A stretch of 44,561 nucleotides of DNA from assembly GCA_009377575.1 (NCBI GenBank), contig WHTU01000023.1, positions 1 to 44,561 on the forward strand, in the 5' to 3' direction. Under the pieces are notes generated by a model that had not been told where the DNA came from, searched no databases, and was given only the letters and a program-made list of their open reading frames with translations. This document shows positions 1 to 44,561 of this stretch, in pieces. This DNA is from Nitrososphaeraceae archaeon. Lineage in GTDB: Archaea; Thermoproteota; Nitrososphaeria; Nitrososphaerales; Nitrososphaeraceae. The first letter of the stretch is position 1, and each line of letters starts with the position of its first letter. Both the position numbers and the translations under genes were made by a program.

Positions 1-10
1 GGATGGATAT

Positions 11-703
11 ATGCCTGAATCGAAGATGACTGTCGTAAAATTGGTAATTGAAGGTAATAAATTTGAAATCTTAGTTAAACCTGATCTTGCTCTGGAATAC
101 CGATTAGGCAAGAGAAATGATTTGACCAATGTTTTGATATCTGATGAAGTATATTCAGATGCAAACAAAGGATCAAGAGCTTCTAGTGATAAGCTTTCTA
201 AATATTTTAAGACGAATGATTCTGGAGAGGTCTCTCGCCAGATCCTGTTGAATGGTGAGCTGAGTCTAACTACGGAGCAGAGACGAAAGATGGTAGAAGA
301 AAAGAGAAGACAGATTATCGACTACATTTGCAAGAGCTTTGTTGACCCTAAGACTCATCTTCCGCATCCGCCTTTGAGAATACAAAGTGCCATGGAAGAT
401 GTTAGAGTTAGCATCGACCCCTTTAAGAAAGCGGAGGAACAGGCAAAGTCAATTATCGACGCTCTCAGAAAGGTCCTACCTTTAAAATCAGAAATCTTGC
501 AATTGACGGTAACTATTCCAGCAAACCACTCAGCTCAGGGATATAGTGCTCTAAAGAGTATAGGAAATTTTAAGAGTGATGAATGGCTTGCTGACGGTTC
601 GGTTCGTGTCAAGTTGGAAGTCAACGCAGGCATGAAGGGTAAGATTATCGAAAAGATTGGGTCGGCGACAAGAGGAACAGCTCAAATAAGAGAAGATCTC
701 TAA
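11..703 (+). CDS. Ribosome maturation protein SBDS (Sdo1 family)
   Basis: The 230-residue product has the three-domain SBDS layout: an N-terminal domain (about 1-95, with the LGKRNDL and SxxLxKxF segments), a helical middle (about 100-165, with the HPP segment near 118) and a ferredoxin-like C-terminal domain ending after a GKIIEKIG segment. SBDS proteins help release the anti-association factor aIF6 from the large ribosomal subunit. It sits just upstream of the exosome genes, the usual archaeal superoperon position. The ATG at 11 is near the window edge, so an upstream partner, often a proteasome alpha subunit, would be outside the view. A second in-frame ATG lies five codons in. Confidence 0.93.
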   Translation: MPESKMTVVKLVIEGNKFEILVKPDLALEYRLGKRNDLTNVLISDEVYSDANKGSRASSDKLSKYFKTNDSGEVSRQILLNGELSLTTEQRRKMVEEKRRQIIDYICKSFVDPKTHLPHPPLRIQSAMEDVRVSIDPFKKAEEQAKSIIDALRKVLPLKSEILQLTVTIPANHSAQGYSALKSIGNFKSDEWLADGSVRVKLEVNAGMKGKIIEKIGSATRGTAQIREDL

Positions 704-814
704 CTCAAATTCACTTAAAATATAAATCCCATCATGTTTCCCAAATGAGAGAAAGAAATGACAAATATTTGTACTGAAGCCAATATGATAGATTGGGGGA
801 GATATTGATAGTCT

Positions 815-1618
815 ATGCAAGAAATTAAGAGAAAATACGTAGTCCCCGGAGATAGGATTATTGACGGCGATTTCCGTGCTCTTTCAAATGTGACTAAATC
901 AGGAAATTCGATATTTGCAACTAGAATTGGTATAGCGGAAGCTACAAGAGACGGGATCAAGGTAATTCCTTTGTCAGGAGTATATATTCCTCGTGTGAAT
1001 GATATAGTGATTGGCAAAATTATCGATCATTCTTCTCTATCCTGGCAGGTCGACATAAGCTCATGTTTTTCCGCACATCTGCCTGCTCAAGATGTTTTTG
1101 GAAGGGATTTTTCACCAGCCCGTGATGATATGAATAAACAACTCGCAATAGGCGATCTAGTTACAGCGCGAATCATGGCGTTTGATAGGACACGGGATCC
1201 TATGCTGACAATCCAGGATAAGGATCTCGGAAAAATTCCACGAGGCGAATTCTTAAAAATCTCCGCAACCCGTGTTCCCAGATTAATTGGAAAACGCGGC
1301 TCTATGATACAAACAATAGAACAAGCAACCCAGACGCGAATATTGATAGGACAAAATGGTATAGTCGTAGTTGCCGGCAGGAGTGCAGAAGGTACTCAGC
1401 TAGCTATAAGAGCAATTCGGATGGTTGAGGAGGAAGCACATACATCCAATCTCACTCAGCGGATTAAGACGCTCTTAAACGTTCCTGAGCCGCAGTCTAT
1501 TGAAACCATCTCAGAGTTGGCGGCACCAGAGGGTCAAAAGTTGGACGGAAGCAGCTCCTCTATTCCCGAAGCAGAAGAACAGGTGCAAGAAGATTTGGAA
1601 AAAGGTGACAAGGAATAA
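815..1618 (+). CDS. rrp4: Exosome RNA-binding subunit Rrp4
   Basis: This 267-residue protein matches the archaeal Rrp4 cap subunit. It has an N-terminal beta domain starting with a VVPGD segment, an S1 domain (about 60-140) and a KH domain (about 150-215) whose [10 protein letters not shown] segment is the KH GxxG signature. The last 50 residues are acidic and low in complexity. Rrp4 forms the RNA-entry cap on the Rrp41/Rrp42 ring. The stop codon overlaps the rrp41 ATG (TAATG), so the two are probably translationally coupled. A TATA-like box at 721-727 in the gap after SBDS suggests the exosome genes have their own promoter. Confidence 0.94.
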
Positions 1619-2358
1619 TGGTTCAAACAAGGAGCCTAATAGACGAACATGGGCGAAGAACTGATGGTCGGACCATGGATGAGTTGCGCAATGTCAAGAT
1701 ACAAGTGGGAATAGTAAAAAACGCTGACGGTTCAGCCTATATTGAGTTTGGGAAAAACAGAATTATTGCGGCTGTCTATGGTCCCAGAGAAGTCCATCCG
1801 AAACACTTGGCACAACCTGATAGATGTGTCTTAAGGTGTAGATATCATATGTCACCATTTTCAACCGATACCCGTAAGAATCCTGCCCCTTCAAGAAGAG
1901 AAGTTGAAATTTCGAAAGTGATGAGAGAAGCGTTGGAGCCATCGCTGATGCTCGAAGATTATCCTAGGGCAGCAATCGATGTATTTGTTGAAGTTTTACA
2001 AGCAGACGGTGGCTCGAGATGCGCTGGCATTACTGCAGCATCAGTTGCCTTGGCCGATGCCGGCATTAACATGCGAGATATTGTTCCTGCATGCGCAGCT
2101 GGAAAGGTTGATGGGAAGATCGTTCTAGACATTAACGATGTTGAAGATAAGGAAGGGAGCGCAGATATGCCATTGGCGTACATGCCACATCTTGAACGAG
2201 TGACTCTTCTGCAGCTGGACGGCATTTTAAACCAGGAAGAGTTTAATGAGTGTCTCGACAAGGCGTTACAGGGTTGCAAAATGATTTATGAGATTCAAAG
2301 AAGAGCACTTATTCAAAAATACTTTGGAGACGAACAGGAGTTGAAAGAGGAGTCTTGA
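1618..2358 (+). CDS. rrp41: Exosome catalytic subunit Rrp41
   Basis: This 246-residue RNase PH-fold protein is the phosphorolytic subunit of the archaeal exosome. The N-terminal [12 protein letters not shown] segment is typical. The active-site region [15 protein letters not shown] (about residues 178-192) keeps the acidic residues that mark Rrp41 rather than inactive Rrp42. It degrades RNA 3'-5' with phosphate and can add A-rich tails in reverse. The start overlaps the rrp4 stop and the stop overlaps the rrp42 start, so this is a tightly coupled operon. Confidence 0.95.
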
Positions 2359-3185
2359 GTTCATCAAAACGTTCAACAATTATAGTAGAGCATCTTCGGA
2401 AGCAACAGATGCGAGAGGCGATCTCGAGATCTAAGAGGCTCGATGGAAGAGACCTGGATGAAATGAGAACGCTGGAAATAGAGCTGGGCATTATTGGCAA
2501 AGCGGACGGCTCATCAAGGGTAAGGTTAGGCAATTCGGAGGTCGTTGCTGGGGTTAAGGTGGAAACGGGAGAACCATTTGAAGGATTGGAGAACAAGGGT
2601 GCCTTGATACTGTCGGCAGAGGTCCTTCCGACAGCCTCACCTTATGTAGAACCAGGACCTCCAGATGAGGAAACTATTGAATTGGCCAGAGTAGTTGATC
2701 GAGGAGTAAGAGAATCTGAAATGGTTGATCTTGGTAAGTTAGCACTGATTCCGGGAAAGGTTGTTTATGTCATATTCGTTGATTGCAGTATCATAAATTA
2801 TGATGGTAATCTCTTTGATGCATCATCATACGCTGTAGTTTCCGCACTCATGTCTAGCAAACTTCCGGTCTTTGAGGTGCAAGAGGGCGAAGCAGTGGTG
2901 AACACTGGAAAAAAAATGGATCCACCACTCACAACTATCCCTGTATCCATAACCGCCGTTAAAATAGGCGATTCGGTAATTCTTGACCCAACTGCTGAAG
3001 AAGAGGCCTGTATGGACGCTAGGATTACAATTACTACTAATTCTGAAGGAAAATTTGCAGCCCTTCAGAAAGGATCGACAGGGTCATTTACGATTGACCA
3101 AATTAAGAAGGCAGCAGAAATAGCAAGAATTAAAGGAGAGGAAGTTCGAACCAAAATTAAAGAGCTTACTAGCAATGGTCACTAG
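2355..3185 (+). CDS. rrp42: Exosome ring subunit Rrp42
   Basis: This 276-residue RNase PH-fold protein is the structural partner of Rrp41 in the hexameric ring. It begins with TTG at 2355, overlapping the rrp41 stop by four bases. The [13 protein letters not shown] segment (about residues 26-38) and the second half, with [17 protein letters not shown], match Rrp42. Rrp42 does not catalyse phosphorolysis itself but shapes the RNA path and is needed for ring activity. Its 3' end overlaps the L37Ae gene by 11 bases. Confidence 0.94.
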
Positions 3186-3408
3186 AAGAAAGCGTAAATC
3201 AACATCTCTTAAGGGATTAGGAGTCAAGTATGGAGCGACTGTTCGAAAGCGATACGGAGCTGTGTACAGAATCCTCAAGAAGCACAGAAAGTGCCCCTCC
3301 TGTGGCTCTAAGAGATTTTCTCGAATTGCACTTGGGATATGGGATTGTCCGAAATGTCAATTTAAAGTAGCCTCGGGAGCTTATGATATTAGCACGCAAG
3401 CCATGTAG
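3175..3408 (+). CDS. rpl37ae: Large-subunit ribosomal protein L37Ae
   Basis: This 77-residue basic protein has the zinc ribbon of L37Ae: CPSCGS (about 40-45) paired with CPKC (about 58-61) and a lysine/arginine-rich N terminus. It binds 23S rRNA. The gene overlaps rrp42 at its start and the Pcc1-like gene at its end, linking a ribosomal protein to the exosome operon, an arrangement known from many archaea. In many archaea the tiny RNA polymerase subunit P gene follows L37Ae; there is no room for it here. Confidence 0.93.
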   Translation: MVTRRKRKSTSLKGLGVKYGATVRKRYGAVYRILKKHRKCPSCGSKRFSRIALGIWDCPKCQFKVASGAYDISTQAM

Positions 3409-3658
3409 ATCAGAGATTAGATTCTTCTTCCATCAAAATAATCGAAGAGCTAGACCCGTCGCAGAGGCTGCTTTCTCTGCACTTCGTCCAGATACAACAT
3501 ACTTTTCAAAAGATTATTCATCAATGTCGGAAATTTTTCTCGACGATCACATAATAACAATCCGAGTGGAGGCGAATGATATTCCTTCGTTACGTGCAAG
3601 TCTAAATTCGTACCTTAGACTCTTTCGCTTATGTGTTGACACTTTATCGGATATTTAG
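3383..3658 (+). CDS. KEOPS complex subunit Pcc1-like
   Basis: This 91-residue protein resembles Pcc1 (CTAG/Pcc1 family). After a long strand comes a variable middle, a beta hairpin ending in IITIRVEAND, and the family's LRASLNSYLRLF helix near the C terminus. Pcc1 dimerises and scaffolds the KEOPS complex that makes t6A on tRNAs. It overlaps L37Ae by 26 bases and precedes prefoldin beta, a common archaeal order. The first 15 residues, encoded in the overlap, are unusual, so the true start could be slightly downstream. Confidence 0.82.
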   Translation: MILARKPCRSEIRFFFHQNNRRARPVAEAAFSALRPDTTYFSKDYSSMSEIFLDDHIITIRVEANDIPSLRASLNSYLRLFRLCVDTLSDI

Positions 3659-3701
3659 CGCTATGATTTTATGTTGGTGTTTGTTAAACCCTGTCATATA
3701 A

Positions 3702-4124
3702 ATGAGTGAACAAGAACTTCCACCTTGGCTGAAAGAACAAGTATCACGCTTTCAACAGCTCCAACAAAACTTGCAAGCCATAATGATGCAAAAGCAGCAG
3801 GTCGAATTGGAATCCGTTGAGATAGATAGAGCGTTAGAGGACCTCGGTAAGGCGGGTCCAGAAGACACTGTTTACAAGAGCGCTGGCCCATTACTAATTA
3901 AAGTTAAGAAAGAGAATATTTCTAAAGAACTGGAAGAGAAAAAAGAACTAGCTAAGACTCGTTTAATGGTACTTTCAAAACAGGAAACAAGGGTGAAGGA
4001 CAACTTGAAGGAAGTAGAAAACAAAATTAATCAGATGATAAGAGGTGCACAAGGGAATTTAGGGGCCGCAGGGGGACCTGGGATAGTAGGGGGGACCAAC
4101 TCGTCCGCTCAAAGCCCTCAATGA
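3702..4124 (+). CDS. pfdB: Prefoldin subunit beta
   Basis: This 140-residue protein has the prefoldin beta architecture: a first coiled-coil helix (about 8-50, rich in Q and heptad leucines), a beta hairpin with DTVYKSAGPLLIKV (about 55-68), and a second coiled-coil helix (about 70-112). The tail is Gly/Ser-rich and probably disordered. With the alpha subunit it forms a jellyfish-shaped hexamer that holds unfolded proteins. It closes the exosome superoperon; the 43-base gap before it is the largest inside the cluster after rrp4. Confidence 0.93.
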   Translation: MSEQELPPWLKEQVSRFQQLQQNLQAIMMQKQQVELESVEIDRALEDLGKAGPEDTVYKSAGPLLIKVKKENISKELEEKKELAKTRLMVLSKQETRVKDNLKEVENKINQMIRGAQGNLGAAGGPGIVGGTNSSAQSPQ

Positions 4125-4270
4125 TATGAATGCGATACCCACACAAACTATCTAAAATAGATCATTTTATTATTGCTCGACCGCATCTCAAACCATGTTA
4201 AGAGGGGATTGGGTTAGGCGGGATCCCAGTGGGACTTAGTTAAAAACATTAAAAACATTAACGAGAGAAT

Positions 4271-4287
4271 CACAATAGCTAATTGTG
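4271..4287 (+). promoter_or_regulatory. Inverted repeat spanning the XPF start codon
   Basis: CACAAT (4271-4276) and ATTGTG (4282-4287) form a perfect 6-bp inverted repeat around AGCTA. The GTG start at 4285-4287 is the last three bases of the right arm. Upstream is a direct repeat of AAAAACATT near 4243-4260. As RNA the arms would hide the start codon; as DNA the dyad could be a repressor site. Confidence 0.4.
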
Positions 4288-5028
4288 GGAGTTAGGATCG
4301 TAATTGACGAAAGAGAGAAAGGCAGTAGGGTTCCTGAGCTGCTACGTGGCCTTGGAGCTTCAATAGAATTTTCCCTTTTAGCGGTAGGAGACTACATCGT
4401 ATCTTCTCAGACTGCTATTGAAAGGAAAACAATTTCGGATCTGATAAGTTCCATTTATGACGGACGATTATTTTTGCAGTGTAACGATTTGATTCAATAC
4501 TATTCTAAGCCATTAATCGTGATTGAGGGCAACGCATTACTACAAGGACCTGAGCAGTATCAGTATTCTCAAACGAGGGATGATGATAGCCGCGAATCAT
4601 ACATCGAACAAATGCCTCTAATTTTTGACGCGCTAGCAAAAGTTGCACTAGAATTTAGGATACCTATAATACCAGCTCCCACCCCTGAATGCACATCCAG
4701 AATTCTCATGGTAGTTGCGAATCTAGTCCGTATGGAAGGATCACCTGATGGGCCACTGCTCAGACGAATTCGTAAGCAGAATCCTCTTTATATTCAGCAG
4801 TTATCAGTCCTATCATCCTTGCCAGGTGTTGGTGACAAAACTGCTATGCGTATGCTAAAAAAATTTAATACCCCTATACGAACACTGACCGCATCAGTGG
4901 CAGAGCTATCAATGATAGCCGGACTGGGAACTAACCGGGCCATTCGTATACGAAGGCTGCTAGACTATAGCAGTTCTACAAAGGATGCACAAAACGAAAT
5001 TCAGAAAACACTCGGTGATACTGACTAA
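4285..5028 (+). CDS. XPF/ERCC4-type structure-specific nuclease
   Basis: This 247-residue protein is a short archaeal XPF without a helicase domain. The ERCC4 nuclease motif is intact: DERE near 8-11, GDY at 35-37 and ERKTISDL at 46-53, matching ERKxxxD. Two helix-hairpin-helix units follow (LPGVGDKTA near 179 and IAGLGTNRA near 210). Such enzymes cut branched or flap DNA in repair and fork processing. Crenarchaeal relatives carry a PCNA-binding tail; the tail here (ending TLGDTD) shows no clear PIP box. The start is GTG, with a TATA-like AT stretch about 25-40 bases upstream. Confidence 0.9.
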   Translation: MGVRIVIDEREKGSRVPELLRGLGASIEFSLLAVGDYIVSSQTAIERKTISDLISSIYDGRLFLQCNDLIQYYSKPLIVIEGNALLQGPEQYQYSQTRDDDSRESYIEQMPLIFDALAKVALEFRIPIIPAPTPECTSRILMVVANLVRMEGSPDGPLLRRIRKQNPLYIQQLSVLSSLPGVGDKTAMRMLKKFNTPIRTLTASVAELSMIAGLGTNRAIRIRRLLDYSSSTKDAQNEIQKTLGDTD

Positions 5029-5404
5029 AGCTTGGGAAATCAGCTAAAATAAGCAGTCTGTTTAGTTTATCCAAAAGCTGTTAACAATGGATATGTTCAA
5101 ACCCTTATTGTTGCTAATCTACAGTAGCTGTGCTACTGGCCTGAAAATACAAAAAGGCTTGTTTTCGATTCTAATCATATAGTTTGTATGTGTGTAGAAT
5201 GGAACGTGTCCTCATATCATGGGAATGTAAACATGACAACGCGCATATTATACTACCTGCTTTGATAGCCAGAAGAAGAACTCGAAGTCACTCGTAACCT
5301 TCAACTTCATAAACATCGGATCTGATGAGAGCGAGACCAGGAACAACTATGTTGCACGAATTCAGAACGATGTATTTATAGTCCCTTTACGTTCCACTTG
5401 ATAC
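5029..5404. other. 376-base spacer upstream of the 5405 membrane-protein gene
   Basis: I find no convincing gene. The last 35 bases hold the promoter of the next gene. The rest has scattered stops in all frames; the best minus-strand ORF is about 22 codons and lacks a matching promoter. Confidence 0.6.
5373..5380 (+). promoter_or_regulatory. TATA box, leaderless promoter for the 5405 gene
   Basis: TATTTATA is centred 27-28 bases before the ATG at 5405, the spacing expected for a transcript starting at or next to the start codon. Confidence 0.6.
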
Positions 5405-5872
5405 ATGACAAGGCCTTTCGCGTCTAGGTCAAGGATTTTCTATATCTTACTTGGCGCAGGAATTTCTTTCATTGTCATCGGCTCGGCATCAGCACTTTAT
5501 ACACTGATCCCTGTTCCAGTATCGCTTAACGGAACAGTTGAAGCAGGTCAAAGTGATACATTGACTCCTAGCATGAATGTAGGTAATCCTGTAGCGTTAT
5601 CTGTCACAGGATCTAATTCAAGCATTGAGATTGTGGATCCTGAAAACGATGTAATTAGGTCGGTAACTAATGTTTCTGACTTTCGGTATAATTTTACAGC
5701 TCAAAAGGATGGACAATATTTGATATCCATAGAGAACTTGGGAAGTTCTGATTTGTACATTGCGGGCAGTGCTTTCACGAAAGGTAGCCAGATAGCCTTA
5801 GGAGGTCAACTCATGCTAATAGTAACTGGAATCATAGTACTGGGGTTTGGTTTGCGGGCAAAGCTTCGATGA
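5405..5872 (+). CDS. Small exported/membrane protein, unknown function
   Basis: The 155-residue product has a basic N terminus, a membrane segment at about 12-36, an extracytoplasmic domain rich in V, S, N and T (about 40-130), and a second membrane segment at about 131-150 ending in RAKLR. The central part, with its PENDV and DGQYLISIENLG segments, looks like a small beta sandwich of the kind found in archaeal surface proteins. I do not recognise the family. A leaderless promoter supports the ATG. The gene converges with pheA, with 15 bases between stops. Confidence 0.75.
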   Translation: MTRPFASRSRIFYILLGAGISFIVIGSASALYTLIPVPVSLNGTVEAGQSDTLTPSMNVGNPVALSVTGSNSSIEIVDPENDVIRSVTNVSDFRYNFTAQKDGQYLISIENLGSSDLYIAGSAFTKGSQIALGGQLMLIVTGIIVLGFGLRAKLR

Positions 5873-5887
5873 AAATACCCCATATTG

Positions 5888-6718
5888 TCAACCAGTCATT
5901 TCTTTTTTGTACGAGCCTAGAATCTTTACAAATGCTGTCTTTGGTTCTATGACTCTTAAAACATCCCTGATTCTTGCGTCAAGAACATGTCCCTCGAAGT
6001 CCGTAAAAAAGTTGTACTCCCATGGAGTCTTTTTGGTTGGACGTGATTCGATCTTGGTAAGGTTAATTTCTCTTCTTGCGAATTCGGACAAGATATTTAC
6101 TAGCGATCCAGGTGCATGCTTAACAGAGAAAATGATGGATGTTCCATCATTCCCTGATGGCTTCGTATACGTAGGGTCTCTGGATAATATATAAAATCTC
6201 GTGAAATTGTTTTTCCTGTCCTCTATTCCCACATCCAAAATCTCCATTCCATAGATCTCAGCTGCGCGCTTGCTTGCGATAGCCGCCGCATTTTTATTTT
6301 GGCCAAGTTTAATCATCTTTACTGCTCCTGCCGTATCATATACTGGTACGGGATCAAGCTTCTTCTCATTAAGATAATGCCTACACTGTGCTAAAGCTTG
6401 GGGATGTGAATACACCTCCTTTAAGGAACCTTGATCGGTTCCCTCTATTGCAATAAGACAGTGGTGTATCCTTTGATACATTTCTCCTATGACGAACAAG
6501 TTCGACTGCAACAGTAAATCGTATACTTCATTTACACTTCCCTCAATTGAATTCTCGATAGGTACTACTGCATAGTCGGACACGCCTGATAATAGTGTCT
6601 CTATTACTTCTTGAAAGGATCGCACCGGGATGGGCGTAGAATTAGGGAAAAATTGAATGACAGCAAGTTCGCTATATGCCCCCCTCTCACCCTGAAATGC
6701 GACCTTATGTACCACCAT
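5888..6718 (-). CDS. pheA: Prephenate dehydratase
   Basis: This 276-residue stand-alone enzyme converts prephenate to phenylpyruvate in phenylalanine synthesis. The PDT domain spans about 4-180, with the GAYSE segment at 13-17 and the catalytic TRF at 173-175. A C-terminal ACT domain (about 193-272) has GSLVNIL at 204-210 and ESRP at 224-227, the phenylalanine-binding signatures, so feedback inhibition is expected. No chorismate mutase domain is fused. The start overlaps the 3' end of csl4 by 14 bases, so the two are co-transcribed. Confidence 0.95.
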   Translation of the reverse strand: MVVHKVAFQGERGAYSELAVIQFFPNSTPIPVRSFQEVIETLLSGVSDYAVVPIENSIEGSVNEVYDLLLQSNLFVIGEMYQRIHHCLIAIEGTDQGSLKEVYSHPQALAQCRHYLNEKKLDPVPVYDTAGAVKMIKLGQNKNAAAIASKRAAEIYGMEILDVGIEDRKNNFTRFYILSRDPTYTKPSGNDGTSIIFSVKHAPGSLVNILSEFARREINLTKIESRPTKKTPWEYNFFTDFEGHVLDARIRDVLRVIEPKTAFVKILGSYKKEMTG

Positions 6719-7358
6719 TTAACGTCTTGCCATTGCGAATTGTACTAAAGGTTTCTTTTCCGTAATCTGCCGTCAATTTTCTTTCCTCATAGGTCCCGCA
6801 TTCTACACATTTAACTGCATTATTGATTCTCACCGTGTTTCCGCCGCAATTGTAGCACAGTGTGTAGACTACACCAAAATCCTTCTCTGCGATAGTGATG
6901 TGAATATTTGAATTGAGGAGGCTTACTACTCTTCCTTTTATAATATCGCCTACCCTGAATGTGATTCTCGACCTACGGTCCCCTCTTTCTCTGGGCCATC
7001 CGCCTTGTCCACCTGAGAGTGTTATACCCCTTGTAGTTGAAATGGCAGAAAATCCTGAGATAGATTTTGCATCATTGATATACAGAATTCTCACCGATAT
7101 CATGCTACCAAATAGCATATCAATATATCCAACAAGAATATCTCCAATTTTTGGCAAATTTGGAGTATTTTTTTGCTCAATCCTTACAATTCGTCTCTTC
7201 AAATCGTACACCTTGCGTCCAACCGTGCTAGATCGAATACTCCCATCGTCGACATACGTATTCTTACCGCTCTCGAACTCTTCTATAAATGCAACCTCAT
7301 CGCCAGGAAAGCTAGCTGTTGCTTTCATTTTTTCAATTGTCAAAGTGATAAGAGACAT
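6705..7358 (-). CDS. csl4: Exosome RNA-binding subunit Csl4
   Basis: This 217-residue protein has the Csl4 layout: an N-terminal beta domain with FPGDEVAFIEEF (about 17-28), an S1 domain (about 70-165), and a C-terminal zinc ribbon with cysteines at 168, 171, 184 and 187. Csl4 is the alternative cap subunit to Rrp4 and helps recruit DnaG to the exosome. The S1 domain carries a Gly/Arg-rich loop (about 116-132). A TATA-like element near 7374-7382 fits a leaderless ATG at 7358. It is upstream of pheA in a two-gene unit, apart from the other exosome genes. Confidence 0.92.
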   Translation of the reverse strand: MSLITLTIEKMKATASFPGDEVAFIEEFESGKNTYVDDGSIRSSTVGRKVYDLKRRIVRIEQKNTPNLPKIGDILVGYIDMLFGSMISVRILYINDAKSISGFSAISTTRGITLSGGQGGWPRERGDRRSRITFRVGDIIKGRVVSLLNSNIHITIAEKDFGVVYTLCYNCGGNTVRINNAVKCVECGTYEERKLTADYGKETFSTIRNGKTLNGGT

Positions 7359-7517
7359 TCTGTGTTCGAAAGTTATAACTGTTACAGGAATGACGAATTA
7401 TTCGGTTTTCATAGTTTTGTATCCACACCGTTGACATTGACAAGAAAGAATTTGTACGGTCAGACTTTCAAGCCCACGAGCAAACAACCTATTAGTAACT
7501 TCTTTACAACCTTAACC

Positions 7518-8249
7518 GTGGAGTTTATCGAATGGTTTCCTTATTATCAGGAAATCAGGGAAAAATTTGGCTATAGCACTGAGAGGGACCAAGAAGCCGC
7601 AAAAGTCCTATCTTATATGACCCGGCGAAAGGCATTAGATCTAAGAGTGCTAAGAAAGAAAATTCACGGAAAGAAGGTCATGGTGATAGGAGCAGGGGTT
7701 AGCTTAGAAGCTAGTATTTCCTACATCAAGAAAAATCGAAGCTGTACGAAAATTGTCGCTAATGGAGCAGTTCAAGCAGTTTTAGAACACCGAATCAAAC
7801 CAGACATCGTGGTGACCGACTTAGATGGGAACCAATTGTTTCTCAAGAAAGCGGATAAGCTGGGGGCAGTTATGGTAGTCCACGCACACGGCGATAATAT
7901 TCCAGTCATGAATAAAATAGTACCTAAACTTAAACACGTCATAGGATCTACCCAGGTAATGCCTATGAATAATGTGTATAATTTCGGTGGCTTCACCGAT
8001 GGGGATCGCTCTGTTTTTCTTGCTGAAGAACTGGGGGCGAGCCAAATAATACTTGTTGGGATGGATTTAGGAAATACGATTGGCAAGTATTCAAAAGATA
8101 CGGTCAGAGATTCTGAATTGAAGAAGGCTAAGATGAAGGTAGCAAAAAAATTACTTGCAATGTTGGCAGGTAGAACACGATCAGAGCTATTTGATACCTC
8201 GATAAAGCCAATTAGAGGTTTTGCCTATCTCGAACCAGCTTCAAGTTAG
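7518..8249 (+). CDS. mptE: 6-hydroxymethyl-7,8-dihydropterin pyrophosphokinase, MptE-like (DUF115)
   Basis: The product from GTG 7518 is 243 residues and matches the archaeal MptE/DUF115 family, which transfers pyrophosphate from ATP to hydroxymethyl-dihydropterin in folate or methanopterin synthesis. Recognisable parts are the N-terminal EFIEWFPYYQEI segment, VMVIGAGVSLE, the metal-binding VVTDLDGN motif, VHAHGDN and the FGGFTDGDR segment. The open frame runs upstream to 7173, but that part is antisense to csl4 and not protein-like. GTG 7518 fits the family's usual N terminus and has a TATA-like box (near 7489-7497) about 26 bases ahead. Confidence 0.85.
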   Translation: MEFIEWFPYYQEIREKFGYSTERDQEAAKVLSYMTRRKALDLRVLRKKIHGKKVMVIGAGVSLEASISYIKKNRSCTKIVANGAVQAVLEHRIKPDIVVTDLDGNQLFLKKADKLGAVMVVHAHGDNIPVMNKIVPKLKHVIGSTQVMPMNNVYNFGGFTDGDRSVFLAEELGASQIILVGMDLGNTIGKYSKDTVRDSELKKAKMKVAKKLLAMLAGRTRSELFDTSIKPIRGFAYLEPASS

Positions 8250-8326
8250 CAGAGGATGAATCATTCCGGTGATACTTGGGAGCAATCCCAAAAGCGGGCT
8301 TTAGTTTTTCATAAGCTCGGTTGAAT

Positions 8327-8392
8327 GCTTTTGATGATGCTACATTACATCCAGATTAGAAACAATGAATCGACATTTGACCTCTGAAAAGC
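8327..8392 (+). ncRNA. Candidate C/D-box sRNA
   Basis: A perfect 5-bp terminal stem (GCTTT at 8327-8331 with AAAGC at 8388-8392) directly flanks a C box TGATGA (8332-8337) and a D box CTGA (8384-8387), with 46 bases between. Internal D' (CAGA near 8352) and C' (ATGAAT near 8365) boxes are weak. This geometry fits archaeal 2'-O-methylation guide RNAs, but the guide target was not checked. The 3' end abuts the TATA box of the next gene. Confidence 0.42.
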
Positions 8393-8393
8393 T

Positions 8394-8400
8394 CTTATAT
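8394..8400 (+). promoter_or_regulatory. TATA box for the 8424-guaA unit
   Basis: CTTATAT is centred 26-27 bases before ATG 8424, favouring that start over GTG 8406 and ATG 8412 and implying a leaderless mRNA. Confidence 0.6.
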
Positions 8401-8423
8401 CTTTCGTGTCAATGCAAATTGAA

Positions 8424-9149
8424 ATGTCATCTGGCTATTCTGACGATGAAATCAAACGAGCCGCGGAGATCCGTGAATGGCTTGTTAAGCTGATTTTTGA
8501 CAAACATGAGGAGATTGAAAACTTACGTGCTACCCTTTCCCTCATAGATAGCATGCTTAAGTTAGGAAGTTTCAAAGCAGCATCTAGCTTGAAAGATAAT
8601 TACCCGATCCAATCTAGTCCAACAAATCAATTATCTCCAGCCAAACCACCTGGCATTACAAGTCATCAGCTGTCGGAACAGACTAAAGTCCCAAATGCTG
8701 GAGAACCAAATAATCAATCAGCGGCTACGGATATGATACACCGGGAAAACAAATCTAGTTCGACAGCTTCAGATCCATCTAGATCTCTTATTACAGAAAC
8801 TAAGGAACTTCATAGAATGAGGGATAACCTACTGCTTGCTAAAGCAGAGTATGCTACTGATTTTATAGATATCGTTCCTGCCGACAATATCTCATTAAAT
8901 ACCAACACCGCCCCATTTCGATCTTTTTTCTTGGGAAGAATCCTTGATGGTATGAAGGTTAAGGACGAAGAAAAAGCTCGCAATCATCAAATTAAAGCGT
9001 CAGATTCTTTGACTTATCTTGTTGAAGAAGATGAAAGCAACATGATACGTAAAATCAGGATCAACAATTACAGGGATAAGGAACGTCTCAATGAAATATT
9101 CAACACATGCGCATGGGTTCTTAGTCGCATGATTGAAAAGGGTTCATGA
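8424..9149 (+). CDS. Unknown protein co-transcribed with guaA
   Basis: From ATG 8424 the product is 241 residues. It has three parts: a helical N-terminal region (about 5-55) with EIREWL and LRATLSLIDSMLKLG; a Ser/Asn/Thr/Pro-rich low-complexity linker (about 60-130); and a C-terminal folded region with the FRSFFLGRILDGM segment and a final helix-rich stretch ending CAWVLSRMIEK. No enzymatic motif is visible. The layout, two helical modules on a flexible linker, suggests a binding or scaffolding protein. It ends six bases before guaA, so the two share a promoter. I do not recognise the family. Confidence 0.75.
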   Translation: MSSGYSDDEIKRAAEIREWLVKLIFDKHEEIENLRATLSLIDSMLKLGSFKAASSLKDNYPIQSSPTNQLSPAKPPGITSHQLSEQTKVPNAGEPNNQSAATDMIHRENKSSSTASDPSRSLITETKELHRMRDNLLLAKAEYATDFIDIVPADNISLNTNTAPFRSFFLGRILDGMKVKDEEKARNHQIKASDSLTYLVEEDESNMIRKIRINNYRDKERLNEIFNTCAWVLSRMIEKGS

Positions 9150-9155
9150 TGAATC

Positions 9156-10688
9156 ATGGACAGAATTGTAGTCCTCGACTTCGGCTCGCAGTATAGCCAT
9201 CTGATATGTAGGAGGGTAAGAGAAGCAAATGTGTATTGCGAGTTGTTGCGTCATGATACTCCTGCGAGATTGCTTCGCGAAATCAGACCTAAAGGAATAA
9301 TCATCTCAGGTGGTCCAGCCAGCATATATGTTGAAGGGTCTCCTAGGCCGGATTACGGTATTTTTGATCTGGGTATTCCCATCTTGGGTATTTGTTATGG
9401 ACATCAATTAATTGTTGACAGATTTGGGGGAAGGATAAGAAAATCTAATGTTCGTGAGTATGGTAGTTCGAACCTTGTTATTGATGATAATAAGGATCTT
9501 TTTAGTAATATAAAAGGTAACATAAGATGTTGGATGAGCCACAGCGATACTGCTGAATCGATACCAAAGGATTTCGAAGTTCTGGCTCATACCGATAGTT
9601 CGTCGTCGGCAGCGATTGTTAACAGAAACAAGAAGCTATTTGGAATACAGTTCCATCCTGAAGTATTACATACGGAAAGCGGAACAGAGATTCTCAAGAA
9701 TTTCTCATTTCGAATAAGTGAGGCCGCGCCTGCGTGGAATATGAAAGACTTCTTAGAAAGCTCGATCTCAGAGATCAGGAATAAGGTAGGAAGAGATAGA
9801 GTATTATGCGCAGTTAGCGGAGGAATTGATTCGACCACAGTAGCGGTTATGCTACATAGAGCGGTCGGAAACAACCTTAGATGTGTATTTGTCAATCATG
9901 GTTTGTTAAGAGGCGGAGAAGAGGAGTTAGTAGTCCAATCTTTTGAGCAGGTTCTAAATATTCCATTAATCGTAGTCAATGCATCAGAGCGATTCACTAC
10001 AATGCTGCGTGGAATCAAGGATCCGGAGGAAAAAAGGATGATAATAGGTGACGAATTCGCTCGAGTATTTAGTGATGTTGCATCTAAACATGGTCCTTTT
10101 CAATGGCTCGCTCAAGGAACCCTTTATCCTGATATCATAGAAAGCGGAGTGTCCCATGGCCCAGCATCAGTTATCAAAAGTCACCACAACGTGAAAGGAT
10201 TGCCTAAATGGCTTGATCTGAAGGTTATTGAACCGCTGAGTACACTTTACAAGGATGAAGTAAAAAAACTTGCAGAGAATCTTGGCGTCCCTACCCAATT
10301 ATTGAAGAGGCATCCTTTCCCTGGACCTGGTTTGGCTGTAAGAATTATAGGCGAGGTGAATCATGAGAAAATTCGTATCGCCAGAGAGTCTAGCAAGATA
10401 GTCGAAGATGAATTGATGGCCGCAAGCTGGTATAATAAAGTCTGGCAGGCATATGCGGCCGTGGGCGATGATAAGGCGGTAGGAGTAATTGGCGATGGGA
10501 GACTTTATGGTCACATTGTAATCATAAGGGTCGTCGATTCCGTTGATGCAATGACAGCTGATTGGGTGCGATTACCTCATGATATCATCGAAAAAATTAG
10601 CAATAGAATTAGCAATGAAGTGGAAGGAGTTACTTGGGTGACCTATGCCGTGTCGAGCAAGCCCCCCGCTACAATAGAACCACAGTAA
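9156..10688 (+). CDS. guaA: GMP synthase (glutamine-hydrolysing)
   Basis: This 510-residue enzyme converts XMP to GMP. The class I glutaminase domain (about 1-190) has the nucleophile C80 in GICYGHQL and the H167/E169 pair in HPEV. The ATP-pyrophosphatase domain follows, with its P-loop SGGIDS at 221-226, and the C-terminal dimerisation domain contains the RHPFPGPGLAVR segment. This is the fused single-chain form; many archaea carry GuaA as two separate polypeptides. It is second in an operon behind an unknown gene. Confidence 0.96.
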   Translation: MDRIVVLDFGSQYSHLICRRVREANVYCELLRHDTPARLLREIRPKGIIISGGPASIYVEGSPRPDYGIFDLGIPILGICYGHQLIVDRFGGRIRKSNVREYGSSNLVIDDNKDLFSNIKGNIRCWMSHSDTAESIPKDFEVLAHTDSSSSAAIVNRNKKLFGIQFHPEVLHTESGTEILKNFSFRISEAAPAWNMKDFLESSISEIRNKVGRDRVLCAVSGGIDSTTVAVMLHRAVGNNLRCVFVNHGLLRGGEEELVVQSFEQVLNIPLIVVNASERFTTMLRGIKDPEEKRMIIGDEFARVFSDVASKHGPFQWLAQGTLYPDIIESGVSHGPASVIKSHHNVKGLPKWLDLKVIEPLSTLYKDEVKKLAENLGVPTQLLKRHPFPGPGLAVRIIGEVNHEKIRIARESSKIVEDELMAASWYNKVWQAYAAVGDDKAVGVIGDGRLYGHIVIIRVVDSVDAMTADWVRLPHDIIEKISNRISNEVEGVTWVTYAVSSKPPATIEPQ

Positions 10689-10739
10689 GAGCTATTTATC
10701 TCCACAAAATCTTTTCACATAGAAGCATTCACATCACTA

Positions 10740-11570
10740 TCATAATTTTGATCCACACTCTTCGCAATACTTCGAGCCATCTTCATTATCATATCCGCAT
10801 GCCTTGCACTTCTCGAGCCTTGTAGATCCGTTAGACTGGTCGGGCTCCATAATAGTGCGATTCTCATTGATTAACACAATGTCACCAATCTTGGAGATCT
10901 TTGACCACAGGATTTCAGAAGATTTAGCATCCTGCTCAGTTGATTGATCATGGACCATAATACTTACGTCAACTCTCCCATTCTTTAGCCTTCGAAGACC
11001 GATTTCCTTTATTTTTCCAATAAGCATGGCCTCTGCGTCATAAGCTGGCATTTCAATTAGTGAGTGTATTGGGAGAAATTCTCCTTTAACCATGGCGCTA
11101 TGTACTTCATTTGCCGAGCCAACCGCAGAATGTTCATCAGCTCTCGAAGATTCTTCAGGCTTCATCGAAGAAATTTGTTGACTTACTCCCTGAGGCTTGA
11201 CAAACGATGAATCGCCTTGTTCTAGCTTTTCATTCTGAGGAGATCGAAACTTACGGTACTGCGCAATCGTACCTTTGCATTTCTTGCATTTGTATTCACC
11301 CTTCTCTTCTAAGATCACCCCTTCCCCTAAATCTTCATTAGGGTTATCGAACACAATGGCCGGAGGACCATCAAATTGTTCTTCGCATTTGTTACAATAG
11401 TGCTTCAAGAGCCTATTTTCATCTAGTCTTCCTACACCTGCTAGGAAAAGCTCAGGCCCTCCTAGGTTACCTTTTCTTTGCTCTTCCTCCGTTATTTTGG
11501 CTAGAACGTAGCCTCCTGATCCGCGAAGTTTCTTGTCTTGATAGTCGTTACTGGGCGTTTCGCTTAGCAT
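10740..11570 (-). CDS. Zinc-ribbon and PRC-barrel-like protein
   Basis: The 276-residue product has CxxC pairs at about 58-61 and 93-96, a low-complexity linker (about 105-165), a PRC-barrel-like region (about 168-245, with MLIGKIKEIGL and WSKISKIGDIVLI), and a C-terminal double-Cys zinc ribbon (CKACG and CEECG, about 255-272). PRC-barrel domains act in RNA processing and protein assembly; zinc ribbons suggest nucleic acid or protein binding. The exact function is unknown. A TATA box at 11592-11600 supports a leaderless ATG. It converges with guaA. Confidence 0.75.
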   Translation of the reverse strand: MLSETPSNDYQDKKLRGSGGYVLAKITEEEQRKGNLGGPELFLAGVGRLDENRLLKHYCNKCEEQFDGPPAIVFDNPNEDLGEGVILEEKGEYKCKKCKGTIAQYRKFRSPQNEKLEQGDSSFVKPQGVSQQISSMKPEESSRADEHSAVGSANEVHSAMVKGEFLPIHSLIEMPAYDAEAMLIGKIKEIGLRRLKNGRVDVSIMVHDQSTEQDAKSSEILWSKISKIGDIVLINENRTIMEPDQSNGSTRLEKCKACGYDNEDGSKYCEECGSKL

Positions 11571-11591
11571 GAATAATCATTAGCGGGTCTG

Positions 11592-11600
11592 AATATAAAA
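11592..11600 (-). promoter_or_regulatory. TATA box for the zinc-ribbon gene
   Basis: Read on the minus strand this is TTTTATATT, centred 26 bases before the ATG at 11570. Confidence 0.6.
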
Positions 11601-11800
11601 AACTTGTATTACGCTCATACTCCTAATTGATCACCTGATAACTGTATCCTAATTTATGCTGGATCAGTTTCCGTATCCCTTATATTTCTGTGTTTTCTTA
11701 GATATATCGTCAAAAGCGGCGGCAGATCTGTCAAGTATCGGAATACTACTTATCATTTCTTCCGTGCATTTGTGCAGAAAAATATTAGTGAAAAGAAAGA

Positions 11801-13132
11801 TTGAAATCTACATTTGAAGAATTAGGAGTAAGCCCACCTCTAACTAGGGCATTGGAAGAAATGGGCTTCGCCAGGCCATTTCCTATTCAAGAAGCATCAA
11901 TACCATTTATTTTGCAAGGGCATGATGTAATTGGCCAGGCACACACTGGAACGGGTAAGACGGCAGCTTTCTGTTTGCCTGTGTTATCACGTCTCAAAAA
12001 TAACGGTCCGGTACAATTTTTGATATTAGTACCCACTCGAGAACTTGCGGTTCAAGTAACCCATGAGATTATAAAATATTCGAAATATACCTCAATTCGT
12101 GTAGTATCAATTTTTGGAGGGGTAAGTATTGGTCAGCAGCAATCACGATTGGAGAGAGGAGCTCAGGTAGTCGTTGCCACTCCTGGGAGACTCATTGACC
12201 ATTTGAAGAGAGGAACTATCGAGCTAGACAAGGTAAGTCATGTTGTACTGGATGAAGCCGACAGATTGCTCGATATGGGTTTCATTGATGACATCAGGTT
12301 CATTCTTTTTTATATAAGTGAAAAGCATCAAACCTGTCTTTTTTCAGCTACGATGCCTCCTGAAATTCTTCGCCTTGCAGAAGAATATATGACTAATCCT
12401 AAGCAAGTCCTACTTAATGAAGAAGAAATCAGCCTCGACACAATCGATCAGTCATATCTAATTACCCAGGAAAGGCAGAAATTCAAGCATCTCTGTGAAC
12501 TGATCAAAAATGAAAGTAAGAAACAGATGATCATATTTGCTGCTACAAAACAGCGAACTCATAGATTGGCTAATGATCTAAAAGATGCGGGTTTTAATGC
12601 CATCTCAATACATGGAGATTTATCACAAAAGCAGCGAGAAGTGGCTATGTATAGATTCAAGACGGCAAAGGAAGATATACTTGTTGCTACAGACATAGCA
12701 GCTAGAGGTATCGACATCCCTGCAGTCAGTCATGTAGTAAATTATGATGTTCCAGAGGATCCATTGATGTATTTTCATCGCATAGGCAGAACAGCTCGAG
12801 CAGGTGGGACTGGCAAGGCCGTATCCCTGGTTTCTGTGGAGCGAGTCGACGACTTTCAGAGAATTATCAATCGTACAGAGCAACCAATCCGCAAGCTGAA
12901 TTTTGAACTAGGCATAGAAGTCCCTGTATATGAAGGTAGAAACAATCGCCCATCTTTTTCGAGAGGTAGATCCTACAGGCCTTCTAACGGTTACCGAGAT
13001 AGACGAGAAAATCAATATGGTCAGAGGAAGTATAACAATGAGATGAGTGGCTCTCGGTACCGGGAAAGAGGAGAAAGTCGCTATAATAATCAGAAGAGAT
13101 ATAATAGAGGCTCTCACCAACGGTCCTTTTAG
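11801..13132 (+). CDS. DEAD-box RNA helicase
   Basis: The 443-residue protein has a full DEAD-box core: the Q motif near 22-30, motif I GTGKT at 50-54, PTRELA (Ia), TPGR (Ib), DEAD at 151-154, SAT at 182-184, and motif VI HRIGRTAR near 327-334. The last 75 residues are rich in Arg, Tyr, Asn, Ser and Gly, a disordered RNA-binding tail like those of cold-shock helicases. It likely unwinds structured RNA in ribosome assembly or decay. The start appears to be TTG at 11801, and the 230-base upstream region leaves room for a regulated leader. Confidence 0.93.
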   Translation: MKSTFEELGVSPPLTRALEEMGFARPFPIQEASIPFILQGHDVIGQAHTGTGKTAAFCLPVLSRLKNNGPVQFLILVPTRELAVQVTHEIIKYSKYTSIRVVSIFGGVSIGQQQSRLERGAQVVVATPGRLIDHLKRGTIELDKVSHVVLDEADRLLDMGFIDDIRFILFYISEKHQTCLFSATMPPEILRLAEEYMTNPKQVLLNEEEISLDTIDQSYLITQERQKFKHLCELIKNESKKQMIIFAATKQRTHRLANDLKDAGFNAISIHGDLSQKQREVAMYRFKTAKEDILVATDIAARGIDIPAVSHVVNYDVPEDPLMYFHRIGRTARAGGTGKAVSLVSVERVDDFQRIINRTEQPIRKLNFELGIEVPVYEGRNNRPSFSRGRSYRPSNGYRDRRENQYGQRKYNNEMSGSRYRERGESRYNNQKRYNRGSHQRSF

Positions 13133-13332
13133 TTTGGCTCATGATCCTGGTCTGCATTCTGGTCCCATCGCAGATCATTTCGAGCTTTACCTAGATTCGA
13201 ATAGGTAGAAAAGAGTAATTCTCATCGATCACGAAAAATCATGATGATTAATGGTTAGAAATTATTTCTTAAACGTCTCGAATAAATGTGAACTTTAATC
13301 ACGAGTATAGTTTCATCTGTCTGTCGGTAACT

Positions 13333-13338
13333 ATATAT
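13333..13338 (+). promoter_or_regulatory. TATA box for the TFE-alpha gene
   Basis: TATATA is centred 27-28 bases before ATG 13363, a leaderless arrangement. Confidence 0.6.
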
Positions 13339-13362
13339 CTAAAAATTGATGATATAGATTAG

Positions 13363-13881
13363 ATGCATCAGGACGATAGTGAAGATTCTTTTGTGAGGAT
13401 TGCCGCCCTCATTGGAGGTGAAGAATATCTAAAAGTTGCACGTGCCCTCTTGCATTCAGAAGACGCAACTGATGAGGAAATTGCAGGTGCAACAGGTCTT
13501 AGAATTAACATCATTCGAAAAGTACTTTATGATATGTTTGGGAAAGCGCTGATTACAGGCATTCGTGTAAAGGACGAGAAAAAAGGATGGTTCGTGTATA
13601 GGTGGCGGGCCAAAAGGGATCAGGTAGACAATTTTATAGATAACCAGAAGAAAAAAATACTTGATCGGTTACAAAAACGACTTGAATACGAAGAGTCCTC
13701 TGAATTCTACCATTGTGGGAATAACGATTGTTCACATGTTAAATTCGATTTTGCAGTAGAGCAGTTCTTCAAATGCAACACTTGTAAGGAACCGCTGAAT
13801 ATGATTGATAACAATCAAGTCAAGGAAGCTTTGCGGCATAAGATTGAACAAATTATTTCAGACATTACACCCAGAACCTAG
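13363..13881 (+). CDS. tfe: Transcription initiation factor E subunit alpha (TFE-alpha)
   Basis: The 172-residue protein has an N-terminal winged helix (about 12-85, with the ATDEEIAGATGL recognition region and a wing ending in FVYRWRAKRDQ), a helical linker (about 86-112), and a zinc ribbon with C118, C123, C138 and C141. TFE-alpha helps open the promoter and stabilises the open complex with RNA polymerase. The gene is monocistronic. A TFE-beta candidate lies about 2 kb away on the other strand. Confidence 0.94.
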   Translation: MHQDDSEDSFVRIAALIGGEEYLKVARALLHSEDATDEEIAGATGLRINIIRKVLYDMFGKALITGIRVKDEKKGWFVYRWRAKRDQVDNFIDNQKKKILDRLQKRLEYEESSEFYHCGNNDCSHVKFDFAVEQFFKCNTCKEPLNMIDNNQVKEALRHKIEQIISDITPRT

Positions 13882-14433
13882 CAATGCTTGTGTTAGCGCA
13901 ATATCAATATTCTCAGAAATAATAATATGTCATTCGTATTTGAACCCTGCTATTCGGAATCAAAATCACTCGAAGGGGATCGGTCTAGGTTGAAGACAAT
14001 AGAATCTACGTAATAAGGTCGAGAAAGCATATCATAAGGGAGATCTTGATCAAAATCAGAAGAATAATTGTCCTTGGTGGTATCGGACTTTTCCAAGAAA
14101 ATATTTATATTCTTCAAATCGCTCTCAAAATTTCTATATAACTTATTACTATAAAAGTGTATGTCAATGATTTGCCTCTCAATTTAATGCATCAGGAATT
14201 GCCAAGTTTTCACTAATGGGAAACTTTACGAATCGTCTCACCTTAGTGTCTCTAATAGCGGGAACCTTTACAGTGGACAGATGGTCGCCCTTGTCACAAG
14301 AGTTCCTCAAAAGAAACTCATTAATCCCAATGTTAAAGTGAATCATCCGTTACTTTATGTAGATAGCTTTTCTGCCATGTTGCATTGATTGGGTTGATGC
14401 ACTATTGATTCACTTGAATAAAAAATTCACGCG
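13882..14433. other. 552-base spacer with TATA-like boxes and a hairpin
   Basis: No convincing protein-coding gene is visible. TATA-like boxes occur near 14102, 14135 and 14151-14159 (CTATAAAAG). About 45 bases after the last is an 8-bp hairpin (14204-14211 with 14219-14226, one G-T pair, 7-base loop). This could be a non-coding transcript; expression is unknown. Confidence 0.4.
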
Positions 14434-14940
14434 TTACAGCGATAAGACGCCGCTATTGTTTAGCAATGCCCCGAGGAATAAGATTATCACTGATAATCCC
14501 ACAATCACCCTTCCGAGAAGAATTATTCTGGATCTTATAGGTTGAATAGAAGAATTGGTAGAGTCACCGCTTCTAATCCTGTTTTCTGTTTCAATGTCTA
14601 TAGACCTTATATGGATCACATAGAATATCAGCGTAACAATAACGAAGATGATCTTGATAGACAGAATAATGCCATACTCGGAGTCAATTAAAGCATTTGG
14701 CTGCAATAGTAAAGCGCGAGAATTGTAAATTCCGGTTATTATCAGTATAATAAACGATGGTAATGCAAATCTATTGAATCTCCTTCCAATCCTTAGCATA
14801 AGGGCAAGACGATCTGCTGGCGATTCGGCAATCGTTCCTAACATAGGTGCCAAAACTATCCCTAAGAACAAGGATCCACCAACCCATATTGATGCACAGG
14901 TTAGATGTACCCAAAAAACGAAGACATCCACCAACGCCAT
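14434..14940 (-). CDS. CopD-like four-helix membrane protein
   Basis: The 168-residue protein has about four membrane helices (roughly 5-30, 55-75, 88-108 and 138-160). The first contains VHLTCASIWVGG and the second follows RIGRRFNRFALPS. The conserved His and the HxxxxxxWxGG layout match the CopD/DUF2269-type membrane family, which includes copper-uptake proteins and heme-like four-helix proteins. Ammonia oxidisers need much copper, so a copper role is attractive but unproven. It is divergent from the LEA14-like gene, with promoters packed in an 86-base spacer. Confidence 0.75.
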   Translation of the reverse strand: MALVDVFVFWVHLTCASIWVGGSLFLGIVLAPMLGTIAESPADRLALMLRIGRRFNRFALPSFIILIITGIYNSRALLLQPNALIDSEYGIILSIKIIFVIVTLIFYVIHIRSIDIETENRIRSGDSTNSSIQPIRSRIILLGRVIVGLSVIILFLGALLNNSGVLSL

Positions 14941-14960
14941 TACGAAACAGAGATTGACGT

Positions 14961-14999
14961 TAATACTATTATTCGTATTGTCTTAGAAAAGATTTTAAT
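14961..14999. promoter_or_regulatory. Divergent promoter pair
   Basis: A minus-strand TATA-like AGTATTA (14961-14968 region) is about 26 bases from ATG 14940. A plus-strand ATTTTAAT (14992-14999) is about 30 bases from ATG 15027. The two start sites are less than 90 bases apart. Confidence 0.5.
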
Positions 15000-15026
15000 G
15001 CGCTTTTGATTAGCATAAATGCCAGG

Positions 15027-15551
15027 ATGTTTCTTACCAAACGTAGAGCCATTCTTATTGGCGTTATTGCATCCATAGCAGCAGCGATAATTCTTACACC
15101 ACTCATCCTGACTCTCACTCTTCCGCCAGATATCAATGCTGTAAAGATCAACCTTGACAAAGTTGAGGTCGATAATCCATCTCCAGAAGAGGAATCGGCG
15201 AACTTGCTTACCCTTAACGTATTTTTTAAAATTGATAATCCGACTGATACGACTTTGACGACCTCTAATATCGATTATACCCTTTTTGCTAATGGTGAGC
15301 CTCTGGGTAACGGACATATCGATTATGTCGATATTCCAGTCCACGGACGGCCTCAACTGTTATCTGGAGGCGAGGCAACAATTATGTCAAAGTTCGAAAT
15401 ACCACGTAACGATCCGAGTCTTACGCAAATCAATTTCGGAAACCTCTCTAGCTCTAACATAAATTGGGAAGCGGAAGGGACTGCTGATATAGAATCGGGA
15501 TTTGTTACAGTTCCATTGGCCTTTAAGGATGAGCTTGAGCGTTCTTCGTAA
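15027..15551 (+). CDS. LEA14/WHy-like membrane-anchored protein
   Basis: From ATG 15027 this is a 174-residue protein: a basic start (TKRR), a membrane anchor (about 9-32) and an extracytoplasmic domain. Its NVFFKIDNPTDTTLTTSNIDYTL segment is typical of the LEA14/WHy fold (FxxxNPN...L..idY.l). Such domains bind other proteins or hydrophobic ligands and are linked to stress. The open frame extends to TTG 15006, but the promoter fits the ATG better. A second protein of this type is encoded at 34053. Confidence 0.78.
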   Translation: MFLTKRRAILIGVIASIAAAIILTPLILTLTLPPDINAVKINLDKVEVDNPSPEEESANLLTLNVFFKIDNPTDTTLTTSNIDYTLFANGEPLGNGHIDYVDIPVHGRPQLLSGGEATIMSKFEIPRNDPSLTQINFGNLSSSNINWEAEGTADIESGFVTVPLAFKDELERSS

Positions 15552-15731
15552 ATTGATTTGAGCCAAAATACTCCATAATATATAGGTTAAAATAACAATT
15601 AGCAAAAAGGTTTTTGTACATACTCCTAACACATAAAATTATAATTGTTCATGTGTTTCAGATTCGTTTAATCTATGCGTCATTAAAATGTGCAGGATGC
15701 TTCTAACCTGCATGCAAAGCTTGGTTATAGA

Positions 15732-16184
15732 TTATAGATCGATATGACGCTGATGGTTCAACGTTCTGCTAAAACTAGAGAGTACCCATTCTGCGATCCA
15801 TGGACACTTGGCTGGACTATACTGACTCATATCATCTTCCGATGAACACAAATGTTGATAATTGCAACTGAAACACGGGGCTCCCTCAACACTATTTATA
15901 TCCACTTGTCTTTTTTGAATTTCAGACATAGCAGGTTTCTTTACTATTAGCTTGTACGTCCACCTACCGTTATAAAGGATTTTTTCTCTAGAAATAAGGG
16001 CCTGTTTTTCCAGATTCCCGACAAGTCTTGAACCGTCTCGGCTATCTAGAGAAAATGTCTTACAAAGTTCAGTTTGGAATATTCCATTCTCTCCGCTTCG
16101 AGATATTGTTTGGAGTGCCTGTTCGACCAAACTATTTCTAGTTTTAACTGAAATTTTCATAGGAGTAACTATTTCTGATGGCAA
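15732..16184 (-). CDS. TFE-beta candidate (Rpc34/hRPC39-like winged helix with Cys cluster)
   Basis: The 150-residue protein has a winged-helix domain (about 15-82, with QTELCKTFSLDSRDGSRLV as the recognition region) and a C-terminal cysteine set: C104, C107, C113 and C127 in the pattern CxxCx5Cx13C, followed by PWIAEWV. This matches the 4Fe-4S region of archaeal TFE-beta and RNA polymerase III subunit RPC39 (C..C.....C......P..C.yl..W). TFE-beta pairs with TFE-alpha to aid promoter opening. The first start is TTG 16184, just after a predicted transcription start; ATG 16160 is the alternative. Confidence 0.8.
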   Translation of the reverse strand: MPSEIVTPMKISVKTRNSLVEQALQTISRSGENGIFQTELCKTFSLDSRDGSRLVGNLEKQALISREKILYNGRWTYKLIVKKPAMSEIQKRQVDINSVEGAPCFSCNYQHLCSSEDDMSQYSPAKCPWIAEWVLSSFSRTLNHQRHIDL

Positions 16185-16210
16185 AATGTAATTTATTATT
16201 ATCCAACATA

Positions 16211-16220
16211 GATATAAAAA
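16211..16220 (-). promoter_or_regulatory. TATA box for the TFE-beta candidate
   Basis: On the minus strand this reads TTTTTATATC, centred about 31 bases before TTG 16184, predicting a start near 16189 and a very short leader. Confidence 0.5.
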
Positions 16221-16392
16221 TCTTCATACTTGTCCAGATACTGTTCGAGTAGGCAACATGAGATTTTCATAGCTAAGGCCATTATGTGTGCTGGTGAAGA
16301 TTGTGACACTATATGATACTATCAATGATGAAGCTATAATATCTTCTCGAAAATGATTCTTATTAATATTGAAGTATAATTCAGGAAATAGA

Positions 16393-16398
16393 TTTATA
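16393..16398 (+). promoter_or_regulatory. TATA box for the 16419 Rieske gene
   Basis: TTTATA is centred about 24 bases before ATG 16419. Confidence 0.55.
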
Positions 16399-16418
16399 GT
16401 ATCTCGATCGGTAATTTT

Positions 16419-16799
16419 ATGATTCCAGAGACGATGAGAATCTGCAATAGTGGTGACATAAAGGATAATTCTTTGAGGGTTTTCACAATTAACAATAGGG
16501 ATATCCTGGTAGGAAGAAGAAACGGAAGAATATTCGCGTGTAGCAATTCATGCCCTCACAGAGGGGCCTCCTTGTCGAAGGGACATTTTAGTGGGAATCA
16601 CCTAGTGTGCTATATGCACGGGTATGAATATAATATATTCACAGGCTCATTAGAAAACATGAAATCTTGGAAAAAGGAAGACAGCTGGATCGAACAGAGT
16701 CCTAACTGGCGAAAGTCGGGCAATTTGAGATTGTATAAAATTGATGAACACGACAACGGCATTTTCGTCGACTCTGTCCAACTCACGGAGCCAGCTTAA
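16419..16799 (+). CDS. Rieske-type [2Fe-2S] protein
   Basis: This 126-residue soluble protein has both Rieske ligand pairs: CPH in SCPHRGASL and CYMH in VCYMHGYEY. There is no membrane anchor, so it resembles the small ferredoxin-like Rieske proteins that pass electrons to oxygenases or reductases rather than the cytochrome bc1 subunit. No partner enzyme lies next to it. A second Rieske protein is at 36930. The gene is divergent from the TFE-beta candidate and has its own promoter. Confidence 0.87.
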   Translation: MIPETMRICNSGDIKDNSLRVFTINNRDILVGRRNGRIFACSNSCPHRGASLSKGHFSGNHLVCYMHGYEYNIFTGSLENMKSWKKEDSWIEQSPNWRKSGNLRLYKIDEHDNGIFVDSVQLTEPA

Positions 16800-17558
16800 C
16801 GGTTCTAACATTAGAAAGAAATAGAAAATGTGACAAATAACGTAATGATGAGGCTGCCAAGTCTCTTGAGAATTTATTAGCTTATCAATATTGAAACATA
16901 TGAGTACATTTGATACCATAAGTGGAGTCAAATAAATTATCCATAAGATTCATCTCTCCTCTTTAAAAGTTGGACCGTTTGCAGAGAACATTTCCTCATA
17001 ACTAGGGCCCCACGGTTAAATAAATTCTACCTAACCGATCATGTAATAGAAAACGCATCTGTATATGTAAAAACTCTCACGCTCTTCTTTTAGTTGCTGA
17101 ATGGGAAAGGACTGAATTAGCCATTTGAGTAGGGTCAAAGATGGAACGATGAGTGAATATTCATTATCGAATTACTGGAGGAACAATTGTGAGATGTATT
17201 AATAGGGAAGGGTTAGAATTATTCGCTAACTAACTAGCGTGCAGATATCTATATAGGAGACTATTATTCTGGGTCGTTGCTGTAAAAGAGAACAAAAATT
17301 AATTAGACACTATATTATAGATAATTAATAACCAGTAATCCTAGTAACTTTCTCAGGTAAATTAAATAATATTGTCTAGTTAAACGCTAAATTACATAAT
17401 GTCTCTCAGGTACTTGTGTCAAGTAGAATCAAAATTGCATTATGAAAAATCGCTGATACTATAAATATTTTGTTTATGCGCGTGTTTTGGCCACACTATC
17501 ATGCTAAGCAAACATTTTATACGCACTTTCTTCTATCCATTCTATTCGTTCAACCAAG
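16800..17558. other. 759-base AT-rich spacer
   Basis: I see no supported gene. It contains several TATA-like runs (near 17015, 17460 and 17514), and a nested inverted repeat at 17298-17329: outer arms ATTAATTA/TAATTAAT around an inner CTATA-T-TATAG. A minus-strand micro-ORF of 22 codons at 16953 follows a GAGGAG sequence but cannot be supported further. Confidence 0.5.
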
Positions 17559-17885
17559 ATGCCGAAAAGAATCTATATTGCAGGTAAGAGTGGAGACTCT
17601 TGGTATCAGCTACCTCCTTCTAAACGACAGAATTATAAGACCACTCTAGCAAAAAAGTATGGATCTAGGTGCAATCCTAGCTATTGCCTTCCAACTGCTC
17701 AAGGAGTGGACAACCAATATTCTAAGTTTGGATGTGGCAAATATTTTCCTCTTGCCTTGCTTACGGTAGATCACATCATTCCTATATCCAAAGGTGGGCC
17801 GGTTTTCGACATCGAAAATATGCAACTGTTGTGCTGGCAATGTCATAGGAAGAAGACCACTGAAAACGACATGTTAGAGATATAG
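17559..17885 (+). CDS. HNH endonuclease-domain protein
   Basis: This 108-residue protein has a classic HNH motif: VDHIIPISKGGP (D71, H72), DIENMQLLC (N87) and CWQCHRKKT (C92, C95, H96). Additional cysteines at 38, 43 and 59 could complete a zinc site. The small size and lack of another domain leave the role open: a homing-like or repair nuclease, or a host-encoded toxin. There is no intron, intein or restriction partner next to it. A TATA-like box near 17514-17523 suggests a short leader before ATG 17559. Confidence 0.85.
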   Translation: MPKRIYIAGKSGDSWYQLPPSKRQNYKTTLAKKYGSRCNPSYCLPTAQGVDNQYSKFGCGKYFPLALLTVDHIIPISKGGPVFDIENMQLLCWQCHRKKTTENDMLEI

Positions 17886-18087
17886 TCTCCAAATTCCAGA
17901 TCGAACGTTGCTTTTTTTGTAAAGTTGCTGATTTCCTAATATCTCGAACACTAATCGATTTTGACCGTTCTATTTTATTACTCTCAAGGTCAATAATCAT
18001 TCCTAAAACATTCCTTAGGATTGAATTTAAATAATCGTAGAATTCATAATACGATCTTGCCTAGTTACAAACGGGTAAAATGTTAAC

Positions 18088-18173
18088 GGTGGGGTGGCAG
18101 AGCGGCTATGCGTTCGCCTGCAGAATCGAATGCAGCAAGCGAATCTATAAGGGTTCGAATCCCTTCCCCACCT
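18088..18173 (+). tRNA. tRNA-Cys (GCA) with a 14-nt intron
   Basis: The acceptor stem is GGTGGGG (18088-18094) with CCCCACC (18166-18172) and discriminator T at 18173. The T arm is AAGGG-TTCGAAT-CCCTT. The anticodon stem TTCGC/GCGAA (18113-18117/18139-18143) encloses 21 bases. Removing 18124-18137 leaves the loop CTGCAGA with anticodon GCA at 18120-18122. The removed piece fits a bulge-helix-bulge: CTGC pairs with GCAG (18132-18135), with 3-base bulges AGA and CAA, at the canonical position 37/38. No CCA is encoded. Confidence 0.93.
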
Positions 18174-18521
18174 CTAGTCAGATTTCCTGGTAAGATCTCA
18201 GGAACATAAGAGAAAACGAAACGATTTCTTTCACGCTCACGAAGATTGAAGATTACTCTATTTAAATCGACAATCAACCCAAAGGTATTGACCAATATCA
18301 ACTAACGAAGCCTGATTGATTACTCACAAGTTCGAAACTTTCTATTCAGATCATTCGCCTATTGAAGGTATAAGTCACTCTATCCCCCTTATCAGGCCAA
18401 GATGCATCCAGCCCGACGTCGTTATTGCACCTCAAACAGCACCATGCTTGATTGAAAGCTTAGACCAAGTAGCTGTTCGTAACGTATAGATATCTGCAGA
18501 AACGAATCATATGTTGTTCTG
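18174..18521. other. 348-base spacer after tRNA-Cys
   Basis: No gene is supported. A minus-strand reading frame runs through the tRNA and this spacer, but it is an artefact of the tRNA sequence. A TATA-like GTATAGATAT near 18483 probably serves the next small gene. Confidence 0.5.
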
Positions 18522-18716
18522 ATGAATGAAGAAGTAACCTCTCTGGCCATTGGTAGGCCGCGAAATGAACTCGATGATCCAATAAATAGCCTATTAGTTG
18601 TAATCAACAAGCTCGTCGACATTGAAAGTACAATGGATAATCGAGGTGGTAAAATAGAGGAAATCCAGGATAATCTGCATGGTATAATAGGCTTACTAGA
18701 AAAATCAAAGAAATGA
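18522..18716 (+). CDS. Small helical protein, unknown
   Basis: This 64-residue acidic protein has two amphipathic helices (about 15-37, DPINSLLVVINKLVDIEST, and 42-62, IEEIQDNLHGIIGLLEKSKK) with heptad-like hydrophobics, so a short coiled coil or helical hairpin is likely. A TATA-like element about 30 bases upstream supports transcription. I know no family for it. An opposite-strand frame here is Ser/Leu-rich and looks like a shadow. Confidence 0.5.
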   Translation: MNEEVTSLAIGRPRNELDDPINSLLVVINKLVDIESTMDNRGGKIEEIQDNLHGIIGLLEKSKK

Positions 18717-18841
18717 GAGACTTGGCAGTATATTTCGCCATAATTGATATTCAATTTACCATATAGAACAGCCCGATCTTTCTGGGAGTCCCTTTTAGCG
18801 AAAGAATTATCACTTCTCTACCGATCCAATTATCTAAGGAA

Positions 18842-19072
18842 ATGCGTAAAATTATAATACAAGCCCCCAGCGGAATTGCGGCCATCCTTGAAGAAAAATT
18901 GAGAAACACGTGCGAAGTGAAGGTAGAAGTGATCCCTGATAATCCTAAAGCGATTTGTCAAATTATGGCGACTAAACATAGAAAGTGGATTACAATCTGC
19001 AGGTTTGCCTCGGATGAAAACATCAAGGACATTATTACGATGTTTGAAGTTAACTTTCTTTTAAGAAAGTAA
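18842..19072 (+). CDS. Small alpha/beta protein, unknown
   Basis: The 76-residue product alternates strands and helices (KIIIQAPSG, a helix through AAILEEKLRNT, CEVKVEVIPD, WITICRF). This is a plausible ferredoxin-like small domain. There are no catalytic motifs. A TAAGGA sequence lies just before the ATG. It is on the same strand as the 64-residue gene 125 bases upstream but need not be co-transcribed. Function unknown. Confidence 0.5.
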   Translation: MRKIIIQAPSGIAAILEEKLRNTCEVKVEVIPDNPKAICQIMATKHRKWITICRFASDENIKDIITMFEVNFLLRK

Positions 19073-19230
19073 ATGCTATGGAACAGGAAACATTTGGATT
19101 TCAGGATACCTATTCCAGCTGCCTAGCTGTTTCCAAACGGGAAGTATGAACCATTTTGAGCATCTGCAGGTGACTTCGGGAATTCTTTGTTTTTATCTGT
19201 ACCTATTTAAGCTAGATTGCTTTAAGGAGA

Positions 19231-19680
19231 GTGCTTAAATGCAGATATATGCCCACGGATATAGGTGTATCCCAGTTGGATGATAGATGGGACGAGGACA
19301 AATTTCAGGATGATGGTCTTCGAGGTAAAGTTAGAAGAAATTATATAAAAATTGCTAAGGTTGGTATAATGTTAGGTTTTATAGTTGTAGCTCTGGTTGT
19401 ATTATCGGTGTTCCTTCCAAGGGTTGGAGTAAGCGTCGAAATAATAGAACGGGGGGGATTGATAGGTTCGATAACGGCAAAAATCAGTAACAATAACCTC
19501 GATTCGCTGAACAATGTAGTGGTTCAGTTTGGAGAGAACGGAATTCCCCAGAACCTGGGAAATATTGGGCCCTTTGCATCCGTGTTTTCTTCTCCAAATC
19601 CAAGTGAACTGGAATTTGATCGAATCATTCTAACAGCAAACGATGGAGATGTTCGAGTGGTGAAGTACAGAAACCAATAA
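19231..19680 (+). CDS. Single-pass membrane protein, unknown
   Basis: From GTG 19231 this is 149 residues; ATG 19249 gives 143 and may be the true start. The cytoplasmic N terminus is acidic then basic, followed by a membrane helix (about 43-66, ending in SVFLPRVG). The outside domain (about 70-149) is beta-rich, with ITAKISNNNLDSLNNVVVQFGE resembling LEA14/WHy or CARDB-like domains. A TATA-like CTATTTAAG at 19203-19211 predicts a start near 19232. Confidence 0.65.
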   Translation: MLKCRYMPTDIGVSQLDDRWDEDKFQDDGLRGKVRRNYIKIAKVGIMLGFIVVALVVLSVFLPRVGVSVEIIERGGLIGSITAKISNNNLDSLNNVVVQFGENGIPQNLGNIGPFASVFSSPNPSELEFDRIILTANDGDVRVVKYRNQ

Positions 19681-19907
19681 CTGGCCCGACAAGAATTTAT
19701 TGCATTTCAAAATCATACCGACAGCAACGGTTGATTTCATCTTATTATGATGGCATCATTATAGGGATAGGTATTCGAGTGCGAAAATAGAGGCTCAGCA
19801 GCTCGAAGGCCCTTGCCTGTCACTTTACATTTGTCGCCTTTAAATCTCTATTCTTTTGGAAAAATATTAGATATGGAAGGATTATGATACCCACTCCATA
19901 AAAAATC

Positions 19908-20309
19908 TTATTGCAAGGGATTATTGGAATGCCCTACCACGCTATCATTTTTCATCAGAACGCAACATGCACAATTTTCATTAAGGCAAGTGTTTGATAC
20001 CTTATGCTTACAAATAGGACAAATACACTCCTCGTCCGATCCGGCTTGAATCTGCTTGTTGGGTAAACCGCTTCTCTGGAGCAAATTCTTTGATTCCCTT
20101 AACCTTGTGCTTAGGTAAAGCCAGGCTGTAAAAAGAGAGATTCCTATGATTATGATTACAAGGCTAACTAGAGCTGCTCTAAGGGCAAATAATATTACTC
20201 CGAACAGGATCGTCGTAATTCCAATGGCAAAAACCCAATTGTAAGAAAGCGACCGGTTTCCATGAGGCACGACTGGACTATCAGGCTTTGTAGGATTTGC
20301 GGAGTTCAT
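19908..20309 (-). CDS. Two-helix membrane protein with zinc-ribbon tail
   Basis: The 133-residue product has two membrane helices (about 24-45 and 47-70) and a cytosolic C-terminal domain with Cys pairs CICPICKHKV and CLNENCACC, a likely zinc-binding knuckle. The function is unknown. The start overlaps the stop of the preceding gene (ATGA), so they form a two-gene unit. Confidence 0.62.
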   Translation of the reverse strand: MNSANPTKPDSPVVPHGNRSLSYNWVFAIGITTILFGVILFALRAALVSLVIIIIGISLFTAWLYLSTRLRESKNLLQRSGLPNKQIQAGSDEECICPICKHKVSNTCLNENCACCVLMKNDSVVGHSNNPLQ

Positions 20310-20617
20310 CCCTTAACAATTCTCCATTGAAAAGTCATTCCATCAGAATTGCCGTCAATATCATTCTTTGGATGAGATTTTCTCTCTTCATTTATTCTAT
20401 TTTTTGTGTCTGAAGGTCTCGAGAATTTCCTATTAGGACTCAATATTTGGTCCAACCGAGGATGTACATGTGCCAAAACCCTAGAAATAAACCCAATATT
20501 GCAGCCAATCACAGCTTCTTCAATTAACTTCAACATCAATGGTTCGTACTCTAGATCAATTTTCCTAGATGTAGACAAGTTAATATTCGCAAAACGCAGT
20601 GAGGCAAGTTCGATCAT
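20306..20617 (-). CDS. Hypothetical protein upstream of the zinc-ribbon membrane gene
   Basis: The 103-residue product has a helix-rich first half (EPLMLKLIEEAVIGCNIGFISRVLAHVHPRL) and a charged, Asn/Asp/Ser-rich second half that is probably disordered. It overlaps the next gene by four bases (ATGA), which supports it as a real coding gene. I recognise no family. Confidence 0.5.
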   Translation of the reverse strand: MIELASLRFANINLSTSRKIDLEYEPLMLKLIEEAVIGCNIGFISRVLAHVHPRLDQILSPNRKFSRPSDTKNRINEERKSHPKNDIDGNSDGMTFQWRIVKG

Positions 20618-20822
20618 TTTTGAGTTGTTCGTTCCAGATTAGCCGGTTCTCATTATTAGAGTTATTGGTAATCTCGACTTTCGTCACTTTTATTCGATTC
20701 CTCCCCCCTGCTGCGCCAATATCATATACTGCATTCCAAATTTTGGTTATATGACTTAATGTTTATTCCTTACACTCGGAGCTAGATTACGCGTTTGACC
20801 GACAATATTTTTATTATCATTT

Positions 20823-20954
20823 ATGCCTACTCAAAAGGGCTGCAGGTTTCTGTCGGACAACTTATGCTCTGACCATCCTCTAGTCTATGCTTTGCCAACT
20901 AAAATTTGCAATTGTAGAGATCAGACAAAGATGGTTAGTGTAGAACAGTTCTAA
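20823..20954 (+). CDS. Small Cys-rich protein (43 residues), unannotated candidate
   Basis: An ATG at 20823 opens 43 codons with a protein-like composition and a spread of metal-ligand residues: C7, C15, H18, C29 and C31 (GCRFLSDNLCSDH and KICNC). It could be a tiny zinc- or iron-binding protein. A TATA-like GTTATATGA near 20747 would give a leader of about 50 bases. No other gene competes for the region. Confidence 0.45.
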   Translation: MPTQKGCRFLSDNLCSDHPLVYALPTKICNCRDQTKMVSVEQF

Positions 20955-21260
20955 AAAATTTACTTCTTAACCATTTCAATATCAAGAATGAAAATATTGT
21001 AGAGACTGGGTAAAATAAACAATAACGTATTCTGCTTGGCTATTCGAATTCAAATTTCCTTGTATTTGATCCGTCGGGCTTACTTTGTATCTAGTAAGCA
21101 AAGTGAATCACTTCTGTGATCAACAGATCTAAATATGACGAATACTCATAAGTTGCATTCAATCACCGATATAGGCTACTATTTTCGTCTTCCTTTCACC
21201 AAGGTTTCGATTTCAAGATAATTATTTATCTTATCGTTATTATCTAGGTCATGAGACCAG
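20955..21260. other. 306-base palindrome-rich spacer upstream of the nitrilase
   Basis: It holds no gene. Around 21078-21120 there is a dense set of inverted repeats (entered separately). A TATA-like AATTATTTATC near 21221-21231 probably drives the nitrilase gene. Confidence 0.5.
21078..21120 (+). repeat. Cluster of overlapping inverted repeats
   Basis: Three perfect dyads lie in 43 bases: GCTTACT/AGTAAGC (21078-21084 and 21093-21099, 8-base loop); AAGTGA-A-TCACTT (21101-21113); and ATCAC-TTCT-GTGAT (21107-21120). The last two share bases and cannot form together in RNA. Confidence 0.55.
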
Positions 21261-22097
21261 ATGACGAAATTGTGTCGAATAGCAGTCGTGCAAATGAAGT
21301 CAGACACAGACAAGAACAAGAACTTGGCACAATCAAGAGATTACATTAAAGAAGCTCATTATAAAAAGGCACAAATTGTATGCTTCCCTGAATTTCAGAT
21401 GGGATTTTCCCCCTCAGATCAAAAACCCATTGAATTGAGCGGGATCTCTGAAACCGTAGTTACTGGTAATTTTGTCAAGTCATTAGGCCAATGCGCAAAA
21501 GAAAATGGAATTGAAATCATAAGCACGATCTATGAGAAAGCTAGAACCAAGAATAAAGTCTTTGATTCTGCACTTGCAATAAGAAGGGATGGAGTGGTGA
21601 TGGCACGTTACAGAAAGATTCATCTATACGACGCACTAGGTTTTAGAGAATCGGATAAGTTCCTGGCCGGAAATAATATTGAGAAACCTTTTCAATTTGC
21701 AGCTGCAAAAATAGGTCTCATGATCTGTTATGACATCCGGTTTCCTGAAATGTCTAGAATACTCAGCGTACAGGGCGCAGAGTTTCTGGTGATCCCCTCA
21801 GCGTGGGTGCATGGGATCATGAAAGAAGAACACTGGCAGACCTTCTTAAAGGCGAGAGCAATTGAGAATGGCGTCTTTGTAATTGCCCCTGACCAAATAG
21901 GAAACATATACAGTGGTAGAAGTATGATAGTGGATCCGTTTGGAACTGTCCTGTTAGATATGGGTAACAAAGAAGGGATGGAAGTGGTAGAATTAGATAA
22001 GTCGGATATTATGAAAGTAAGAGGAAAACTTCCGCTTCTAAAGAACAGGAGAACTGATGTCTACAAGAAAAATCTTTTTGCATTTACTGACCACTAA
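21261..22097 (+). CDS. Carbon-nitrogen hydrolase (nitrilase superfamily)
   Basis: This 278-residue enzyme has the catalytic triad of the family: E44 in FPEF, K119 in RYRKIHLYD, and C156 in MICYDIRFPE. The sequence is closest to the Nit/omega-amidase type, which hydrolyses small amides such as alpha-ketoglutaramate or deaminated glutathione. The substrate cannot be fixed from sequence. It is monocistronic with a long, palindrome-rich upstream region. Confidence 0.88.
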   Translation: MTKLCRIAVVQMKSDTDKNKNLAQSRDYIKEAHYKKAQIVCFPEFQMGFSPSDQKPIELSGISETVVTGNFVKSLGQCAKENGIEIISTIYEKARTKNKVFDSALAIRRDGVVMARYRKIHLYDALGFRESDKFLAGNNIEKPFQFAAAKIGLMICYDIRFPEMSRILSVQGAEFLVIPSAWVHGIMKEEHWQTFLKARAIENGVFVIAPDQIGNIYSGRSMIVDPFGTVLLDMGNKEGMEVVELDKSDIMKVRGKLPLLKNRRTDVYKKNLFAFTDH

Positions 22098-22381
22098 TCC
22101 TTATTTTCATTATCATTGAGTACAGCGACCCCGCAATAGCAGGAGTACTTCAATGGGAGATCTCTAATTGCTGTCCGATAACATCCTGAATTCGGATTGT
22201 CAGTGACATACAAGTTCTATTACTTGTCATAAAAAGCAATCCCAAAGAGTAGGAGGATGAAGTCTTATTCAGATGATAATAGCATCAAGCGACCCTTCTT
22301 CTTACGTTGAACTCACTTCAGCTACTGCTTCGTCGACTTTATCGGTGCGACCTGCTGGGCTTCAGCCAAATAATGTTGGGA

Positions 22382-22504
22382 TTAGACACGAAATCCACAT
22401 CTACATGTGATGCGTGTCGAAATAAGACTGTTGTTACCAGAATTAAGGATAGTAACTGTTAGTAAAGTCAGATAGGATCCAGCAACAGTAAATAGTCCTA
22501 TCAT
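22382..22504 (-). CDS. Possible 40-residue membrane peptide
   Basis: An ATG at 22504 (minus) follows a good Shine-Dalgarno-like GGAGGAG nine bases upstream. The product starts with a hydrophobic stretch (MIGLFTVAGSYLTLLTVTIL) and ends with a CRCGFRV tail. It could be a single-pass micro-protein, but length and lack of context make this tentative. Confidence 0.3.
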   Translation of the reverse strand: MIGLFTVAGSYLTLLTVTILNSGNNSLISTRITCRCGFRV

Positions 22505-22744
22505 AACCTAGATCTCCTCCTTAGTAATGGAATGAAATGTAGATCGATATATTCAGTTAAGATAAAAGTTGTACATGTTGACCTTTTCTTTCCGTATATC
22601 AAGTATAGAAGGAAGAAGATATTATGGTCCAATACTATTCGCGGGTGGACACTAGAACCTATAAGCAGATGCCTCCTAGCATTTACTTGATATTCGAATT
22701 GACAAATACTGCACTGTATGGATGAGAATCTTACTAAAAGCTAT

Positions 22745-22909
22745 CTATCTTAATCCTCTTCTTTCCTGTTCAAAGGTTTGTTTTTGCTCTCTAATTTGTT
22801 GTGCAATGGGATTAGGGAAATATGTCTGCACGAAAAAGGCTGCTGTAACCACAAGAATTAACAAGGTTAACGCGATAATCGAGGTAACGCTATTATTTGA
22901 AAAGACCAC
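22745..22909 (-). CDS. 54-residue single-pass membrane protein, GTG start
   Basis: Starting at GTG 22909 the product has a short Ser/Asn-rich N terminus, one membrane helix (SIIALTLLILVVTAAFFV), then PNPIAQQIREQKQ and a charged EQERRG tail. The composition and the TATA box exactly 26 bases upstream argue that it is real and leaderless. An open frame on the other strand here is its shadow. Confidence 0.6.
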   Translation of the reverse strand: MVFSNNSVTSIIALTLLILVVTAAFFVQTYFPNPIAQQIREQKQTFEQERRGLR

Positions 22910-22930
22910 TTCTTAATATTCACATTACCA

Positions 22931-22939
22931 AAATATATG
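22931..22939 (-). promoter_or_regulatory. TATA box for the 54-residue membrane protein
   Basis: On the minus strand CATATATTT is centred 26 bases before GTG 22909, giving a leaderless mRNA. Confidence 0.55.
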
Positions 22940-23083
22940 TATGACCTTCTGTTCTGTTTTGAACGGAAGTAGAATGCTATCTGAATGACCAATATTTGGT
23001 TGATTTAGAATAAGTGATCTTCCACTGATTCTATTTGAGAGACCGGCCTTAGAATAATATTGATTCGTCTAAATGCACATAGG

Positions 23084-23362
23084 TTATGGGTAGACTTGCT
23101 CACCACTGTGTCTATCAATAATTCTAATAGCCTTTGTAGGACAGGTTTCTGCCGCAGACAATATATCTTCGAATGAAGCACCGTCTTCTGATTCAATTCT
23201 GACCTTAGGATTTATGATCTTGTTTTTTTCTAACACAAATACTTTTGGCGCTAATACCTCGCAGCTTCCAAACGCCATACATAGCGTGGGTTCTACTGAT
23301 ATATGGAAGCGAGAAGGTGGCTTGGAGCTCTCTTCGTCAATCACCTGTACGCCTATGTCCAC
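23084..23362 (-). CDS. Single-cluster ferredoxin
   Basis: This 92-residue protein has C28, C34 and C74-P75 (CMAFGSC ... TCPTKAI). The position between the first two, normally a second cysteine, is Phe31, so a [3Fe-4S] cluster is expected, as in ferredoxins that serve P450-type oxygenases. The SCEVLAPKVFVLE segment fits that group. GTG 23362 follows an AAAGGA sequence. It lies 54 bases after the J-domain gene on the same strand. Confidence 0.82.
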   Translation of the reverse strand: MDIGVQVIDEESSKPPSRFHISVEPTLCMAFGSCEVLAPKVFVLEKNKIINPKVRIESEDGASFEDILSAAETCPTKAIRIIDRHSGEQVYP

Positions 23363-23416
23363 AGATGGATCCTTTCTGATTCTTGTGCTCTGTCTATCAC
23401 CAAATTTCTCGTGCTT

Positions 23417-23794
23417 TCACTCCTTGAATGCATAATCCGTACTCGATTGATTTTCGTTCTGATTGGGATAAACTGTAGACTCATGAGAATATTTAGGCCC
23501 TCTAGTTGGAATTTCGAAACCATCGTAAGATTGATGAGCTTTCTTGGCAGTGTTAGTCTCAGTCGACAAACCGCCATTTTGTATAGGCCTTGTTACATCA
23601 TACTGTTTCCTTTTATCCTTATCTGAAAGAATTTCAAAGGCGGCATTTATCATCTTAATCATATCTCCTGAATGACCTGATGTGTTCTTATCAGGATGGT
23701 GCCTTTTGGCCAATCGACGGTATGCCTTTCTGATGTCGTGATAGCTAGAGTCCTCGGAAACTCCCAGAGTTTTATAATATCCTAAGTAGTCCAA
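23417..23794 (-). CDS. J-domain (DnaJ-like) co-chaperone
   Basis: This 125-residue protein begins with a J domain (about 3-66) containing HPD at 33-35, which stimulates Hsp70 ATPase. After it, the sequence is polar, low in complexity and without a Gly/Phe-rich or zinc-finger region, so it is not full-length DnaJ. The start is TTG 23794, since an in-frame stop lies four codons upstream. A TATA-like ATATAAAG near 23828-23835 fits. The ferredoxin gene follows, suggesting a role near Fe-S protein handling, though this is inference. Confidence 0.85.
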   Translation of the reverse strand: MDYLGYYKTLGVSEDSSYHDIRKAYRRLAKRHHPDKNTSGHSGDMIKMINAAFEILSDKDKRKQYDVTRPIQNGGLSTETNTAKKAHQSYDGFEIPTRGPKYSHESTVYPNQNENQSSTDYAFKE

Positions 23795-23938
23795 ATGAGT
23801 TGATTACCATTCTATGAATCCTCCGTGCTTTATATCCTGAGCTGCTCCTTTTACCACAAACTTGGTTACTCTGATCGTACCGCTATGGTTCCAATCAAGA
23901 TTCCTCCTCTTATCATTTGGCTTATTTGAGACAATAGT

Positions 23939-24136
23939 TTAGTAATATCTAAACTTGTAAATGAAAAGGCTTAATATCGAAAAAGGAAACAACCTAGTTG
24001 GAATATCTTTTGCCAACTGGGGGTCCCTAACGATAAGCTGTTCCCATTTCGTCGCGTAACGACCAAAAAGAGCTGCTCTTGTGATTTGAGGCAGAAATGA
24101 CAGAGTAATCGTAGCACTCAGATATCGGCCAAGATG
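23939..24136 (-). other. Protein-like frame continuing past the nucleotidyltransferase stop
   Basis: Directly after the TAG at 24137-24139, and in the same frame, 65 sense codons precede the next stop (TAA, 23939-23941). They read like real protein: the ATKWEQLIVRDPQLAKDIP segment and a hydrophobic, aromatic end (FPFSILSLFIYKFRYY). No ATG, GTG or TTG opens the frame before its last third. It may be a remnant, an unusual start, a sequencing error in the stop, or chance. Confidence 0.35.
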
Positions 24137-24928
24137 CTAACACATCTGTTCAATGATTCTCCTAATGATTTTTCTATTCCTGTCCGCATAAATTGGTGAT
24201 TCGATATCTATCCAATCTGTGTTATCGTCAAGATTGTAGGAATACAGATTAACCCATCTTGAGGGTAGGTTTGCCAAGACATCATGTGACAAGTTAAAAC
24301 TATTGGTCTGCTTGTGCCGAGCAACGGATTCTTGTTGATGCAAATATTCAAATATCTTTTTACTAAAAAGATAAATTCCAAGCGCCTCAGGGGATTCTAG
24401 TTCAACGATTGGCTTTTCGATAAACTTCTCTATCCTGTTGCAATCTTTAGCTTCGACAGTAACTCGTCCAGTCTCTTCGTATCGATGCTTTCTAGTTACC
24501 AGAATTCCGGTAACTTCTTTGCCACCAGTTAGCTGAGTATTCAACGCATTATAGCAACTGACTAAATCCATCAAATCCAACGCACATAAATTATCGGCAA
24601 ACCAAACAAGAAACGGTTCGCTACCATTTGTAATCGATTCCTCAGCTCTCAGGACCGCTCCACCAGTCCCATTCTTGCTGTCCTCAATGAATGAGATCTT
24701 TTTGAGAATTATGCTATCTTTTCCTTCGAAATAGTTAATGATTTGGTTTCCAAAAAAATCAAACTTACATACAATAAGAATCTCCTCTACTATCGCAAAA
24801 CGAGCGAGATATCTCACAACCAGATCTATAACAGGTCTACCTTCTATTGGAATCATTGATTTAGGGATGTAATCGCTAAATGGTCTTGCTCTTGTACCCT
24901 TACCGCCTGCAAGAAGTACTACTTTCAT
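24137..24928 (-). CDS. Sugar-phosphate nucleotidyltransferase
   Basis: The 263-residue protein is an NTP_transferase-family enzyme. The signature LLAGGKGTRARPFSDYIPKSMIPI (residues 5-28, with the G-x-G-T-R loop and K23) marks the nucleotide-binding site; FADN in the middle is the metal-binding region. It likely activates a sugar-1-phosphate with UTP, GTP or dTTP for glycan synthesis, and the exact substrate is open. No C-terminal left-handed-helix domain is present. It overlaps the upstream small gene by four bases (ATGA). Confidence 0.87.
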   Translation of the reverse strand: MKVVLLAGGKGTRARPFSDYIPKSMIPIEGRPVIDLVVRYLARFAIVEEILIVCKFDFFGNQIINYFEGKDSIILKKISFIEDSKNGTGGAVLRAEESITNGSEPFLVWFADNLCALDLMDLVSCYNALNTQLTGGKEVTGILVTRKHRYEETGRVTVEAKDCNRIEKFIEKPIVELESPEALGIYLFSKKIFEYLHQQESVARHKQTNSFNLSHDVLANLPSRWVNLYSYNLDDNTDWIDIESPIYADRNRKIIRRIIEQMC

Positions 24929-25143
24929 GATGCATCATGAATTATCTGATGATGGAGTTTATCAATTTTTTTAATAATATTGCGCTGCATCCACCTGGGC
25001 CTACAGACTAATTGATTATAATCTTGAGTAGCATCATGTCCCAAAAATGTAATGGGTATTCTTAAGGATAAATTGGAATCATGAATCATGCGACAGGGAT
25101 CAAGTATTCTCTCCATCCGTGTCATTCTAGTTATTGATAACAC
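24925..25143 (-). CDS. Small basic protein overlapping the nucleotidyltransferase gene
   Basis: The frame from GTG 25143 gives 72 residues; ATG 25125 or 25116 are other possible starts. The product is basic and helical at its C terminus (CRPRWMQRNIIKKIDKLHHQIIHDA). The stop overlaps the transferase start (ATGA), the usual mark of translational coupling. I recognise no family. Confidence 0.45.
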   Translation of the reverse strand: MLSITRMTRMERILDPCRMIHDSNLSLRIPITFLGHDATQDYNQLVCRPRWMQRNIIKKIDKLHHQIIHDAS

Positions 25144-25225
25144 GATATTAGTCTAAAATAAGGCGGCATTTTCACGTTTAAGTATTGTCAAAATAATACT
25201 ATGAAGCTCGGGTTTAGAGTAAACT

Positions 25226-26005
25226 CTACCCTAACTTCTTGCCCAAGAAGTTCTCTGTATTTGATGTAATGAATTCATTTACTTCTAAGTAGGAAATATC
25301 AAGAACTTCTCCGACCGACTTAGCTACGGTTACCAGGAATGATGTAGGCAACGCAGGTAATTCTGCGAAGCATCTGGGGTACTGGACTGGACCATCTGTT
25401 TCAATAAGAATCCTGTTTCTGTCGGTATTCTTTAGAAGTACTCGTTTGTCTTCAGAAAATACTAAAGGTGGACCATAGGAGACATAAGCACCCATGTCCA
25501 TCAGAACGCGTAATTGCTTCTTGTTACCAGAGAACCAATGAAAGAGCAGATTCGTCAGATTGTAAGATCCTATTATATCTAGAATATCGTCGAGAGATTT
25601 TCTAGAATGAATAGATATTGGTTTGTTTGATTTTTCTGCGAGGCTCAGCATCTCTTGGAATACCTGTTTCTGCTTTTGATATGAATTCCCTTTGGTAAGC
25701 GTATAAGTCGGATCGAGTCCAATTTCTCCTATTCCTCCGATCGAATCAGAATATTCGGAAAAGATTTCCACAAACTTTTCGATGTCAACTTCTTGAACAA
25801 ATTGTGGGTGAATTCCTATGAATTGCGTTACTATGTCATTGTTGGATTGACCAAATGTCTTAATTCCATTGATCGTAGACGTGATATCCACTGTAACCGA
25901 ACAAACATGCATCTTCATGGTTCTGATGCTCGCCAAGATCTCTTTCAAATAAGAAGAAAACTCAGGATCTGTTAGATGGACATGTGCGTCACATAACGGA
26001 GTGAT
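25226..26005 (-). CDS. TatD-family metal-dependent DNase, start uncertain
   Basis: From 25226 to 25948 the frame encodes a typical TatD body: GIHPQFV, GEIGLDP, the SIHSRKS segment, LFHWFSG and ETDGP, all metal-ligand or core regions. The essential N-terminal CDAHVHLTDPEF (the HxH metal ligands) lies in the same frame upstream of 25948, the first ATG/GTG/TTG codon. Between the upstream in-frame stop and the HxH motif there is only ATC at 26003-26005 as a near-start codon. A TATA-like TATTATAA near 26022-26029 predicts transcription from about 26000. The stated start is therefore a guess. Confidence 0.75.
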   Translation of the reverse strand: MTPLCDAHVHLTDPEFSSYLKEILASIRTMKMHVCSVTVDITSTINGIKTFGQSNNDIVTQFIGIHPQFVQEVDIEKFVEIFSEYSDSIGGIGEIGLDPTYTLTKGNSYQKQKQVFQEMLSLAEKSNKPISIHSRKSLDDILDIIGSYNLTNLLFHWFSGNKKQLRVLMDMGAYVSYGPPLVFSEDKRVLLKNTDRNRILIETDGPVQYPRCFAELPALPTSFLVTVAKSVGEVLDISYLEVNEFITSNTENFLGKKLG

Positions 26006-26189
26006 AGATTTTCACCCTTGCATTATAATAGACTCTTTCTTATCAAGTTTGACATTTGAACCTCTGTAACTATCTAACCCTGAAGGCTCGATGCGGGTCA
26101 GCATAAGGAAATTTGCTATAGAGATCTGGCACGTAACTAAATACACGTTCCGTGCTGGTAGATAGTCGCACATCTAATCTAAGATCCCG

Positions 26190-26202
26190 TTTTTAAAAAA
26201 CA
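26190..26202 (-). terminator. Possible terminator of the histone gene
   Basis: On the minus strand a run of six T (CTGTTTTTTAAAAACGGG region) lies 25 bases after the histone stop; archaeal termination often needs only a T-run. Confidence 0.35.
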
Positions 26203-26226
26203 GGACAAGACCTCCACCGATCTGTT

Positions 26227-26454
26227 TCACATTCTAAGTACGTTTCTAGTAGCCAGACGTATGTCTTCCGGTTTTATTGTTTTTCTACCTGCATGCAATG
26301 ACAACTCAACTGCACTCTTAGCAATTTTTTCAGCTAATTGTTCTAAAACTATTCGTAGTTCGTTAGCAGCATCGTCGCTCACTCTCTCTGCACCCGACTT
26401 TCTGATAATACGTTGCATGCCAGCAAGGCCCAGTTCAGGTCCAGAAGAGAACAT
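26227..26454 (-). CDS. Archaeal histone
   Basis: This 75-residue protein is one histone fold with almost nothing outside it. The first helix is GLAGMQRIIRKSG, then the loop AERVSDDAA, the long central helix through LRIVLEQLAEKIAKSAVELSLHAG, the loop RKTIKPEDI, and the last helix RLATRNVLRM. It dimerises and wraps DNA. Thaumarchaeota commonly encode one histone of this type. A TATA box lies about 32 bases upstream. Confidence 0.95.
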   Translation of the reverse strand: MFSSGPELGLAGMQRIIRKSGAERVSDDAANELRIVLEQLAEKIAKSAVELSLHAGRKTIKPEDIRLATRNVLRM

Positions 26455-26482
26455 GTTTATGAATTAAATCCAAGATTAAAAG

Positions 26483-26490
26483 TATATTTT
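26483..26490 (-). promoter_or_regulatory. TATA box for the histone gene
   Basis: Minus strand AAAATATA, preceded by a purine-rich element; predicted start lies about five bases before the ATG at 26454. Confidence 0.55.
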
Positions 26491-26872
26491 CAGCGCGGTC
26501 AAATAGTTTAAATCATTTTGTGTCCCTTTACGAGCCAAAATAAATGCTCAATTAAGGCCCTTGTTGCATCACCCGTAGGCGATGAGTTAATAGCATTAAG
26601 TCAAGAACCATAATATCATCTAGACACTTTGGTATATAGATGACAATCTCAGATCTCAAGAATATTCCCAATTGTCATGATGTTTTTGTCTAACTAGGAG
26701 ATGAAAAAGTTCTCTGCGACCCAAGAAGCTAGCTCGACTGAAATTAGAGCCAAAATTGTAATTGAGGTATTAAGTATGCATTAGCAAAAGGAGGTTGATC
26801 TCTAATATGCCGTCATTCGATTGCATGACATATTATCTATTTAAAGAAGGAATACTATTCGAAGAATGATAT

Positions 26873-26878
26873 AAGGAG
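26873..26878 (+). promoter_or_regulatory. Shine-Dalgarno site of nnrD
   Basis: AAGGAG sits seven bases before ATG 26886, within a leader of about 20 bases. Unlike many genes here, this one appears to use a Shine-Dalgarno site. Confidence 0.6.
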
Positions 26879-26885
26879 TCAGTCC

Positions 26886-27779
26886 ATGCCAAAGAGAGTT
26901 ATCATAAGTGACAGGCTTGCAAACCAGATAATGATGCCCAGATCCATGTCTTCTAGAAAAGGCGAAAATGGGATTATGCTCGTGGTTGGGGCAAGTAATA
27001 TATACCATGGCGCCCCGTTACTGAGTTCGTTGGCTGGACTCAGATCAGGGGTCGACCTTGTTTATACTGGGGTACCGCAACAAAACGCTTTAGCCCTACG
27101 GTCCTTTTCTCCGAACATTATCGTCCTTCCCTTTTCACATGATTCCTTGGATATTACTTCCGTAAAAGATCTCCTTCATGTTCTTCCAAAGAAACCAGAT
27201 GCAGCTGCCATAGGGATGGGATTGAACATAGCCAAGAGCAAAGCCCTGATTTATCTGATAAATGAGCTTAAAGGTATGCAAACCAAACTCCTACTTGATG
27301 CTTCTGCGTTGATCCCAGACGTTTTAACCCATATATCAGGAACCAACACAATAATCACTCCTCATCTTGGAGAATTCAAACGCGTGTTCTCGATGGAAGG
27401 CTCAATCCAGTCTAAAATCCAGGAGAAGACAAGCCTGGAAAAATTAACATCAATCGTGATTGAAATGGCAGAAAAATATGGCATTACGATAATTTTGAAG
27501 GGTGAATATAACATAGTAGCGAGCGGGATTGGCGCAAACATATCAATAATCAAACGTAGTACTCCAGCAATGACTGTGGGAGGAACTGGCGATGTTCTAT
27601 CAGGGTTGGTAACAGGTCTTCTCACCAAGTTGGATCCTTTTCGTGCCTCCATTATGGGCGTCTACCTTAATGGTCTAGCTGCATTGCAATCCTTTAGAAG
27701 GCTAGGCTTGCATCTCCTAGCAACAGATCTTATCGATGATTTGCCTTACGTCATGAAGAAATTTGATAAGATAGGGTAG
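26886..27779 (+). CDS. nnrD: ADP/ATP-dependent NAD(P)H-hydrate dehydratase
   Basis: This 297-residue protein is the stand-alone C-terminal domain of the YjeF family, a ribokinase-like fold that repairs hydrated NAD(P)H. Recognisable parts are MLVVGASNIYHGAPLLSSLAGLRSG, AAAIGMG, the TPHLGEFKR segment, ILKGEYNIV and the catalytic VGGTGDVLSGLVTG near the C terminus. The N-terminal epimerase domain (NnrE) often fused in bacteria is absent. Confidence 0.9.
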   Translation: MPKRVIISDRLANQIMMPRSMSSRKGENGIMLVVGASNIYHGAPLLSSLAGLRSGVDLVYTGVPQQNALALRSFSPNIIVLPFSHDSLDITSVKDLLHVLPKKPDAAAIGMGLNIAKSKALIYLINELKGMQTKLLLDASALIPDVLTHISGTNTIITPHLGEFKRVFSMEGSIQSKIQEKTSLEKLTSIVIEMAEKYGITIILKGEYNIVASGIGANISIIKRSTPAMTVGGTGDVLSGLVTGLLTKLDPFRASIMGVYLNGLAALQSFRRLGLHLLATDLIDDLPYVMKKFDKIG

Positions 27780-27982
27780 GTACTCTCTTTCTTAGGTTCT
27801 ATATTGTGAAATCTGGGATTTGATAATCTTGCGAATTAAGCTGATCCCTACCTAAAATTTCATTAATAGATAGTTTGTTAAATCAACGGATCTAATACCT
27901 GATTAATTAATTTGATCTTGACCGTAAGATGGCAGCAAAACTACCATTGTGAATTTTTGGCTCTGCCCTCACCTTGATATGA

Positions 27983-28084
27983 TCATTCTTTCATCATCTT
28001 TGGCATCACCCTGGACGTCCCTAGCCATGATCGGATTTGAGTGCTCAGTTCGTAATTATATGATGCATCATCTATGAGGTTCAT
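27983..28084 (-). CDS. Possible 33-residue peptide
   Basis: From ATG 28084 (minus) 33 codons read MNLIDDASYNYELSTQ and then a tryptophan-containing basic end (IRSWLGTSRVMPKMMKE). The composition is protein-like. A TTTAAAG sequence lies only about 13 bases upstream, too close for a leaderless promoter. Tentative. Confidence 0.28.
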   Translation of the reverse strand: MNLIDDASYNYELSTQIRSWLGTSRVMPKMMKE

Positions 28085-28407
28085 ATATCTTCTAACTTTA
28101 AACGCAAATAGAACTAGGATCGCCCATAGTTCAGAACTCGATCCTTACATTGAGTTAGCGACTCATTCATGATTTCTAGCTTTTATGTAGGCCTAGTTGA
28201 ATTTTTTCTCATAAATTATCTATTACGGCGTGCACCAATTTATTTTCTCAAAATCGAAATGTAATAATCCATTTTTTCTCTAGAGTTTTTTTCAAGCAAG
28301 TCAGTCACAATTAGAATATTCTAAGCATCCAATTCACCATGGTACAGATTTAACACGAATAGATTATATAATTGAAAAGACTAAATAACTTAGTTAAGGA
28401 ACGTCCA

Positions 28408-28893
28408 ATGAGTAATCAGCGCATCTTTGATCTATACCTCAAGTATAGGGAAGTTTTGTATTTCAACAAAAACCTTATAATTGCAGGCATTTCCTCCCTC
28501 CTGGTTGGCAGTCTAGTTACCCAACTTTACTCACAGGCAGGAGGAAGTAATCTCATAAATTCTTTCGTCTCAATAGCGACTGAGTACAGCGTATTCTTTC
28601 CAATCTTCGGAGTACTTTTCTATATTGACAATAGAAACAGGTACCTCGATCCGATTACGAAAAAGAGGGATTCCCACAAATTAAGGAGCGACATAAAGAA
28701 GCTTATAGCTACTTTTTCGGTTTCTGAAATAATTTATTCCACATCTAAGATTCTGATTCTTTATCAGCTTCTACAGCTAGCTCTAATATCCCCTTATCAG
28801 ACAGCTATTCTAAGTACTATTCTGGCATGGATGCTCTCCGCCATCACTATTAACATCATGATAAGAATAGTAAAACTAGTTAGAACCGACTAG
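28408..28893 (+). CDS. Membrane protein with about four helices, unknown
   Basis: From ATG 28408 the product is 161 residues (173 from TTG 28372). Hydrophobic helices are near 23-42, 53-72, 98-128 and 132-155. Between helices 2 and 3 is a charged cytosolic loop (YIDNRNRYLDPITKKRDSHK). A TATA-like TTATATAA at about 28363 and an AAGGA before the ATG support 28408. Similar small membrane proteins occur in Thaumarchaeota, but I know no function. Confidence 0.7.
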   Translation: MSNQRIFDLYLKYREVLYFNKNLIIAGISSLLVGSLVTQLYSQAGGSNLINSFVSIATEYSVFFPIFGVLFYIDNRNRYLDPITKKRDSHKLRSDIKKLIATFSVSEIIYSTSKILILYQLLQLALISPYQTAILSTILAWMLSAITINIMIRIVKLVRTD

Positions 28894-28995
28894 GTTTTGT
28901 GTGCGATAACTTTTCAACGAAGGTTGGCTTAACTATCCTTTCTCTTGCCTTCTTATCGTTAGGGTCGTAAGGGTAAATTTTTACTTCAGCTGAAC

Positions 28996-30255
28996 TCAGA
29001 AACCAGCTTCGATTGGGGAGGCTGGTTTCATTATTTCTCGTAAGAGAGTAGTAGCATATGAGCCCTTAGGTAATTTGAAACTAATAGATAGAGATCCGGA
29101 ATGACTAAATCCTTTACACCAAAGAACTGATTGTCTGAACCCACCTTTAGCACTAAGCTCCTGCATATCCTTTATATAGAAATCTTTTGGCACTAACCCC
29201 TTCTCTCTGAGAATTTTTTGTGATGTAGATTCAAATCGTCCTTTTCCGGCTTGAAATGAATATCCTACAAGTCGGATTGCGGGAAGCACTGTAGAAAAGG
29301 TATCACTGCTTGGGCTTAGTTTCCTGATCTTTCCAAGTACATCTTTACCTTCGATCTCAAAACACAAGTCACCATCCTTACATTTCGTTATATCCTCCCC
29401 ACCTGATAGAGATTCACTTATGCAAAGGTTGAAAATATAGGCTTGATAGGCCTGAACATATAGTCGTCGAATTCCGATGGGGATGGCCCTTAGTGCACGA
29501 ATATAGTCCCTCTTAGAGAGTAACGATCGTACTATTTCTCTCTCAATATCCATGCCTTTAGGCAATACGCTAATGAGTTTCTTGTAGTTACTTGGGTCCG
29601 ACAATTGTTCTCTGATTTCTCTGCTGTATGCGGTATCATACTTGGTGGTCTCAGTCAGGAGCAATTCTGATGCTCGTCTAAAATTCCCCTTAAGTATCTC
29701 CCTTCCGACGTAATGAGTTACCATCCTTTCACTCCCAAACCTCTGAAGACCATAGAAATTAGCTATCTTAGGAATTTCAGGCAAAAAATCGGTCAAATCT
29801 GCATGCTTGGTTTCAGCTATCAGAATAGAAAATTGATTTCCCCAAAGATCTGATTTTGAAAGTAAAGTACTACCATATCCTATAAGACAAATTTCTGTGT
29901 GGTAGGTCTTGATCCTTGGGGGAATACTTCTTGCCTTTTGAATTGTGGTGGCAAATTGCACTGTGTTTGCTTTGGCATCTTTGATACCGAGGACTCTTAG
30001 TTCCAACCTATGTTGGTCACGTATTTCGATGACAGCATGGTTGGAATCGATATTGTGTTTCTTTAGAATATAGATTGGAAAGCGATGAGTAGAGTTTAAA
30101 TTCTTCGACAAGCTTTCAAGGTATCGTTCATTTAAGATCTCCCTTACTAGAAAATCTTCGGGATTTCGTTTGATCTTTCCACCTATACCGCTAAACGCAG
30201 TACAATAGTGCTTAATACCAGCCTGTTGATCAATTGAAGGAACGGTCTTCTCCAA
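28996..30255 (-). CDS. truD: tRNA pseudouridine synthase TruD
   Basis: This 419-residue enzyme makes pseudouridine 13 in tRNAs (TruD/Pus7 family). The N-terminal KRNPEDFLVREI is the family motif, GIKDAKANTVQ holds the catalytic D93, and NFYGLQRFGSER is the third signature. The variable insertion typical of archaeal TruD follows. The start is TTG 30255 with a TATA-like GCTTAAGATA about 30 bases upstream. No co-transcribed gene is evident. Confidence 0.93.
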   Translation of the reverse strand: MEKTVPSIDQQAGIKHYCTAFSGIGGKIKRNPEDFLVREILNERYLESLSKNLNSTHRFPIYILKKHNIDSNHAVIEIRDQHRLELRVLGIKDAKANTVQFATTIQKARSIPPRIKTYHTEICLIGYGSTLLSKSDLWGNQFSILIAETKHADLTDFLPEIPKIANFYGLQRFGSERMVTHYVGREILKGNFRRASELLLTETTKYDTAYSREIREQLSDPSNYKKLISVLPKGMDIEREIVRSLLSKRDYIRALRAIPIGIRRLYVQAYQAYIFNLCISESLSGGEDITKCKDGDLCFEIEGKDVLGKIRKLSPSSDTFSTVLPAIRLVGYSFQAGKGRFESTSQKILREKGLVPKDFYIKDMQELSAKGGFRQSVLWCKGFSHSGSLSISFKLPKGSYATTLLREIMKPASPIEAGF

Positions 30256-30358
30256 AATATAGAATCCTCACTTCAGGGAAGATATCTTAAGCCCTATTAG
30301 TACTATTAATTGGGAAGGAGTTGATGACATAACAACTTGCATCAGAATAATTTGGTAA

Positions 30359-30679
30359 CTAAGACTTTTGAACATCCAATTTTACACATCTATAATATAT
30401 TGTTCCATCTATTGTGACATCTTCTATCCTTATCGAGCGGAGGTTAGCAATCCTACTAACCTTTTTATGCACAATAAAGCCAGACAAATTGTTTATTACG
30501 TCTTGAAAAGACAATTTAAGCATCAGGTAATTAATATCTTCTTCTCTTATGCCTGTAAACTCTGCAATTTCTTTCACCGAGAATGCCTTGTCGCTATTTC
30601 GACACAAGAAATCTACTACGATTCGATTTAGATCTTTATGCGCTTCGAATTCTGAGGCATCGATAGGCGGAGGAGCCAT
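30359..30679 (-). CDS. Winged-helix-like small protein
   Basis: From ATG 30679 the product is 106 residues. A helix-turn-helix region is visible (about 26-60: CRNSDKAFSVKEIAEFTG, REEDINYLMLKLSFQ) followed by a beta wing. The C-terminal part is strand-rich. The open frame runs upstream to 30907, but that region overlaps the PfkB gene; the TATA box at 30703-30710 fits a leaderless ATG 30679 exactly. It may be a transcription regulator. Confidence 0.72.
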   Translation of the reverse strand: MAPPPIDASEFEAHKDLNRIVVDFLCRNSDKAFSVKEIAEFTGIREEDINYLMLKLSFQDVINNLSGFIVHKKVSRIANLRSIRIEDVTIDGTIYYRCVKLDVQKS

Positions 30680-30702
30680 TAACGAGATAAATAAATTGAT
30701 AC

Positions 30703-30710
30703 TTATATAA
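30703..30710 (-). promoter_or_regulatory. TATA box for the winged-helix gene
   Basis: Minus-strand TTATATAAG is centred about 27 bases before ATG 30679 and decides the start of that gene. Confidence 0.6.
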
Positions 30711-30815
30711 CCGAATCTATAAGTATAATCTTTCTGATAGTCCCTGGAGATTTTATTGAATCTCTTTTTGTCTCCTAGTAACAGGTCCATTGCCCAGGTA
30801 AGTTGCAATGGGGTC

Positions 30816-31886
30816 CTACATATTGATCCTGTCCAGTAACTCACCAACCTCTTCAAGGGTTGGTGACTCAGCAAATTGATTTCGGATATAAAGCGAGGAT
30901 GCGGCATTTGCGAATGTTAACCTGTCTATTGGATCAAGACCAGAAAGATATGCAATGATATCAGCTGCGTCCCATACGTCTCCAGCTCCGGTCAGGGTTT
31001 TGATCTCGCTTCTGATTGCTGGAACTATCTCACTATCTTTCCCATTTGACCAAGCCGATCCTAATTTAGTATGAATGTCAATACTTATTCCGGTTTTCTT
31101 AGACAACTTTAATGCAGCGTCCTTAATTTCTTGTCTTGTATACGATTGCCAAGGTAATAAAGTACCTAATCCCAACGATGATCCAAGCGTGTTACATTCA
31201 TTTTCATTAATACTAAGCACATCTATTTGATTTGACAAGACTGCAAGGATTTCGACAAATTCTTCCTTCCGGAGTTGAAAATCAGCTGGATCAACGAAAT
31301 GTAGAGCCTTTGGCGAGCTTTCAAATGCGAATTTCATTAATTCAGTTCCTTTTAAGTTGCTTGCCCAATTCGCAACGATAACTGCGTCAGCTCTATTCAA
31401 TATATTGATATGATTGTGCGTGTTTATTCTTCCTTTGCCAAAGTCAGCATTGTCTCCAACGTCACTTAACATAACATTTACTCTGGGATCACCCTCCGCA
31501 TTTTCATAAAGTTCCATTGAAGTAGTTTTTCCTTGTTGCCCCTCAGCAATCATAACTTCTACATTTTCTCCGAATTTTTGAAAAGTGTTCTCGATCACAG
31601 ACTTCGCAATCCTATCTCCTACCGTGAAAAACGCTACTCTACCTCCCAGGTTAGCAATACTGTAAGCAATGTTGGCAGCATTTCCTCCTTTCCTATCGAC
31701 CGTGGGAATTCCACGTATACTTCCTCCTCCTACCCGAATCTTGTTTACCATCGACTGAAAAAACCCATTTTGTGATTCCAGCATTAAGATTCGATCTAAA
31801 AAGAAATCAGGCATAGTAACTATCTGATTCATATACGAATAATAGTTCTTGATCGCTGATGATATGTTCATTATACCTTTTTCCAA
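30816..31886 (-). CDS. PfkB-family carbohydrate/nucleoside kinase
   Basis: This 356-residue ribokinase-like protein carries RKGGNAANIAYSIANLG (66-81, substrate-binding signature) and LTGAGDVWDAADI (298-310, the GAGD motif with catalytic D303). The motif continues DVWDAA rather than the usual DxFxxG, so its subfamily is unclear. The substrate (sugar or nucleoside) cannot be set. TTG 31886 is the first start; ATG 31871 is an alternative. A TATA-like AATATAA near 31912-31920 lies upstream. Confidence 0.85.
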   Translation of the reverse strand: MEKGIMNISSAIKNYYSYMNQIVTMPDFFLDRILMLESQNGFFQSMVNKIRVGGGSIRGIPTVDRKGGNAANIAYSIANLGGRVAFFTVGDRIAKSVIENTFQKFGENVEVMIAEGQQGKTTSMELYENAEGDPRVNVMLSDVGDNADFGKGRINTHNHINILNRADAVIVANWASNLKGTELMKFAFESSPKALHFVDPADFQLRKEEFVEILAVLSNQIDVLSINENECNTLGSSLGLGTLLPWQSYTRQEIKDAALKLSKKTGISIDIHTKLGSAWSNGKDSEIVPAIRSEIKTLTGAGDVWDAADIIAYLSGLDPIDRLTFANAASSLYIRNQFAESPTLEEVGELLDRINM

Positions 31887-32085
31887 TGATACTCCTCATT
31901 CGAGAGAGGGTTATATTATTTGTCAACCCTCACAAAAAGGATAGCTTCTTTTTCATATTCTAAATACTACCAAACGTTAGTTAGTTTACTGATTCGTTGG
32001 TATATGCACTCAAATGGGATAGGATTAACAAACCTTGCTTGAATTCAGAGAAATCTTGAGATAGTCGTAAATTGCAAAGATTGTG

Positions 32086-32646
32086 CTATTCGCGAACCTT
32101 CTTCAACACCCTTTTTCCATTCGGCGAAGGAATAATCTCTATTTTTGCATCATCAAATTGCCTAGTTAGCTCCTTTCCGATGAATATTCTGTCCAAGCAA
32201 ATCGCTAATGCTGCTATCTCGGAATGCGGTTGATTTCCTATTGCTACGTTATAATCGGAAACCTGGTAAAGCTCTCTAGGGACCTTAGAAGCACCTACTA
32301 CCACGAGCAATTTATCGCAGCTGCGTAATTCATCTGCGACTTCATCTATATTTACACCGTACATAGTCAGATGTGCGATCTTTCCTCCTCCATTCTTCCA
32401 ATGCTTGATCATCGATTTCCAATTCTCAATTATTTCTATCTCAAAGTACCGCCCTCCCCATCGGTCTACAATCTCCTCCACTGTCGATCTAATGGATTTA
32501 TCCACTTCATTCATGAAAATTCGATCACAACCCAATGCTCTGGCCACCAAAGCTACGTGGGTAGTTACACGATCATCTCGGACAACTCTATGTCCTATTC
32601 TTAGAACCGATACCTTCAAATGAGATCTCCTAGCTAGATTATTCAT
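32086..32646 (-). CDS. tRNA 2'-O-methyltransferase Trm56
   Basis: This 186-residue protein is the archaeal Trm56 (SPOUT class) that methylates the ribose of C56 in the T loop. The N-terminal VSVLRIGHRVVRDDRVTTHVAL and ARALGCD segments are the family signature; LTMYGVNIDEV, VVVGASKVPRELY and AIGNQPHSEIAALAI form the trefoil-knot AdoMet site. ATG 32646 has a TATA-like TTTATG about 25 bases upstream. Upstream, divergently, is tRNA-Phe. Confidence 0.93.
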   Translation of the reverse strand: MNNLARRSHLKVSVLRIGHRVVRDDRVTTHVALVARALGCDRIFMNEVDKSIRSTVEEIVDRWGGRYFEIEIIENWKSMIKHWKNGGGKIAHLTMYGVNIDEVADELRSCDKLLVVVGASKVPRELYQVSDYNVAIGNQPHSEIAALAICLDRIFIGKELTRQFDDAKIEIIPSPNGKRVLKKVRE

Positions 32647-32975
32647 CTCCTACAAGGATTCCTCATAAACCTTTCTTAACGAAATCGTACGACTGAAAAT
32701 TTATGCTTTGATTTGCCTCTGTTGTAAACAACGTAGTCACAATCCAAGAGGGGACCTCCCGTTGAACTATGCGCTAAGAATTGATTGAATACATAGAATT
32801 AGACCAGTGTCCACCTAACTCGACCGACCGTAACAATACCTTGTCATGTAGCAAAAATTATACAGCAAATCCATCTGGCTGAGACTCACTTCAGACCACA
32901 AGTCAACCACTTAATTTGAACTACGCTGAGAACATGATAGGAATATATATGATTCATCCAAGAACAGTGTAACAT
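32647..32975. other. 329-base spacer between Trm56 and tRNA-Phe
   Basis: No gene is visible. The two ends carry promoters: the Trm56 TATA (minus, near 32665-32674) and GAATATATAT at 32941-32950, about 26-30 bases before tRNA-Phe. Confidence 0.5.
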
Positions 32976-33069
32976 GCCGTCGTAGCTCAGCCCGGGAGAG
33001 CACTCGACCAATCAATGTGGGGTGAAGCTGAAGACCGAGCTGTCGTGAGCTCAAATCTCACCGACGGCA
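32976..33069 (+). tRNA. tRNA-Phe (GAA) with a non-canonical 20-nt intron
   Basis: Acceptor GCCGTCG (32976-32982) pairs with CGACGGC (33062-33068), discriminator A 33069. The D arm GCTC/GAGC and T arm GTGAG/CTCAC are intact. Without splicing the anticodon stem fails. Removing 33007-33026 joins CTCG (33003-33006) to G (33027), giving a perfect stem CTCGG/CCGAG around CTGAAGA with anticodon GAA (33030-33032). The removed piece is a textbook bulge-helix-bulge: CACT pairs with GGTG, bulges CGA and AAG, inner stem CCA/TGG. This puts the intron between positions 30 and 31. The T loop starts with C (33050) instead of T. Confidence 0.9.
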
Positions 33070-33176
33070 TCATAGGTTGGGAAAATCCCTTTGTCAAAAC
33101 GAAATGGTAAAAAATACCCAACTTATTAGAGTATTAGATGCTCCATCAGCTGATAAGAAGGCTTTTTTGTAACCAT

Positions 33177-33296
33177 ATGGAATCATTTTCATTTCGGAAG
33201 TATAATGACTTTGACTTTCGTGAATACGATCAGTGTTCAAAATGTGGTAAAATTTTAAGACACCTGAAGGGGTTTGATGAAGACCTACGCGGTTAG
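33177..33296 (+). CDS. 39-residue CxxC protein, unannotated
   Basis: ATG 33177 opens 39 codons ending 11 bases before the next membrane gene. The product is polar with DQCSKCGKILRH near the C-terminal half and ends GFDEDLRG. A CxxC with a following His could bind zinc, perhaps as a dimer or with a partner. Composition and operon-like spacing support it. Confidence 0.55.
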   Translation: MESFSFRKYNDFDFREYDQCSKCGKILRHLKGFDEDLRG

Positions 33297-33307
33297 GTAA
33301 ATAAAAT

Positions 33308-33520
33308 ATGGCAAAATCAAACCTACAAACTTTGATTATCGTTTGGTGGGCAGGGGCGGCACTCGCAGGTATTTCATTCATCATCCCCTTATACGACATT
33401 TATCTCATCGTGGGGATAACTGGTTGGATTGTAATGTTAATCAGCACCTCTTTAATCATCTACATGATCAAGAAGATTAAGAAAGAGGACGGGAGTAAGG
33501 AGCTACATCAAAATGAGTAG
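33308..33520 (+). CDS. Two-helix small membrane protein
   Basis: This 70-residue protein is almost all membrane: helices at about 9-28 and 33-55, then a basic and acidic tail (KKIKKEDGSKELHQNE). It follows the 39-residue CxxC gene by 11 bases and is likely co-transcribed. Its stop abuts the stop of the convergent Lrp-type gene with no bases between. Function unknown. Confidence 0.62.
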   Translation: MAKSNLQTLIIVWWAGAALAGISFIIPLYDIYLIVGITGWIVMLISTSLIIYMIKKIKKEDGSKELHQNE

Positions 33521-33775
33521 CTAATGACTTTCTTTGCCTCCTTGCTCTTCTATGACTACTAATGTTACAGTGGACGTTATTCCTGGAATTTTTCTAATCT
33601 TGTTAGTTATAGTGTGATTCATAGCCTCCGTATTGTCAGATTTTACTTTCACGAAAACATCATGAACACCATATGTTCCTCTCACTTCTTTCACATCGGG
33701 CAAGTTAGATATTTCACTAATAATCCTTTCTTCCGATCCTAATGTACTATTTACCAATATGTACGCCGTAGGCAT
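33521..33775 (-). CDS. Lrp/AsnC-type stand-alone RAM (ligand-binding) domain protein
   Basis: This 84-residue protein is the RAM domain of Lrp/AsnC regulators without its DNA-binding part: AYILVNSTLGSEERIISEI, the VKEVRGTYGVHDVFVKV turn, and KIRKIPGITSTVTLVVIEE. Such proteins bind small metabolites such as amino acids and oligomerise, and may act with full-length Lrp proteins. A TATA-like element near 33800-33806 fits a leaderless ATG 33775. Confidence 0.87.
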   Translation of the reverse strand: MPTAYILVNSTLGSEERIISEISNLPDVKEVRGTYGVHDVFVKVKSDNTEAMNHTITNKIRKIPGITSTVTLVVIEEQGGKESH

Positions 33776-34022
33776 TTAGATTTCTTCCATAGCCTTTAGT
33801 ATTTTAGTGTTGTTGGCAAAAAATTGGCTGCGTGATTGTGCCCAATTTTGCGTAACTGAGCCGTCGTGAATTGTCTTTGTCAACAGCAACAATATTACAG
33901 ACAAATTCTATGCGACAGAATGCAAGATAGGTCTTTGCCATTGGGTAGATATTGCACGGGTGAGACAATAATTCTGCAAATTCCTTCTCAGATTAACTTT
34001 AATTCGAGATTGAAAAAGAATT

Positions 34023-34030
34023 CATATAAG
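34023..34030 (+). promoter_or_regulatory. TATA box for the 34053 LEA14-like gene
   Basis: CATATAAG is centred 26 bases before ATG 34053, giving a leaderless transcript. Confidence 0.6.
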
Positions 34031-34052
34031 AACATAGAAGTGATCTCATCAG

Positions 34053-34637
34053 ATGACCAAGAGAAAGACCATTTACATTTCTTCAGCCGTTGCAATAGCA
34101 GTAGTTGCTGGGATTACTTATTGGGGATTTGCTTACTACAATGAGGGCGTTGATCGACAGGATCCTGGCCCGGCCGTCCAAAGTCCTGCATCCTCGGAAA
34201 TACAATCAGTGGATCGAAACGACAACCCTATTGTCATTTCAATTAAGAATATTACGGTTGAACCAACCGATAGTTCACATTCCAATTTGCAAATTGCTTT
34301 TGACGCTCATAATCCCAATCGGGGAACTATTATCCTTGAGTCAATTCAATACAAAGTCCTAGTTAACAACAGCGAAGTTGCATCAGGCGAAATTGGTGAG
34401 AGGTTGGAAGGTTTTCTTGAGTCTCAGGACAATGTCTTTCCGGTAATTGGCTCTGGGAATGTGACTCTAAAAGATACTGATCTACTGGCTCGGAACAGCG
34501 AAAATTCAGACCTCTGGAATCGCTTGAGTATGAACCAGATAGATTCTTATCAAGTGAATGGGACATATTCCTTTAGTCAGACATCAACGCTACAAGCCAG
34601 CGGAGGAGACCGACCCTTTACCTTAAATTTTCCTTGA
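34053..34637 (+). CDS. LEA14/WHy-like exported protein
   Basis: This 194-residue protein begins with a basic KRK then a membrane anchor (about 6-28), a short Pro/Ser linker and an extracytoplasmic LEA14-like domain: LQIAFDAHNPNRGTIILESIQYKVLVNN is the typical NPN core. It resembles the 15027 protein in layout but they share little obvious sequence. The start is leaderless. The stop abuts the stop of the convergent Cas4-like gene. Confidence 0.78.
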   Translation: MTKRKTIYISSAVAIAVVAGITYWGFAYYNEGVDRQDPGPAVQSPASSEIQSVDRNDNPIVISIKNITVEPTDSSHSNLQIAFDAHNPNRGTIILESIQYKVLVNNSEVASGEIGERLEGFLESQDNVFPVIGSGNVTLKDTDLLARNSENSDLWNRLSMNQIDSYQVNGTYSFSQTSTLQASGGDRPFTLNFP

Positions 34638-35297
34638 TTAAGTAGATTCATCTTTTGATTTGCCAAACAGGCTTTCTATAGAGAAGCTGGTTTCCTTTCT
34701 TTCTATCATATAACATCTCCCATAATACTTGCAAGTCATGCATGATTCAGAAGGCTCAATAATAGGTACCCGTCTTTCCTTAAGCAACGTACTTAGAACC
34801 CTTGCTCTTCTTATCAATTCCTCGAACATTTTCGCACTTTTCGCTACTAGGAATTCTGACGTTCTGCCATCTCCTAGGACATATATTAAAATTCCCTCCG
34901 CCTTATCAAATGAATAGAGGCAAGCATTGAGGTACAATAGATCTTGTGGTTTGGGAGAACCTGGAAAGGAATCTGTTATGTGCATCCTAACGACAAGCTC
35001 CTTTTCTAGAATGATATCAGCTGCAAGTACGAGAGTCAGATTATCTACCTTGTACTCCGATTCTATATTTTCGAACGAGTGTCTGAATCCGTACGTCAAG
35101 AGAAATTGGAACAATTCTGTTGAATTTGAGGTAATTGGGTCAACACGTTCATAGTATGAAAGCCTTGTACATTGTGATGCCTCATATGCATAAATTCTAG
35201 TCGGATCCTCATTAATTCTTTTTAACTTTTTATGCCTATCATTCATGTAGGCTACTATTAGCTTTCTAACATCTCTGCCACCTAACATCTTATTCAT
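34638..35297 (-). CDS. Cas4/Dna2-like PD-(D/E)XK Fe-S protein, likely catalytically degenerate
   Basis: This 219-residue protein has the Cas4 frame: an early Cys43 in SQCTRLSYYE, the GxxH motif (G70, H73), Asp94 in LAADIILEKE, a Q118xxxY122 helix (QDLLYLNACLY), and three C-terminal cysteines 186, 189 and 195 (SCMTCKYYGRC). Together the four cysteines would hold a 4Fe-4S cluster. The (D/E)xK motif, expected near 102-105, reads VVRM, so the lysine and acid are missing. There is no cas gene or repeat array nearby. It could be a structural or DNA-binding relative rather than a nuclease. Confidence 0.7.
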   Translation of the reverse strand: MNKMLGGRDVRKLIVAYMNDRHKKLKRINEDPTRIYAYEASQCTRLSYYERVDPITSNSTELFQFLLTYGFRHSFENIESEYKVDNLTLVLAADIILEKELVVRMHITDSFPGSPKPQDLLYLNACLYSFDKAEGILIYVLGDGRTSEFLVAKSAKMFEELIRRARVLSTLLKERRVPIIEPSESCMTCKYYGRCYMIERKETSFSIESLFGKSKDEST

Positions 35298-35430
35298 AGT
35301 ATGTTGTAAGAGTATTTGAAATTATTATGCGTGAAATTAGGCCAAGTTTAAAATTTTTCCGTAATTTGAGCTTATTTGGTTAGGTTTAAATATTTGAATG
35401 CAGATGATATAGCTGTTTTTATATAAGATA

Positions 35431-36336
35431 ATGAAAAGTTCAATAAATTGTCCCGTATGCAGTCGAAGCAATCAAAATATTGCAGATCCTGATTCTGGCG
35501 AAATTATTTGTGGTAATTGTGGTACTGTCATATTAGAGAATGTCGAGGAAAACAGAGCCGAATGGAGAGCCTTTAGTGTAGAGGAAGCCAATCACAGGAG
35601 CAGGACTGGAATGCCAACGTCGTTGGCCAGACACGATATGGGATTGGCCACCGTGATAGGTCGATCTGACAAAGATGCGAGTGGGAAAGGGTTAGACGCA
35701 GTAGTCCGATCTACTATGGATAGATTAAGAGCTTGGGATTTTAGGACACAAGCATATTCCCCTGCTGATAGGAATCTTCGACATGCCTTCAGTATTCTGG
35801 AAAGAATAAGAGATAAGCTTGGCTTATCGGAGGCAGCTATCGAGAAAACCGCTTATATTTATAGAAAAGCTCAAGAAAAGGGATTGGTTCGAGGAAGAAC
35901 CATACCATCAGTGCTCTCTGCAGCAGCTTACATAGCTTGTAGAGAAATGGGCATTTCAAGAACCCTTAGCGATATTTCCGATCTCACAAATATTAAGAGA
36001 AAAGAATTAGCAAGGACTACCCGGTTGCTCATCCTAGAATTGGATTTGAAGGTTCCTATGGTCGACCCTATAAAATGCATTGTAAAAGTGGCCAATAAGA
36101 CGAGGCTGAGTGAACGAACAAAACGTGAAGCGATGAGTATCATGCAGAATGTCACCAAGCACGGAATTTCGGCAGGGAAGGATCCAATGGGATTGGCTGG
36201 CTCAGTGTTGTATTTATCGTCCAAAAACGTAGGAGAGACCATCACTCAAATGGACATAGCGGAAGCTGCCGGCGTAACAGAGGTCACAATTAGAAATCGG
36301 TTCAAGGACCTCAAGAGTAGATTGGAATTGAACTAG
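35431..36336 (+). CDS. tfb: Transcription initiation factor B (TFB)
   Basis: This 301-residue TFIIB homologue has an N-terminal zinc ribbon (C7, C10, C27, C30), the B-reader and linker region (about 40-100, with EWRAFS), and two cyclin-like repeats (about 105-195 and 205-300), the second ending in VTEVTIRNRFKDL with the DNA-binding helix. It bridges TBP and RNA polymerase at promoters. The upstream region has TATA-like sequences at 35385-35394 and 35418-35425. Confidence 0.95.
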   Translation: MKSSINCPVCSRSNQNIADPDSGEIICGNCGTVILENVEENRAEWRAFSVEEANHRSRTGMPTSLARHDMGLATVIGRSDKDASGKGLDAVVRSTMDRLRAWDFRTQAYSPADRNLRHAFSILERIRDKLGLSEAAIEKTAYIYRKAQEKGLVRGRTIPSVLSAAAYIACREMGISRTLSDISDLTNIKRKELARTTRLLILELDLKVPMVDPIKCIVKVANKTRLSERTKREAMSIMQNVTKHGISAGKDPMGLAGSVLYLSSKNVGETITQMDIAEAAGVTEVTIRNRFKDLKSRLELN

Positions 36337-36582
36337 TCTTATTGGCAAGGCCTCACTTTCTGTTGCCGTTTGATAATATACGAATGCGATTTTATTAGAA
36401 TGATTTTGATAAACATATGTCTTACGTGTTCGTGGAAGAATCGTTTCATATATGCTGAACTCTGAAAATGTCGTCTTTTCTGATGTCCAGAAACTTTCAA
36501 CTCTTTAATATTGGCAATTTTCTGACAAGATCTAGTACCGAAAGATGGATCATTAGCGTGTTACCGCAATAGAATCCATAGG

Positions 36583-36657
36583 TGCGAAGTGCGGGATTTG
36601 AACCCGCGATCCCGAGCTTGGGAAGCTCGTACCTTAACCAGTCTGGGCTAACTTCGC
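36583..36657 (-). tRNA. tRNA-Gly (CCC)
   Basis: On the minus strand the acceptor GCGAAGT (36657-36651) pairs with ACTTCGC (36590-36584), discriminator A 36583. The anticodon stem CGAGC/GCTCG encloses TTCCCAA, anticodon CCC. The T arm is GCGGG-TTCAAAT-CCCGC with variable loop GGATC. There is no intron or encoded CCA. A TATA-like ATTATAT near 36683-36690 lies about 30 bases upstream. Confidence 0.94.
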
Positions 36658-36929
36658 GATATTTTATTTAGCTCATGTAAGACAATATAATTGTGATTGG
36701 CCTCTAAGGATTTACCTTTCAAGGTCTTTGTATAGACCATCAGGTTGACCGATTGTAGGCTTCCTAAGACTATGCTTCACATAAATCTAACACTGTAACA
36801 CAACCTCACATTATCGATTTTGAAGTGGTTTGAAGATTTTAACCCGATCATATCGGATTGAAAGGAATATTACAACCTGAAATTGGTGGGAATACAAGTC
36901 CATCTATTATCTACTCGAACTTCCTATTT

Positions 36930-37244
36930 CTAAATATCAACAAAGAGTGTATCACCTTCGATTACGATTCTATATGATCCTATTGATTCAAGAAGTTCCT
37001 GGAACCAAATCAATTGTCCAGTTGTCAGGTCCCATTTAGCTCCATGCCATGGGCAAATGAGCTGCTTATCGTGTAATTCGCCTTCGTGCAGTTCTGCGCC
37101 TTCATGTGTGCAAATATTGCCCGTTGCAAAATAGCTTCCCTGAATGTTTGCAACTAGGATTTCTTTGCCCCCGACTGTAACGCTAGTAAACTTACCCTCT
37201 TGTATGTCCGATCTTTTGCCGACGAGAACTCTAGGCACACACAT
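36930..37244 (-). CDS. Rieske-type [2Fe-2S] ferredoxin
   Basis: From ATG 37244 the product is 104 residues (108 from TTG 37256). Both ligand pairs are present: CTH in NICTHEGAEL and CPWH in LICPWHGAKWDL. The soluble fold and the final TLFVDI strand match ferredoxins that serve oxygenases. The TATA-like TTATTTAA at 37261-37268 fits the ATG. It is distinct from the Rieske protein at 16419, which lacks the CPWHGA pattern. Confidence 0.88.
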   Translation of the reverse strand: MCVPRVLVGKRSDIQEGKFTSVTVGGKEILVANIQGSYFATGNICTHEGAELHEGELHDKQLICPWHGAKWDLTTGQLIWFQELLESIGSYRIVIEGDTLFVDI

Positions 37245-37517
37245 CTCAAATCCCAAAGCTTTATTTAACTTCTGATGGGTGATCGCATTAATTTAGTTGG
37301 CCTAAATTTTCATATTTTAATTCAGCTTGTAGATAGGAAACGTTACCTAGTTACTAATTTACAGTGATGGACATAGCGGGGATCTCGAAGCCCAATATTG
37401 ACGTATTTTCACACCAAACAAAAATTGTGAAAGCCATTAGTCGGCATTGAATTTGATCATGAACCCACTATCATACAAGTATTGTATTAGACTAATCGAA
37501 CTTAATTAGTGGATTGC

Positions 37518-37991
37518 TTATTCTTTCAAAAGTGCAATGATCGGGTCCCAATCTAAGTGTTGGAACGACACCGGGTCTTTAAGAGGATACTTAACCCATC
37601 CTTTCACGACCATGAACTTGTATTTTTTAGTATCTCTGTTTACTGTAAAATTTAGTCTGAGTAAGGTTCCCCATCTTTTCTTTTCTTGCCCGATATTGAT
37701 TATTTCATTGAAGGGGATATCTATGTTTTTATCGCTGTCGGCCAAATCGTTCTGAAGGTCTATTTCATTATAAGGTTCTATTGATAATAAAACAGATTCC
37801 CCATCTTTAAACCGTCTGAGCTGCCTCAGTGAATATTCCTCATGAACATTGTACTTCATTTTCGTCTTCATTATGAATGCGATGCGCATATTCGTTATCA
37901 CCAGCATTCCCTCCTTGCCTCGTTTCATGAATCCTTCTTCTTGGCCCCAGACCCACATTAGGTGATACTTTATGTTCTCTATCATTTCCAA
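37518..37991 (-). CDS. GRAM/PH-like protein, unknown
   Basis: This 157-residue protein has a strand pattern beginning after EEGFMKRGKEGMLVITNMRIAFIMK, the usual start of GRAM or bacterial PH-like domains, then SLRQLRRFKDGESVLLSI and a C-terminal helix (DPIIALLKE). Such domains bind lipids or proteins. Start is TTG 37991 or ATG 37985. No neighbour suggests a role. Confidence 0.68.
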   Translation of the reverse strand: MEMIENIKYHLMWVWGQEEGFMKRGKEGMLVITNMRIAFIMKTKMKYNVHEEYSLRQLRRFKDGESVLLSIEPYNEIDLQNDLADSDKNIDIPFNEIINIGQEKKRWGTLLRLNFTVNRDTKKYKFMVVKGWVKYPLKDPVSFQHLDWDPIIALLKE

Positions 37992-38135
37992 TCTATCACG
38001 TAGCGGAATTAATTGTCATAAGAATTTGGATTCTGACCAGATATACTCAGATCGGCCAAAAAAATGAGTGTAAACTCTATAAGTCGCTCAGGTTCAGCTA
38101 AAAAATTAGAAAAAAAAATTTAGGCCTTTACGACT

Positions 38136-38429
38136 CTAACCTTCTTCCCAGCCCTTTGTGAATAACGCATTCTTCTTGAGTGGAATTGGTTGACCTGGAG
38201 TATATTCCATAGGTCTCATCCAGAAGATTGCCTTTGTTGGACAAACGCCTATACAGGCCCCATCAGAGATACATCTTTCAGGATAAAAGACGAATGCTTT
38301 TCCTCTCTTCCATCCTTCAACTGGTTTTACTCTTAAGACATCAGGACCTAGCGCTGTACATATTTCTACGCAAAGAGCACATCCTATACAGTGTTGTTCA
38401 CTAACATCTGGAATTATTGCGACTGGCAT
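38136..38429 (-). CDS. Two-cluster (7Fe-type) ferredoxin
   Basis: This 97-residue protein has one full cluster motif (C14, C17, C20, C24) and a second with C53, C59 and C63 where the expected cysteine at 56 is Asp (CISDGAC). A [4Fe-4S] plus [3Fe-4S] or Asp-ligated cluster is therefore likely. The C-terminal YTPGQPIPLKKNALFTKGWEEG is common in thaumarchaeal ferredoxins. A TATA-like GTTTAAATA near 38459-38470 precedes the ATG. It is divergent from tatC. Confidence 0.87.
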   Translation of the reverse strand: MPVAIIPDVSEQHCIGCALCVEICTALGPDVLRVKPVEGWKRGKAFVFYPERCISDGACIGVCPTKAIFWMRPMEYTPGQPIPLKKNALFTKGWEEG

Positions 38430-38612
38430 CTATATCACTAAATGACGTTTCATGCTGAAACTATTTAAACACTATGCCAAATCTATAACAGCGATATAAA
38501 ATTGAAATTATTAACGGCTTTCTCAGCATAGGAAGTAAATGGTTCAACGCTGGTAACTGATTTTGGCACAATTATATTAGTAAGTTGTGGAATTAACCCA
38601 TCTGCGATAGAT

Positions 38613-39518
38613 TTGCCGGTGGAAATGACTATTGGCGAGCACCTTGACGAATTACGTCTCAGACTAATACGTGTGGTAGTGGCCATGCTTGTCATAACAG
38701 CATTCTGCCTCAGCTTCGGCATAACTACTATTCACTTGTCATTTGTACCAGGCACTGGAATGATTACTTTGAGCGAAGTGCCTCACGAAGGCCATCAAGT
38801 CACAACAGATTCAATTGATATCACGATTTACTATCCTTACTATAATCCGTTTGATAATGTTGCTATACAGCTCACGACATTCATGAAGAACACGCTACTT
38901 CCCCCTGAGGTTTCATTGATTCAAACTGCACCAGGACAAGCATTTTTCGCTCAAGTGTTTATTGCCATTTTGCTGAGTATATTGATTTCAATGCCTTTAA
39001 TAATAAGAGAAATGTATGCATTCATATCACCTGCCTTTGGCAAATCGACCAAGAGCGTCCTAGCGGCCAAGACCTTTGTTCCGACAATCCTTCTCTTTAT
39101 TATTGGGGTAATTTTCTCCTACCTCCTAGTCATTCCCTTTATCCTAAATTTTCTTTATGCCTATGGTGAATCTATCGGTGTTGCCACCTTCTTTAACATA
39201 AATGAGTTTTTCCCCTTCGTGCTCCAGCTTTTGTTGGCATTCGGACTTGCTTTTGAACTCCCGGCCATAATGTATGCACTCTCTTTGATGGGTGTTGTCG
39301 ATGCGGCATTTTGGAAAAAGAACTTCAGGTATGCCGTAATAATCTTCGTGATATTTGGCGCAATCATCACCCCAGATGGAGGTGGTATTAGTATGTGGCT
39401 TGTAGTGGCCCCTATGGTTGTTCTTTACCTGGTTGGTTTATTGGTCATAAAGAAATCTAGAAATGAAAACAATCGCCTTGCCAATTCAGGAGCAGAGGTT
39501 CACAGGGCAGGATATTAA
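38613..39518 (+). CDS. tatC: Sec-independent translocase subunit TatC
   Basis: This 301-residue membrane protein has the TatC signature EHLDELRLRL at its start and six membrane helices. A large outside loop follows the first helix (about 40-105, with Thr/Tyr/Asn-rich stretches), longer than in bacteria. TatC binds twin-arginine signal peptides for export of folded proteins such as cofactor enzymes. TTG 38613, GTG 38619 and ATG 38625 are all possible starts. It is followed by tatA. Confidence 0.92.
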   Translation: MPVEMTIGEHLDELRLRLIRVVVAMLVITAFCLSFGITTIHLSFVPGTGMITLSEVPHEGHQVTTDSIDITIYYPYYNPFDNVAIQLTTFMKNTLLPPEVSLIQTAPGQAFFAQVFIAILLSILISMPLIIREMYAFISPAFGKSTKSVLAAKTFVPTILLFIIGVIFSYLLVIPFILNFLYAYGESIGVATFFNINEFFPFVLQLLLAFGLAFELPAIMYALSLMGVVDAAFWKKNFRYAVIIFVIFGAIITPDGGGISMWLVVAPMVVLYLVGLLVIKKSRNENNRLANSGAEVHRAGY

Positions 39519-39584
39519 TGTTGCCATTTTCGTCCACCAGAATTAACACTTAAATGCAGAAGGGTCAAAATAGTACATAGATCG

Positions 39585-39926
39585 ATGATCGCTTCAAGCC
39601 ATTTGATGCAAGCTTTTGGAGTTGGGGGATTGGAGTGGGTCTTTATTATAATTATTGTAGTTGTCTTGTTCTTCGGAGTAAAGAAGATCCCGGAAATTGC
39701 ACGATCTGTCGGAAGGGCTTCTTCAGAGTATCAGAAGGCCAAAATTCAGGCAAAGCAGGAGTTGAACCAGATGAATGCTAAGGATGGTATAGATAAACCG
39801 ACTATTGATCGAGAGAAGCTTGAGTCTATTGCAGACACGTTGGGAATAGATTCTACAAATAAGAATGATGCGGAGCTCCGTGAGGCTATCGACCTTGCAA
39901 TCAGTAAAGAAAGGCACAAGGTGTAG
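39585..39926 (+). CDS. tatA: Sec-independent translocase subunit TatA
   Basis: This 113-residue protein has one membrane helix (about 16-34, WVFIIIIVVVLFFG), the VKKIPEIARSVGRASSEYQ amphipathic helix that follows, and a long polar tail. The FG hinge and KKIPE are TatA-type. It lies 66 bases after tatC, so the pair is the minimal Tat system; no TatB is present. It may translocate Rieske-type or other cofactor proteins, but no twin-arginine signal was checked in this window. Confidence 0.92.
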   Translation: MIASSHLMQAFGVGGLEWVFIIIIVVVLFFGVKKIPEIARSVGRASSEYQKAKIQAKQELNQMNAKDGIDKPTIDREKLESIADTLGIDSTNKNDAELREAIDLAISKERHKV

Positions 39927-39994
39927 CAACAGAAGCTTGTACACGTTATCATTCTAGAATAATCAGCATTTTGGTTTTTAGACCAACAAAAACG

Positions 39995-40002
39995 CTTTTA
40001 AG
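39995..40002 (+). promoter_or_regulatory. TATA box upstream of the asnB leader ORF
   Basis: CTTTTAAG is centred about 25 bases before ATG 40022, so the main transcript should start at that ATG and asnB would be the second ORF on it. Confidence 0.55.
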
Positions 40003-40021
40003 GGATTGAGAGTAACCTATT

Positions 40022-40087
40022 ATGACCGGAACTGAATTAGCTCCTAGCGTTGTGTATTTGGAACTGAGTTGGTCCTCGTCGATTTAG
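40022..40087 (+). CDS. Candidate leader peptide (21 residues) before asnB
   Basis: ATG 40022 opens 21 codons (TELAPSVVYLELSWSSS in the middle) and ends ten bases before the asnB ATG. The TATA box places transcription start at this ATG. It is out of frame with asnB. It could couple or regulate asnB translation, or be incidental. Confidence 0.4.
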   Translation: MTGTELAPSVVYLELSWSSSI

Positions 40088-40097
40088 TGATAATAGT

Positions 40098-41795
40098 ATG
40101 TGTGGAATAGTTGGTATTTTGAGTAAGACCGGAGAAAATGTAGTGCCTTTAGCAGAATCTATGCTTTCATGCATAGCATGTAGAGGCCCAGACGGTGCAG
40201 CAATCACCTCGGGGGAGCAGACAGTCCAAACTGATTCTGTAAGTGACCTTAGAAAGCATCCTATGTCAGACAGCTCCACTGCATTGGGACATGTGAGACT
40301 AGCAATTGTAGGAGGAACGTGTGGACAGCAACCATTTAGAAGTTGTGATGGTAGGTTTATCGTAGAACATAATGGCGAAATCTATAACTACAAGAAGTTA
40401 AGGAACAGACTTGAAAGTTCACACAGATTAGTTTCTCAAACTGACAGCGAAGTAATAGCACACATTTTTGAGGACAATTATGCTAAGACTAGAGATCTTC
40501 AAGATGCCATAAAAAAGACAGTCTCTGAATTGGATGGTGTGTACGCCATTGTGATAAGAGATGAAGAAACTGGTGAGATTGCTCTGGTCAGAGACGTTAT
40601 GGGTGTCCGCCAGCTCTACTATGGTCAGAACTCGCAATTAGTGGCATTTGCATCTGAAAGAAAGGCGCTGTGGAAGATCGGCCTAAAGGAGCCAACCCTA
40701 AGAATTCATCCAGGCTCTGTTTTAATTATTATGCCAGATGGTTCATTTGGTGAGCAGCAGAAGGTTATAAGGAATCCTGTGAGCAATCAAAAGATTCGGT
40801 ACAAGACGCTAAGCTCTGCAATTGAAGCGTATAAAAGGGCTTTAGTTTCATCCATGAAAAAGCGTACTCAAGATTTTGATCGAATAGGCATCATATTCTC
40901 AGGAGGGATTGATAGTGTGATCATTGCCTGGCTTGCAAAGAAGATGGTTCGTGAAGTTATATGTTATACCGGTGGGGTGGAAGGCTCAAGTGATATAGCC
41001 TTTGCCAGAAAGATTGCAAAAAGACTGAATTTGAAATTAAGAGTTAATGAATTAACCCACAATGAAGTAGAAGAAATGATCCCCGAGGTAATTAATACAA
41101 TCGAACACACAAATGCAGGTCAAGTAGAGGTTGCTATCCCTGTATATGCGGCTGTAAAACTAGCTCATGAAGATGGCATCAAAGTGATGTTTTCTGGGCA
41201 AGCAGCAGATGAGCTATTTGGAGGATACTCATGGTACAGCACTATAGTAAGAGATGGTGGAGGGTATGCTGGTTTACGTCATTACATGAATGAGGACATA
41301 CAACTGCTGTATAAGGAGACCCTGGAGAGAGAGGATAAGATTACCATGGCTCACAGTATTGAAATGCGAGAGCCCTTTCTTGACTTAAAATTGATCAGAC
41401 TTAGTATGAAGATAGATCTACGGTTGAATGTCAAAGGTGTGTCAGATGCATTTGGCAAACACGTACATAGAAAGCTTGCCCAAGAATTGGGCATTCCTAG
41501 AGATATTGCTTATCGTTCCAAAGAAGCAGCTCAACATGGATCAGGTATCCATCAAGTGATAGACTTGATAGCGCGAAAACATGGTTTTGATGAATCAACC
41601 ATCTCTGCAAAGTACCTAGACCTACTCGAATCTAGGGAGAGGGTAGGAAGTTCTCAGAGGTATGGATACCTTTTCGAGAACGAGAAGAAAAAAATGTGGA
41701 TTGCTGAACCACATGTTCAGATGTATCTTGACAGCATTTCTAAGCTGTTGCCAGCACTTGAACAAAATGTTGTCGCAAAAAGGAAATCCTTATAG
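40098..41795 (+). CDS. asnB: Asparagine synthase (glutamine-hydrolysing)
   Basis: This 565-residue protein is a class II glutaminase plus synthetase. The N-terminal nucleophile is C2 in MCGIVGIL, and RGPDG and the VEHNGEIYN segment line the glutaminase site. The synthetase half has the FSGGIDS P-loop (about 271-277) and FSGQAADELFGGY. It makes asparagine from aspartate and glutamine; related enzymes build other amides. There is no Shine-Dalgarno before the ATG and a possible leader ORF upstream. Confidence 0.93.
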   Translation: MCGIVGILSKTGENVVPLAESMLSCIACRGPDGAAITSGEQTVQTDSVSDLRKHPMSDSSTALGHVRLAIVGGTCGQQPFRSCDGRFIVEHNGEIYNYKKLRNRLESSHRLVSQTDSEVIAHIFEDNYAKTRDLQDAIKKTVSELDGVYAIVIRDEETGEIALVRDVMGVRQLYYGQNSQLVAFASERKALWKIGLKEPTLRIHPGSVLIIMPDGSFGEQQKVIRNPVSNQKIRYKTLSSAIEAYKRALVSSMKKRTQDFDRIGIIFSGGIDSVIIAWLAKKMVREVICYTGGVEGSSDIAFARKIAKRLNLKLRVNELTHNEVEEMIPEVINTIEHTNAGQVEVAIPVYAAVKLAHEDGIKVMFSGQAADELFGGYSWYSTIVRDGGGYAGLRHYMNEDIQLLYKETLEREDKITMAHSIEMREPFLDLKLIRLSMKIDLRLNVKGVSDAFGKHVHRKLAQELGIPRDIAYRSKEAAQHGSGIHQVIDLIARKHGFDESTISAKYLDLLESRERVGSSQRYGYLFENEKKKMWIAEPHVQMYLDSISKLLPALEQNVVAKRKSL

Positions 41796-41798
41796 ACT

Positions 41799-41825
41799 AA
41801 CGGTTTTAGTCATTTTGCGACCGTT
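41799..41825 (+). terminator. Possible hairpin terminator after asnB
   Basis: AACGGT (41799-41804) pairs with ACCGTT (41820-41825) across a 15-base loop, a few bases after the asnB stop, then TTTCATTTG. Weak T-run, so tentative. Confidence 0.35.
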
Positions 41826-42035
41826 TCATTTGTCTGATGAATATACTTGAGAGTAATAAACGGAGTTTAGACCTTTAAAGGCATCAGTATTTGAGATTGT
41901 GCTGAAAGGCGACATACCAACTAGCGTTTACAAATGATGGGTTATCACGTATATGTTATTACTACAGGCCTACTCTGTTACTCTTTTCGGTTAGGTGTGT
42001 CGAAAGCAGGGCAGTGAATCTATTTGCGGATGCTT

Positions 42036-42926
42036 TTATTTTGCATCGACAGAACTTGTTCTATAATTGCAAGTGAAACTATTTTTCATTAATTTAGAAG
42101 CGATAAATGGTGATATCACCAAAGTAGGGATACTTATCAAAAGGAACAGGGTCTGAAACGGAGCTAGAACCGATACAGCTACCCCTGATCCAAATCCTAC
42201 AAAGAAAGAAATTAGACTTCCTGCACATGTTGGGCATCCTACAAATAGCCCAGCAGTAATACCTATTCCGCTCACTACCGAAAGTTTTTTGTTCTTATTC
42301 TGACTTCTTGACATACTAAAGAAAGAGACCATCAATGATAGATTAAATCCGACCATTATTGAAATAGCGACAGAAAGTACAAAATTGACTGGAATTATTA
42401 GTATCGTGAAAAACTCAGTTAGATACACAGACAACATAGGAACGTATCCAGGTAGATTACAGCAGGGCGTAACAATAAATGAAGGAGTCACAATTCCATT
42501 CCCTGACATGTTAGGTTCGTATAGCAGTATTTGTGACAAGAATGCAAAGCAAATCCAGTAAACCACAGAAGATATTACCATAATTCTCCAATATTTGATA
42601 TCAGTGAATGTAATCATCAAGTAAGAACCTAAAGGGCTCCCCCTTGAGTAAGCTCTAGCCGTTTCAGCTCTAAAAATCAGATAAATTCCATAGATACAGA
42701 TAGGGATGGATACAAAAGTCCAAGACAATACGATGTTTGCAAGATTCATGAGTCGAGCGCTCACTTCTAACGATTGATTGTCTTGGGGGCTGGTTAGACT
42801 ACTATAAATTACAAATATCAATACCAGAGATAAACTACTTAACAAAGCTACCCTTACACCTCGATTTCGGAGCTCCGTGTAATTCTTGACGTCAAACATC
42901 ATAGAAGAAATTCCATGCTGTGACAT
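42036..42926 (-). CDS. Multi-pass membrane protein with CC and CPTC motifs
   Basis: This 296-residue protein has about six membrane helices (near 25-45, 65-85, 113-133, 165-195, 215-238 and 250-275). Two cysteine motifs lie near membrane segments: C155-C156 in TPCCNLPG and C231-x2-C234 in VGCPTCAG. The CC-x2-P arrangement resembles the metal-binding helix of mercury transporters, and CxxC could bind copper or act in redox. It is not a member of a family I can name. Role in metal or membrane redox is inference. Confidence 0.72.
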   Translation of the reverse strand: MSQHGISSMMFDVKNYTELRNRGVRVALLSSLSLVLIFVIYSSLTSPQDNQSLEVSARLMNLANIVLSWTFVSIPICIYGIYLIFRAETARAYSRGSPLGSYLMITFTDIKYWRIMVISSVVYWICFAFLSQILLYEPNMSGNGIVTPSFIVTPCCNLPGYVPMLSVYLTEFFTILIIPVNFVLSVAISIMVGFNLSLMVSFFSMSRSQNKNKKLSVVSGIGITAGLFVGCPTCAGSLISFFVGFGSGVAVSVLAPFQTLFLLISIPTLVISPFIASKLMKNSFTCNYRTSSVDAK

Positions 42927-43133
42927 TAATCTGTATCGAGCTTCCTTTGCGGATCCAATTTCAGAAACAAAATCTTAACCTCCTAACTTAAACTCACTTC
43001 ATGGAAAAAAATTGTAGATACCGCTCTCATCAGGGGCCATCCAATGATGTACTCGTAACCCCCAGAATTGTGTTTTTATTTCAGTATTAAATGGAATACG
43101 GTCAACATAGTATACCTCGCAATGAATAGATAC

Positions 43134-43424
43134 TCAAAAGTTGTCTCCAAAATTACGTGTGTGATCGTATACTTCCTCTTGTGGTGAAGCTTTTTTGCCA
43201 TGTTTGTCCAAGCTCTTGTGCAATCTATAATCTACGATCTTTTCATGTTCTTCTCTTTCGTGATGTAACCTATCCTTTTCATGAATGAATTGCTTTCCGC
43301 AGTTGCGACATTTCACAATTGGATGATGGTGAACATGTCTCGCATGTTCTATTAGCTCATCGTAGCTTTTGAATTTCTCTCCATCTTGATCGCATTCGTA
43401 CTTGGTGTGGTGAAATAGGTTCAT
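43134..43424 (-). CDS. C2H2 zinc-finger protein
   Basis: This 96-residue protein has two finger-like units. The second is complete (C39, C42, H55, H60: KCRNCGKQF...HHEREEH). The first has C11 but Asp14 in place of the second cysteine (YECDQDGEKF), with H27 and H32, so it may bind metal weakly or via Asp. The rest is basic and His-rich. Such proteins are common in Thaumarchaeota and likely bind DNA or RNA. Confidence 0.78.
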   Translation of the reverse strand: MNLFHHTKYECDQDGEKFKSYDELIEHARHVHHHPIVKCRNCGKQFIHEKDRLHHEREEHEKIVDYRLHKSLDKHGKKASPQEEVYDHTRNFGDNF

Positions 43425-43662
43425 ACGGTATAATTTTACTAAAGCCTGATCGATGTATTAAATGCTTTTGGTACTGCGTTTCAAGCTAGTTCGGTAATTC
43501 GGTAATTCAGACCTGCCAGTCAGGATGACTTGCCTAGAATTAAAGACTATGAAGTGCTATGCAAGAGTGATGAGAAGTTATGATTAAACATAACGCTATT
43601 TAGAACCAACCTAAACTCTGTACCTCTATCCGTGTTATTGTTGAGAGATGTCTTCTAAACGA

Positions 43663-44271
43663 TTAACAGGGCTTCTTCGAAGCCTTAGATACTTCATTAT
43701 TACGAATCGCATTTTCTATCTTTAGTCCAATCTTATCCGCGATTTCACGTCGAGAGGAGGAATCAAGATCCCCAATTTTTTCTAAAATTATATCATTCTC
43801 CCATTTGTTCTCTGCACGGCGTATTTTTTTGGTTGAATTGTCAAGGAAATACATCTGACGAATAGCTATATGAGAAAACTCTTCCTTTGAAGCTGCTCCG
43901 TGAAAGTGCATCTCAAAGGCAGGAATCTGCACGACGTCTCCTTCCTTGTTCATTGGAACGGTTTCAATATCATCAATCTCAAAATTTGTAATGGAGTCCG
44001 CATTTATTATACCTACTATACCACATCCTTTCGTAGCAATCAGAACCTGATCCGTCTCGTGGTAATGCACGGTAGTAGTAGCTCCGTTTTTAAAAGATAC
44101 GTGATAAATCTCGAGCTCTTTGGAATTTTCCTCACCAAGTATCTGTTGTAGGATCACATTTCCTCTAAAATATGACTGGTCCACCTTTTTCACTGGCGAA
44201 TTGTAGATGTTCTGGTTAAACACTGCCCACCATGTAATTCTTCCTGAATAAAAAGTCTTTGCGGTTGACAA
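43663..44271 (-). CDS. Cupin-domain protein
   Basis: This 202-residue protein contains a cupin barrel: motif 1 VHYHETDQVLIATKGCG and motif 2 GDVVQIPAFEMHFHGA with several His residues, implying a bound metal. The C-terminal 60 residues are helical and charged (IADKIGLKIENAIRNN). TTG 44271 is the first start, but the family's usual N terminus suggests a later one, for example a GTG near VKKVDQSYF. Substrate unknown. Confidence 0.75.
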   Translation of the reverse strand: MSTAKTFYSGRITWWAVFNQNIYNSPVKKVDQSYFRGNVILQQILGEENSKELEIYHVSFKNGATTTVHYHETDQVLIATKGCGIVGIINADSITNFEIDDIETVPMNKEGDVVQIPAFEMHFHGAASKEEFSHIAIRQMYFLDNSTKKIRRAENKWENDIILEKIGDLDSSSRREIADKIGLKIENAIRNNEVSKASKKPC

Positions 44272-44561
44272 TTAGTAAGTCTTATTTCATTCTGCTCTCA
44301 GACTATTCCTTTGTGACGATTTCGATCGAACCTAATGTGTGGTGACTACCAACAGCACGCTAGCATGTGGAATACATTTCGAAGATAACACTTCAGGAAC
44401 AAATTAAGAGAGCCTTGTAGCATCAAAACGGCGTAATTCTCCTCTATTCAACACTAGTACTGTATCTATTTGTGTTGCTTAGCCACCAACTAACTCCTTA
44501 CCTTACTGGAAACGCAATAGATACGAAGAACATACAATTTGGCCTCCTCGAAAATCGCATA
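44272..44561. other. Window end, no gene seen
   Basis: The last 290 bases hold no open frame of useful length on either strand. The minus-strand promoter for the cupin gene would lie here, but I see no clear TATA box at the expected distance from TTG 44271. Confidence 0.5.

Follow-up and report, generated by a model that had tools for sequence, protein, structure and literature searches.

The gene at positions 34638 to 35297 of the window (the whole stretch of 44,561 nt analysed here, from a Nitrososphaeraceae archaeon) most probably encodes a Cas4-derived pseudonuclease of ammonia-oxidising archaea, retained as an Fe-S module for binding rather than catalysis. The alignments described below give good support to loss of the usual nuclease motif, and Fe-S binding by the family is predicted as likely. 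The window protein itself probably does not cut DNA, since the residues usually needed for cutting have been lost in it and in its relatives. The gene is characterized as follows:

34638..35297, minus strand: predicted Cas4-fold pseudonuclease of family A, 219 aa; ATG-started ORF, assigned by homologue searches, alignment and model

The stretch pointed out in an earlier, sequence-only reading of this DNA is thus a complete ORF; translation may in truth begin at M4 (base 35288), given that an equivalent ML or MM begins 13 of 24 family A rows compared. A search with the single protein found matches in 27 of 61 genomes, its own included. The A3 profile (33 rows; L083, which has a stop codon, and L101 were not in its input) matched 136 of the 200 order-level genomes; at class level it matched 119 of 150 and at phylum level, at E 1e-5, 66 of 250. 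Compared with three congeners (L002, L003 and L004), the window gene gave dN/dS values of 0.081, 0.086 and 0.096; the range over all six pairs was 0.08 to 0.24. By these values (0.08–0.10 versus the congeners) the gene is under purifying selection, and because of them, together with the matches in 27/61 genomes and in 136/200 of the order, the ORF is judged real and no chance frame.

The predicted model has the RecB/Cas4 PD-(D/E)XK fold. Two models were made, the first from a 22-row alignment free of active homologues (pLDDT 77.6) and the second from a 56-row alignment (pLDDT 87.1) whose active homologues may pull it towards their own fold. The best PDB match of both was Sulfolobus Cas4 SSO0001 (first model: Foldseek E 7.8e-10, Z 15.0, rmsd 3.8, 179 residues aligned; second model: Z 16.8, rmsd 3.2, 180 residues aligned). 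Next came, among others, a chain of a Cas4/Cas1/Cas2 structure (Z 15.2), a type I-C Cas4 (13.3) and human EXO5 (12.4), with AdnA-AdnB (Z 11.3) and Dna2 (9.2) further down. Sequence searches with the single protein gave no matches in the PDB and only sub-threshold ones in NCBIfam and Pfam; its score against Cas_Cas4 (PF01930) was 16 bits, under the curated cut-off of 22.7. All 22 members of alignment A1 (22 rows) matched Cas_Cas4 at E 0.1 or better, no other Pfam family appeared in more than two of them, and the PADLOC Cas4 profile matched the window protein at E 9e-7. Descent from a Cas4-type nuclease, proposed earlier from the letters, is supported by the fold match, the Pfam matches of A1 and the PADLOC match.

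The window protein shares with stand-alone and other Cas4 proteins (PF01930; SSO0001; PDB 4ic1) the fold, the length, the four cysteines with C-x2-C-x5-C spacing and the Asp of motif II. It differs from them in having neither (D/E)xK nor QhxxY, nor, by a gap-dependent alignment, the His, and in coming from a genome without a cas1 match. The part of PMC4176176 available to us gives the cysteines and active-site residues of SSO0001 and Pcal_0546; the spacing of SSO0001 Cys188/191/197 is identical to that of Cys186/189/195 here.

To compare residues we used an alignment of 135 rows: 87 of family A, 17 of family B, 11 of a class outgroup, 5 of the family labelled f47 and 15 from elsewhere in the phylum. 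The 31 outgroup rows comprise the last three groups; f47 and the other phylum members together represent 20 of the 22 phylum-level matches outside the class (G266 and G328 were left out). Six of 121 locus rows were dropped, five as duplicates of A and one as a B row shorter than 150 aa. The positions of interest are listed below:

35169..35171, minus strand: Cys43, first Fe-S cysteine; Cys in 87/87 A, 17/17 B and 31/31 outgroup rows

35082..35084, minus strand: Arg72, in the column of the catalytic His; Arg in 71/87 A rows, His in 16/16 class-outgroup and f47 rows; gap-dependent

35016..35018, minus strand: Asp94, retained acidic residue of the putative former active site (motif II); Asp in 85/87 A, 14/17 B and 31/31 outgroup rows

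34980..34988, minus strand: R104-M105-H106, in place of (D/E)-x-K (motif III); all 31 outgroup rows have Glu and Lys, none of the 104 A and B rows has D/ExK

34920..34934, minus strand: Y122-L-N-A-C126, standing where Q-h-x-x-Y is expected; all 31 outgroup rows have Gln and Tyr; in A, Tyr122 in 79/87 and Cys126 in 79/87

34713..34742, minus strand: Cys186-x2-Cys189-x5-Cys195, C-terminal Fe-S cysteines; in 87/87 A, 16/17 B (one row gapped) and 31/31 outgroup rows

The sequence-only reading had named cysteines 43, 186, 189 and 195, and all four are kept in each of the 87 distinct family A rows; its Asp94 is likewise in place. It had also pointed to VVRM at 102–105 where the (D/E)xK pair should lie, and R104-M105-H106 do occupy those columns, the loss extending over the whole family. 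The R104 column, Glu in every outgroup row, holds L26 R18 I17 K9 N9 V6 G1 D1 in A. The H106 column, Lys in every outgroup row, reads R46 E23 V7 K3 Q3 I3 H1 Y1 in A and R12 K5 in B. D/ExK occurs in none of the A or B rows; the family A row of locus L182 has Asp first and Ile third.

Two other motifs of that reading fared less well. The letters of its GxxH are present (GFRH at 70–73), but the column of the catalytic His falls on R72, with H73 adjoining, so that the motif as read is probably off register; the placement depends on gaps, and the column is not reliable in the 15 rows of other phylum members. The literal H73 is His in 15 of 87 A rows. For QxxxY the letters QDLLY stand at 118–122, but the Gln and Tyr columns fall, in a gapless aligned stretch, on Y122 and C126, and this motif too was probably read off register. 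The first column is Gln in 13/17 B rows and the second Tyr in 16/17, and because these residues stay, family B keeps, as aligned, more of the site than A does. C126 amounts to a fifth cysteine conserved in most of A, and N124, between the two columns, is invariant in all 104 A and B rows.

Family B (loci L155–L157, L159 and L164–L177) is a second Cas4-like paralogue of ∼250 aa without D/ExK, told from A by its longer open frame and its matched range; a WG-x-WARGKWRELK tail ends five of six B rows compared. Among the 200 genomes listed for the order, 114 had A only (two as fragments), 18 B only, four both and 64 neither. The genus labelled g2 had no match in any genome listed in the order and class searches; not every relative, then, requires the family. 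A contig scan gave thaumarchaeal titles for 77 of the best 80 of 172 relatives, the others being titled ‘bacterium’, ‘archaeon’ and ‘Archaeon MnTg01’; judging from such titles (Nitrososphaera, Nitrosopumilus, Nitrosarchaeum and others), the carriers would be ammonia oxidisers.

In a tree of 67 rows, including 39 of the 87 A rows, the split between outgroup and A plus B had a support of 100/100 and the grouping of B one of 92/100; A was not recovered, forming one clade in 42% of 200 bootstrap trees. L182 fell with B; its branch is long, as is the one leading to the outgroup. Loss of D/ExK would most simply be ancestral to A and B, several losses being possible as well; the unrecovered A and the two long branches do not let one loss be firmly separated from several. 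A likely course of events would start from a stand-alone, non-CRISPR Cas4-like nuclease, whose catalytic Glu and (by alignment) His may have been lost before A and B diversified. The Lys would have disappeared from most rows, after which Gln and Tyr, mostly still present in B, would have gone from A too. We infer that the protein still binds an Fe-S cluster and cannot cleave DNA; the Fe-S lobe and the remodelled helix (Y122-N124-C126) may bind a partner, a protein being more likely than bare DNA.

Neighbourhoods were compared at 121 loci, with distances measured from stop-to-stop frames. Five of the 92 A loci duplicate a gene sequence found at another, hence a second set of counts over 87 distinct loci. 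Flanks stop at contig ends, and absences of neighbours are therefore lower bounds. Two neighbours in the window are of note as context:

34053..34637, plus strand: conserved neighbour of 194 aa, convergent with the gene; without Pfam match

37518..37991, minus strand: neighbour of 157 aa; no Pfam family, single match in its own genome

Relatives of the 194-aa gene, the most constant neighbour, lie within 5 kb of A in 81/92 loci (76/87 distinct), mostly convergent; we rejected it as a functional clue because it is convergent and has no Pfam match. Relatives of the 157-aa gene lie within 5 kb of family B in 12/18 loci. The window also has a Rieske ferredoxin (PF00355) at 36930–37256 and, by eye only, a two-cluster ferredoxin at 38136–38429 and TatC/TatA-like genes at 38613–39926. 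Elsewhere in the same genome (L032; G000:C314) there is another Cas4-like protein; its 274 aa include the letters VVELK and RQLLYY, and Pfam gave nothing for it at 0.001. Three of the 11 class-outgroup loci have the gene near an SMC_N-type ATPase; in L147 and L149 the intact-motif homologue is divergent from the ATPase (Pfam run on L147), which is followed by two small genes without Pfam matches.

A dead nuclease could instead be an Fe-S protein that binds DNA ends or a repair scaffold, still gripping DNA and recruiting repair enzymes, and among the alternatives we consider this possible, though distinctly less probable than the reading above. The Cas4, EXO5, AdnA and Dna2 fold matches are in its favour, as is a match to 7mr1_C (chain C of RecBCD entries), which we take to be RecC with its dead nuclease-like domain; at Z 6.8 and rmsd 4.5 this match is weak, and a Z below 8 may reflect a common arrangement only. 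That domain presumably resembles the present family in having a PD-(D/E)XK-type fold whose active site is missing, with the difference that RecC is part of a large complex. Invariant Arg161 and nearly invariant Arg160 in A3 (numbering of a 216-aa row) would also suit DNA binding, and, according to the part of PMC4176176 available to us, DNA end binding in AddAB requires the Fe-S cluster. Against it, the median net charge of the core is −1 in A and −8 in B, with no basic shift from the −2 of the class outgroup, and no repair gene was recognised among the named neighbours (many neighbours are unnamed). From the same medians, there was no gain of basic surface of the kind seen in TP1, the nucleocapsid protein of TTV1. 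According to the available part of PMC4625639, TP1 derives from a Cas4 that was inactivated, and its motif III Glu is replaced by Arg, as it is in the window protein; TP1 is viral, basic, split and without an Fe-S cluster, whereas the family here is cellular, not basic and keeps its four cysteines.

A second alternative, which we hold to be unlikely, is an Fe-S adaptor tied to the function of the ammonium transporter Amt and of PII (GlnK). Amt lies within 5 kb of B in 16/18 loci (families f1, f2 and f9, among which gene order and strand vary) and of A in 45/92 loci (42/87 distinct), compared with 0/11 in the class outgroup. PII is near B in 10/18 loci. In L051 and L052, Amt, PII and A stand in tandem on one strand, with 55 bases between PII and the open frame of A, and in L182 Amt is upstream of A on the same strand. 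Of 40 genomes, 33 carry A, 13 of them with Amt within 5 kb (0.4 expected), and 13 carry B, 11 of them with Amt that close (0.18 expected); the expected values assume random placement, the genomes are not independent and the rows are related. These counts, read by hand from search tables (a split Amt gene in G064 was counted once), are post hoc, Amt having been seen among the neighbours before it was counted, and many of the loci represent one inherited arrangement. Moreover, the window gene is on a contig other than those of its genome's three Amt genes, the A genes of three complete g12 genomes (G015, G027 and G032) are far from Amt, and genes for PII are common, the genome of the window alone giving 11 PII-family matches. 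The linkage is a new lead, not proof. More doubtful still is the fuller proposal that a CRISPR-type nuclease fold, disarmed in an ancestor of the ammonia oxidisers, would now serve ammonium uptake together with Amt and PII as an Fe-S sensor or adaptor, A and B being two versions of it.

That the protein is still a nuclease, with a rebuilt active site, appears improbable, although some observations count against a dead site. Asp94 is kept, and a wholly dead site would not need it; the former Lys column still holds Lys in 3/87 A and 5/17 B rows, and Glu (23/87) or Arg (46/87) in most of A. Another acid-x-Lys pair in the active site had been named as what would contradict loss of catalysis, and by sequence such pairs do recur in A: E174-x-176 with Lys in 70/87 rows (Lys or Arg in 82/87) and D143-x-145 with Lys in 45/87. 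But the window protein reads ERR at 174–176 and DGR at 143–145; in the secondary structure of the second model the former follows a long helix and the latter is in a turn between two strands, so that neither is on the motif strand. Besides, the lost Glu has no single substitute in A, where L, R, I, K, N, V, G or D takes its column, and Gln and Tyr are gone from A.

Two further explanations are barely credible. A Cas4 of CRISPR adaptation, as such genes are annotated, would fit the Cas4 profile matches, but not the motif loss or the surroundings: a search of 25000–44561 for direct repeats at least 20 bases long found none, and the draft genome (99% complete, 380 contigs) had no Cas1 match in a search positive in 9 of 14 genomes as control, in agreement with the earlier statement that no CRISPR locus is nearby. 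Decay into a pseudogene, which lost catalytic residues and absence from some genera might suggest, is at odds with the low dN/dS, the cysteines conserved throughout A and the presence in 136/200 genomes.

Such genes have probably been met before under other names. The part available to us of a 2019 study (PMC6863869) places stand-alone Cas4 genes, labelled CRISPR-associated exonuclease, downstream of thaumarchaeal atp operons, links them to virus-driven exchange of these operons and draws HA-Amt (high-affinity) in the same figure as the atp-adjacent Cas4. Judged by position, these are probably the same genes as ours; the active-site loss found here goes unmentioned in that part. Cas4 is counted among the evidence for CRISPR in sponge-associated thaumarchaea in the available portion of PMC6697440. 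In the literature searched, a limited set mostly without subscription journals, we found no report of an inactive or pseudo-Cas4 in these archaea. The casposon Cas4 (PMC6563490) and N. evergladensis (PMC4084955), as far as the available text of each goes, have no bearing on the window gene. The familiar gene label ‘Cas4’ would thus hide a family-wide pseudonuclease, and if the atp-adjacent genes are pseudonucleases, the link of stand-alone Cas4 to virus-driven atp exchange proposed in PMC6863869, as given in its available part, would lose its footing.
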